Below the pieces are notes generated by a model. The model had not been told where the DNA came from, ran no database searches, and saw only the letters and a program-made list of their open reading frames with translations. The translations under genes and the position numbers were made by a program. From Chytriomyces cf. hyalinus JEL632 (lineage: Eukaryota; Chytridiomycota; Chytridiomycetes; Chytridiales; Chytriomycetaceae), in the NCBI GenBank assembly GCA_025435555.1, contig JAIWWG010000123.1:18076-82075 (forward strand): DNA of 64,000 bases. The letters are read 5' to 3'. Within the stretch, counting starts at the first letter, position 1. Each line of letters starts with the position of its first letter. This document shows positions 1 to 64,000 of this stretch, piece by piece.

Positions 1-73
1 ATACATCCCAAGAAAAGAGAGAACAAAAAGAATGTTTAAATAACAATACGACAAGACGTTGTCTGCAAAAAAA

Positions 74-2890
74 TCAAACAGGAATCTCAAATAAAGGCGC
101 CAGTTTTCCTGCAACGCCGTACTCTTGCGCCATCTTCAACGCTCGCTCGAATGGAATCCTGACAAATAAAGGCACATGTCAGCTTTCCTCATCTTGAAAA
201 ACGGAACAACAGAGCTGATTACCAAGTTCCCTGATACTTTCCAACTCCTCCCTGAATCTTTTCAGCCATCCCAGTTTCCACAATTCGTTCGAGAATCTTG
301 GTTCTCTTTGATTTTTCCCCAAACCCTGCCAATCGCAAAATGTGTGTGCAATTGAACCATCCATCCGACACGCGACGCATGACTCCGATTCCGGAAATGT
401 GAAACTCCCATACTTGCACTTTCGAGTACATTGCAAGTATAATTTGCGGAGAAATACCGTTTCCAGTTTTTGTCGGTGCGCCCGTGGAAGATGACGATGA
501 ATGTGCTCGTGATGATAGTGGCGGCGACGAAGAATCAAGCATATGTACAGACTCTGCTGATATCGCAACTCCCTCGGATAACGCTCCTCCATCCATCTTT
601 TTCAATTTGTTTGCTGAAATTACAGAATCTTTTCGAGAACACTTTTGCTTCGATGCTGCAACTTTCAAGGATCGTGATCGGCGCAATGGATTGAATGTAG
701 AAGCAGAGTGGATTGTTGCTGAAGCCAACATTGCAGCGTGGGATGATGTTGCTGTTTCTTCCGATAACTGTGATACAACCAAGGCAGGCGAGGCTCCGTT
801 TGCGCCAAAGGACTCTGAATAATTTACTGCGTGCTCGCCTGAGATCAATTCCGCATCGCCTTCAAAATGGGTCGAGTCGTCTGTTCGAGTCTCTGATTCA
901 TCAAACATGGATGAAGTGAACAGATCATCGCTCATGTCGATAGCCACAAATTCTCCGCTCGCAGCGCTGTCATCAATTGTGACAGAGTTGTCTTCAGATT
1001 TCATTCGGTCGTTTCCGCACATCGATTGATCGATCGCCGTTGGTAAAGATCCGACAACTGATATACCGACCGTCAATGACTGCGTTTCAAGCGCAACCAA
1101 AGATTTCAGGTCAGCATTTTGAAGCGTTTCGAGGAGTTGTGGCAGTGATGATTTCAATGAGCCTTTCCGAGTCGACTTGAATGACGTTCTTCGCGAACTG
1201 ATCCTTGATGGTTTCGGCATCATTGAGGGTGGCGGTGGTGGTGAGGGTGGCAGTAGCAAATCCCCAAGTTCCATGAGATGGAGTTCAGATTTCTAAAAAA
1301 CCAAACCAGACGCAACAGTCAGTTTGGCCACAAAAGCCCCCAAAGAATACAGGAAATACTAACCAGTACAACCCGCCCATCCACCACAGTAGTGCCAGGC
1401 CGTCGCCCGCGCTTTTTCATCACCCTTTCTGGTTTAGGTTCATTGCCAGCGGTGGCATCCATGGAAGAGCCAGTCAGTTTTCCTCGGGTCCTCATTCCCG
1501 GCGCTGAGGCACTCAAAGGCGTCGCACGACTCAAATCCACACCAGGCTGACTGATCGAATCCGACACGGACGCAGAAAGTGCAGCCGTATCATTTTTCGC
1601 TGCATCTCTTCGCAAGACCAACTTGATTTTTTTTGACTGAGAGTTGGTTTTCGTTGAGAACAGAGAATCGCCCGACGCTGAAGCGAGTAGAAGTGCGCGC
1701 TTTTGTAATTTCGAGAGTTTTGAGGCGGATCGTTTTTTTCTCTCTGAATCGCTTTCGTATGCATCGGATTCTGAATATGAGCTACTGGTGGAACTGCTGC
1801 CAGACGACTCATTCGCTAAATCTTCCATCGCAAACATTTCAGGATAACTCAGATGGTTTGTTTGATTCGCACTTGCAGTACCCATGTCACCCTCTGAATT
1901 CCTGAACATGTCTTTGGATTCAAACACATTGCTGACGGATTCGTCCAAATACGCCCCGTTATACTCAGCAGACGCGGGAGTCATACCAAAAGTAGCCTGC
2001 AACGATTCGCCAAAGTCCGAACACATGCTATCGTCCATCGTAACATCCTCTTCAGCCACCGGGTCCATATCCGTTACATCCCGCATCGTCTGATCCAAAA
2101 ACAACACTTCATCCTCGTCACTGTCGTCCTCTTGTTCCGAGCTGATGCATGACATGGAGTCGCTGAAGGGGTAGGTTGGAATGAGCCTCGAATTTCTGGG
2201 GTGGTGGATGGATTTAAATGCAGCAGCAGAAGCAGCAGCACTGGGGTCAAGAAATAGGCCATCGACAGGATCAATATGCACGAGTGATGGACTTAGTTCG
2301 GGGCTGATGAAATGAGTGTCAACGTTGATGGTTGGAGGTGTGGTTATATTTAGAGGGATTGCAGTTGTGGCGGCTGAAAAGGAGTGAGCGCTTGGAGACG
2401 GTGATGTGCTAAGCGATGCAAATGGGGGTGTGAGTTCTGATGCAGAAGCGGTGGAGTCGCTGGTTGGAGCAAACGGATCTCCGTCAAGCGCAAGCGGAAT
2501 TGAAATGGATGGAAAGGAAAATAATTTCGAGTCCTGACGAAAACAAGATGAGAACGGCAGGTGAATCTGATGTGGGCTCTCTGGGGATTGTTTTGGCATG
2601 GCCCAATCGGTGTTGTCATCGTCCTTTTTTGAGTCTGAGCCGTCTGAGTTGGATCTCCATGGTGCCTGAGACAGTGAGAAGACGGGGCATGGTAAGTATC
2701 CACATCGGAATCAAGGTGATAGAGGATCCGTCTGGTTTCTCACCTGAGAGTCTGAAGGAGAAGGGCTCTGCAGCATGCCGAAGGGATAAGCTTCGGATTG
2801 GTCGAGCGGCAAGCCGACAGCGATGCCATCAGCGATGCCATCAGCATCGACAGCCGAGGCTGGACCGTCTTCACCTTCTTCCTGTTGCAT
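74..2890 (-). CDS. KilA-N/APSES-domain transcription factor, domain at the C-terminus
   Basis: This is a predicted sequence-specific nuclear DNA-binding regulator of the fungal APSES (Mbp1/Swi4/Phd1/StuA-like) class. The proposed exons are 2890-2744, 2665-1364, 1292-223 and 158-74, giving about 867 residues. The first ~770 residues are low-complexity, Ser- and acid-rich, with acidic patches and a basic AT-hook-like stretch (KKRGRRPG) near the end of exon 2. The last ~90 residues form the KilA-N fold, with VWEFHISGIGVMRR, DGWFNCTHILRLAGF, KIQGGVGKYQGTW and, after the last intron, IPFERALKMAQEYGV and LAPLFEIP. The last intron cuts a Trp codon inside the domain. The donor of intron 2 is ambiguous (1369 or 1363; both keep frame). 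There are no ankyrin repeats, unlike Mbp1/Swi4, and the domain lies at the very C-terminus. The target genes cannot be inferred. Confidence 0.85.
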
Positions 2891-3847
2891 GGTCCTGGTG
2901 GTTGTTGTATTTATTTTTTTCCCTTTTTCTCAGGAGGTGCGACAAGAGTTTGGGCGGGATGAGAAGCTGAAAAATTGCACATTTTCAAAAGTTCGTTGTT
3001 GCTTTTGACAATTCCAGAATTGCTTGGCTCGTTGCTTTTGTGTGATTCGTGATGCGCTGAGTTCGTGATTGTCATTTGTTCTCCTTCTTTGTTCTATTTC
3101 CTTCTTTCGTGTTCTTTTTCTTTTTATTCCACACGCTGTTCTTCTTCTTCTTTCTCTTCTTCTTCTTCTCCTCCTCTTCTTCTTGCTGCGCTTTGTCTGC
3201 CTTTATCTGCTCTGTTTATTCAAGTCCATCTTCCAGTCCGTATCGGATAATACATATTCTGCTTTGACCGGTTCTCGTATCGCGTCTGTTGCAGGAACCC
3301 TGATCAGAGAAAATCAATTGAACAAGGACAGGGGGGGTGCTTAGTTAACAAGAGTCGGTGGCACCCCCCCACTCCACCCAACTCAACTCAACCCGCTGCC
3401 TGTGTCTGAACCAGTCAACAACAGCCTCGCTGGCTTGACATCCATCGAAGTATGAATGGCGTGTTGCGCTTGGAACTGTCGACCACAAAGCACTAAAACT
3501 TGAACTTGACCACTGCTTCTTCCTCCGCTTTCCTTCTTCACACGACAATCACAGTTCTCGATGCAGATTGGGTCCGGGTAGACACACATGCTGGCTCTTC
3601 CCGTCAGAATGTGAGCCAGTGATACTCTGCGGCATTGTCAACCAAGTTTAGGTTTGCTCTCGTAGTACCTTCTTGACCGACTGGAACCTGCCGTCATTCA
3701 CGACCGGCACCACAGCGTGGTGTGTCGCACCGCTGACTCATTTTTTCAAAATATAAAAGACCGGCTAAATCACACCAGACAGAGCCCAAGGCAGACAAGA
3801 CAACGCAACAACAGCGATACCATCCATCACACACGCAACACCGCCGC
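2891..3847. other. intergenic region with polypyrimidine stretch
   Basis: No convincing gene is visible. The stretch from about 3070 to 3200 on the plus strand is almost pure C/T with many TTC/CTT triplets. Short open frames there read as Leu/Phe/Ser runs and look like composition artefacts. The region probably holds the 5' regulatory sequence of the divergent KilA-N gene and of the small gene at 3848. Confidence 0.6.
3752..3758 (+). promoter_or_regulatory. TATA box candidate upstream of the first 144-aa gene
   Basis: A perfect TATAAAA lies about 90 nt before the ATG at 3848, in otherwise mixed sequence. Its position suits a core promoter with a short 5' leader. Confidence 0.45.
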
Positions 3848-4282
3848 ATGCAACAACGGGGACTGACTCTCACCGACAAGCAACTGCACGAGCTGGAAGT
3901 CCTGGCCGCCTCAAAGGCACCCCACGATAGACTCAAATACCAACAGCTACACGACTTTAGCGTGGCTGAATTACGCCACGAATTGGATACCGCAGACTGC
4001 TTACGCCAATCGTGCCGGGGAAGAGACCAACACTCGGCGGCACGCGGGCAAGAACCGGGGAAGAAGCGGCGTAAATTGAGTGCAAAGGAAGTTCAGAGCG
4101 CCAGGCAGTTGATACAGACAGTGCTGCGAGGCGTCCATCACACCCATCACAGCCAAGTTGGGACACCGGTGTCGATGGTGGGACATTCTATTTTAGACGA
4201 CAGTAAGACACAGCATGGGTTTCCCGAGCTGCACTTCATTCGCGGCTGCTCGAGCGAGACGTTTCTTGGGTTTGACGAATAA
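3848..4282 (+). CDS. small protein of an unrecognised family, copy 1 (144 aa)
   Basis: I do not recognise this family. The single-exon protein has 144 residues, is hydrophilic and contains no signal peptide or membrane segment. It has an N-terminal helix-prone part (about residues 8-48, with ELEVLAASKA and LHDFSVAELRHEL) and a basic linker (GKKRRKL, which could serve as a nuclear signal). A second helix-prone part follows (about 78-95, QSARQLIQTVLRGV), then a His-rich patch and a C-terminal signature LHFIRGCSSETFLGFD. The same order and the same length occur in the next gene (5123-5557), so the two are tandem duplicates. Conservation of the C-terminal LHF..GC...LGFD motif argues that this is a real protein. 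The small size, basic linker and two helices would fit a DNA- or protein-binding adaptor, but that is only a guess. Confidence 0.7.
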   Translation: MQQRGLTLTDKQLHELEVLAASKAPHDRLKYQQLHDFSVAELRHELDTADCLRQSCRGRDQHSAARGQEPGKKRRKLSAKEVQSARQLIQTVLRGVHHTHHSQVGTPVSMVGHSILDDSKTQHGFPELHFIRGCSSETFLGFDE

Positions 4283-5122
4283 TAGCTCCCTACGCTTCTG
4301 TAAAATAAATAATACCCGGTTACAGCCGCCTCTTTTTTGCATCGGAACTGCGTGAAGTATCTGCTTGGCTCGATTCAGTCGTCAACCCGCAGATTGGGAA
4401 AAAGTTTTATTCAAAGACCCAACAAAAGAAGACCTTTTGCAAAATTAGCATCTCTCAAACAGCGTCTGTCCCAAGTGTCTCACGAGTCCGACGCAAGCTT
4501 TGCACGTAACATTTTGTGAGGAAACCATTTGTGATGTGCGTTTTTTTTCGGGCAGCCTGTTTGCCAGGGTTCGTCCGACGTGTTACCGACCGAACATCCC
4601 GACGCTATTCATGCCCGAAATGACGGTCTCTTGTCGCGACAGCGTCTCTATATCGGCATACTAAACTTGGATATGCTAGGCGTGCTGTATTCTTGCATCG
4701 ACGACCGACTGTTGCTGCGTTGCTTGGTCATATTTAGGGTTTTATGAGCGTCGATGTAATCGGGCGGGCGCTTTCAGTGATGCTGAGTAAGAGGACCAGG
4801 GGACGCCGATTCGAGTGCTTTGAGTTGTTGCCACGAACACCTGTCGCAGGGCGGCACTGCTGGCGTGTATGCCGGTGCTGTGACCTTATATCCCGGCACT
4901 CTGGCCCGGGTATCGACGGCGGCTTTGCAAAGCACGAATGCGCTGCATCAAATATGAAAGTCACGCGTGTTTATTTACTGGTGCCATGAGTGCAGAGTGC
5001 AACTCAGCCGTGTCAGATTTCAACACTGTTGGTTTTTTTTGAAGCAGTTCGTAGCTGTCTTTTTTCCCCGATTCCGTGGCGCCGACAGAATATCGCAAAG
5101 AAAAATTTTCAAAAGCACACAC
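4283..5122. other. intergenic region between the two 144-aa genes
   Basis: No supported gene is visible in about 840 nt. An AATAAATAAT-type stretch near 4305 can serve as the polyadenylation signal of the upstream gene. Open frames in this stretch show no composition or motif support. Confidence 0.5.
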
Positions 5123-5557
5123 ATGTCTCAACAACAGCAGACACAGCAGTCACTTCAAGACCACAAACTCGAGAATATGGTGGCCGACCATGAACTACTC
5201 GAACTGGAGCAAGCAGCAGCAGCAAAGGCTGCAGTCGACGGCGCCCAACTGCAGCACCTTCACGACGCTTACGTAACCGCAATGCGAGTGGAGCTGGCAA
5301 CTCGTCCCGCGTCCCTCTATGTACAGTCTAGACCGAGCAGAAGACGAAAGCACACGCCCAAACTGACAAGGACATGGACACTGAACGCGGTTGATGTTGA
5401 CGTTGCCCAGACACTCATTCGCACGCTGCTGAGGGACATTGCTGCAGTAACTCCACCAGACTCACCACAGTGCGCAATTGACCGTTGTGGTACCGATACT
5501 GCAGCGCTGCATTTTCTCAAGGGATGTGTTGGGACCGCGTATCTCGGGTTCGACTAG
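5123..5557 (+). CDS. small protein of an unrecognised family, copy 2 (144 aa)
   Basis: This is a paralogue of the gene at 3848-4282, with exactly the same length of 144 residues. I chose the ATG at 5123 because it restores that length and alignment; an upstream in-frame start would add about 50 unmatched residues. Matching blocks are ELEQAAAAKAAVDGAQ with LHDAYVTAMRVEL (N-terminal helix), SRRRKHTPK (basic linker), VDVAQTLIRTLLRDI (second helix) and the C-terminal LHFLKGCVGTAYLGFD. The N-terminus is Gln-rich. Overall identity to copy 1 is low outside these blocks, so the duplication is old and the conserved blocks are likely functional. The role is unknown. A CT microsatellite begins six bases after the stop codon. 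Confidence 0.7.
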   Translation: MSQQQQTQQSLQDHKLENMVADHELLELEQAAAAKAAVDGAQLQHLHDAYVTAMRVELATRPASLYVQSRPSRRRKHTPKLTRTWTLNAVDVDVAQTLIRTLLRDIAAVTPPDSPQCAIDRCGTDTAALHFLKGCVGTAYLGFD

Positions 5558-5559
5558 CA

Positions 5560-5562
<3 letters not shown>

Positions 5563-5591
<29 letters not shown>
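5563..5591. repeat. (CT)n microsatellite
   Basis: An uninterrupted CT dinucleotide tract of about 29 nt begins six bases after the stop codon of the second 144-aa gene, probably inside its 3' UTR. Confidence 0.95.
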
Positions 5592-5594
<3 letters not shown>

Positions 5595-6010
5595 CCTTGG
5601 GCATTCTTGTATCATTCTTTCCTGTATATTGCTGCTGTGTGTGAATTAAAGAAGTCGTGGGCATCGCAACATCAGAGCCAGTCGCTGCTGGCGGGTCAGT
5701 TTAAGGTGTCGCTTGGCTCGATTGCACTTCGGAAATCGGGAATCAAGGCAATAAAAATTGCAACTGCTAAAACCCTACACTGCAATTTTGCGTTTGCTGC
5801 ATCTGGATCGGGTATTTTTTATAAACATTGTCAACGGGTGTTTGTTACGCAATTGGATGATTCATGGACTGGGCTTCTTATTTCGTAAGCGCGCACAATT
5901 TTCACCAAACGTGGAAGAGCAGAAACGGACAAATCCTTTTCCGTGTTTTGTCACCAGGTAACAAAAACTCAGATTTGCGTGAGAAAAAGACCCTTCCAAA
6001 AGACATAGAC
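5592..6010. other. upstream region of the ABC transporter
   Basis: No gene is seen in this stretch of about 420 nt. It lies between the CT tract and the transporter start and most likely contains the transporter promoter; no distinct motif could be assigned. Confidence 0.4.
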
Positions 6011-9000
6011 ATGGCGCCAACTTCGGACATTCACATGGGAGATGCTCCAGCAGCATCAGCAGACAGCAAGCTGAAGAAGGGTGTCGAGAGTCCAGAGGAG
6101 ACTGCAAGGTGAACAACAGTGTATGACCCCGTTTTCCCCTCTCATGCTCCTCCTGCGCACGAACAGATGGTACCACTTCATCGTTGCTTCATGGCTCACG
6201 GGCTTCGTCAAGATGGCAGCCAGGACCCCGCTCCAGTTTGACGACTTGTTCAAGCTGCATCCAGTGTTCAGTGCCAAGTCTTCCTCGGAACGAATCGGCA
6301 GCGCATTCGAAAAGCACTTGGATGTAGCGTTGAAGAAGCTGGATGCAGCTGGCCTAGATCGAGGTAAGAGAGAGTGCGGGGGCGTTCGAAATGTTGCTGA
6401 CGTAACTGTTACAGACGAGAAGATTGGAAAGGCGTTGCTGACACGGAGAGAAAACGCATTCAAGTGGTCCCTGCTAAATGCAATCTTGACAGCGGAGAGA
6501 CGCAAGATGTTTGTTTTCAATCTACTTGAATGCAATCCAGTCCATCCCAACTAAGACTCGGTCACCCTTCTCTCTCGACTCTCCGGATGACACAGATTCA
6601 TGGCCCTTGCACTGCATGTCCAACATCTCATTGCTCAGTTTCTTGCCCCGCTTATCCTGTCAGCGTTGCTTAAAGCCGAACCATATTCCGGCGTTGCTTA
6701 CGGAATGGTGGCTGCCTTGTTCTGTACCCAAATGGCGCAGGCGCTTGGATGGAACAATTCGCAATACATTGCGAGAGGAGGTATGGAGCTTGTGTTTGCT
6801 TCGACAGTTCACACATAGCTGACGATCGCATCCTATGCAGCATCCATGAGTGTGAAAGCTGCCCTGGTTTCGATGGTTTACAAAAAGGCTTTCCGCCTCG
6901 GAACGAAAGGAAGAGCCCAATATCCAACTGGAGTTATCATGAATCTTGTCGCATCAGATTGCAGTGTGATTGAGGTGAGTTCCGTCGGAAGTGCGTGATT
7001 TCTCGACAACCAAATCATAATTTGCCATTTGACGTCGGGCAGATGTCACTGCAATTTCTGACAGACGTTTTCTGTCTACCATGGGAAATTGTTACGTTGA
7101 GTATCTTGATCTTGGTGTTTGCTGGGGGTGCCGGAGCTGCCGGTCTCTCTTTCATGATCATCTGCACTGGTCTGTCGCTCGGGATTTCCAGTTACTCGAT
7201 TGGGTTTGAGCGGAAAGCGTTGGCAGCGACGGACGAACGAGTCAAAGTGACGAGCGAAGTCATCAATGTAAAACAACAACAATCTTTCCCCCCAATGACA
7301 AAACCAACCCGTAACCTCGTCCCCACTTTTCAAAACATTTGGAAAACAGGGAATCAAAATCGTCAAATTCTTTGCCTGGGAAACACCCTTTTTCGAAAGA
7401 CTCACGCTCCTTCGAGACCAGGAACTCGCGCAACATTTCAAACTTCGAATGATTAACGCAACTTTCTCCGCAATCATGAACATTCTGCCCTCGTTTACGA
7501 ACGTGATTGTCTTTTCCGTGTATCGATCGCTTGGAAATTCTGTCGATGCCGCCACGGTGTTTGCCACGCTTAGTGTTATTAATCTGATCAAGCTGCCCAT
7601 CGCCGTTGCGCCGTTCATCAGCCAGTTGAGTTTCTCTTTTGTTTGGTTACTCTCAACCAATTGGGTTTATATTCAAATCCCTTGTCGATTCCGCTTCCTC
7701 CAACAGGAGCATGTTCAGTAGTTTGGTATCACTTGAACGACTGGCCAAGTTTCTCGCCGCTGAAGAAATGGAGCAAGACCAAATTGACGCTAACGCGACA
7801 AACGCTGCAGCTATGGACGAAAAAACGGCCATTCTCTTGAAAAACGCCTCATTCATGTGGGCTTCCAGCGAATCCGAACAAGACGCTGAAAAAAGTGCGG
7901 CCGACGATTTCAAAATCTCGGATCGAATCGACAGTACCGAAACAGTTGTCACAGAAGCTACAGAATTGTCTCCACAAAACAGCAGGTTCACGTTGAAGGA
8001 TATCAATTTGGATGTGCGTAAAGGATCCTTGACAATGATTGTTGGGAAAGTTGGGTCCGGTAAATCATCCCTGCTCAGCGCGTTTATTGGAGACATGATT
8101 CCTACTGCGGGAGATATTGCCATTAGCAGTCAGTTTGGGTACAGTCCTCAAGCATCGTGGCTTCAGAATACGACTCTTCGTGCGAATGTGTTGTTTGGAA
8201 GTGCGTTCGATGAAAAGCGATACAATGAAACGATTCGATGCTGTGGACTTTCGAAGGATTTGACGATTCTTCCGTTCGGCGACATGTCGGATATTGGGGA
8301 GAAGGGAATTACCCTTTCTGGGGGTCAAGCGGCGCGTGTCAATTTGGCGAGGGCTGTGTACTCGAACGCCGAAATTTTGCTCCTGGTAAAAAACAAAATG
8401 CGCGGTTTTCGCATCATTTGGACAAAGATGTTTTTTTTTTTTAAAACTTTCGATTGTTAACCAGGATGATCCTCTTGCTGCCGTCGATTCCCATGTCGGA
8501 AAACAAATTCTGGACGAATGCATTCTCGGAGTTTTAAAAGAAAAGACTGTCATTTTAGTCACCCATCAATTGCACATTGCACCACAAGCGGATCAAATTG
8601 TCGTCATGGATCAAGGTGTGATTTCAGAGCAAGGTTCCTTCCAGGAATTGATGCAGTCGCGTGGAGGATTTTACGACTTGATGCAAGAGTATGGGCATTC
8701 TGATGCGGATGAAGATGCGGAGGATGCCATTACTGGGAAAGTTGCGAAAACGGATGCCGATGATTTGAAAGAATCCGACAAAAAGGGAGTCGACATTAAT
8801 GAACAAGAAGAGCGTCAGGTCGGAAGTGTGGCGTTAAAGTTTTACCTGTTTTAGTGAGTAACTTGTACTGTTTGCGGGTCACTGTGTATTTCCCTTTTTT
8901 GCTTCAATGTTCTAATCACGCGATGTTTTTTTTCGAAAAAGCTTCAAAAACGCGGGACCCATCGCGTATATTGTAATGCTCCTCATCATGTACACAGTTT

Positions 9001-11306
9001 GGCAAGCGACAAGATTGTTCAGTGATCTTTGGTTGACGTTTTGGGTTGAAGATCGATTCGGAAAAATCGACGGGTTTTACATGATTGGTTTGCTGATTTT
9101 GGCGACGGTTCAGGGACTCCTTATTGGTGAGTTTCTTGTGTGCCATTTGAGGACGAACGCTGACTTTGCCGATCTGCAGGAATTGCAACGATTGCCTTTG
9201 CACGAGCCTGTATCACAGCTGGACGTAACATTCACAGACGAGCGCTTGACTCTTTGCTGCATGTGCCAATGGTCTTTTTTGAGACAAACCCCACTGGAAG
9301 AATCATTTCGCGTTTCTCCAAAGATTTCAGTGACAGTGAGTCTTTCTTTTACCTTCGTGCGCGAAATATGATTTCGTTTGTCTAAACCACGCAAACTCCA
9401 GCCGATCGTCAGCTTCCGCGACTGTTTCAGTCAGTTCTGGAGACCATTTTGGGGGTGCTTGGAACGTTTGTGCTCATTATTTACGCGTCCCCGTGGATGG
9501 TCATTGTCATTGCTGCAATTATTCCAGTCTACTTGTACTTTTTGAAGCTGTACCGCGCGTAAGTTTTTCGATTTTTTTTTGTGCCTCGAAATGAAGCCGG
9601 AGGATCTGACCGCTTGTTTCACACTTAGATCGATGAGAGAACTTAAAAGAATCGAATCCATTGCGCGTTCACCATTGTACGCACAAATCGGAGAAACGTT
9701 TGCAGGACTGTCGACCATCCGTGCCTTTGGAGTTGCCGACGCTTTCATTCTTTCGCAAGAAAAGTTGCAGGATACAGCCAACCGGCCTACGTACATTCTG
9801 AGTTGTTTGGATGTCTGGTATGTACCTCTTGTGCAAAAAGAAATTGTGTTTATTTCTAACTTCTTTTGCATTTCTGAAGGGTGGCTCTTCGCGCCGAGTC
9901 TTTTGTTGCCTTCTTGATTGGAATGATGGCTCTTTTTGGTGTCGCCTTGAACGTTAACAGGGCATTGCTGGGTCTTGCGCTGTCGTATGCCTTGACCATG
10001 ATGTTCCAACTCAATTTTGGTCTTCGAAACGTGAGATATTTGTTGTATCTGTTTTTGCCCAACCAGTCACTCAATCTAATTTTAATGCCTCGCCCAAAGT
10101 TGGCCGCTGTCGAAGCACTCATGTAAGACCAAACGGTCTTGAAGAAATATGGGCTGCTCAAATTAACATTATTCCCAAACAGGAACTCTGTCGAACGCTT
10201 ATCTCACTACATCACGGATCTCAAACCAGAAGGAAGTGGAAAGCGCCAACTCGTACAATCACAACCTCCCAAAAACTGGCCACAAGCCGGATCGCTCGAA
10301 TTCAAAAACCTGACACTCAAGTACAGACCCGAGCTGCAACCCATCTTGCACTCGCTCAGCTTCAAGATCGAACCTGGTACGAAAGTGGGAGTCGTTGGTC
10401 GCACGGGTGCAGGAAAATCGAGTATTATTACAGCGCTGTTCCGGTTGGTCGAATACGACGAGGGCACGATTGAAGTTGATGGTGTGAATGTGGCGAGTTT
10501 GGATTTGACTGTGCTTCGATCGAGTCTTGCGATTATTCCGCAGGCGCCAGTTTTGTTTGGTACGCGTGTTTTTTAAATGCTTATATTCAACCGTGTTCTG
10601 AAATGTTTTTTGGTTTAGACGGCACAATCCGGTCCAACTTGGACCCCTTTTCCAACAAATCGGATGACGATTTATGGACAGTTTTGGAGCGATGCTCTTT
10701 GCGAGAGTATGTCGCGAACCTTCCAGCAAAGCTTGACGCTGCAGTGGCCGAAGGTGGTTCCAACTTGTCTGTTGGGCAAAGACAGCTTCTTTGTCTCGGC
10801 AGAGCCATGCTTGTCAAGAGTAAAGTATTGCTGATTGATGAGGTAAGACAGCAGCAACAGGGAAGGCGATGCCGGGTTTTCTAAAAAATCGGATTGTTGA
10901 ATATTTAGGCCACCGCGTCCGTCGATATGGAAACGGACTCGTATATTCAAAAAGTGCTTCGTGAAGATTTTGCAGAATGCACGGTGCTTTGCATTGCGCA
11001 TAGGTATTCTTTGTTTTGTTGAGCTGGCTGTAAACATGCATTATAATTCAAATCCCGCATTCAGACTCAACACGCTCATGGATTACGATAAAATCCTTGT
11101 TTTGGATGCTGGCCGATTGGCCGAGGTGAGTTCAACATAAAACGGAGATAAGAATGAAGCTGACACACATGTCTTGTGAACAGTACGACACCCCGCACAA
11201 TCTTGCCGTCAGTCCTGCCTCGCTGTTTTCTTCTTTAATAGACGAGACTGGCGCATCCAATGCTGCGCTTCTCAGGAAAATTGCATTCACGAAAAGTGTG
11301 AATTGA
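6011..11306 (+). CDS. ABCC/MRP-type ABC transporter
   Basis: This is a full-size ATP-driven exporter of the ABCC family, acting at the vacuolar or plasma membrane; the substrate is unknown. The 20 exons are 6011-6108, 6167-6363, 6415-6508, 6596-6780, 6841-6974, 7043-7267, 7350-7624, 7707-8385, 8465-8853, 8942-9126, 9180-9335, 9402-9558, 9629-9817, 9880-10030, 10100-10122, 10183-10559, 10619-10842, 10909-11003, 11065-11125 and 11184-11306 (1338 aa). It lacks the extra N-terminal TMD0, so it is a short MRP. NBD1 (from about residue 480) has Walker [10 protein letters not shown], signature LSGGQAAR and Walker [15 protein letters not shown]2 (from about 1085) has [16 protein letters not shown] and LLIDEATASVD. 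As usual for ABCC, the catalytic Glu is Asp in NBD1. Exon 15 has only 23 nt. The gene converges on the acyl-CoA synthetase at 11434. Confidence 0.93.
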
Positions 11307-11325
11307 TCGAAAAACAAGTTATTAC

Positions 11326-11331
11326 AATAAA
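11326..11331 (+). terminator. AATAAA polyadenylation signal of the ABC transporter
   Basis: A canonical AATAAA lies 20 nt after the transporter stop codon, within the 127-nt gap to the convergent acyl-CoA synthetase gene. Confidence 0.55.
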
Positions 11332-11433
11332 CTGCCTCTTAACGAGTATCCAATAACTACTACGTATATTTGCGCAATTTTAGAAACGATATTGATAACG
11401 CGATAAAAGAACCCAATCAAATGTCCAGTAAAC

Positions 11434-13873
11434 TTAAGCGGAATACATGGCTTGAATGTCCGACTTGTACTTGTTGAAAATAAGTTTTCTCTGCAACTTC
11501 ATTGCAGCCGTCAGAAGCCCATTTTGCGGGGTCCACTCTTCATGCGAAAGCATCACTTGTCCCACAACTTCAGCCGGCTTGAACCCAACACTTTTCGCAA
11601 TCACCTTCAAAGAGGCCAGAACTCCGGCGCGAATATCAGCACGATTGCATAGCTCTTCGAAATCCAAATGCGCAACATCGACACCAGGGTTTTTGTTGAG
11701 TTCGGCTGCGAGTGCGCGGATTTGGGCTTCGATCGGTTGGATGAGCGCGATTGCGTAGGATTGCTCGCTGTCGGCGTGCACGCAAATGTTTTGAACAAAT
11801 TTCGAGACTTTGTAGTTTGCTTCGAGTTTCTCAAGTGCAATGTACCTGTAAATTGTTTAACAGATTCGTCAGGATCTTATAAACAAGATGAATGTGTAGC
11901 ACTTACTCTCCGTTGGAAAGCTTGACCAAGTTCTTCTTGCGGTCAATGATCATGAGTGTGCCGTCCTCGTTCATTTCCGCAATGTCTCCAGTCATCAACC
12001 ATCCATCTTCGGTAATAGCTTCTTTGGTCAGCGCCGGCTGCTTGTAGTATCCCTTCATCACACTCGGTCCACGCACCCAAATTTCACCTTGAGGCTTTGG
12101 TTTGTTGGTGCTCAAGTATCCAGCATCAGGGACATCCGCCAGCTTAATCTCAACTGAAGTGACTGGTGCGCCAGTGACTCCCAGCCGGAAACTCTCGCTA
12201 ACTTCTTGTAAAGCCAGAACGGCCGTGCATTCGGTCATTCCGTATCCAGAAACAACTTTGGTGGTGGTTACATTGAGGAATTGTTGAGTGCTTTTGGGCA
12301 TCGGTGCACCACCAGAGAGCGCAAATTTGAGACGACCACCCACTTGCTCCTTCACTTTTTTGAAAATGATGGCATCAAGTGGCCAAGCCAGGAAGTCGAG
12401 GCCGTGGTTCATGAGCATCCACTGCAAAAATTAAGAAAAAACCTGTTATTATGATAGTCATGAAGGATTGCACGCCACGAATTTGCGCACCTTGAGATCG
12501 AAAGCCCCTTTGAACAGGGATTTCGCAAATCCACTCGAGTTTTCGACTTTGAGGGTGACGGCCTTTCGAATCCCTTCCCAAACTGCAGGCACACCGGCCA
12601 GCACCGTGGGTCGCAATTCGCGAATGTCTCCTTTGCAGTTTCGAACAGAGGCATCCGTGAGCGTCTTTACGCTTCCGTATCCGATTTGAATTCCAGCATA
12701 CAAGAACGTCATTTCAATGGTGAATTCAAGAATATGAGCCAAGGGCAAGTAACCCAAAAAGAATTCGCCGACACCGTCCTGGTTGATGTAAGGCTTGGTG
12801 TAGATCATACTGGCCGCCACTTGAAAAATGACCAGATTTCAGTTTTTGGAAGTCAAATGACAGTAGATTAGTCCTTACCTGATGCCACAATGTTACCGTG
12901 ACTGATCATAACACCCTTTGGTGGTCCAGTAGACCCAGATGTGTACATGATCATGGCCAAATCATCCTTTGCAGGTGGAACAGGTTCGTAAATTTGCTGT
13001 TCTCCGAGCTGCTTCAATTCCTCCAACGTCATCAATTTCAAGTGCGGGTGGTCTTTGGTAATTGATTGCAAGACAGCTGGATCGGCTGTTCCATTGTAAA
13101 TAATGGTTTTGAGCAAGTTGACGGCGGGTGCAATTTTTCCCAACGTGGGCAGCAATTCTGCATTCGTGAAGAGAGTTGTGACTTCACATTCCTGAAGAGA
13201 ATAGGTAAGGCCTTCTTCTCCAAGGGTAGCGTAGGCTGTTGTGATGGTGATGGACTGTTGCATACAGGACATAGCCATAAACATCCAATCGCGGCTGAAC
13301 CAATTGGAATGGTTACTACCCTGCTCATATGGACAAATGCAAAGGGTACGAACCTTGTGTCAGCGTAGATGGTGAATTTGTCGTCCTTACTCAGCCCCAG
13401 CGCACGAAGCCCGCTGGAGTATGCCACCACCAGCTGCTGAGATTGCTTCCACGTCAACCACTCGAATCCTGAAAGCTCAAAGTACTTCCACTTCTTGGTC
13501 TGATGAGCAGATACCATACCGGAAACAAGGTTCAGAACCAGGAGACACCAAATAAATTTAAGATGTCCAGAAAATTAAGTAAAAAGGAAGCAAGCAGACG
13601 CACCTCCGTCACCTCGCCCCCACCGGGCACCTTCTTCGTGACCTGCTTCTCCTCCTCGATGATGTTAACGACCCGTCGCTGTCCAAACATCTCCCGATCG
13701 CCCATGCGGTTGAACCCTCTCTGAATGATGTCAAAGACGGTGTTGATGCCCTCCTCGGGGATCTCGGTCAAAGTCTCGAGGGACTTTGTGCTGCGGTACA
13801 CGGCACTAGTTGTGGCCGTTTCCGTGTCAAGCAGCGTTTTTGAGTGTGTGCGTTTGAGGCTGCGGCGAGACAT
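11434..13873 (-). CDS. long-chain fatty acyl-CoA synthetase, copy 1
   Basis: The enzyme activates long-chain fatty acids with ATP and CoA to acyl-CoA (ANL superfamily, EC 6.2.1.3), feeding lipid synthesis or beta-oxidation. The exons are 13873-13604, 13499-13354, 13294-12879, 12819-12491, 12421-11907 and 11845-11434 (695 aa). The AMP-binding P-loop is [16 protein letters not shown]. Other family motifs are GYGMTE, GWLMTGDI and the fatty-acyl signature around IIDRKKNLVKLSNGE, followed by YIALEKLE. There is no clear signal peptide or N-terminal membrane anchor. The sequence AYATLGEEGLTYSLQE matches the eukaryotic ACSL subgroup. It is a close paralogue of the gene at 14536-16889. Introns 1, 2 and the one after the P-loop sit at the same places in both, while two later introns here are absent from the paralogue. 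The last residues (QAMYSA) show no PTS1-type peroxisomal signal. Confidence 0.92.
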
Positions 13874-13921
13874 TTTTGGAGTGGTTTTTTTTCAATTCCG
13901 CCGATTTGCAATATTTTTTTC

Positions 13922-14297
13922 TCAATCAATCAAAGAACAGAACTCCTTTCGGTGGATTGCGTTTAAAAGGAGAGGACTGCAGGATCTACATTCAGAACCT
14001 CGTCGTACTTTGCTTGCGAAGGAAGAGCTGAACAAAAAGATTGGCAGTGCGAGAGTGTAAGTAAGAGGGGTGAGCATTGAAAGCAATGCCACTGCAGATT
14101 TCGCCCCAACCTTCTCTGACAACGTGTCCAAAACGGGAAGTAGAGCATCCACACGCGCGCAAAAGCAGCGCATCCGTCCGACAAGCAAATCCTTTCGTGG
14201 AAAGCAGCCTGTCTGCTGAATCCCCACCGACAAGTTTAACGAGGGTTTTGCGAATGTCGCGAGGACTTTTGGACGCCGCATTACCTGTGACTTTCAC
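13922..14297 (-). pseudogene. relic of the 32-residue-repeat protein family
   Basis: Read on the minus strand, this stretch starts with AASKSPRDIRKTLVKLVG and SADRLLSTKGFACRTDALL, which match the pre-repeat region and first repeat of the genes at 24453, 25740 and 34622. The frame then breaks and continues in another frame as FCARVDALLPVLDTLSEKV with GAKSAVALLS, a later repeat of the same family. The join fits a deletion between two repeat units that left a frameshift. The N-terminal presequence and the C-terminal domain are missing. It lies between the two acyl-CoA synthetase genes, just upstream of copy 1, and may overlap its promoter. Confidence 0.75.
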
Positions 14298-14535
14298 TTG
14301 TTGTGGGTATATTTTTCACTTGACATTTCTTCATTTTATGCCGCTTTCTTCTCGTCCACTTGGAGTGTCTCATATTCGCATTCATCTCTATGCACGAGGA
14401 TATGCCTTTATTCATGTGCAACAACCGGCCACAAATGGTGGCAAAATAAAGAATAAAAGGAGAAACGAAAGACTCGTCAGCTAGTAATAGAACACAAGAC
14501 CAGATTGCCATTATACAAACAGAGCGGAAGATCGA

Positions 14536-16889
<2,354 letters not shown>

Positions 16890-17386
16890 GGGTGTTGTGT
16901 CTTTTTTGATTTGGTTTTAGGCTGGGCAACTGCTCCTTTTTATTGCGTTTTTCTGAATTTGCGTTCGATGAAAAATCAGGAATGAAACAGAGCACATGGG
17001 GGTCTTTATAAACTCTTGGTTTATGGCGCCGCTAAACAATGTCACATGGGGGGTGGTCTCCTCCAGCACCGCATGCAGCAAGCGGCTGCTTTATTTGCCC
17101 CTACGCGTGTGTACCGCATGCAACAGGGGTCAACTACCGCTGCTAAACTTGATTGATTTGATTGATTCACATTCACCTTTTTTCAGGGTATTTAAAACGC
17201 ACTCTGCGCTCAGATGCGCTATCCTTTGCGGGGATCTGCTGAACCTCATTCGATCTATTCACGAAATCTGCCAGCATGGCGTGAACGGTTGCAGTTTTCG
17301 TTTTTCATGCATGTGAGTCCGAGGAATGGGGCTGAACAGACACCAAACAAGCCATAATTACCCAAATCAAAAGCAAAATCCTTCAT
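16890..17386. other. intergenic region
   Basis: No supported coding sequence is seen in about 500 nt. It holds the putative promoter of acyl-CoA synthetase copy 2 (minus strand). Confidence 0.4.
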
Positions 17387-18900
17387 TTATTTACAGTAAG
17401 CGCAACCAATTTTAACTCCGCCCGTGTCGTTGGTACTCAACAACCGTTGCATATCTTGATTATCTTGGATGGATTGCCATATTTCAAACATGGCTTCACG
17501 CGTCAGCCTGCCTGGCACAAATACTTCTGAGATAGTGAATAGACACTTTGACATTGCAAGATGTAAAACGAATGTTGGAAAAGACGCGTGTTTTGGAGTA
17601 TTATGGTTGAAGCACCCCCCCCCCCCCCCCCCCCACTTACCGCACAACCAAACACTGACGCCAACGCCCGCCGTACCTGCAGCCAAAACGAGCATCAAAA
17701 GCCACTGCCATCGACACTGGAGACATCCGCACCGCAGCATCCCATCCATTCGGCACGTGGCCAAGACCCCTGCCTCCATGGACTCAATCGGAGGAATTCA
17801 CAGAGCCATTCGACGGATATTTTGACAATAACCGGTGGCTTGTTCTCATCCAGGATGAATGAGACGGCTTGTTAATGGCAGTGGCATTTGCAGAGAAAAC
17901 TTGGTTCATCACACGAGGGTGCGTCAGGAGAGATGCCGTCCAGATCCATTCAGGTATCCCTTCCAGACCCGCACAAACATACCAAGACAAGAGGGGACCC
18001 AAGTGAGTTCATTGAGACGCAACTTTTCGTGACATCCCTGGGCGAGACCCATGCTTCATCTTCTTTCGACATCGTTCACAGGCAAAGCATCGATAAAATC
18101 CATTGATTCTTTGGCATCTGAAATCGGGAATGATGGTGGGCATAGGTCGAGGGTGTGCGGCCCGTCTCGCGTCACGAAATATTTCGACAAATATGCAAAA
18201 CTTGTATGAGCACTTTCGTCTCATACGCCATCAAAGGTGAAAGAGATGCGCAAATCGAGATGAACAAGGCTTCAAGAACAAGGCCCGTTAAGAACAAAAC
18301 CAATCGATTTTTCGTGCACCGCCCATCGCATTGAAGACAGATGCTGTGTAAGCATCTCGTGTGGTTTACTGCAAAACATCAGGTTAAGTTTTAAGTAAAT
18401 TGAAAAACGAACCTTCCGCACCACTGTTTTCTCATATGATCGGCGATGAGGGGAAGCCAAAGGTTTGATGAAGAAAGTTTCGATGGCTCCAGCGCTGTTG
18501 TCAACGAGATTGGACGAGGCAAGGAACCACACGCCTTGGGTTCCAGAATGCTGTTCAAAGACTGGCGTTGTTCAAAAATTCCAAAGAGCTGCTGCGATTT
18601 GTTTCAACGCCATTACCAGACACATTTATTACGTGGTTGCTAGCGCGAGGTGAAGTTTATTTCTGTGCGGGTTGGGAAAGGAGGGGGTCATTTGGCTGGA
18701 TCCTTTGTTGTCTCCGTCTCATTGGAGAATGGCAGCGAGAAGCATTACCAGAACAGCGAGCGAGAAGCTCGGAACTTGTTCCTGAATAAAGGCGGATATA
18801 ACGACACAGGTTCATTCGAATAAACGCGGATACTTTCGTTTTATGGATGCAGAAAAAGCCGCATACGAAAAATGATGGAATAAAAAAGTGTTCAAAATAG
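17387..18900 (-). other. unresolved region with possible degraded minus-strand exons
   Basis: I could not build a credible gene. On the minus strand, residues resembling coding sequence appear in separate frames. One segment ends at 17387 with EVFVPGRLTREAMFEIWQSI and a terminal CAYCK. Another (about 17780-17880) contains SFILDENKPPVIVKISVEW. A third (about 18410-18530) contains SNLVDNSAGAIETFF. Plausible GT donors exist (for example beside the poly-C tract at 17615), but joined frames hit stops. This could be a decayed gene or an intron-rich gene I failed to assemble. Confidence 0.25.
17615..17634. repeat. poly-C tract (20 C)
   Basis: An uninterrupted run of 20 C on the plus strand is followed by ACTTAC, which on the minus strand reads as a splice-donor-like GTAAGT leading into the G run. 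Confidence 0.9.
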
Positions 18901-18912
18901 GGTTCAAAGAGA

Positions 18913-20272
18913 TCAGTCCTCCTTTTTCAACAACGACGCATCCCCGCCTTCGATCCTCGCAACCCGCAACATCTCGACCATACTCCTGGCGCTCTTGCTA
19001 TGGTTGTTTAATACACCGTAAAAGGCCTTGGTGGCATTCTTGCGCAAATAGATATCCACCACCTTCTGCCCGCCGGGGTGCTCCGATCTAAAGGCGCTCA
19101 CATCCAGCACGAACCCATCCAACCCAATCCACATGTCATGCCCAACAGTCTGCGAAATCGAGTCCACATTCCACGACAAGACGGGCAAACTGTCCACAGA
19201 AGGTCCCCAATCCAATTTCTTCCGAGCCTCTCGCGCAAGCGCTTCCATCGTCGTAACACGGGCCTTGTTGATTTCGTTTTCGGGGTACGTGTACAAGTTT
19301 GAAGCGAGCCCTATACGCGCTGAGAGGTAAATGAGCCACTTTGTGGGGTCCCAGTCGAGTGGGTGGATGCCGTTGCGGTAATCTTTGGGGAATTCGTGGT
19401 GAAAGTTGTGGTAGCCTTCGCCTTGCGTGAGGACTGCGAGGAGGAATGTTCCGCGTGCGGTGGATTCGGTCGAGAATTCTTGGTCGCCGATCCAGTGCGC
19501 GAAGCTGTTGTGTAAGTGTGTGTCATGTTGGGTCAGTTAAGTTGAATTTTAAACACCAATCAAAATGCGGCGCACCTGTTGATGCAAAAGGTCAAATGCC
19601 AAATAACAATGCGCGCAACAATTCCCGCATACAAGAACGCAGCATATCCATCATCCCACAATAAACCCAACATAAACGGAGCCACGAAGCACAGTGACAA
19701 GGCCACAGGCACGAAATACTTGTGCTGAAACACAACCACACTGTCACTATCCAGATCCCTTGCATCGACCATGGACATTCGCTCGTATCGCGGCTTTGCA
19801 AAGATCCAGCCCATGTGCGAGAACCAGAACCCGCGTTTCGCCGAGTAAGGGTCATGCGTGTTGTCGTCCGTGTATCGGTGATGCAGGCGGTGGCGGAGCA
19901 CCCACCAGCGTATCGAGCCTTGGAAGCCGAGAGCGCCCATACATGCAAGGAGGATACGGAGAGCCGGTGTGGCTGTGTATGCAGCGTGGCTCCACAGTCG
20001 ATGGTATCCCATCGTGATGCTGGGGTGTTGAGAGTGAGCGATGCTTTGAGATCCGAGAATGAGCGGGAAGACTCTTCTTACCCCAGCTCTCCAGTAATAA
20101 TGGTCAGCACTGTCAGTGTCGTTGTCTGCCAGGTGGGCGTTACAAGCACCAGCGTTGCGAGTGCCGCGGCGTGCATTGCTGCAACAAAGAACACGTTGAT
20201 CCACCACACCTGCTCGCCCGTCTTCTGTGGGGTGCGAGCATGGGTTGCTGTCGGTGCTGACTTGGTCGACAT
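18913..20272 (-). CDS. OLE1: acyl-CoA delta-9 desaturase with C-terminal cytochrome b5 domain
   Basis: The enzyme introduces the cis-9 double bond into palmitoyl/stearoyl-CoA at the ER membrane, taking electrons through its own cytochrome b5 domain. The exons are 20272-20082, 20019-19576 and 19504-18913 (408 aa). All three histidine boxes are present: HRLWSH (after GITMGY), HRLHHRYTD and HNFHHEFP (after GEGY). Membrane segments flank boxes 1 and 2. The cytochrome b5 domain occupies about residues 310-400 with the haem-ligand motif HPGG and the second His in NNHSKSA. The order and motifs match yeast Ole1, though this protein is shorter (yeast 510), mainly at the N-terminus. I used the ATG at 20272 because a longer open frame upstream reads through intron 1 in the wrong frame. 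It works downstream of the acyl-CoA synthetases encoded nearby. Confidence 0.93.
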
Positions 20273-20762
20273 TCAGATTTGTAATGTGATTATTCACACT
20301 AATCGAAGCAAAATCCACTTGGGCCTGTTTATCCGGGATCTGTGTATGAGCCATCACAAGTGCGCTTGTTGCGGAGTTGCAGTGTGCGCTGGCAGAGAGC
20401 CATCGAGAATGAGCACATTGAGTGTTGTGTATGCAGCGTTAAGGGATAAGGAACAAGTGTGACAAGAGCCTTGCTTGGAACAGCATATGCTTCAGTCTGG
20501 AGAGCACAGCTGGTCCACAGTAGCACAGTAGCTGACATATGGATGCATGCAGCAAGCGAGGTGCGTTCATCTGGCTGCCTGCAAATCGGAACCGCTTCTT
20601 GCCTTCCGTGTCTCGCCTCGGCTGACGCCCGTGGGTGAAAACCTGGAACGTGGGCGAGGCACGCGTGGTTGCGAAAATTGATTGATTCAAAGCACTCTAA
20701 AATAAATGATAACAAAAAACCTGACTTTGCGAGAAAGAAAGCAACAGCAAAAACAACGCACA
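20273..20762. other. intergenic region
   Basis: No gene is supported in about 490 nt between the desaturase start and the end of the BTB-TLDc gene. It should hold the desaturase promoter. Confidence 0.4.
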
Positions 20763-22208
20763 TCAGCGCATACGATACACTTCGCAACACTCAATCGCGC
20801 CTTGTGAACTTCCAGTCCCACACACTTCTTTGATAAACGCGCATCCTCCACCATTGAACCCGGAAAAAACGTATTGACTCATCCTACCAACCAGCACATG
20901 CCCCTTCACATTCAATTCGAAATTTGATCCATTCAAGCCACGATTCCATTCATATACGTCATAATTCGCGGGTGCAATATAGGGTCCACCCAAAATCCCT
21001 CCACAGTTATTCTGGAATGGCAAACGCAAGAACCCCCCACTGGGTGCAATCAGAAACGTGAAAGAAGAAGGGCATATACGTGCGGACAGACTCGTACATG
21101 CCTCGGCAGTATATCCTCCGACAATACTCCCACTTTTGAGTTTGACGAGTGTGAGTGTGTTTGGTTTTCCATCGCGTGCCTTGTGCAAGTTTCTGTCAGT
21201 GCAGACGCCTGGTTCTCCATGAAACAAGCGAATAGGATCTGAAGCGACGAAAGAACTTAAAGGAACTGGAAGATTTTTCTGAATTGCATGTAAACTGTCA
21301 ACCAGCGGAGCCTTCCATTTGTTGCCTCCAGAACACGTTTTCCCCTTCAGATGAAATTCAAGCATGCGCTGCATAGATTCAGAAAGCAGAACTTGGAATG
21401 GTTCCACCAGACTGGAGTGTGCCGCAGAAATTTTGAACAACTCGACCACGGGCAGCAACGGCTCAATCAACTTGCTGGCCGCTCCTATCTGAAATTCTTT
21501 TGGAAGATCCGATTCCAGAGAGAGGTCCCCTTCTGCATCTTGACAAGCTCTGCACCAAGCAATCAAAATTCTCCAGCGATCGACGGGCTCAAACGACTCA
21601 TACAAGAGCATGGTCTCGACATCTCTTCCACTCATTTGCGCCAACACTTCCCGGCCAGATTTCAGCGATAACGGCAGATTTTGCAACATTTTGCTGAGGC
21701 CAATCGACTTCTTGTCCTCGATCGCGTGTATTCTGTCGCACAGGAAGTATAATGCCAGCGCATTTTCTGGAGACAAGTTCTCTACCTTCACAAGAATAAC
21801 AGCACACTTTTGTACCAGATTGAAGACCATGATTTCGTTGGCAAAGACAATCACGTTGGAAGCACGCGCCGGTGGAATTTCCACATCTCCAAAGTACAAA
21901 TAATCAAGCAGAATCTTGGCTGTCTCGGCACTGACATTCGTATGGTTGAGCGTGATTTTCCTGGTGTTGGATTTCCGAGACAGCTGCCTCTTTTTGGAGA
22001 TGTGTGCCACCGGAGAATCGCTTTCCCATCTATTTGATGTCCATTTTTCGGAGAGAGCCTCCTTGTAGCAGTCACTCGCAGAGGCAAGCACAACTGCATG
22101 GGCAGTTAATACAGCGCCACCTTCAAAGACGAGACCCACGTCAGCGTACGTGGTATCATTTCGGATCCGGCCCGGCAGAGTGCTGAATACGATGTTGCGT
22201 GGTTCCAT
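20763..22208 (-). CDS. BTB-BACK-TLDc domain protein, intact copy
   Basis: This is a single-exon protein of 481 residues starting at the ATG at 22208 (MEPRNIVF). The BTB/POZ domain (about 8-125) includes ADVGLVFEGGAVLTAHAVVL and NVSAETAKILLDYLYFGDVE. A BACK-like helical region (about 130-230) follows, with ENALALYFLCDRIHAIEDKK. A TLDc domain (about 310-481) includes LFHGEPGVCTDRN, FTFLIAPSGGFLRLPF, NVKGHVLVGRMSQYVFSGF and the terminal AIECCEVYRM. BTB proteins often recruit Cullin-3 ubiquitin ligases, and TLDc proteins can regulate the V-ATPase or oxidative-stress responses. Which applies here is unknown. The domain set resembles animal BTB-TLDc proteins. A decayed copy lies directly upstream (22740-24093). 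Confidence 0.85.
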   Translation of the reverse strand: MEPRNIVFSTLPGRIRNDTTYADVGLVFEGGAVLTAHAVVLASASDCYKEALSEKWTSNRWESDSPVAHISKKRQLSRKSNTRKITLNHTNVSAETAKILLDYLYFGDVEIPPARASNVIVFANEIMVFNLVQKCAVILVKVENLSPENALALYFLCDRIHAIEDKKSIGLSKMLQNLPLSLKSGREVLAQMSGRDVETMLLYESFEPVDRWRILIAWCRACQDAEGDLSLESDLPKEFQIGAASKLIEPLLPVVELFKISAAHSSLVEPFQVLLSESMQRMLEFHLKGKTCSGGNKWKAPLVDSLHAIQKNLPVPLSSFVASDPIRLFHGEPGVCTDRNLHKARDGKPNTLTLVKLKSGSIVGGYTAEACTSLSARICPSSFTFLIAPSGGFLRLPFQNNCGGILGGPYIAPANYDVYEWNRGLNGSNFELNVKGHVLVGRMSQYVFSGFNGGGCAFIKEVCGTGSSQGAIECCEVYRMR

Positions 22209-22739
22209 TGCTGGTAAAGGGGGAAATTGTTTCAGCACCGAATACAAGGTACTGTCTCAAAAGGTGTTAGTGCTGACCTTTGTCAAGGTTGTGTGGGCAA
22301 GTGCAAACAAGTGGTTGGGGAAAATGCGCGTATTTGTGTCAGCATGCATCTGATGTCTCGCCGCAGCCTCAAAACCCGCAGACTTTCAAGAAAGAAGAGT
22401 TTTCATGTAAGAGGCTTGTCGAGGATGTAATCCGACCTTCTGCTCTGTCATTTCTCAACTGTCTTTCACTTTTAAATTGAAACACATCGTTATGTGTGGA
22501 TATGAACGCGTTTGACGCCATTCTTTTCATGGCTGTGCCTCTTTGGGTCCCTGTCTTGCCATCTGGGTCTAGAGTTTCTTTCCCCCGCCCATTATTACCT
22601 CTGCGTAGGGGTTGTGAAAGTGATAGTGGAGTATGGCGGAGTTGGCATCGTGCATTTTGTTAAAGGGTTGCATTTGAAGAAACACACGTCCGTGTTCTGC
22701 ATCTGCAGACAGACATGTAAGTTATGTATGCGATGACAA
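22209..22739. other. intergenic region between the BTB-TLDc copies
   Basis: No gene is supported in about 530 nt. Near 22210-22290 the sequence upstream of the intact gene aligns with the region upstream of the broken copy (both encode a SVLKQ-like stretch without an ATG), so the duplication unit extends into the 5' region. Confidence 0.45.
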
Positions 22740-24093
22740 CAAAAAATTGACAGCCTCAAACCCAGAAAAACTGAGTCGATTAATCCTAGCAGTCAGCACA
22801 TGTCCCTTCACAGACAAGTCGGAATTCAATCTGAATATGGGTTGAGAATACTGGTTCACAACATTTTTTGTCTTGGAAGGCAAACGGCGCGACAACCCAC
22901 TGGATGTGATCAGAAACACGAAAGACGCATGGCTTCCATTGTGCTGGTACTGGTTCGTCCATGCCTCAGTAGAAAATTCCCCAAAAATAGTCCCAGTTTT
23001 GAGTTTGTCGAGTGTGAGCGCTCGTGCAGGTCACTTTGCAGGTAACTTTCGGTGCGAGCTGGTTCCCCATGAAACAAGAGAGCATAATCTGAAGCATCGT
23101 AATCCCTCAAAGGAGCTGGAAGATATTTCTTGATTGCATCCACTATGTAATGCGGTGTGTCTGGCTGAGATGGCACATTTGACTTCCATCGGTTCCCTCC
23201 AGTTTGCGTTGTCCCTTTCAGATGAAATTCAAGCATACGCCGCATAGATTCAGAAAGCAGAACTTGGAATGGTTCCACCAGACTGGAGTTTCCCGCAGAA
23301 ATTTTGAAAACTCGACCACGGGCAACAACGGCTCAATCAACTTGCTGGACGCTCCGATCTGAAATTCTTCTGGAAGAACCGATTCCAGAGAGAGGTCCCC
23401 TTCCGACCCCAGGGAGGCTTTGCACCATGCAATCAAGATCCTCCAGCGATGCAAGGGTTCAAACGACTCAAACAAGAGAATTGTCTCGACATCTCGTGCA
23501 TTCATTTGCGCCAACACCTCGCGGACAGATTCCAGCAATGACGGCAGATTCTGCATCATTTTGCCGAGCCCAATCGACTTCTTGTCCTCGATCGCGTGTA
23601 TTCTGTCGCAGAGGAAGTAAAATGCGAGAGCGTATTCCACAGATAGGTACTCTTCCTTCGCAAGAATATCCGTGCACTTTTGCACGAGACTAAAGACTAT
23701 GATCTCGTTGGCGAATACAATCACGCTGAAAGCAAGAGACGGCGGAATATCCACATCTCCCAAGTACATGTAATCGAGGACTATCTTGGCTGTCTCAGCA
23801 TCGACGTCTGGGTGATGGAGCATGATCTTCCGGCTGTTGGATCTCGGTCTCTTGTTGGAGATGTGGGACAACTTCGAATCTGCCTCGTCATCAATCACCT
23901 GGAGGCTTTCGAAAGCATTCGCCGTCCATTTTTCGGAGAGAGACTCTTTGTAGTAATCACTCGTAGAGGCAAGCACAACCGCGTGCGCAGTCAACACAGC
24001 GCCACCTTCAAAGACAAGTTCAAGGTCAGCGAATGCCGTGTCGCTTCGGATCCGGCCCAGTAGGATGCTGGATGCTTTGTTCCGTGTTTCCAT
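22740..24093 (-). pseudogene. broken copy of the BTB-BACK-TLDc gene
   Basis: It runs from the ATG at 24093 (METRNKASS), aligned to the start of the intact copy at 20763-22208. BTB and BACK parts are open down to about 23310. There one base is missing relative to the paralogue, after LLPVVE. The paralogue continues LFKISAAHSSLVEPF, while here the frame changes and SSLVEPFQVLLSES resumes in a second frame. Further breaks occur in the TLDc half: the frame holding LLFHGEPARTESY runs into unmatched sequence, and FLITSSGLSRRLPS with SVKGHVLTARINRLSFSGF is found in yet another frame ending near 22740. An N-terminal BTB-only protein of roughly 290 residues could still be made, so loss of function is likely but not proven. 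Confidence 0.8.
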
Positions 24094-24452
24094 GGCCAGT
24101 GAAGGGGGATTTTGTTTCAACACTGAATGCAGGGTGGTGTCTTTAAAGGTGTTTGTTGTGACCTTTGCCAAGGGGGATTACTTGGGATCGGCAGGGTGGG
24201 TGGGAAAGTTTATCAAAGGTGGTTGGGGAAAAATGCGCCCGTCCTTCTAATGATGCATCTGATCTTCCGTTCTGTCACCAGCTGACGTGACTGCGTTTCT
24301 CACCGTTATTTTCTTTTCTGCGCATGAAGAAAGCCGCATCCTTGTGCATGGGTACCAATGCTTGCTCACATACGACAAGCCGAAAGTGTCCGACCTTGTC
24401 CGAAAGAGGGACTGTTATAACATATTACACCCAAAACAAGAGAAAACACAAC
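24094..24452. other. short divergent intergenic region
   Basis: About 360 nt separate the broken BTB-TLDc gene from the repeat-protein gene on the opposite strand. An in-frame ATG at 24324 exists upstream of the chosen start, but the extra residues do not match the paralogues. Confidence 0.4.
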
Positions 24453-25583
24453 ATGAATCTGTTTGCGAGATGTTTCGCTCTGCGTCCTACCATCCACCCT
24501 CGCATCAAGAGCAACGCGCGCTCAATCCCACTGGCGACTATCTTCAGTCGAGATATCCAGCGATCTGAACACCGCCATCTCGCAACATCGACCGCCGCAC
24601 GGCATGCGTCCTCAAAGAGTTCTCGAGACGTTCGAAAAAAGCTCGTTAAACTCGTCGGCGCGTACTCAGCAGACAGGCTGCTTTCGACTCTTGGCTTCGC
24701 TTGTCGTACTGATGCTCTGCTTCCAACTCTGGAACATCTCACAAACAAAATTGGAAAGGAGAATGCCGTTCGATTACTGTCAACCGACAGTTTTTGCGCC
24801 CATCATGAAAGTCTCCTGTCTGTTTTGGATAATCTTTCCGACAAGTTGGGGACCGAATTGGCAGTTTCACTGCTCTCAAATGGCAGCTTTTGTGCTCGCG
24901 CAAATTCTCTACTTCCGGTTCTGGAAAGGATGGTGGATAATGTTGGGAAGGGATCCGCAGTCACGCTGTTTTCGAAAAGCAGCTTCTCTACTCGCGTTGA
25001 GGCACTACTGCCCATTCTAAACTCCCTCTCCAAGAAACTGGGAACGGAAACGGCAGTGTCTCTGCTTTCGACCAATAGCTTTTGCTCTCGCGCTGAGAAT
25101 TTGCTGCCTGTTTTGAACATTCTCTCGGAAAAGATTGGAACGAAATCCGCAGTGGCATTGCTTTCAACGGGCAGCTTTTGCGTTCGTGCCGAAACTCTGC
25201 TTCCAGTCTTGGATCGCTTGTCTGACCAACTTGGAACAGAATCTGCGGTCCGACTTCTTTCCCACGATAGTTTTTGTGCGCGGGTGGATAAACTGATGGC
25301 CAAGTTTCCTGAGATTCAAAGCGTGTTGGGTACACAGGGTGCCATACGTGTTCTTTCAAATGATTCTCTGGCATCTATGGACGCATCACAATGGCAAGAA
25401 TTTATGGAGTTTATTCGAAATGCTCAGCCTGAGCATGTCATGTTGTACTTGGGATCGAGAGGAACGGTGTCAAAGTGTAAGAGAGTTGGCTGGGGCATAT
25501 GCGTAGATTTGTATCGGAATGCATCTCAAAAGGAAAGGACAAGAGCCGGGTTCAAGAGATTGGTGGATGAATACGCATTGTGA
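24453..25583 (+). CDS. 32-residue-repeat protein, intact copy, probably mitochondrial
   Basis: I do not recognise this family. The single-exon protein has 376 residues. I chose the ATG at 24453 because MNLFARCFALRP aligns with the starts of the copies at 25740 and 34622. Residues 1-60 are rich in Arg, Ser, Ala and Leu and nearly free of acidic residues (for example HRHLATSTAARHASS), as in mitochondrial presequences. A short conserved segment (DVRKKLVKLVG) precedes about seven tandem repeats of exactly 32 residues, of type FCARxExLLPVLDxLSxKL then GTESAVxLLSxxS; each should form about two helices. The last unit changes to MAKFPEIQSVLG and leads to a unique C-terminal part (SMDASQWQEFMEFIRNAQPE, KCKRVGWGICVDLY, RAGFKRLV). 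The layout resembles organelle RNA-binding helical-repeat proteins (PPR, OPR, mTERF), but the motif is not one of these as far as I can tell. Confidence 0.75.
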   Translation: MNLFARCFALRPTIHPRIKSNARSIPLATIFSRDIQRSEHRHLATSTAARHASSKSSRDVRKKLVKLVGAYSADRLLSTLGFACRTDALLPTLEHLTNKIGKENAVRLLSTDSFCAHHESLLSVLDNLSDKLGTELAVSLLSNGSFCARANSLLPVLERMVDNVGKGSAVTLFSKSSFSTRVEALLPILNSLSKKLGTETAVSLLSTNSFCSRAENLLPVLNILSEKIGTKSAVALLSTGSFCVRAETLLPVLDRLSDQLGTESAVRLLSHDSFCARVDKLMAKFPEIQSVLGTQGAIRVLSNDSLASMDASQWQEFMEFIRNAQPEHVMLYLGSRGTVSKCKRVGWGICVDLYRNASQKERTRAGFKRLVDEYAL

Positions 25584-26305
25584 TTTTGCGTTCTTGATGA
25601 TCTCTCCTTGAATGCATTTGCGTCATGCTCTGACTATACAATAAACCAAAGATTCAGCGAAAATGATGCAGCAAAATGTAGCGGAAGCCGAAAGTGTCCG
25701 AGAAAAGGAAACTGTAAAATCTTAAAATATACCCTCGAAATGAATGTCCTTGCCAGATGCTTCGCTCTGCGTCCAGCTGTACACGCTCGCATCAACATCA
25801 ACTTGTGCACAACTCCACTTGCGATGGTCTTCAGTCGACACATCAAGCCATTCCCGCACCGCCATCTCGCAACATCCACCACACGTAATGCGGCCTCCAA
25901 AAGTCCTCGCGACGTACGAAAAACATTCGTAAAGCTTGTGGGCGAGCACTCGGCGGAAAGGCTGCTTTCGACCAACAGCTTCATTTGTCGGACTGATGCG
26001 CTGCTTCCGACCCTGGACCATCTTACCAAAAAAATTGGAGCGAAGAATGCTGTTCGATTTCTCTCCACAGACAGTTTTTGCGCACGTTATGATGGTCTCC
26101 TTCCAGTTTTGGATCATGTTTCCGACAAGTTGGGGATGAAGCCAGCTGTTGCGCTCCTTTCGAGAAACGGCTTTTGTGCTCGCGCGGATGCCTTTCTTCC
26201 TGTTTTGGACATGCTATCAGAGATGATTGGGGCTAAAGCTTCGGTCACGTTACTTTCTTCAGACAGCTTTTGTGCTCGCGTTGAAACACTGCTTCCTCAT
26301 TTGGA

Positions 26306-26317
26306 CTCTCTCTCTCT
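26306..26317 (+). repeat. (CT)6 tract causing first frameshift
   Basis: The tract is twelve bases of CT inside a repeat codon block of the copy at 25740; one unit fewer would continue the upstream frame. Confidence 0.85.
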
Positions 26318-26403
26318 GAGACGCTGGGGACGGAATCTGCAGTCCCGTTGCTTTCTTCAGACAGTTTCAGCGCTCGAGTTGATATTCTCCTCCCAGTTTT
26401 GGG

Positions 26404-26415
26404 CTCTCTCTCTCT
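26404..26415 (+). repeat. (CT)6 tract causing second frameshift
   Basis: The tract is at the equivalent position of the next 96-nt repeat, 98 nt downstream of the first, again one CT unit longer than the frame allows. Confidence 0.85.
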
Positions 26416-27069
26416 GAGAAGCTGGGGACGAAATCTGCAGTTTCTCTGCTTTCGTCAGGCGGTTTTTGTGTGCGGGCCGAGGCTCTCGTTCCAATATTGT
26501 TCTCTCTGTCAAAAGATATTGGGATGGAATCTTCGGTTAGGCTGCTTCCTTCAAACAGTTTTTGCGCTCGTATTGATGCTCTCATGCCAATATTCGATTT
26601 TCTGTCAAACGCGGTTGGGTCAAAATTGGCGGTGGCATTGCTTTCGAACGACAGCTTTTGTGATCGTGCCGAAATACTTCTTCCAATTTTGGATCGTCTG
26701 TCAGATCAATTTGGAATAGAAGATGCGGTCCGTCTTCTTTCCTGCGACAGCTTTTGTGTGCGAGTCGATGAACTAATGGCGAAATATCCCGAAATTGAAG
26801 CCGCGTTGGGTGAAAAGGGTGGCATTCGTGTTCTTTCAAATTATTCTCTAGCTTCTATGGACGCAACTCAATGGCAAGAATTAATGGATTTCATACGAAA
26901 TGCGCAGCCGGAGCATGTCATGTCGTACTTGGGAACAAAAACGGTGGCAAAATGCAAAAAGGCGGGTTGGGGAATTTGCGCGGATTTGTATCAGCAAGCA
27001 TCTCAGCAAGAGAAGACAAGAGCTGGGTTTCAGAAATTGGTGAACGGATACCTGCAGGAAGTATTGTGA

Positions 27070-28239
27070 TTTGCGTTCTTGACGGGGTTTCTCAAACTCT
27101 GCTTGAATGCATTTACATCAAAATTCTGGCTCCAATGAACCACGGATTTAGCGAAAATGGCGCAAACAACTGGAATTAGAATATCGCTACTCCGAATCGA
27201 ACTCAAAATCATAGGGTGCTCTTCTGGGGGGTTGAAATGAATCCAGTTGCAAGGACGGGGTAAGCTGAGAGTTGCGAAGACGGACTTTGAGTACGGACAA
27301 AGTACGGAAACATAGGCTACAATCGCAAAACAAGAACGTATGTGCAGGCTGGTGGGAACGAAAGTTTGCTCAAAAAAATAGAATGATGGGCTGCACTCGA
27401 AAGAGATGATAAATGGATTTGACTACCACAACACTTGACTAGTGCTTGGACACGAGGCACAATAATCACATTAGATCATGAACGCATGTCCACGAAAGGA
27501 AAACACAATCAGAAGTGCGTTTATTCAGACGGTTTGTTTTGGGTCTGTTTGAGCGCTCAAGCGAATGGACGGAAGTCGCTCTTTGGGGATCCCAGCTACT
27601 TTCTCATTCAGACTACTGAATGGATAGATATGAATACAGCCAATAGAGATACGTTCATGCTTGTAAAAGCGTCTCGTTGTAAAGCTGTAAAACGTGTCCC
27701 TGTAACGTTGCTTCTTGTAAAAACACTCACAACCATCTTGATATGCACGTATGTATTGAGACAGCCACGGCGAGTGAAGAAACCATGTATCGCGGACTGC
27801 TCCCTTTGGTCAGTCGGACGAATGGTCGGATTGATAAATTGGGGTCATGATTTTGACGGCACGCACGCACTTAAAAAATTTGCGTGATTTAATCAATTGG
27901 ACACGCACGCTCAAGCTGGGGTCAGTCTGTGCGTGCGGCAGTCAGCGGCAGTCCTGGGTTAGCGGCAGTCCATGCGGTGTGTGTGTGTGTGTGTAGGTGG
28001 GTGTGTGTGTGGGGGATTGCGGCGAAGAGAAAGCAAGCGACCTTGCTTGGGACACTGCGAGTCTAAACACGCGGGCATCCATCCCCACTCACAAAATTGT
28101 ATGTTGCAATATGATAACCCTCACCCCTGCATGCCCTGCTTTTTAATAAAAAAACCTTCACAATCATCACCTTCCTAAACTGGGTTACTCAAGAGCTACA
28201 AAACCTTTCCTTACAACCACCTCCCCACGTCAGACAAAC
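27070..28239. other. long intergenic region
   Basis: No supported gene is seen in about 1.17 kb. An open frame around 27435-27887 starts with TTG and lacks recognisable features. Three copies of GCGGCAGTC occur around 27935-27970, just before a GT repeat. Confidence 0.5.
27977..28015. repeat. (GT)n microsatellite
   Basis: Two GT runs are separated by AGGTGG and end in a short G run, about 225 nt upstream of the first phosphate transporter gene. Confidence 0.9.
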
Positions 28240-29965
28240 ATGGGCTACGGATACACCGACAGAGGCACAGAGTCCGCCAAACGTGCCCAAGCATTCGCAC
28301 ACCTCGATGAAGCCCGGCTCGGCTGGTTCCATCTGCGCGCCGTCATTGTGTCAGGAGTCGGTTTCTTTGCCGATGCATACGACATCTTTGTCATTGGTCA
28401 GGCCATTCCCATGGTCTACCAGATCTACTACGGCCCACAATACATCTCTGGATCGTACCCAGCCAACATGCCAGGCCTCAACAACACTCAACCCATCCCA
28501 AAAACACCACAAAACACCAAAGTCAACTTCAACGACAACTACCCCATGGGCGCTCACATGGACGCCTGGCTCAAGGCTTCCACCAACTGGGGAAACTTTT
28601 TCGGACAGATTGGGTTTGGAATCTTGGGTGATCAGTTGGGAAGGAAAAAAATGTACGGTGTGGAACTGATTGTCATGATTGTGTGTACAATTGGATCTGC
28701 AATGGCTGGACCGATGGTGCATGGATGGAACATTCTCGTGATTCTGTCCATCTGGCGATTCTTTTTGGGTGTCGGTATCGGTGGTGATTACCCAATGTCT
28801 GCCGTCATCACCTCCGAGTTTGCCAACGTGCGATATCGTGGAATGATGTTGTCGGCTGTGTTTGCAATGCAAGGAATCGGAATCATGGTTGGAGGACTTG
28901 TGTACATGGCCACGCTTGCTGCGTTCAAGTCGCAGATCCAAACGGATTACACGACCCTGGACATTGTCTGGCGTATTGCGCTTGGGTTCGGAGCCGTGCC
29001 TGCTCTGGGCGCTGTTTACTTCCGAATGACGATTCCCGAGACTCCGCGTTTCACTGTTGATGGTAAACAAAAACACGTGCCTTTATGGTGTAAATCCATT
29101 TTAACTATGTTTTTTTTTCACAGTTATCGGAGACACCCACAAGGCCGATTCCGATGTTGCCCGAGTCCTCGCCCTCAACAATGTTGCCTCCGTTTCTTCC
29201 AGCTGGGAAGGCGAAGATATCGCAACTGCCAAAGTCGCAGTCAAGAGTAACACGTTTGCCGACTTTCGCGCATACTTTGGACAATGGCGGCACATGAAGA
29301 CCCTGATTGGAACCTCGTACACTTGGTTTGCGCTTGATGTTGCTTGGTACGGTCTCGCGTTGAACCAGTCCACGGTGCTATCGCTCATCAACTTTAACGG
29401 GCCAGCGAAAGTGAAAGTAAACGGCTCGTCCATCACACCGCCTGTTGACATTGCCGAGTTGTTTTACCAGAATGCACTTGGAAACTTGATCATTGCCTTT
29501 TGCGGGACTGTTCCCGGTTACTGGTTCTGCGTTGCATTTGTTGAAAAGCTCGGCCGCAAGCCCATCCAATACTGCGGCTTCCTCGTAATCACCATATGCC
29601 TGACAGTCCTCGCCGTAATGTGGGACACGATCAAAACACAACAAATCCCGTTCCTGGTTGTTTTCACAATCGCGCAATTCTTTTTCCAATTTGGACCCAA
29701 CACAACCACATTTGTGATTCCCGGTGAAGTGTTTCCCACACGTTTCCGGTCAACTGGACACGGTATTTCTGCTGGATGCGGTAAATTGGGCGCGATTATC
29801 GGGATTCAGGTTGTTGGCCCGTATTTCATTCCGAATGCGCAGATTGTGTTGGCCACGTTTGCAGTAATTATGGCAACGGGTGGGATTGCCACGGCGTTGG
29901 TTCCTGAGACGGCGGGAAAGACGCTCGAGGAGCTTTCTGGCGAGGAAGACGTGATTCTGTCTTAG
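28240..29965 (+). CDS. MFS inorganic phosphate:H+ symporter (Pho84-like), copy 1
   Basis: This is a plasma-membrane high-affinity phosphate uptake carrier of the major facilitator superfamily, phosphate:H+ symporter subfamily. The exons are 28240-29062 and 29124-29965 (554 aa). It has about 12 membrane segments with a long central loop. Family motifs include GVGFFADAYDIFVIGQ in TM1, GDQLGRKKMYG between TM2 and TM3, GIGGDYPMSAVITSEFA in TM4, IPETPRFTVD before the central loop and FQFGPNTTTFVIPGEVFPT in the C-terminal half. The latter motifs are typical of Pho84 and fungal/plant PHT1. The single intron falls right after IPETPRFTVD, exactly as in the paralogue at 32758-34511. Expression is probably phosphate-controlled by analogy with yeast, but no Pho4-type site was verified. 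Confidence 0.93.
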
Positions 29966-30377
29966 TGCCGTTTTTGTTTGTTACTTTTTTTTTCTTTTGT
30001 TCGGTATCCTTGTCGAGATACGGGATCGTGTGAATACGGTCACAAATATACTAATATACATGAAATAAACGAAGAGAATTTGAGCAGTATTATTTTTATT
30101 TCTATTTTTATTTTATTTTCTGAAGGATGACGCCGCACACCCCCACACCCCCCGCCACGCCGCAACTGTGACGCAACGCATCCTTAAGTGCATAAACCAT
30201 AAAGACAAAAAGAGGCAAAATTAGTTTGTAAACTCATTAGTTATTAGATGAAAAACGGAAGCTACGAATGAATTAAGCTCTTAATGAATTTGGTCTTCAA
30301 AAGACTGCCCTCCCGTTCCCTTTTTCACAAACAAACAACAACCTGTAAAAACAAACAACGACACTTCCTTTTTGCAT
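29966..30377. other. intergenic region with 3' signals
   Basis: About 410 nt contain no gene. An AATAAA at 30064-30069 fits the polyadenylation signal of the phosphate transporter. The remainder is A/T-rich, followed by a C-rich stretch near 30140, and should include the promoter of the fasciclin gene. Confidence 0.5.
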
Positions 30378-32339
30378 ATGAACTCGATACTCTCCATACC
30401 CCTGCTACTCCTCCTCTCCGTCTGCTCAGCACAAACGCTTGTCGAAGTGCTCCGCCAAAACAGCGCCACAACACTCCTCCAACTCGCCAAAACCGATTCA
30501 CAACTCTTCAAATCGTTATCCACATTCAAAGGCACCGTATTTGCACCAACAAATGATGCCTTCAGCGCTGCACTGAAAGACGGAGACAGGTTCACGCAGG
30601 ATTCAACGACAGATCGGGTGCTCAAGTATCATTTGATTCCTGATGCAGTGTTTGCTGGGGATGGGTTTGATGGAACGGACTTTTTGGTTAGTTTGAATGG
30701 GAGCGATGTGAAGGTTTCTGGGACTGCGAAGGGAATTGTGGTTTCATCGGCGTGGGATGCACCGCAGGCTAACGTTGTCAAGACTTCTGCATTCACTGGG
30801 GGAGTGGTACACTTTATTGATCAGGTATGTTCCGTGGATACTTTCACAAGTTTTGCAACTTGAAAACTGACTAATTCTAAATGACAGACATTAACGCCAC
30901 CCCTTGGGATCGTGGAAGTTGCCAAAGCAGCGGGACTCACCAGCCTCGTCAGCGCCGTAGTTCAAGCCGGTCTTGCACGCACGATTATAAACCTGAAAGA
31001 CGCTACCGTGTTTGCACCTTCAAACGAAGCCATTGCGCAAATCTCGAGTCTTGTCAACACGCTGTCAAAGGAACAACTAGCACAGGTGCTGCTTCTACAT
31101 GTGGTCCCGAACCAGCGGCTGCACTCGACTGACTTTGCCACGTCGGCCCTGTTGACGTCAAGCACCGAAGCGCGTGTGCAGGTTCAGAAGGATGCTCAGG
31201 GTGTGGCTGTGAGTGGGCCTGGAAATGATGTTGCTGCGAGAGTTGTTACGGCAGATGTGCTTGCGAGTGTGGGTATTGTTATGCATGTTGTTGACAAGGT
31301 GCTGTTGCCGGCTGGGATGCTAGGTGGGATGGAGCCAGCTTCAGAGCCATCTGCCGATGTTACTACCATGAAAGGAACACTCAGAGTCGGGAAACTGGCA
31401 GCTGCGGTTGAGGGTGAAGGCGCTGCAGGAGGCGCTTCGTTGATTGCAGTTTTGAAGGAAAACAAGGCAACCACGCTCCTGAGCCTGGTTCAAAGCGACA
31501 AACCCATCCTGAATGCACTGGCTGATTTTAAAGGAACTCTGTTTGCACCCACGGACAAGGCCCTTGCCGCCTCAGTCGCAGCTGGTTTCAATCCAAAGAA
31601 CTTGACTCTTCTGTCCACAGTTCTCAAGTACCACGCCATCCCAACAACCGTGTTTGCGGAAAAGTCATTCACAGGAACTCAGTTTCTCAAGAGCTTGGAA
31701 GGGGATGAAGTAAAGGCATCCGGGTCCAGCGCCAAAGGCATCACCATCACTAGTGCATTCAATGCAAACACTGCAAACGTGGTTTCAAGCATGGCCTTCA
31801 GCGGCGGCATTGTCCACTTTATCGATGCGACACTGACACCGCCCACGGACATTGTCACGGTCGCAAAGCAAGCGAAACTGACGGCGCTGTTGAATGCAAT
31901 CATGTCGGCGGGTCTTTTGGATACGATTGTGAACCTCAAGACTGCGACCGTCTTTGCACCTTCGGACCAAGCGTTTGCGGCCATTTCGGCGACCGCGGCC
32001 AAACTTTCAAAGGAGCAGCTGAAGCAGGTGCTGCTCATGCATGTGGTTCCTGGGAAGCTGGTTCACTCGACGGAAGCAGCGGAAGCCAAGAATTTACCAA
32101 GCGTTGGCACGGCGGCGTCAGGACAAATGATTAGTGTCCAATCGGATGGAACGACTGTGCTGGTGAAGGGGGGCGGCAACAAGAACCCTAGCAAGGTTGT
32201 TGTGGCGGATGTGGTTGTGATGGGACCTCTGGTTGTGCATGTAATTGACCAGGTGTTGCTGCCGGGGAATCTGTCTGCAGGTGTTGGATCGATTGTAGCG
32301 TTGAATGTAGTGTTCTGGATGGCATTGTTTATTCTTTGA
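30378..32339 (+). CDS. secreted, probably GPI-anchored fasciclin (FAS1) protein with four domains
   Basis: This is a predicted cell-surface adhesion-type protein. The exons are 30378-30824 and 30888-32339 (632 aa). A signal peptide (MNSILSIPLLLLLSVCSA) is followed by four FAS1 domains at about 20-145, 150-290, 330-465 and 466-600. Each has the pattern TVFAPTNDAF or TVFAPSxxAF (H1 motif) and a terminal VHFIDQTLTPP or VHVIDQVLLP segment (H2-like). Domains 1 and 3 resemble each other (LKYHLIP / LKYHAIP), as do 2 and 4 (LLHVVPNQRLHSTD / LMHVVPGKLVHSTE), so a two-domain unit was duplicated. The C-terminus ends in a hydrophobic segment (VALNVVFWMALFIL) after Ser/Gly residues, as in GPI attachment. 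I used the ATG at 30378; the only extension possible would begin with TTG. It lies between two phosphate transporter paralogues. Confidence 0.9.
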
Positions 32340-32757
32340 AGCATTTTTTTCATGAACATATTTTTGGCATAAAACGAAGCAGTGAGCATTGAAAATGACC
32401 AGGTGGACCAGATCCATGCCATGTATGTTGTGGATACTCATTGCTCGCCGCAGTTTGCTTTTCATACTCAACGGTCGCCGCAGTTCAATTATTTGCGGCA
32501 AACAAAAACGTTAAAAATATGCCAATTTGTTCATTATGAACAATTTCCATCTCAACTGCCAAGAAATGAAAAATTGCCGACAATTTTCAATCAAGCAAAG
32601 CGCGCGTGCCCTCAAGGGTGCTTAAAATTGCCGACAAATGCGTTGGCGCGTGGCCTAAAACTGCGGCGCGTGCCCAAATGATTTGCATACAAAAACGGGT
32701 GGGGACGGGTCCCATCCGTTTTAGAAAGAACCCAACACTGCACTTTCAAAACAGCAA
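32340..32757. other. intergenic region
   Basis: About 420 nt contain no supported gene. It includes the promoter of the second phosphate transporter. Confidence 0.4.
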
Positions 32758-34511
32758 ATGTTCCTCGTTGCTTCAGACCACTCCAACGACATTGACGTCC
32801 CTGTTGCCGAGGTTACCAAGCGTGCTCAAGCATTTGCACATCTCGATGAAGCCAAGCTCGGCTGGTTCCACCTGCGTGCTGTCATTGTCTCCGGTGTCGG
32901 TTTCTTTGCCGATGCGTACGACATCTTTGTCATTGGCCAGGCCCTGCCTATGATCTACCAAGTCTACTACGGCCCCAAGTACATCTCTGGCTCGTACCCC
33001 GCCAACATCCCAGGACTCAACAACACGGAAAAAATCCCCAAAACGCCGCAAAACACCAAAGTCAACTTCAACGACAACTACCCCAACGGTCACCACATGG
33101 ATGCTTGGCTCAAGGCTTCCACCAACTGGGGCAACATGATTGGACAAGTATTTTTCGGTGTCCTCGGAGACAAGCTTGGCCGGAAAAAAATGTACGGCAT
33201 TGAGCTGATTATCATGATTGTTTGCACGATTGGTTCTGCGCTTTGTTCTTCGATGGTCAACGGATGGTCTGTTCTGGTACTGCTATCGATTTGGCGCTTC
33301 TTTTTGGGAGTCGGCATTGGTGGTGACTACCCAATGTCTGCCGTCATCACCTCCGAGTTTGCCAACGTGCGGTACCGCGGGATGATGCTGGCAGCTGTGT
33401 TCGCCATGCAGGGAATCGGTATCATGGTTGGAGGAATCGTCTTCATCTCAACTCTTGCTGCAATGCGCGCTCAGATTCAGGCCGACTACACTGTCTTGGA
33501 TCAAGTCTGGCGTATTGCGCTCGGATTTGGAATCGTGCCAGCGCTGGCGGCGGTTTACTTTCGATTGACGATTCCAGAGACACCGCGTTTCACTGTTGAT
33601 GGTTCGTCAGCGTTTATTTCTTGTCCAAATCAACTGCCTCCTAACACCGTACTCTATTTTTAGTCGTTGGTGATACGGCCAAAGCAGATGCTGATGTTGC
33701 CCAAGTGCTCGCTCTCAACAACGTTGCGTCCGTGTCGTCCAGCTGGCAGGACACTGACGATGCTGCTTCTCCTAAAGTGGTGGTCAAGGACAACTCGTGG
33801 GCCGACTTCAAAGGATACTTTGGCCAATGGAAAAACATGAAAGTCATCATCGGGACAGCATACACTTGGTTCGCTCTCGACGTTGCTTGGTACGGTCTCT
33901 CCCTCAACCAGTCAACCGTCTTGAACTTGATCAACTTTAACGGCCCAAGCAAAGTCGCTGTCAACGGCACAAAAATCACACCACCTGTCGACATTGCAGA
34001 CTTGTTTTACCAAATCGCCGTCGGAAACTTGATCATTGCGTTCTGCGGTACTGTCCCCGGCTACTGGTTCTGCGTCGCCCTGATTGAAAAGCTCGGGCGC
34101 AAGCCCATCCAGTACTTTGGGTTCTTTGTCATCACCATTTGTCTCACCATCCTTGCTGTCTTGTGGGACGATATCAAGAACCAGCAAACGCAGTTCCTCG
34201 TCGTGTTTACCATTGCCCAGTTCTTTTTCCAGTTTGGGCCAAACACGACCACTTTTATTGTTCCGGGAGAAGTCTTCCCAACACGGTTCCGATCCACAGG
34301 TCATGGTATTTCAGCTGCATGCGGGAAAGTTGGCGCCATCCTTGGTATCCAAGCGGTTGGACCTTACTTTTCAGAGAATGCAAGGATTGTGTTGGCAGTG
34401 TTTGCAGTGATTATGGCAACGGGTGGGGCTGCAACTTGGCTCATTCCGGAGACTGCTGGAAAGACTTTGGAGGAGTTATCTGGGGAAGATTCCGCATTTG
34501 AAACTGCATAA
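32758..34511 (+). CDS. MFS inorganic phosphate:H+ symporter (Pho84-like), copy 2
   Basis: This is a paralogue of the gene at 28240-29965 with the same predicted role in phosphate uptake. The exons are 32758-33601 and 33664-34511 (563 aa). The two proteins are nearly identical in the membrane segments (GVGFFADAYDIFVIGQ, GIGGDYPMSAVITSEFA, FQFGPNTTTFIVPGEVFPT). They differ at the first ~20 residues, in the central loop (WQDTDDAASPKVVVKDNSWA here) and in the C-terminal tail. The intron is at the identical phase and site in both. High identity at the protein level with different introns and flanks suggests duplication followed by purifying selection. An AATAAA lies at 34516-34521, a few bases past the stop. 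Confidence 0.93.
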
Positions 34512-34515
34512 GTAA

Positions 34516-34521
34516 ATAAAG
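34516..34521 (+). terminator. AATAAA polyadenylation signal of phosphate transporter copy 2
   Basis: A canonical hexamer lies 5 nt after the stop codon, in the short gap before the convergent repeat-protein gene. Confidence 0.5.
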
Positions 34522-34621
34522 GCTGTGTTTGTATTTACTTGATCAGCCTAAAGAGAATCCAAATTTACAATCCTCCCTGCGCATATTCGTCCACCAATTT
34601 CTCAAATCCGGCTCTTGTTTT

Positions 34622-35968
34622 CTAAAGCTGAGATGCATCCCGATATAATTCCGCGCATTTTCCCCAACCAACTTTTTTATACTTTGACACCGTCACTGGT
34701 GATCCCAAGTACGACATAACATCATCAGGCTGGGCCAGTCGAATAAAATCCATAAATTCTCGCCATTGTGCTGCGTCCATAGAAGCCAACGAACCATTTG
34801 AAAGAACTCGAATGGCGGCCTTTTCCCCCAATATGCTTTGAATCTCAGGAAATTTCGCCATCAGTTCCTCTACTCGTGCACAAAAGCTGCCGCAGGAAAG
34901 GAGACGGACTGCTGATATTGTTCCAAGTTGATCAGACAAACGATCCAGCACAGGAAGCAGAGATTCGGCACGAGAACAAAAGCTATCTCTCGAAAGAAGT
35001 GCCACTGCAGATTTCGCACCAACTGATTTAGATAAAGCGTCCAATATTGGCAGAAGGGTCTTAAAGTGCGCACAAAATCCGGATGACGAAAGCAGCTTAA
35101 CAGCAGATTTTGTCCCCAGCTTCTCAGAGAGTGTGGTGACAACGGGAAGTAGAGCCTCATGCTTAGCAGAAAAGCCATCCGCTGAAAGCAGCGCAACTGC
35201 CGATTCCATCCCCAATTCCTCTGACAAAACGTCCAAAACTGGAAGCAGAGAATCTGCGCGCGCACAAAAACTGTCTTTCGAAAGCAACGCGACTGCATTT
35301 TTTACCCCAAACTTCTCTGACAGCACATCCAGAACTGGAAGTAGAGCATCCAAATGCGCATAAAAACCGGTTGAAGAAAGCAGCCTGACTGCAGATTCCG
35401 TCCCGAGCTTTTCGCAAAGTGTGCAGACAACCGGAACGAGAGACTCTGCGTCAGCGCAAAATCTGTATTTGGAAAACAGTGAAACTGCCAATTTTGTCCC
35501 AATCTTGTCTGATAACGTGTCCAAAACTGGAAGGAGAGTATCCGCACGTGCACAAAAGCGGTCTTTTGAAAGAAACGCGACTGCAGCTTCTGTTCCGAGT
35601 TTCTCCGAGAGAGCTTCGAAAACGGGCAGGAGTGCCTTATGATGCGCGCAAAAACCGTTGGTTGACAGTAACTGAACGGCATTCTTTGCTCCAATTTTGT
35701 GTGTGAGATGGTTCAGAGTTGGAAGCAGCGCAGCTGCCCGAGATGCGAAGCCTTTTGTCGACAGTAACTTATCCGCTGAGTCTTCGCCCACGAGTTGAAC
35801 GACGGTTTTTCGAATGGCGGGTGAGGCCGCACGGTGTGTTGTTGATGTTGCAAGATGGCGGTGCATGGATGGCCAGACATCTCGACTGAAGACAATCGAA
35901 AATGGAGTTCCGCGCAAGTTGATGCTGATGCGAGTGTGGATGGCTGGACGCAGGCATCTTGCCAACAT
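34622..35968 (-). CDS. 32-residue-repeat protein, long copy with shortened C-terminus
   Basis: This single-exon protein has 448 residues and belongs to the same family as the genes at 24453 and 25740, but on the other strand. It opens with MLARCLRPAIHTR and an Arg/Ser-rich presequence (HRHLATSTTHRAASPAIRK), suggesting mitochondrial import. About ten repeats of exactly 32 residues follow, for example FCARADSLLPVLDVLSEELG with MESAVALLSADG, then the modified last unit (MAKFPEIQSILGEKA) and the unique C-terminal part (MDAAQWREFMDFIRLAQP, KYKKVGWGKCAELY). The paralogues continue for about 17-20 residues beyond this stop. Here a TAG (34624-34622) sits where they have Glu or Arg codons. The downstream frame still reads KTRAGFEKLVDEYA to a TAA at 34567-34565. 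So the end was lost by one nonsense change, and the protein is probably otherwise functional. Confidence 0.72.
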   Translation of the reverse strand: MLARCLRPAIHTRISINLRGTPFSIVFSRDVWPSMHRHLATSTTHRAASPAIRKTVVQLVGEDSADKLLSTKGFASRAAALLPTLNHLTHKIGAKNAVQLLSTNGFCAHHKALLPVFEALSEKLGTEAAVAFLSKDRFCARADTLLPVLDTLSDKIGTKLAVSLFSKYRFCADAESLVPVVCTLCEKLGTESAVRLLSSTGFYAHLDALLPVLDVLSEKFGVKNAVALLSKDSFCARADSLLPVLDVLSEELGMESAVALLSADGFSAKHEALLPVVTTLSEKLGTKSAVKLLSSSGFCAHFKTLLPILDALSKSVGAKSAVALLSRDSFCSRAESLLPVLDRLSDQLGTISAVRLLSCGSFCARVEELMAKFPEIQSILGEKAAIRVLSNGSLASMDAAQWREFMDFIRLAQPDDVMSYLGSPVTVSKYKKVGWGKCAELYRDASQL

Positions 35969-36516
35969 ATTTACGTTTACATTTTATGAAGCACAATTCG
36001 ACTTCTCACCCTTTCTCGCCCTCAGCGCCGCTACTTTGCACAATAAAGAACATCTTAAATGTGAACCAAAAGCAGCACTTGAAGCTGGGGTTTTAGTCTT
36101 TCCCTTCAATTTATCAGTACACGCAGGTGTGCAAATCATCATGTCAAAGCGTCAGGAAGGTGGGAATGGTTCATTCATTTGCTGGCCTCAGCTCTTTCGC
36201 ATGCCTTCGACTTTGGGCAATGCTCACTGCAACTCCTGTCTCCCAACGTGTCCACAAATGCCTTCAGGGAAACGTGTTTTCAACTCCACGCGTGAAGTGT
36301 CATCTCTGCCAAAAAAAGATACTAACGCAAGCTTCGCTGCGTGCTTTCCACGCTTCATTGCTTTCCTGGGATATATCGGTCCGAGTTTGGTCATATTCAA
36401 AAATATGTGAGTGCAGTTCAAGGATGAGTTGACGAAGCTTGTTCACAGCGATCGTTGGGTAGGATTGTCAGTGAAAAAAATGTCGGGAAATTTGGTTCGG
36501 CGAATTGGACACATTC

Positions 36517-36527
36517 GAAATGCATTT
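36517..36527 (+). promoter_or_regulatory. GAAATGCATTT element upstream of pirin copy 1
   Basis: This 11-mer, whose last ten bases AAATGCATTT are a perfect palindrome, lies just upstream of a TATAAAA box. The identical 11-mer lies just upstream of the TATAAAA of pirin copy 2. Shared placement suggests a common regulatory site, or simply retained duplicate sequence. Confidence 0.5.
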
Positions 36528-36542
36528 CCAATCCAGATTTCC

Positions 36543-36549
36543 TATAAAA
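36543..36549 (+). promoter_or_regulatory. TATA box of pirin copy 1
   Basis: A perfect TATAAAA lies 68 nt before the ATG at 36617, immediately downstream of the palindromic element. Confidence 0.55.
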
Positions 36550-36616
36550 GGAACGCAACTCCACCATCCATCTTCCAAATATATCCAAACAAGCAATTAC
36601 AAGCTCAACAACAACA

Positions 36617-37840
36617 ATGTCCAAATTTACAATCAGAAGCATCGCAGCTGCGAGACCCATGGTGAGCCCAACTCACACAAATACCCTATAAACACCCGCT
36701 AATCCATCTTCCCTCTCTCAGGAAACGCAAGATCCATTCCTCTTTGCCGTGTACCACAAAGACCACTACCCAGCGGGTGACGACCAAATGCAAGCTCCTC
36801 ATCGAGGAAACGGCAGCGACTGGAGCGAAGGAGCTCCTTACCGAATGTACCATGGCGATCGCGTTCCTGGATTCCCTCAGCACCCACACAGAGGTTTCGA
36901 GACTGTCACGTGTACGATCGAAGGATTGATTGACCACACGGATTCAACGGGATGTGCTGGACGGTGTGTTATTCCCTTCCGTGTGACCAAAAACCATTTT
37001 GCTAAAAAATGTCATAACTTTACAGATACGGAAATGGTGATTTACAGTGGATGACGGCAGGAAAGGGTGTCGTGCATGGAGAAATGCTACCACTGATTAA
37101 GCAAACACCCGACGGCAATGTCATCAAATGGTTCCAAATCTGGCTTAATCTGCCGAAAAAGTCCAAGATGGTCGATCCCAACCAGAGTGAGTTTTCTTTC
37201 TTTGCATGGTCAATATCCCCCCTCTTAATGCTAACTCTGGTTACGTTGAACAGTGATGCACTGGGCCGAGAAGATTACAAAATTCACAACCCCAGATTCA
37301 CTCACCACCGCAACTGTATGGGCCGGATCCTTGCACGGCCACAAAGCATTACCGCCCATCCGCGATTCATGGGCAAACGAAGAAACAAACCCTGGAAATG
37401 ACGTAAACATTTGGTTCCTGCAACTCCAACCAGGCGGCAGCATCACGCTTCCAAAGGCAGCTTCATCTCTCAGCACGCGTAGTCTCTACTTTGTCGAAGG
37501 CACTGCACTCACTCTGAACGGGGTCACAAAAGTGCCTGATTTAAGTCAAGTCGAGTTTTCAGACCCAAGCCAAGAAGAAGTGTTGCTGGAAAACTTGGGA
37601 TCCAAGCTGGTGGAGGTGCTTGTTCTGCAAGGAAGAAAGATGGGGGAACCTGTTGCCAAGCATGGACCGTTTGTCATGAACACGCAGCAGGAGATTATGC
37701 AGGCGTTTAATGATTACCGAACGACTCAGTTTGGAGGGTGGCCTTGGCCCGAGGATGCCATGGTGTTCCCACGGGAAAAGGGAAGATTTTTAGCATTGAA
37801 GGGAGTTCCCGAAGAGCTGCCACCCAAAAAGGAGGATTAA
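36617..37840 (+). CDS. pirin family protein, copy 1
   Basis: Pirins are Fe-binding bicupin proteins, known as transcription cofactors or quercetinases; the activity of this one is not known. The exons are 36617-36661, 36722-36963, 37026-37186 and 37254-37840 (344 aa). The N-terminal cupin has the diagnostic [14 protein letters not shown] motif and [15 protein letters not shown], giving the expected metal ligands (two His in HPH, then His and Glu in HGE). The C-terminal cupin follows a loop ([19 protein letters not shown]), which matches the family pattern. The protein ends with a [19 protein letters not shown] block. The first exon encodes only 15 residues. This gene has two more introns than its paralogue at 38265, although the proteins are highly similar. 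Confidence 0.92.
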
Positions 37841-38079
37841 TGTGAAGTGTGTCACATCATGAATAAAATGTGCAGTTTAATTGGACGTTTCTTCTTCTAT
37901 GCCCCCTTCAATTTACTGAGACATGATCATTACAGTTGGACTCTTAATACAAACTACGTAGAACCTGATTAGAGTTCTCGTGCATTTGCTCGCCGGCACT
38001 TTACTTTGCGGGAAGCAATTTGAAGACGGTTGAAAAGAAACAATGTGTAAAAACAGTATCGGCTGAGACAAAAGAGGAT

Positions 38080-38151
38080 GTTCGCGCCCGGGATCGAACC
38101 GGGGACCACAAGTGTGTTAGACTTGTGTGATAACCACTACACCACGCGAAC
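38080..38151 (-). tRNA. tRNA-Val (anticodon AAC)
   Basis: The 72-nt sequence on the minus strand folds as a cloverleaf. The acceptor arms GTTCGCG and CGCGAAC pair over seven bases. The anticodon stem CAAGT/ACTTG encloses the loop CTAACAC, giving anticodon AAC (Val, read with inosine). The T arm is CCCGG-TTCGATC-CCGGG. Internal promoter boxes are visible (A box TGGTGTAGTGG, B box GGTTCGATCC). A TTTT Pol III stop lies at about 38070-38073. There is no intron. Confidence 0.93.
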
Positions 38152-38208
38152 TTGACATTGTCCAAAAATTGTATATATATAAATAAATGGACGCTTTGGC
38201 AACCATTT

Positions 38209-38219
38209 GAAATGCATTT
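38209..38219 (+). promoter_or_regulatory. GAAATGCATTT element upstream of pirin copy 2
   Basis: This 11-mer is identical to that at 36517-36527, here 5 nt before the TATA box. Confidence 0.5.
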
Positions 38220-38223
38220 TGAC

Positions 38224-38230
38224 TATAAAA
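38224..38230 (+). promoter_or_regulatory. TATA box of pirin copy 2
   Basis: TATAAAA lies 35 nt before the ATG at 38265. The spacing to the ATG leaves a very short leader. Confidence 0.5.
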
Positions 38231-38264
38231 CTGCGCTCACCCCATCCCCATTCCAAACAAAACC

Positions 38265-39415
38265 ATGTCCACTGCCACAATTCACGAAATCACACCCGCA
38301 AAGCCCATGCGCACGCAGGAACCCTTCCTGTTCGCAGTATACCATAAAGACCACTTCCCACCCGGCGACGATCAAATGCGGGCCCCAACACGTGGCAACG
38401 GCAACGACTTCAACACATCCAAACCGTACCGCATGTACCACGGCGAACGTGTCCCTGGGTTCCCCGCACACCCGCACCGTGGCTTCGAAACCATCACGTG
38501 TACGATTGAAGGACTGATTGACCACACGGATTCAACTGGGGCTGGAGGAAGGTATGGCAATGGGGATGTTCAATGGATGGTTGCTGGGAAAGGTGTTGTG
38601 CACGCGGAGATGCTTCCGTTGATCAAACAAGCGGAGGAAGGGAACATGAGTCGGTTCTTTCAGCTGTGGTTGAACTTGCCGGCCAAGTCGAAGATGGTCG
38701 AAACGGAGCAACGTGAGTCTCTTCTCTGTGTCTCATTTGGGCAGAACGCGTTTTTTGACAGTCTGTTTGCTTTACAGGGATTCACTGGTCGGAAAACATC
38801 ACAAATTTCACTTCGAGCGACTCACTCACAAAAGCTACCATCTGGGCTGGCTCCTTGCAACAACGAGAAGCGCTTACTCCACCGTCAAATTCCTGGTCAA
38901 ATGCTACCACAAACCCTGAGAGCAACGTCCACATCTGGTTCCTGCAAATGAAACCAGGAGCGAAATACACGCTCCCAAAGCCAGCATCATCCAGTCTTCG
39001 AACCTTGTACGCTGTTGAAGGCGACGAAATGACGCTCCAGGATCCAATTACTCTCACCAAAACACGTGTACCAGTAAACTCTGCAGTCACTTTCGAAACC
39101 AACGCCAACGCAGTCATAATCGAACTTGCTGCATCTTCCGCAGCAGCCGAGATTCTTGTTCTGGAAGGAAGTCCTATTGGTGAGCCCATCTCGCGGCATG
39201 GGCCGTTTGTCATGAACTCGCGTGAGGAGGTGATGCAGGCGTTCAATGATTATCGGACAACGCAGTTTGGGGGGTGGCCTTGGCGCGGGGATTCTTTTGT
39301 GTTTCCTCGAGAAAATGGCCGCTTTCTTCAGCTCTCCAACGGTGATAGGATGTATCCTCCGTCGTTAGGAAATGATGGCCCACCGTCTGCAGGTTCTAAA
39401 CAGAATCAACAATAA
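38265..39415 (+). CDS. pirin family protein, copy 2
   Basis: This is a paralogue of the gene at 36617-37840. The exons are 38265-38712 and 38778-39415 (361 aa). The N-terminal cupin shows [14 protein letters not shown] and VQWMVAGKGVVHAEM with intact metal ligands (HPH, then His and Glu in HAE). The C-terminal cupin has RHGPFVMNSREEVMQAFNDY and QFGGWPWRGD, as in copy 1. The single intron corresponds to the last intron of copy 1 (after the KSKMVETEQ loop). The first two introns of copy 1 are missing here, so this copy may have lost them. The C-terminal tail is longer and Ser/Pro/Asn-rich. No signal peptide is seen, so it should be cytoplasmic or nuclear. Confidence 0.92.
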
Positions 39416-39752
39416 ACGCATTGTTGAGAGTCTGCTTTCTCCCACGGCTAAAAAAACGAACGTTGCCATAAACACCTCCGTGGAATGGGAAGATCCAGGG
39501 GTCAGATTCGATTTGCAGGAATATGAAGTGGGTCACCCAACCGTCAAATATAAATAACAAACCTTTTACTATCAATAGATGAAAGCAGTAATACTCTTAC
39601 CAAGTACCAAGACGCGAGAAATGTCACAGACTAGGTGAAGGTTTGACAGCCTGACTTCAGAAAATGAAATTGTCTGAAGATATAAACAAGCCAGCCATCT
39701 CAACCCCGCCTAAGCTTACCACTCCAACAACGCGTCCAAAAAGTCGCAGCTG
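39416..39752. other. intergenic region
   Basis: About 340 nt contain no supported gene. Confidence 0.4.
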
Positions 39753-41360
39753 ATGAAAGAGCAGATAACTTGGTGCCAGGCTATACTCCAACACGGGCGA
39801 ATCTGGGTCAGTCACGCCGTCTTGCCATCCAAGCTTCGAAAGGTATCTATTGGACAACAGGCCAGAGCACGGAGCGCAGCGCTTATCAACTTCCTCTCAT
39901 TACTTCAGATCCAATCCTTGAAAAAGGATCTGCTGAAACTGGTTATTCTCACTGTCGTTGCATGCGCGTTGTTTGCATCTTTCTGCGGAACCCCGAAAAA
40001 ACGAAGCCATGACACCGACCACAGCGATCCATCCCTCACCTCTCCACTCGCACAGAATCCAACTCGATACAGCACGTCATCAGTCGCAGCAGTCACCGCA
40101 GTCAGCACTTCACCGAAATACTTTAAACCAAACTTGTATCGAAAGAGCGGATACATCCGGCATGATCCCGGCGGTCGATTCTCCAACGGCATCCTGCGCC
40201 TCGAACACGCCCTTCTAGTCGCTAAATTCACGGGCCGCACCGTATTTGTACTGCCCTTGACTCACAGCAAGCAAAAGGGGGTCAGGAACGAAGTCTTTAG
40301 TTTAGAATGGCTACAGATTCTGGATCTTGATTCGATTCATCGCTCATTGGATCCAAGAGCGCCGAAATGTGTGATCCGTGGATGGAATGATGGGCCGCCT
40401 CATCCTTCTGTTCAAGCGTACATGAATGGAAGTCGGTACAGCGACAGCGACTGTCCACGCTACTCAGACTGGGATGCGCCTCCACTCTTAAGAAGGCCAA
40501 GTAGTTGGGGAGCGTCGTGCCGTGTACTTCCTTGGTTTTTGATGCCAGCAGCGCTGGACCGACGAGGCTTTGACAAGACCCACTGGGACAACAAGGAGGT
40601 CAAGAGCCACTCTTTTCCGGATGATTGGTGCGTAAAGTCGTTTGGGACAAAAGCTCTGCGCTCGGCCCCGAACCATGTTTTACATTTTGGCGGGTACTCG
40701 ATACTGAGGCTAGTGCCATCAGGGATAGTCAATGAAACGTACGCCCACGAACATGAACTGTGCGAAAATGCTGGGATTGTTTCGGAAATTGTCGATGGCC
40801 TGGACTTTTGCCAGTTTCTCAAAAGGCAGCCTCTGCCTCTTGCCCCGCTAGAATTCAACGGCTTCATCAAACAGTCAGCAAGTCAACTTCTTGGCGATAT
40901 TGAGTCAGTTGACGGCCATGCACCGCCCGTCGCTTGCTTTCATATCCGCCGCGGTGACTTCAACGGGCGCGCAAAGCACGGCATCAACGACAGTTTACCG
41001 ACTCTCGCAGAATGGATTCAACTCGCGCGCATTCTCCAAACTCAAAATCAAACACGCATTTTGATCATCACCAATAGCAGCGAGTCTGAAACAATTGAAC
41101 TCCAAAATGGAATCCCTGGTGCTGTGTTTGGATGCAACCCGTCATTGTATCCAAGCTGCAGACATCCAGGTCTTAAAGCAGCGACGGAGCAGGAATCTTG
41201 TGCTCAGAGCGATCTGTTCTTTGGCACATTTGCGTCCACGTTTTCGCTGCGCATTAATCGCTTGCGTGCTGTAAAGTCGAAATATTTAAGCAACGTTTTT
41301 GTTCGCAATGATTCCCGCCTTTCTGTCGGGGCAACAGCATATCCAGTAAAGGCGACTTGA
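39753..41360 (+). CDS. O-fucosyltransferase-like type II membrane glycosyltransferase
   Basis: This single-exon protein has 535 residues. A cytoplasmic N-terminal part of about 58 residues precedes one membrane segment (about 60-78, LLKLVILTVVACALFASF), giving a type II Golgi topology, then a Ser/Thr-rich stem and a lumenal catalytic domain. The domain starts with GGRFSNGILRLEHALLVAKF and TGRTVFVLP, the donor-site pattern of GDP-fucose protein O-fucosyltransferases. It later has CFHIRRGDF (the conserved Arg-containing motif) and SDLFFGTFASTFSLRI near the C-terminus, also typical of the family. N-glycosylation sequons (NETY, NDSL, NSSE) occur in the lumenal part. The likely reaction is transfer of fucose from GDP-fucose to Ser/Thr or a glycan; donor and acceptor are inferred, not shown. 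Confidence 0.75.
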   Translation: MKEQITWCQAILQHGRIWVSHAVLPSKLRKVSIGQQARARSAALINFLSLLQIQSLKKDLLKLVILTVVACALFASFCGTPKKRSHDTDHSDPSLTSPLAQNPTRYSTSSVAAVTAVSTSPKYFKPNLYRKSGYIRHDPGGRFSNGILRLEHALLVAKFTGRTVFVLPLTHSKQKGVRNEVFSLEWLQILDLDSIHRSLDPRAPKCVIRGWNDGPPHPSVQAYMNGSRYSDSDCPRYSDWDAPPLLRRPSSWGASCRVLPWFLMPAALDRRGFDKTHWDNKEVKSHSFPDDWCVKSFGTKALRSAPNHVLHFGGYSILRLVPSGIVNETYAHEHELCENAGIVSEIVDGLDFCQFLKRQPLPLAPLEFNGFIKQSASQLLGDIESVDGHAPPVACFHIRRGDFNGRAKHGINDSLPTLAEWIQLARILQTQNQTRILIITNSSESETIELQNGIPGAVFGCNPSLYPSCRHPGLKAATEQESCAQSDLFFGTFASTFSLRINRLRAVKSKYLSNVFVRNDSRLSVGATAYPVKAT

Positions 41361-41447
41361 TAATGAATTCAAGAAAGCATTGTATCGATATATAATCTCA
41401 AGGTGTTTATTACGTTGATTCGCAAGCAATGGTATAAAAATCAACGC

Positions 41448-42113
41448 TCAGTGGTAGCTTTTGCCAGATTCAACACACCCAGAGAATGCACTGCTCACAG
41501 AACACACAAGTCCATACTTGCCACAGTTATCACTGTACTGCCAGTGCGCTGTGGGACCAGCGGGTCCACAGACATAAATCTTGTTGTTTCCCTCGCCGCA
41601 CGCGTATTGCCCTTGGTACCCCACACAGGATGCACCCTCCTCATACCCACCGTAGTTTGATACACGAATACGGCTGGATTGCTTATATTGCTGTGGTGGT
41701 GGTGGTGGTGCCTGGTAGTACTGCTGAGGAGGTGGTGGAGCTTGGTAATATTGCTGAGAAGAAGGAGGAGCCGGCTTGTTCGGCGCGTCATACGAAGATC
41801 CGCTGTCGTAAGAGGAGCCACCACCAGTGCATCCGGCCCAGGTAGCATCCGCAAAGCATTGACCAACGGCGCTGCAGTCGGAGCTAAATTGCCACTGGGC
41901 AGTGGGGCCGGCTGGACCACATGTGAGCATTTTAGTGCCATCACAACAAAAGTTGAGGTTGTTGTTCTTTTGGTTTGGGTTGCAGGAGGATCCCTTCACG
42001 CATGGAGTTTGGGCAGCGTAGTTTGAAGGGGAGTTGTTGGATTGCTGGATGTAGTTGCTTGGAGCAGCTGAAGCGATGGCGGCCAAGGTAGACAAGAGGA
42101 CTGTGTATTGCAT
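41448..42113 (-). CDS. secreted Cys-rich protein with two modules
   Basis: This single-exon protein has 221 residues. The signal peptide is MQYTVLLSTLAAIASAAP. It is followed by two related Cys modules of about 55 residues joined by a Pro/Gln/Tyr-rich linker (APPPPQQYYQAPPPP type). Module 1 contains CVKGSSCNP, FCCDGTKMLTCGPAGPTAQW and WAGC. Module 2 contains GASCVGYQGQYACG, IYVCGPAGPTAHWQYSDNC and FSGC. Both share the core L/V-x-C-GPAGPTAxWQ and end in GC. The arrangement of small disulfide modules and a flexible linker resembles carbohydrate-binding or cell-wall proteins, but I do not recognise the family. The protein at 56973-57611 has a similar two-module design. Confidence 0.78.
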   Translation of the reverse strand: MQYTVLLSTLAAIASAAPSNYIQQSNNSPSNYAAQTPCVKGSSCNPNQKNNNLNFCCDGTKMLTCGPAGPTAQWQFSSDCSAVGQCFADATWAGCTGGGSSYDSGSSYDAPNKPAPPSSQQYYQAPPPPQQYYQAPPPPPQQYKQSSRIRVSNYGGYEEGASCVGYQGQYACGEGNNKIYVCGPAGPTAHWQYSDNCGKYGLVCSVSSAFSGCVESGKSYH

Positions 42114-42613
42114 ATTTGAGTTTGGAGTTTATGTTATGAGAGGGAAGAGGGAGCAGCCCTGCTTATATGCATTTTGGGTCAGCCGTGTTCGAATGAACAC
42201 TTTCAGGAGTCGAACCCTGGGTTGATAAACTCAAGATGTTGAACATTTGTATGCGTTCAACATCAAAACAAAACATCGTGAGCAATAATACGTGTTTTCT
42301 AGAGCCCAGGGTTGCTTCATTGCTTCGAAATGTTGTACTGCAGCACGGACAAAACCCAACGCATCTCCAATTGACTGATGCGCAACCTCAGCCGCGACTT
42401 CACGCGTCTCGATGTTGTCTGACACGATCACCAAAAAAGAAAAAAAGAGGAAACGATGCAGATTCTATGTAAACAACCATCAAATATTTTTTACTTTTCC
42501 TTTACACACACGAGAAAAAACAGAACGACCAAGAATTATCCAACCGATATTAAAAAGAAACGCACAAAAGAGAGAAGCGAGAGTATAAAAACGTCTACTT
42601 TTTATAAAAAAAT
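42114..42613. other. intergenic region
   Basis: About 500 nt contain no supported gene. On the minus strand a TATAAG-like box at about 42162-42167 lies some 50 nt upstream of the Cys-rich gene. Confidence 0.45.
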
Positions 42614-45600
42614 CTAGAGCATCAAAGCGAGACCGGCGGCAAAAGCGGCAAAAGCGCTAGCAACAACAGTCGAAACGGCGCCAGATTTGTACAAGTTGGT
42701 TGGCTTGGGGGTAGCAGGTGCTGGTGGGGCAGCGTAGGTAGGGGAGGCAATGATCACTGGGACAGAGGTTGGTGCAACGCTGCTGGCAGATGCGGAGGGG
42801 TCAACGCTGGCGGATCCACTTGGGTCGGAGACAACTGAGGAAACAGTGGCAGTGGAAGCGCCAGTGGCGGCAGAACCAGTAGCGGCTGAACCGGTGGCAG
42901 CAGAACCAGTAGCGACAACAGTTCCAGTGGAGGCAGAAGATCCGACAACAGTTCCAGTGGAAGCAGAAGAACCAGCAGTAGTAGCAACAGAGCTGGCAGA
43001 AGAAGCAGTCGCGATGGTAGCAACCGAAGAAGCAGTAGACGCAGAGCTAGATGGCTCAACTTCACCAGTAGAAAGCTTAAACTTTGGTGACAAGATGATA
43101 TCAAAGTCATCTTCATTATTGCTGTCCAGAATGCAAAAGTTTTTGACGGCAGTGAACTTGACCTTGTACTCTCCCTGGGGAAGGGCAGCAGCGTAACCGC
43201 TAGCGTTGTAAGCCTTTCCAAAGAATCCCCAAACATTGGGTGGAGCAGCTGGTGCAGCGCCGGCGTACGAGTGTCTCTGCATGGGGACAAACAGGGCGGC
43301 AGTGACTGGGTTACCTTCCGTAATCAAGTCGGTAAGTTGAATGTAGATGGGTGCGGACGTGTTGAAACCGGCGGCTTCAAGAGAACTGGATCTCTTCTTG
43401 GACACTCCTTGGGCAATGATTTCAATAAAGGCTCCACGGGTGGTACTCGAAGCAACAGCCAAAAGACCAGCACCCGTTGTGGCGTTGATGACGGCTCCTT
43501 CAGTCAAGGTGTTAAAGTCCATGTCGGCAAAGAGTCCAGTAGAGACAGAGGGAAGACCGGTTGGTTTGCCCCATCTTTCAGCAAGGGAGGCAGATTCGCG
43601 AGACCAGATGGCCTTGCCCTTGTATGATCCAAGAACTCCTGCGTATGGGACGTGGATTGGGTAGTCTGCCTGGTTGGACGCAGAAATTTGAATGTATCCA
43701 GAGTAGATTGGGAGTGGAGTAAGAGCAGTCCCTTCGGTAAACTGGACGGTAACCTGCGCAGATGCACCGGCAGCAATGGTGAGAGAGTTGACGGAGAAGG
43801 AGAGCTTGGCGCGCTGGTCCTCAGTGAACGTGGTGGTGGTAGCGTCCTGGGTAAAGTCATCACCGGCCAAGTATCCGTTCACAGTGGCAGCACTGAGGTA
43901 AGACAATTCGTACGTGACTGGCTCAATATCATTGTTCTGGATGGTCAGGACGGTGGAGGGCTTAAAGTTCTCAGTGTCGTTCAAGGCAATGGCAGATGGG
44001 AGGACAAGAGACTTGGTAGAAGCGGCAAAGAAGGCGTTGACCAAACCAGCTCCTTGGTAAGCGACAGAGTTGAAAGATTCAGACTTGTAAATGTTTCTTG
44101 GGGAAGCAGTGTTTTGCAGGTATCCACGGACTTCCTCAAACTTGATTCCACGAGCTTGTCTCTGCTGAAGAAGCAGGGCAGTGACTCCAGCAGAGTATGG
44201 AGAAGCCATCGAGGTTCCACTGTATGATCCGTATGGAACAGCGTAGTTTTCAACCTGGGCAGCGTGGACAGACACGGTGCTGTAAACTTGTCCACCAAGA
44301 CCTCCAAAGTCTGGCTTGATTTCCAAATCGAGGGACAATCCGGGGGAGGAGAAGGAAGAGATGGTTCCAGCGGTTGGGATTGGGTAAGGCTTCTGCTTGG
44401 TGGTGAAGACAAAGTTTGGCTTTCCACCAGCCTTGATCTTGGCAATGAGAGCCAAGCCACCAGCGCGGCTCAAGAACATGCTTGGAAGACCCTTGTTACC
44501 GGCGATTCCGACGAGCTCATCGGTGTTTCCGTAAAGAATACATTGGGCAGCTCCTGCAGCGAGAGCGTAACCGCAACGCTTGGAGCTTCCTCCCTGAGTG
44601 GTGCTTCCCCAACGAAGGAGGAGAGCCTTTCCTTTAGCAGCTGGGTTAAGGTTGGTGGCTCCATCGGTCTGAAGATCAGTGTCATCGGCAGTGATGTCTA
44701 AATTTGAAAAGTCAGATAGGTGGGCATAAATGCAGTAGATTCTACTGTCTCACCGTTCACGACAATGTCCAAGACCTGGCCTTCAACGAATGATGCATTG
44801 TTTTGACCCAACCCGTAGAAGTAGGACTGTTCGTCAATAAGGGAGTATGGCAAAGGAGTGACGGTGTTGTCAAACGAGGCAACCGAGAGACCACCTTGAG
44901 CGTTACTGGGGTTTCCAGTCACCTGAAGACCCTTGGCACCAGAGTTACCAGCAGACGCAAGGACAATGTGTCCGTACTTTCCAACAATGGTCGCGGCAAT
45001 CGTGTCGGGCTCGTCGGCGTAGTCTGGGCCACCACCAAGAGAGAGGTTGATGATATCAGCACCGGCATCAGCGGCTCTGTAGATGGCAGCAGTAATGATA
45101 TCAGTTCCAGTGTTATCAGCTGGGCATCCAAAGACTCTGAATGCGAGAAGGTTGGCCTCATAGGCAACACCGGTGAATGGAACAGCTGGCTCAAATCCTG
45201 CTTCAACAATGTTACGCGCGTCGGCGGCAACGATACCGGCAACGTGAGTTCCATGGGAGTTTCCACTGCAGTTGTCGATAGGGTCATCGTCTGGGACTGG
45301 TACTGGGTTGGCTGCAGAGTAATCATCACCGACCAAGTCGTATCCACCAAGGACCTTGAATCCTTTTCCCATACCACCTCCAAGAGCGGGGTGCAAGTAG
45401 TAGATACCACTGTCAATGATTGCGACAGTGATTCCCTTTCCGGTAAGTCCGAGCGTGTTGCGTGCATCGTTCACACCTAGAATGAGTTTACACAATCAGT
45501 TTTGAGATTGCATCGACCCGTTTCAGAACAGATACGCACCAGTGATGGAGTGGTAAGCTTCGTCACTAATTGGCGCTCCGGCATCAGCAGATGATACCAC

Positions 45601-45997
45601 TGGCTGTGGGGCAGGTCTCGATGTGACAACAGAGAAGGAAGACGCCTTGGGGAGTCCGGCAAAGATGGTATCAGCGTCCTCTGGGAAATCAGGGAACGTA
45701 TTACAAATATGTCTCGGGATCAGAAGGGGGAAAAAAAACAAACTCACGGCAGTCTCCGACGAGCTGAACAGAAACAAAGTTGGCAAACTTGTTGTTGATG
45801 GAGGTACGTTCTGTCCACTGGACGCCCTTTCCGGCAAGGTGCTGGTTCAGGAGAGCATGGCCATCAACGCCTTGCTCAAAGTCGATGAGGAAGGCACAGG
45901 TGAGGGCGTTGGGTGCATCGAGTGGGGCACCACGTCTAACAAGGGCGAATGTCTGGGAGGCCAGAAGCAGCGAGGAGAGGATACCCGTCAGCTGCAT
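42614..45997 (-). CDS. secreted GPI-type subtilisin (S8) serine protease, copy 1
   Basis: This is an extracellular subtilase that degrades proteins at the cell surface. The exons are 45997-45748, 45680-45540, 45476-44754 and 44697-42614 (1065 aa). A signal peptide (MQLTGILSSLLLASQTFA) and a propeptide of the inhibitor type (CAFLIDFEQGVDGHALL, FANFVSVQLVGDC) precede the catalytic domain. The Asp motif is TVAIIDSGIYYLHPALGGG, His is NSHGTHVAGIVAA, the oxyanion Asn is in LASAGNSGAKG and Ser is SGTSMASPYSAGV. A PA-like insert and a long beta-rich C-terminal half (Fn3-like) place it in the Vpr/C5a-peptidase-like group of subtilases. The tail is a Ser/Ala/Thr-rich stalk and a hydrophobic end (VVASAFAAFAAGLALML), as in GPI-anchored fungal proteins. 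Its tandem paralogue is at 46590-49980. Confidence 0.92.
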
Positions 45998-46589
45998 GTG
46001 TGTGTGTTGTCTATTTTAGATCTAAGGTGTTCTGAGAGGTCAGTAAATATTTAGTTGGTATTTATGGTGGAATGCACAAGCCCAGATTTTTGTGTGCCTC
46101 ATGTGACTAATTTAATCAAAGTGTGGCACAAGACTCAGCCACTCAAGCGCCACTTCAAACACCCAAGTCAGAGTGGAGAGTCCCGTGCGAGTGTGTTGAC
46201 TTGCATGCACCTCTGCTGCGGTACACTTGCGGCACACTTGCGGGGGGGGGGGCGGCGACAGACAGGCGGCGTTAACAAGTTGGGTCGCCTCACAAGCCTG
46301 CAATTGCACAAGGTGCACAAGCCCCAATTTGTCTAAATAGGACAATCTCACAAGCATCACACGCGATTTGCATTTGCATTTATTTGGATGTCGTGACCAG
46401 ATCCAGCATGTCGCGTTTTCCTTTTTGCTTGCATTCAGTCAACAACAAATACACGCAATGTGCGACCCAAAGTAAAATATTCTATTGACAAAGCTAGTGC
46501 AGTATTCACATCGCAAACTTAGTATTTATTAACAACACACAAAGTATCAAAACCGATATTAGAGGAAAAGGCACAACCCATTAAAACCT
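45998..46589. other. intergenic region between the subtilisin copies
   Basis: About 590 nt contain no supported gene. A run of 11 G is at 46242-46252 (plus strand). It should contain the promoter of subtilisin copy 1. Confidence 0.5.
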
Positions 46590-49500
46590 TTAGAACATCA
46601 AAGCGGCACCAACAAAGGCAGCGACAAAGCTACCCAACGTAGAAACGGCACCAGCCTTGTACAAGTTGGATGGCTGCGGGGTTGGGGTGGCGGGTGCTGG
46701 AGCAGCGTATGTTGGGGACACGACAACGACTGGGACAGAGGTTGAAGCGGCAGCGGATCCAGAAGCGCTTGAGGCGGCAGAGGATGCAGCAGAGTTTCCA
46801 GTTGGGGCGACGGAACCGGTTGGGGCAACAGATCCAGTGGGGGCAACGGATCCAGTAGGGGCAACGGATCCAGTGGCAGTAGAGCCAGAGGTAGCAGCAG
46901 AGCCAGATGGAGCAGTGGAAGATGCAGAAGTAGCAACCTGAGTAGAAGTAGCAGTAGAAGAAGCGGCAGAAGCAGAAGAGCTTGCAGTCACTGGAACGGC
47001 ACCATCCACAAGACGGAACGTTGGGGAATAGATAATGTCAAAGTCCTCATCCTTGGTGCTGTCAATAGCGGCAAAGTTTCTAACTGCGCTAAACTTCATC
47101 TTGTACGTTCCGGAAGGCAACAGAGCTGGGTTCCCGTTGGCATCGTATGCAGCACCGGCGAAAGCCCAAACGGTGGGTGGAGCAGCTGGTGCGGCGCCGG
47201 CGTAGGAGTGTCTCTGCATGGGGACAAAGATTCCTGGGCTGGATGGGTTTCCTTCAGCGAGGAGATCAGTCAGGCGGGCGTAAATTGGAGCAGACGTGTT
47301 GAATCCGGCAGCCTGAAGATCGCTTGTTGATCTCTTGGTGGCTGGAAAGGGAGTTGAAGGGATAATCTCAATGTAACCTCCTCGGGAAGTGCTGGAAGCA
47401 ACAGCCATGACACCGGCACCGATGGTAGCGTTGATGACGGCACCTTCAGACAATTGGTTAAAGTCCAAATCGGCGTAAAGTCCAGTAGCAACGTTTGCTT
47501 CAGTAAGTCCGTACTGATTTCCCCATCGGGTAGCGAGGGAGGCGGATTTGCGGGACCAGATGGCCTTGTTCTTGTAGGATCCAACAACTCCAGCGTATGG
47601 AACGTGAATCGCGTTTTCCTGGTTGGAGGGAATGATTTGAAGGTATCCAGAGTAGATTGGGTACGGAGTGAGTGCTTCTGGTGCAGTAAACTGGACAGTC
47701 ACTTGAGCAGATTGACCCGGGTTAATTCTGATGGCCGAAGTCGAGAATGAAACGGTTGCTTGTTGGTCCTCAGTGAAGCTGATGGTGGTGGCGTCAAGAG
47801 TAAAGTCATCACCGGCATTGTAAGCGTTCACAGTGGCGGCAGAGAATGAACGGAAGTTGTAAGTAACATCTTCAGTGGCATCGTTACGGATAGTCAACAC
47901 AACAGACGACTTGAAGTTGTCAGTGTCCTTCAAGGCAATGGCAGATGGGGTAACAATGCTCACAGCTTGGCCGGCGTAGTAAGCGTTGACCAAACCAGCT
48001 CCCTGGTAAGCGACAGAGTTGTAGGATTTGCTTTGGAAAATCTGTCTTGGGGAGGCAGTGTTTTGGAGGATTGCACGGAGCTCCTCAAACGAAGGCTTCT
48101 TGTTATGGATCTTTGTTTGCTCGAGCAAAAGGGCAGCAACTCCGGCAGAGTATGGGGACGCCATGGAAGTTCCACTCTTTGTTCCGTAAGAGTCGGAGGA
48201 CTTGGCATGCTGAGCGGCGTGGTCAGAAACGGTACTGTAAACTTGTCCACCAAGGCCACCAAAATCTGGCTTGATTTCCAAGTCGAGGGACAGACCGGGG
48301 GAAGAGAAGGAAGAGATGGTTCCGGCAGTTGGGATCTTGTATTCTCTCTGCTTGGTGGTAAAGATGAAGGTTGGCTTGCCTCCAGCCTTGACCTTGGCAA
48401 TCAGGGCAAGACCGCCTTCACGGCTCAAGAACATGCTTGGGAGACCCTTGTTACCGGCAATTCCGACCATTTCTTCGGTGTTTCCGTACAAAATGCAGTG
48501 GGTTGCTCCAGCAGCAAGGGCGTATCCACAACGTTTGGAACTTCCACCTTCAGTTGTGGCTCCCCAACGAAGGAGAAGAGCCTTTCCTTTAGCAGCTGGG
48601 TTAAGGTTGGTGGCACCATCGGTCTGAAGATCAGTGTCATCGGCAGTGATGTCTGTTAATAATAATTGTTAGTGCCAGTTTCCATCAAAAAGTCAGGTCA
48701 ATGACTAGTCACGTACCATTCACAACAATGTCAAGGGATTCTCCCTCCACAAAGTTGGGATTGTTGCTGCCGAGTCCGTAAAAGTATGGCTCATCATCGA
48801 TCAGCGAGTAAGGGGATGGGGTAACAGTGCTGTCAAACGACGCGACGGAAAATCCACCGTGCGAGTTACTTGGGTTTCCAGTGACCTGGATACCCTTGGC
48901 ACCAGAGTTTCCGGCAGAAGCCAAGACAAAGTGACCGGATCGTCCAACAACTTCAGCGGCAATGGTGTCAACTTCCTCAGGGTAGTTTGGTCCTCCACCG
49001 ATGGACAAGTTGATCAAATCAGCACCATCGTTAGCGGCTCTGTAAATGGCAGCGGCCATCACATCGGAAGCAGTGCTGTCGGCAGGGCATCCAAACACTC
49101 TGTAAGCCAGAAGGTTTGCCTCATAGGCAACACCGGTGAATGGAACGGATGGAACGTAACCAGGAGTGGTAATGTTACGAGCATCAGCGGCAACGATACC
49201 GGCAACGTGGGTTCCGTGGGAGTCGTCACTGCAGTTGTCGATGGGGTCATCGTCAGGGGTGATGGTTGGGTCCGCGATAGAGTAAGCGTCTCCGACCAAG
49301 TCGTATCCTCCAATGACCTTGAATCCTTTTCCGATACCGCCACCGAGAGCAGGGTGCAGGTAGTAGACTCCAGTGTCAATGATGGCAACAGTGACTCCCT
49401 TTCCAGTAAGTCCGAGCTTGTTGCGAGCATCGTTCACACCTGCGGTAAATGGATGGTTCGTCAGTAAGGAGTCATAAAGCGGATCACGAAGCGTTATAAT

Positions 49501-49980
49501 GTACCAGTGATGGAGTGGTACAATTCATCGCTGAAAGGAACCTCCTTTCTGTCGGACGTCAGTGGCTGGGGTCCTGGGCGGGAGGTGACGGAGGAGAAGG
49601 ACGTGGCCTTGGAGAGTCCTTGGAAGATGCTTGCAGCGTCCTCTGATGGTTGGTAATGGGTGTTAAGGTCAGTGGCGTCATTGATATGGAGATCAGGGGA
49701 ACCTCGTAAAAAAAAAATCGGGTTACTCACGGCAGTCTCCCACAAGCTGGACAGAGACAAAGTTTGCAAATTTGTTGTTGATGGAGGTACGCTCGGACCA
49801 TTGGAGACCCTGAAGCGCAAGGTGCTTGGCAAGGATGGCGTGTCCATCAGCGCCCTGCTCAAAGTCGATAACGAAGGCACACTTGAGGGCAGTAGGGGCA
49901 TCAGCCGGGGCACCACGTCTGACGATGGCGAGTGCCTGTGTGGCCAGGAGCAGCGAGGAGAGGATACCAGCTAGCTGCAT
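46590..49980 (-). CDS. secreted GPI-type subtilisin (S8) serine protease, copy 2
   Basis: This is a tandem paralogue of the gene at 42614-45997, in the same orientation and with the same four-exon structure. The exons are 49980-49731, 49642-49505, 49439-48717 and 48652-46590 (1057 aa). Lengths of exons 1 and 3 are identical between the copies (250 and 723 nt). The signal peptide is MQLAGILSSLLLATQALA. Catalytic motifs are AIIDTGVYYLHPALGGG (Asp), DSHGTHVAGIVAA (His), ASAGNSGAKG (Asn) and SGTSMASPYSAGV (Ser), so the enzyme should be active. The Ser/Ala/Pro stalk contains a short GSVAPT repeat (about four units), and the end is hydrophobic (LGSFVAAFVGAALMF). I chose the ATG at 49980 because it starts the signal peptide; an in-frame ATG 27 codons upstream would place charged residues before it. 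Confidence 0.92.
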
Positions 49981-51733
49981 ATTTTCTATATATTCTAAGT
50001 GTATGTTCTGGGAGTTGGGTGGGAGGGAAGTGCGGGTATTTATAGCAAATTTGGTTGTCACAAGCCCATTTGCAATTTTTATTTAATATTCAGCCACCCG
50101 CAAGTGATTTAATCAAACGGAGGCTTGTTCCAATTGGAAGCGGCGTCACTTGGCGTGACACAACAGCATATGACTGATACTGTTGCTTGGATACAGCGAT
50201 CTGATCTGCTTCTTCTGATGGCGCATCGAGGGCTGAGTGTGCACAGTGAGATCCGACGTGACGGCTTTGGACCGACACCTTGCGGCTTTCATGACATACG
50301 CAAAGAAAAGATGACACTGGCCAGCGCTGGCTCTATACGTGCTTCGGATGAGGAGCCATCCTGACATTATCATCAATATGGACCATCCATCTCCTTCCGC
50401 GGCGTATCGCTTTGAAATGAGTGTCTGCCGTCTTTCTTCGGATCAGGTGAAATGCGTTGAATGTCGCACAACAATTGTTCACTCGTTTCAAACGGAAGCT
50501 CAATGTGCACTCGTCAGCATCATTTCATTTATTGCCTGCACATATTAATATATACTGGAAGCCTTGCAACATTGAAGGTTCTATATGTATCTCTTTAGGC
50601 CATTTGGGGGCAAGAATCAATCACACATGTTGCCTGCCAACGCGGCCGGCCCATCACACCAGGCAATTGGTGCAATAAGTGCAGTTAGAGCAAGAGACCA
50701 GCCAGTGGAGTGCTGGTGACTGTGTAGCACTGTTTTATGTGTGGCGTCATTTCAATTCGTCAGCAGTGAAGAAAGAAATGCTAGAATTGTTTGTTCACTG
50801 GGAAAGGGTGTTTGATGAGTGAGCTATTATTAGAAATGGAGTTGGGCGGCACAATTCGTTTTTTGTTCCGATCATTTCATGACGGGAAAGTGTCGGAAGG
50901 GAAGGAGAGACTGACTGCGGATAATAGAGACAGGAATGGATGGATGGAAAATACTCTGCATATCCGTCGCAGGTGGCCAAGAAACATTCATGATCAATGG
51001 AGACATGGTTGGGTGCGCGTGCTTGCTGTTGATGGCGTACATCTGCCTGGGAATGGAAGAGACACAGGATGACCAGCAGCAGCATCAGCGATGAAGTTAT
51101 CCCACCCAGCCAGCTGCAGTGCTGTTCGAACAAAGTGTTGGGGCGCTCGCTGGTTTCAAGCCCACGTAAAAATTAATTTGTTTTCCGCCTCAGCCCAACC
51201 ATGAGCCACATCACACGCGGTTAATCCCACGCATGCATGCAGCAACAGAGAAGCACAATAGGGGAATGCAACAAAGGTGGTTGGTTGGCCATATTCTCTT
51301 GTTAGCCATGGTCTCTTGTCAGCAATACAACATTCTGCGTGATCTGATCCCGGATCCGTGGATCGGGCATGCGTCTGTCCTTATGGCTGGTTTCAGCACC
51401 ATTGGACGATGAGGAAGGCATGCGTGCGCCAGTCAGTTGCATGTCCGATCTGTCAGCGATAGCCTCCTGTCAAGTCATTTGAACTGCAACCACCGCATCA
51501 GCCATATCACAGACAGATCAGCCTGTGATGGCCAGAGCGGTGCAAGTCTTTGTTTATGTGATGTGCTGGCTTCATTCAAAACGATGAAACAGAACTGGCT
51601 GCAAACACGCACCAGCAATCCACGCACCAGCAAAACGATCCCCTCCCCATACCCCAACACCACCCCCATCCACCACACAAAAACAGCCTCTCACAGCAGC
51701 ACCCCCCCCCCCCCAAAAAAAAAAAAAAAAAAA
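49981..51733. other. long non-coding stretch
   Basis: No credible gene is visible in about 1.75 kb on either strand. It begins with the promoter of subtilisin copy 2. The remaining open frames lack motifs and codon regularity. Confidence 0.5.
50037..50044 (-). promoter_or_regulatory. TATA box of subtilisin copy 2
   Basis: TATAAATA on the minus strand lies about 57 nt upstream of the ATG at 49980. Confidence 0.5.
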
Positions 51734-51734
51734 A
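51702..51734. repeat. C13-A20 homopolymer junction
   Basis: Thirteen C are followed directly by twenty A, ending in the A of an ATG at 51734. Confidence 0.85.
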
Positions 51735-52012
51735 TGCCAACCGTGATCGAATCGCACTCCGCCAAAGTCAAATTGGACCCACGTGCCAATTTCCCGAACC
51801 ACAACTCCCACTGCTTCGGCAGAACAAAGACTGGCAAAAACATCCTCGCCGCATACTTGGCCCATCCCCGCTGGCAGCGGCCCTGTCCCAGCACCTGCGA
51901 CACGCTGTTTGCCCACATTGTCTCGACCACTCTGATCATTCTGCTGCTCCTCACGAGCTACATTCCAAGACATCTCGACCGTCATCGAAGCACATGTGCC
52001 GTGGTTCTATAA
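51734..52012 (+). CDS. hypothetical protein with one membrane segment, possibly frameshifted
   Basis: This is an open frame of 92 codons (MPTVIESHSAKVKLDPRANF at the start) with a short Cys/His-containing stretch (CPSTCDTLFAHIV) running into a hydrophobic segment (STTLIILLLLTSYI). Near 51965 the frame seems to change. The next frame reads FQDISTVIEAHVPWFYNLF and PKPPERSLPITSISDETEP up to a poly-C tract, and looks more protein-like than the terminal residues of the first frame. Either a base was lost, or the real gene has an intron I cannot place. No family is recognised. Confidence 0.3.
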   Translation: MPTVIESHSAKVKLDPRANFPNHNSHCFGRTKTGKNILAAYLAHPRWQRPCPSTCDTLFAHIVSTTLIILLLLTSYIPRHLDRHRSTCAVVL

Positions 52013-52633
52013 CCTGTTTCCAAAACCGCCTGAGCGCTCGTTACCCATCACATCCATCTCGGACGAAACAGAACCCGCATTCCTTGCATCCCCCCCCCCC
52101 CCCCCCCCCCCACACTCACATGTCCAGAAACGCTAACTCGGACCCTTGCAAACCCCTCGTAAAAAGCAATTCGCAGAAAAAACTCGCGCTCGTTTTTCTT
52201 CAAAAATTTAACATCGCGCAACGAATTTGCTCTTCTTCTTCATCTTTCAAAAAAGGAGTCCATTCTCGTTTTGTCGAGTATCATGAAAGATTGTTCAAGT
52301 TCGTCGAATGATGACGAGGAAGAAAACGCGCCGCGATCAACCTCCGTCTTATTTAAAGAGAATCGCGAGTTATATCAAGCATCACATTAAGCAAAAGGCT
52401 CATTCAAGAAAAGAAGAAAAGCTGTGCACAAGCCCTTTCGAAAGACATTTTAATTCTATTTACTTTGAGAAATATATATAAACAATCGCATCGGTAAATG
52501 TTTTGAGACAGCACAAACAACAACAAAAAGGGACACTCTCAAAAAGTGAGAAAAGAAGGAAACTTGTGCTGGCTGGGTGGTGGGGACCCCCATAAGTCGG
52601 TCCCTCAACAGCGATAACAACTCACAACCTTTA
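52013..52633. other. intergenic region with poly-C tract
   Basis: About 620 nt contain no firmly supported gene. It includes a run of 22 C (52090-52111) and the end of the DUF3712-like gene transcript on the minus strand. Confidence 0.5.
52090..52111. repeat. poly-C tract (22 C)
   Basis: An uninterrupted run of 22 C, the longest of several poly-C/G tracts in this window. Confidence 0.9.
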
Positions 52634-55600
52634 TCACTTGGAACCCAACGTAACCTCAATTCCAACGGACTCGTAGTCAATCGTGCTCCAGTACGTTCCA
52701 ATCGCAGCCGTAAGCACTTGTTTAGCATGAACAATCTGAACACCACCACCCTGCAACAACGAAACCATAATTGGAGCAAGCGCATTCTGTGCAGCAGTTT
52801 GAATAAGCAGAGTTTGTGGCGTAGTGGCATCCGAATTGGCTGGAACCACGAACGGTGGGTCCATAGTGAAATCAATCGTTCCAATCACAGACTTTGTCAA
52901 TTCACTAACAACTTCAGCTTGAATTCTGCGCAAGTAGAAGGGCGTGTCAAGGGGGTTGACAATGTGGAAGTCCGTGTACAAGTCCGTGTGGCTTCCAGTG
53001 ACAACGGGGTAGATTCTAGAGCCGAGGACGAGTTTTTTGCCAGCTTCGGGGCCAGTGATGGAGGCTGGGATGGAAAGGCCGGCAAACGCGGGTTTCAACG
53101 AGTCGTAGATGATGGAGTTGAGGTTTCCCTTGATGGCCATGGGGGCAGTCTTTCCGGCAATGAAACCAGACATGAGGGCACGCACGACAGCGACAGAGAC
53201 TGGGTTGCTGGCATCCGCAATGACAAAACAGTCGCTGAGGACTGCATTGGGTCCTGGGACAACCTTCATGTTTGGCATGATGGCGTAACCAACGTTGGTG
53301 GGTGGGACTCCTTGGATTCCGACGGTGGCTGGGTCAAAGACGAGGTCCATCTTGACGTCCACGTTGGTGGCGAGGGACAGGGTGGATGGGTTGTTGAGGA
53401 TGAGGGATACCTTCATCTGGACACCGCCTTCGGCGGTTCCTCCGACAACACTGGTCTTCAAGATTTGAATGTTTTGGAATCCTTGGAATCCAGTCAAGGC
53501 CAAGTGGTCGGCGAGTGGGAGGGAGATGGTGGCAATACCAGCGTCAGTCTTGGCAACAGAGGTGGCGCTTCCGGTGATACCAACAGAGGCCTTGTCAACG
53601 AAAGTAAGTCCGTACATGAACTTGGCAAAGACGGCTTCCTGTCCGGCAATGGCCTTGAGGGATCCACCAGTGACAGAGGTGGTAAGAATGTTGGTGGACT
53701 GGTCAGCAGAGGCTGGCATCATTTCAGTAACAAACTGAGCGAATGGAGTGTTGGTGGCCTCGTCCACAAAGTTGAGGGACTGGGAAACTTGCTGGACTTC
53801 AATTGGGAAGGTGTATGGAACCTTGAACTTGGCAGTGATGACTGGGGAGTTGACAGAGACACTGTAACCAGTTGGGTCGGAAGTAAGCATCTCGACGGCC
53901 ATGGCTGGGATCTAATGATGCATTATCGAGTCAGTCAGGGATTTCATTTCTAAAACGAAAATATAAATAAATACAAACCGTGATTCCGGAAACTATGGGC
54001 TCAGTAAGGACTGGGGATGGGACCTTGACGGTCAACTTCATGTCCTTCAAGGCCTTGGTCAACCACGAGGTAGATCCGGTGCTTCCAACAATGACAGAGT
54101 CCAAACCGTTTCCGTTCAAGAAGTCGTTCATCAACTTGGACAGAGCTGGCTGGTCAGCAACCTTCATGCCACCGTTGAGGGTGTACTTGTTGGCACCTGG
54201 GACAATGCTCATGTCGGCAGCCTTGAGGTTTCCAATGCTCATACCAGTGCTGGTCTGCACATCAAAGGTGACGTCACCCATGTTCATGGAGATGGTGGAA
54301 GGGTTGATGATGGTAGAGTCGGTAGAGATGGCGATTCCGAGCTCTGCGTTGGAGCTTGGGAGGTCGAATCTGTCAATGGTGACACCCTTGAGTCCGTTGA
54401 ATCCTCCGAGGGAGATGGTCTTGGACAGCTTGAGGTTTGTGAATCCGAGACCGTATGCTTCAGCAGAGGCAGAACCCTCGAGTTTCCAGGTGAACTTGTC
54501 GCTGTTGATCATGAAGCTGGCGAATCTGGCCATACCGTCGGTGTTGGTAAGGGCAAAGATGGAGTCGACGGCAACCTTTCCAGACTTTGGGGTTGGGCCA
54601 GAGACAGAAACGGGCTGAAGGTTCAATGTACCGAGGACAACATCGACACCGTTGTTGCTCCAGGAGACTTTGACTGGAGTTGGGAAGGACAAGGTGGCGT
54701 CCATGAAACCGGCGTTCTTGGCGGCACCGGCTCCAACAAGACGGAAGGAGGTCTCGGTGACGTTGCTGATGCTGCTAGCGTCCAAGCTGAGTTCGGCCCC
54801 GGTGACAGAGTCCTGAGCGATGCTGGTCAAGTTCATGGACACGGAAAGAGTCATGGACTTGAAAGCACGGTTCAACCAGGTGGCTGGGCGGGAGGTACGG
54901 TCACCGGTGACGGAGACTGGGACAACATTGTCGACGGCGTTAGCAAACAAGCTGGCAAAGTTTGCGTTGAGGGACTTGACGGCAGTGGCGTTGGCGGCAG
55001 CGGCAGGTGGGGACAAGACTCCGACCATGGTAAGAGTGTTGTTTCCAGGGACGATAGTGACGCTCTTGGCAGACATGGTACCAGCACCGGTTCCCATGTT
55101 GAACAAGAAGAATGAGTCACCCATCTCCATGGTGATGGAGGAGGGGTTGACGAGCTGGGTAACAACGTTCACGTTGACATCATTTCCAGTTCCAGCGGTA
55201 GCCTCGAAAGACTTGACGGTAACTTGGGAAAGACCGTTGAAACCGCTGAGGGTGACGACCTGAGTGTTTGTGGAGGAGAGATTAAATAAATGCTGTTTTT
55301 TGGAAAGACTGGTACAAACTGACCTTGTCCATGTTGAGGTTGTTGAAAGTAAGACCCATGGCGGTGGCGGAAGCAACACCGGACATTCTCCAGCTGAAGC
55401 TCTTGCTCTTGATCATGTAAGTGGAGAAGGTGGCCATGTTGTCAGCGTTGATAACGTTGAAGACAGTGTCCAAAGTGATGGCTCCGTTTCCTCCCGAGAC
55501 GGTAATTGGGGACAGGTTGACGGTTCCCAATGGGAGGTCTGCCTCGCCCTTTTCGCGCGCAGTCCAGTAAACAGTGACGGCATTGGGGAAGTTGAGGGTT

Positions 55601-55972
55601 GCTGGCAGACCACCGGCGTTGGTGACCTGACCAGTTGACTTGAGAGCAAAGCTGGTATTGGTGGCATTTGTAATTGCGGAGGCGGTCAATGTGAGGGTGG
55701 ATCCATCGATGCTGCTCTGGGCAATCTTGGGTCCAATAACAAAGACAGTAAGGAGGATGATGGCAAGCAGCAGGATGACTGCGGAGGTGACGAATGCTAT
55801 GATACGTCTCTTTGTCCACTCGATACCACAGCAGACTCTACCCTCTGTAGATGGGGTGGGGTTGGAAGGGGGAGGTTGGGATGTGGGTTAGTTGCGGGCC
55901 ATGCTACTTCAAGCGATGCATGCATGGGCTCGTACTTGGCTTCTCATCGTGGTGGTTCTCAGCGTCAGCCAT
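52634..55972 (-). CDS. large membrane-anchored DUF3712-like protein
   Basis: The exons are 55972-55936, 55844-55324, 55259-53979 and 53911-52634 (1038 aa). A short cytoplasmic N-terminus (MADAENHHDEKPKGRVCCG) precedes one membrane segment at about residues 24-47 (IIAFVTSAVILLLAIILLTV). The rest is a long extracytoplasmic part built from repeated beta-rich modules of about 150-170 residues. Each repeat has a segment like LSGFNGLSQVTVKSF or LGGFNGLKGVTIDRF, then VxPSSITMEMGD-like and a VPGxNxxT stretch. This is the pattern of fungal DUF3712 proteins, distantly like plant LEA14/WHy domains. Related fungal proteins include vacuolar or plasma-membrane glycoproteins; the function here is unknown. 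The 13-residue first exon is supported by conserved frame and the only ATG in reach. Confidence 0.82.
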
Positions 55973-56180
55973 TTCTATTTTAGTCTAGTTTTTTTGGTTT
56001 TTTGCGAACGAGGGAAAAATGGCCCTTTTTCAACAAATGCAAAAAAAATTGAAAGGATGGAGATGGCGAGTCCCATGTGAGATTTAATGGCGATTTTAAT
56101 ATTTTGGATCGACAATTTTGACTGATTTGAGTGATTGGAAAATATGTTTTGTGTGTTTTGCGGCAGAGAGAAGTGGGACT

Positions 56181-56206
56181 GATGGGATGGATGGATGGAT
56201 GGATGC
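56181..56206. repeat. (GATG)n microsatellite
   Basis: About six imperfect GATG/GGATG units lie directly before the 10-bp minisatellite. Confidence 0.85.
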
Positions 56207-56210
56207 ATTC

Positions 56211-56270
56211 ATTCCATGAGATTCCATGGCATTCCATGACATTCTATAACATTCTACGGCATTCCACCTG
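56211..56270. repeat. 10-bp minisatellite
   Basis: Six tandem units with the consensus ATTCCATGGC are present, for example ATTCCATGAG, ATTCCATGGC, ATTCCATGAC, ATTCTATAAC, ATTCTACGGC and ATTCCACCTG. The period is exactly ten bases. Confidence 0.85.
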
Positions 56271-56972
56271 TCACACACTCACTCACTCCCATCCCACATC
56301 CACATGAGATGGTAAGCATAATTCAGGGTTTCCCGCCAGAAACTGATTCAGAAATTTTAGAATTTTTTTACCACTTGATTTTAATCACAACCACCCTCAC
56401 CAACCAGCAACCCACTCTTGCTGCACAGGGCACCAACAGCACCCAAGCATGCATGCATGCATGCTCTGTATCCAACTGTATGTGTGTCTGACTGGCGTGC
56501 GTACCACCAAGTGCCGCTGTGCATCCACTCCATCTCTGATACTGGTAAGTGAGTGTCTTGAGTGAGTGACAACCCCATGAGCACCAATTACAGCAACAAC
56601 AGCACCAACAGCAAAGTAAGTACCCCCCCGCATCCCCCTCCCCCAATTCAACTCAGTCTCCCACTGTATTGCTTATTGTTTAGTATATGTCTATCCATGC
56701 TCACAGTTACGTTGGTGCATGTACCGCATGCTTCGCATTTGTCCGCAGTCCTAAAACCAAGCCCAACTCGCACTCAATTAATTCACACACTACAGTTTTT
56801 ATTTCGACCTCCCCACCCGAATCTCGTTTTCTTTTCACGCTCTTGGCCTCTCCATCGCTATCCACAGAACATGGACTGACTGACAATTCGTCAATATCAC
56901 CTGTCCAAACAAACATTTAACAAAAAACAAAAAAACAAAAAAAAACACAAGCTTCAAAACAAACTGACAACC

Positions 56973-57611
56973 ATGTTTGCCAACTGCATCCTCCTACTTT
57001 CCGTCTCTCCCTTTGCCGCCCTCGCCGCAATCACTACTTCAGGACCTTCACAAGGCGACACTTGCATCCCATACACAAACCCTACCCAGTCAACAAGAAA
57101 CTTTGCTTGCGACGAGTCTGGCAAAACTCAGCTACACTGTGACGCGAAAATGCATTCATGGACTCTGTATGCAGACTGCCAAACCTCGACCCAAACGGAC
57201 GACAACAACAAAAACGGCAGAAACAACAATGTTGATGATGACGGAGTCTGCATCAACAACCCCTTTTTTGGAGTCATGTGTGTACCTGCTTCCACCGCAA
57301 AAATCCTGGGAAGTCAAAACCCCGACAAAAGAGATTATTACGACTCGTACGCGTATGCACAACAACAACCACCTACACCCACTCCATGTCCTCCCAAAAT
57401 TGGGGATCCGTGTACCTTTGACTGTGACTACGATGCAAACAATCATACATGTCAAACTGACCAAGTCACGCTGCTTCACTGCAACAAGGTTTCTGGAAGA
57501 TGGGAGTATGAAAGCAACTGTGCCATTCTCAGAGGCAAATGTGCTGGCAGTTCAATCTGTTATTTCGCAGGAAGCGGTGGTTACAAACTGGCCAAAAGAG
57601 GACCCCGCTAA
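56973..57611 (+). CDS. secreted Cys-rich protein with two modules
   Basis: This single-exon protein has 212 residues with a signal peptide (MFANCILLLSVSPFAALAA). Two Cys modules follow. Module 1 contains GDTCIPYT, FACDESGKTQLHCDAKMHSW and YADC. Module 2 contains GDPCTFDCDY, LLHCNKVSGRWEYESNC and GKCAGSSICYF. They are linked by an Asn/Asp-rich and Pro/Thr/Gln-rich segment. The common core G-x-x-C, L-x-C, W-x(3)-C matches the modules of the protein at 41448-42113, so both probably belong to one secreted family. The C-terminus is basic (KLAKRGPR). The function is unknown; cell-wall or substrate binding is a reasonable guess. Confidence 0.75.
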   Translation: MFANCILLLSVSPFAALAAITTSGPSQGDTCIPYTNPTQSTRNFACDESGKTQLHCDAKMHSWTLYADCQTSTQTDDNNKNGRNNNVDDDGVCINNPFFGVMCVPASTAKILGSQNPDKRDYYDSYAYAQQQPPTPTPCPPKIGDPCTFDCDYDANNHTCQTDQVTLLHCNKVSGRWEYESNCAILRGKCAGSSICYFAGSGGYKLAKRGPR

Positions 57612-57704
57612 ACCCAGAAATCATTCAAAAACATCAATAGAATAATATAAAATAAACCCCACTGTATTCCCATCAATTCATTTTTTCCCTTGCTTCTCTT
57701 TAAA

Positions 57705-61862
<4,158 letters not shown>

Positions 61863-62469
61863 GAGAAATATTTACGTCTGAGTTTATGTTTACGAATAGT
61901 AAAAATCCCTGCAAGCATCATTGGTCAACCCAAATCAAGAAATGCGGCGATTGGGTGAACGCTTTTCGAATCCATTTCCAGTCTCCCATGCATTAAAGGC
62001 GAGCGCTTCTTCAGCATAGATTCATTTATAAAATGTGTCAACGCATTTGTTGGGAACACAGTAAGCTTGATAGAAAGATTAAACTTGGTTGACAATGGTA
62101 CATAAGAATACATCATCATCACCACTTCCAATGGTTGAAATGCGCAAATGGTGATGCATCTTCGAACCGTTGCAGGTCGTTTGACACTAGGTTCACAATG
62201 TACCCTGTTGCCGCTGTGCCCAATGTGCTCAGTGAGGGGCTTTTTTGGATGATGGCCACGCACATTTGACATTTGTCTCCTACCATGCTATACATGCACC
62301 CAGCAGAAAACGCATCCCGATGCAGAGATTCGCGTGCGCTTCTAACAGACTGACAATAATCCCTAAAGTTTCAGACCCACAAATACTGAGTCAAATCCTT
62401 CACACTCCTCCTTGATGTATGAAATCCTGCTTGGTAATTCTTCATCACCAAACTGCCCAGGGCTTTTGT
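61863..62469. other. intergenic region upstream of PRP16
   Basis: About 600 nt contain no supported gene. It includes the PRP16 promoter and, toward its end, sequence that may already belong to the decayed element that follows. Confidence 0.4.
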
Positions 62470-62960
62470 CATGATCATTTGTACCGACAGGTCACTTCAG
62501 TGATTCGGTTTTGGAGGACTTCTGTGATGCAAGTTTCGCCAACAAGAATGCCAGGAGGAGCCCAACTGGTGGAGTGTTGATGCATTATGGAAGTGTGGTA
62601 GCAGCAATCAGCAAAGTCCAAAAACTCACTGTGTTATCAATGGCTGAATCCAAATGTATTGCCTGTAACAAGGTTGCTGTGGCATGGATGTTTGTCCAAC
62701 AATATCTGGAATCGATTGGTCAGCCTTTGCAGAGCCCAACCACAATGAACATGGACAATGCCATAGCAATCAGCATGACAAATGTGACTGCAAGTTTCAA
62801 TTGCACCAAGCATGTTACCATTAGATATCATTCAACAAGAGACTTCATTGAAAGTGGCCACATTACCATTTGCTGAGGTCCCACGGAATTGCAGGTGGCT
62901 GACATGGTGGCATGCTGTATGAGGGTTTGTGACTTGAGGACTAGGTGCTACAATGATGAT
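62470..62960 (+). mobile_element. fragment of a Ty1/copia retrotransposon (RNase H)
   Basis: The translated stretch contains the copia RNase H block. It includes EDFCDASFANKNARRSPTGG, a LTVLSMAESKCIACN segment in place of the usual LSTTEAEYIA, then MNMDNAIAISM and KHVTIRYHSTRDFIESGHI. The acidic residues of the active site (Asp, Glu, Asp) are still present. A TGA interrupts the frame after HITIC, beyond which PTELQVADM, the usual end of copia polyproteins, is readable. No reverse transcriptase, integrase or LTRs were found in the window, and no ATG starts the frame. It is a dead 3' end of pol. Confidence 0.75.
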
Positions 62961-63683
62961 TTTGGTCTAAGAAGATGTTTATTTGCCTTGTGGAAGCTCT
63001 ACCATTTATACCCTTTGGAATAGAACATGAAAGAATCACTCATGGGTGGAAAATCGTGGATATCTCCATGGTTTTCTATTTTTTCACAGTAGAAATTATA
63101 AAGAACCGAGATGGAAAATCCCCGAACGTCCCCAAGGACTGTTGGGCCTTTACCAATCCAAAAAGTTACGATTTGAATAAGAAACTATCCAACCAGCGTC
63201 CAAAGTGCATATGACTGTATCCTTGGGCCTCTGACGGGGTCTCTCCCACCTGGGTAGGGAGCCATGGGTCCAAGTGATGGTGTACCAGTAAGCAGCACTG
63301 CCTGCTGTCCATGTACGTTTCAGCATGTCAGTTTGACTGTGGTGTACTAACTTTGAACTTTGCTTATGCAAGATCTAGGTCCTCAAGTGATGGCTATCCA
63401 GGCTCAAACCTTCGTTTCAACTACATAAGCTATGTACTGGTGTGTTTCTGCCAAATGCTTGGTGTTGCAGGTAGTTTGGCTTAGTACTGTTGGTATTCTC
63501 TAGAGTGATAGAGTCTGACACCTTATGACGACTTGGTGAGGGTGTCATATGATGGTGTGTTATTGTGGTGGATTGTTTAAAGTCCCAACTTTGTGTAATA
63601 AAGATTTATTGGGGTCTTGGCAGTATGCCTCACAACTTCTCATCCAGTGACAATGAATAGCCGTGGATGGCACGTGGGTGCTC
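62961..63683. other. non-coding sequence next to the retroelement fragment
   Basis: About 720 nt contain no gene that I can support. It may include part of the element's 3' region. Confidence 0.35.
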
Positions 63684-64000
63684 GTAGGACTTGGCAGATG
63701 TGCCAGAGACCTGTGTGTGTGATCGACGGTGTGTTACTGTCCCCGTGGCTTGTCTATATTTACACGAAGTCGTGTGTATTTCACGTCTTTGTTACGTATG
63801 GGGTCTGCAGGTGCTCAAACACCTGTTTCCCACATTTTCATATATTCCAGAGATTTTGAGCTCTCCTTTATGTTGAGTACATGAGGAGACCACTGTAGGA
63901 CTTGGCAGATGTGCCAGACACCTGTGTGTGTAATTGACAGTGTGTTACTGTCCCCGTGGCTTTCTATACTTACACAAAGTCATGTGGATTTCATGTCTTT
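63684..64000. repeat. 211-bp tandem repeat running off the window
   Basis: The sequence GTAGGACTTGGCAGATGTGC starts at 63684 and again at 63895. The similarity continues through CTGTGTGTGT, GTGTTACTGTCCCCGTGGCT and TTTCATGTCTTT-like ends, with about 10% differences, until the window ends. The period is 211 bp, and one and a half units are visible. It could be a satellite, a subtelomeric repeat or an internal repeat of a transposon. Confidence 0.7.

Follow-up and report, generated by a model that had tools for sequence, protein, structure and literature searches.

What kind of protein is encoded by the tandemly repetitive genes on one contig of the chytrid fungus Chytriomyces cf. hyalinus JEL632, and what could such a repertoire be used for? 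We analysed a 64,000-nucleotide stretch of this contig (the window), for which an earlier note had claimed three genes and one relic of a shared design. All four were confirmed (Table 1): seven, nine and ten units were scored in W1, W2 and W3, respectively, and one in the relic.

Table 1. Coordinates of the family features in the window
Feature	Positions	Strand	Description and basis
W1	24453..25583	+	Complete gene in one open frame of 376 aa; presequence followed by 32-residue units, the last of them altered, and a C-terminal domain
W1 presequence-like N-terminus ending R-H-L / A-T	24453..24581	+	43 residues, net charge +6
W1 repeat array	24693..25364	+	7 scored units of 96 nt; unit scan
W2 family gene	25740..27069	+	Frame broken twice; unit spacing, frames, sequence
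W3 family gene	34622..35968	-	Open for 448 aa, then premature stop
W3 repeat array	34793..35752	-	10 scored units; unit scan
W3 presequence-like N-terminus	35852..35968	-	39 residues, net +5
Relic	about 13952..14290	-	One scored unit (14072-14167), N-terminal and other remnants; blastn, unit scan

Family copies, their turnover and their N-termini

The constant unit length described in the earlier note is borne out by the unit scan: none of the six open copies departs from a 96-nt spacing, and other spacings occur in broken copies only. The units of W2 are spaced by 96, 96, 96, 98, 98, 96, 96 and 96 nt; its frame is shifted by +2 at CT runs in two places, from unit start 26265 to 26363 and from 26363 to 26461. 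On the 3' side of the premature stop of W3, 18 more in-frame codons encode a recognisable family tail. The relic comprises blastn pieces matching other copies at 13952-14076, 14003-14051, 14079-14166 and 14163-14289. The segment that holds it together with an AMP-binding, acyl-CoA synthetase-like gene (12666-15595) is duplicated at about 162-166 kb of contig C197 (89-92% identity), where a longer, likewise broken family copy stands in the relic's place, flanked by the same two neighbours.

A protein search of the organism's own genome (a 37.8 Mb assembly whose many chitin-synthase matches and radial-spoke protein mark it as that of a fungus with flagella) returned at least 80 matched pieces on nine contigs. 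Grouped by hand according to position, they form at least 32 loci: 13 on C197, four each on C28 (the contig of the window) and C14, three on C169, two each on C183, C194 and C216, and one each on C215 and C219. As far as the fragments were read at codon level, six copies keep an open frame across both presequence and repeats, namely W1, W3 (with a short tail) and those at 44, 59, 118 and 180 kb of C197; the C219 copy has an open frame, but no ATG before the presequence. With a re-estimated matrix, the unit scan yielded 197 units, grouped in 28 runs and beyond chance, in the loci other than C14 67 kb, C169 59 kb, C216 73 kb and C197 90.6 kb. Genome search and unit scan together support the proposed clustering of paralogues, many of them broken. 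One divergent copy (L022, C169:44505-48404; 46-49% identity to W3) might belong to an older branch.

The sister genes L010 and L011 give a view of turnover. Their 1.5 kb upstream flanks are nearly identical (13 of 1499 bases differ), whereas among their ten units the differences range from 0, in two identical units, to 33 of 96 bases, and one 96-base block differs by 40%. The short aligned 3' flank is also divergent (21 of 72). Hence, turnover of the repeat domain, by both substitution and unit exchange, far outpaces that of the upstream DNA. Fourfold sites within the gene differ at 26 of 234 positions, and the comparison indicates that synonymous sites of the repeat domain are not an unusually slow yardstick in that pair. 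Neighbouring genes are also paired duplicates, so that the region is rich in duplication: near the family genes (20763-24171, 28240-34511, 42614-48491) lie two BTB and two subtilase-Fn3 proteins (Pfam) and two very similar MFS transporters, one of them Pfam-scanned and the second known from its ORF translation.

The presequence-like N-termini claimed earlier are supported as well. All 13 tabulated N-termini carry R-x-[L/H]-A-[T/S], preceded by a stretch of net charge +3 to +7 with 0-2 acidic residues; outside this set, L024 and L031 fit, and L015 (RHLAA) and L029 (RHLGT) deviate. The motif fits presequence cleavage of the R-3 type. Judged by their sequence, the proteins seem destined for mitochondria. 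No match to a COX1 profile turned up in the assembly, and the mitochondrial genome therefore probably lies outside it.

The repeat unit and its predicted fold

Searches by Pfam and PDB sequence and against viral contigs, plasmids, phages and prokaryote genomes gave no homologue, in line with the lineage-specific class suggested in the earlier note. A Pfam scan of five window ORFs gave sub-threshold matches only (best XylR_N, 18.1 bits versus a cut-off of 23) and no PPR, OPR, HEAT or ARM at E ≤ 1, HMMER filters dropping most weak matches. PF03377 (TAL_effector repeat) had two sub-threshold matches, neither in the family, and none at E ≤ 1 in the five window ORFs. In the PDB, W3 matched one thioredoxin (E 0.18) and profile A1 nothing. 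Phages yielded no relative and neither did plasmids, the latter giving four Leptolyngbya NB-ARC records (E 0.2); viral contigs and prokaryote genomes, searched within reach of close relatives, yielded none. We found no published report of such a family in a literature search that was thin on subscription journals.

The most conserved residues among the 197 units are G21 (187), A25 (183), L29 (178), L9 (176), S30 (175), F2 (171) and L16 (164). Entropy is highest at positions 15, 31, 18, 32, 22 and 14, in that order. D, G, N and S together account for residue 32 in 158 units, and residue 31 is mostly T, S, N, K, C or R. Mutual information between columns is strong among residues 10-18 and 24; it was left unused, as it probably comes from altered first and last units.

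AlphaFold2 models, made from the window's own proteins only (four rows), support the helical-repeat solenoid that had been suggested. For W1, mean pLDDT was 79.1, with blocks of 84-93 at residues 61-280 and 72-87 in the C-terminal part; for W3 it was 70.6, with blocks of 73-92 at residues 51-340 dropping to 35-65 beyond. Two of five models scored well for W1 and one for W3. The two helices per unit expected in the earlier note gave way to three (8+5+15 residues): a typical unit has a helix at 22-29, a turn at 30-31, a short helix from 32 to 4 and a helix at 6-20.

In Foldseek and VIA-align searches, TAL-effector and BurrH DNA-binding domains came first for both models and mTERF next, a designed repeat fibre aside. 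The best E-values are weak (2.6e-3 for W3, 0.36 for W1), and we therefore limit the claim to resemblance of fold, not homology; with this proviso, the predicted models form TALE-fold superhelical solenoids. No PPR, HEAT or ARM chain was among the matches listed (18 and 49 from Foldseek, 50 each from VIA), and designed helical repeats were present. This order of matches points to DNA rather than RNA. Thus, of the organelle RNA or DNA binder proposed earlier, the DNA side is favoured and the RNA side less so. The near-neutral charge of the repeat regions (net -5 to +1 in six proteins) speaks against strong DNA affinity. Uncharacterised viral models in BFVD also matched the W1 solenoid (A0A5J6VK61, G8DF05 and G8DF18 at probability 1.00, 1.00 and 0.60; E 0.085 to 5.7). 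One of the three comes from a Megaviridae environmental sample (probability 1.00, E 0.085, TMq 0.42), and G8DF05 has E 1.0 and TMq 0.39; all three are possible viral TALE/mTERF-like solenoids.

Amino-acid change at residue 32

In TALE-likes, the base is chosen by a variable pair at positions 12-13, within the loop that joins the two helices of the unit (PMC11417379). In the chytrid unit, helix 1 is followed at the turn by a hypervariable pair, residues 31-32, which come after the kept S30; they are second and fourth when the 32 positions are ranked by entropy. Matched by the order of elements, not by superposition, the two pairs appear comparable, and the turn at 31-32 could face DNA under a TALE or an mTERF model alike.

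Ratios over all pairs of units were highest at residue 32 (1.03), then at residues 8 (0.89) and 15 (0.87); they mix related units, and nearest-neighbour unit pairs were used instead. In these, overall dN/dS is about 0.4, as under purifying selection, and core positions are near 0. At residue 32, dN is 1.53 times the mean dS, the highest of the 32 positions (residue 4, 0.98; residue 31, 0.84). Since the codons of D, G, N and S are joined by transitions, the test of residue 32 was restricted to transitions, those at codon positions 1 and 2 being set against synonymous transitions at the third position within the same set of pairs. The nonsynonymous to synonymous ratio was 2.76 for 71 pairs and 5.45 for the 39 pairs up to 10 nt; in open copies it was 5.1 (19 pairs) and 3.63 (32 pairs, up to 24 nt), and in broken copies 1.81, not significant (32 pairs, P-value 0.07). 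These pairs share units and hence are not independent; in 27 disjoint pairs, nine of 67 amino-acid changes fell at residue 32 (P-value 0.0029 for any position, 0.044 among the 13 variable positions only). Residue 32 is thus a candidate specificity residue with excess amino-acid change.

Readings of the family and its possible use

The TAL effectors and TALE-likes (RipTAL, BurrH/Bat, MOrTL, STAR) resemble the chytrid proteins in having tandem units of similar length in a TALE-type solenoid (predicted here), a kept S preceding a hypervariable site in the turn that follows helix 1, D/G/N/S as the second residue of this site, and a repertoire that changes there. TALE RVDs have N or H, then D, G, N, I or S; the residue-31 alphabet of the chytrid family is a different one. 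Its 32-residue three-helix units also differ from the 33-35 residue helix-loop-helix units of TALE-likes, and it combines the lack of a PF03377 match with a mitochondrial-type presequence and about 32 loci in a fungal nuclear genome. A TALE-like protein of few units, AspSTAR1, is reported from a fungus (PMC11417379); its RVDs and code are of TALE type, and a type III signal is predicted for it. A TALE-like in a eukaryote is therefore not new in itself. Compared with AspSTAR1 as described there, the chytrid family is without TALE sequence hallmarks, looks organelle-addressed and is expanded; its organelle address, large native repertoire, 32-residue unit and selection signal were not found in print. 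Plant restorer-of-fertility-like clusters (PPR, mTERF) share clustering, broken copies and a presumed mitochondrial address, but the chytrid genes lie in a fungus, use a different repeat and have no known mitochondrial antagonist. The family is restorer-like in its clustered paralogues, high turnover and a diversifying residue with a putative role in specificity.

Could these be highly derived mTERFs, that is, three-helix mitochondrial terminators or replication roadblocks with no one-residue code? We consider this unlikely. The models do have three helices per unit, as mTERFs do (PMC4705650); prokaryotic pTERF shares both three-helix units and tandem arrangement, the N-terminal address is of organelle type, and MTERF1, MTERF3, MTERF4 and a Tetrahymena mitoribosome chain stand behind the TALE group in the fold matches. 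However, TALE chains outscore mTERF chains in both models, and PF02536 (mTERF) matched nothing of the repeat family in the own genome. The proline that caps the central helix of every MTERF1 motif (PMC4705650) is missing, P being at residue 32 in seven and at residue 31 in two of the 197 units, and mTERFs are reported to be apparently absent in fungi (PMC3981765). Two PF02536 matches (jointly 24 bits versus a cut-off of 23.1) were judged spurious; both fall in a single ORF (L039 1417-2439, on C216) built of near-perfect tandem repeats of 36 residues, which passes the cut-off only as summed pieces and is probably a minisatellite. The sequence tests for TAL effector and mTERF having failed, we regard the family as a variant of the modular nucleic-acid-binding solenoids, not a member of either group.

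An organelle solenoid that binds RNA or a fast-evolving protein through its hypervariable turn would suit the near-neutral repeats, and restorer-like clusters are best known from PPR proteins. We think this improbable, given that the leading fold matches bind double-stranded DNA and that the Pfam scan of five window ORFs gave no PPR, OPR, HEAT or ARM at E ≤ 1. No likelier is the view that residue 32 is fast merely because it tolerates any helix-capping residue while units are exchanged, with no role in specificity. RRY codons are common to D, N, S and G, unit exchange is evident and a ratio of 1.81 persists in broken copies alone; but tolerance yields the synonymous rate at most, whereas the observed ratios are 2.8 to 5.5 and highest in open copies and closest pairs, and exchange moves synonymous sites equally. 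That these are mostly decaying tandem-repeat genes without present function is hardly credible: just six of the 32 loci keep both presequence and repeats open, as far as the fragments were read, with C219 a seventh lacking its ATG, but the overall dN/dS and the near-zero core positions argue against it.

There is, in our judgement, an even chance that the family is specific to its lineage and consists of TALE-like solenoids that are imported into mitochondria, bind nucleic acid and carry a diversifying residue that sets specificity; import, binding and target are inferred. Such nucleus-encoded modular proteins would probably enter mitochondria via a cleavable N-terminus, and their three-helix units would probably wind along DNA like TAL effectors and mTERFs, as the fold suggests. 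The turn at residues 31-32, above all residue 32, would face the nucleic acid and set sequence specificity, with about one residue for each base. Paralogues arise by duplication, swap units and alter residue 32 beyond the synonymous rate, and in this way the family may sample new targets. Its most likely use, speculatively, would be like that of restorer genes: mitochondrial sequences that keep changing, mobile introns, plasmids or selfish variants for instance, would be blocked or silenced. The fuller proposal, in which TALE-like DNA readers inside mitochondria follow a one-residue-per-base code at residue 32 and are diversified by positive selection so as to keep pace with selfish mtDNA, as a protein-based guard of the organelle genome, is possible but doubtful.

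Most known modular DNA readers of the TALE type come from bacteria. If the proposal is true, a large native mitochondrial family in a eukaryote would show where TALE-type modules can arise, offer compact DNA-reading modules that already bear an organelle address, and provide a natural test of nucleus-mitochondrion conflict in fungi.
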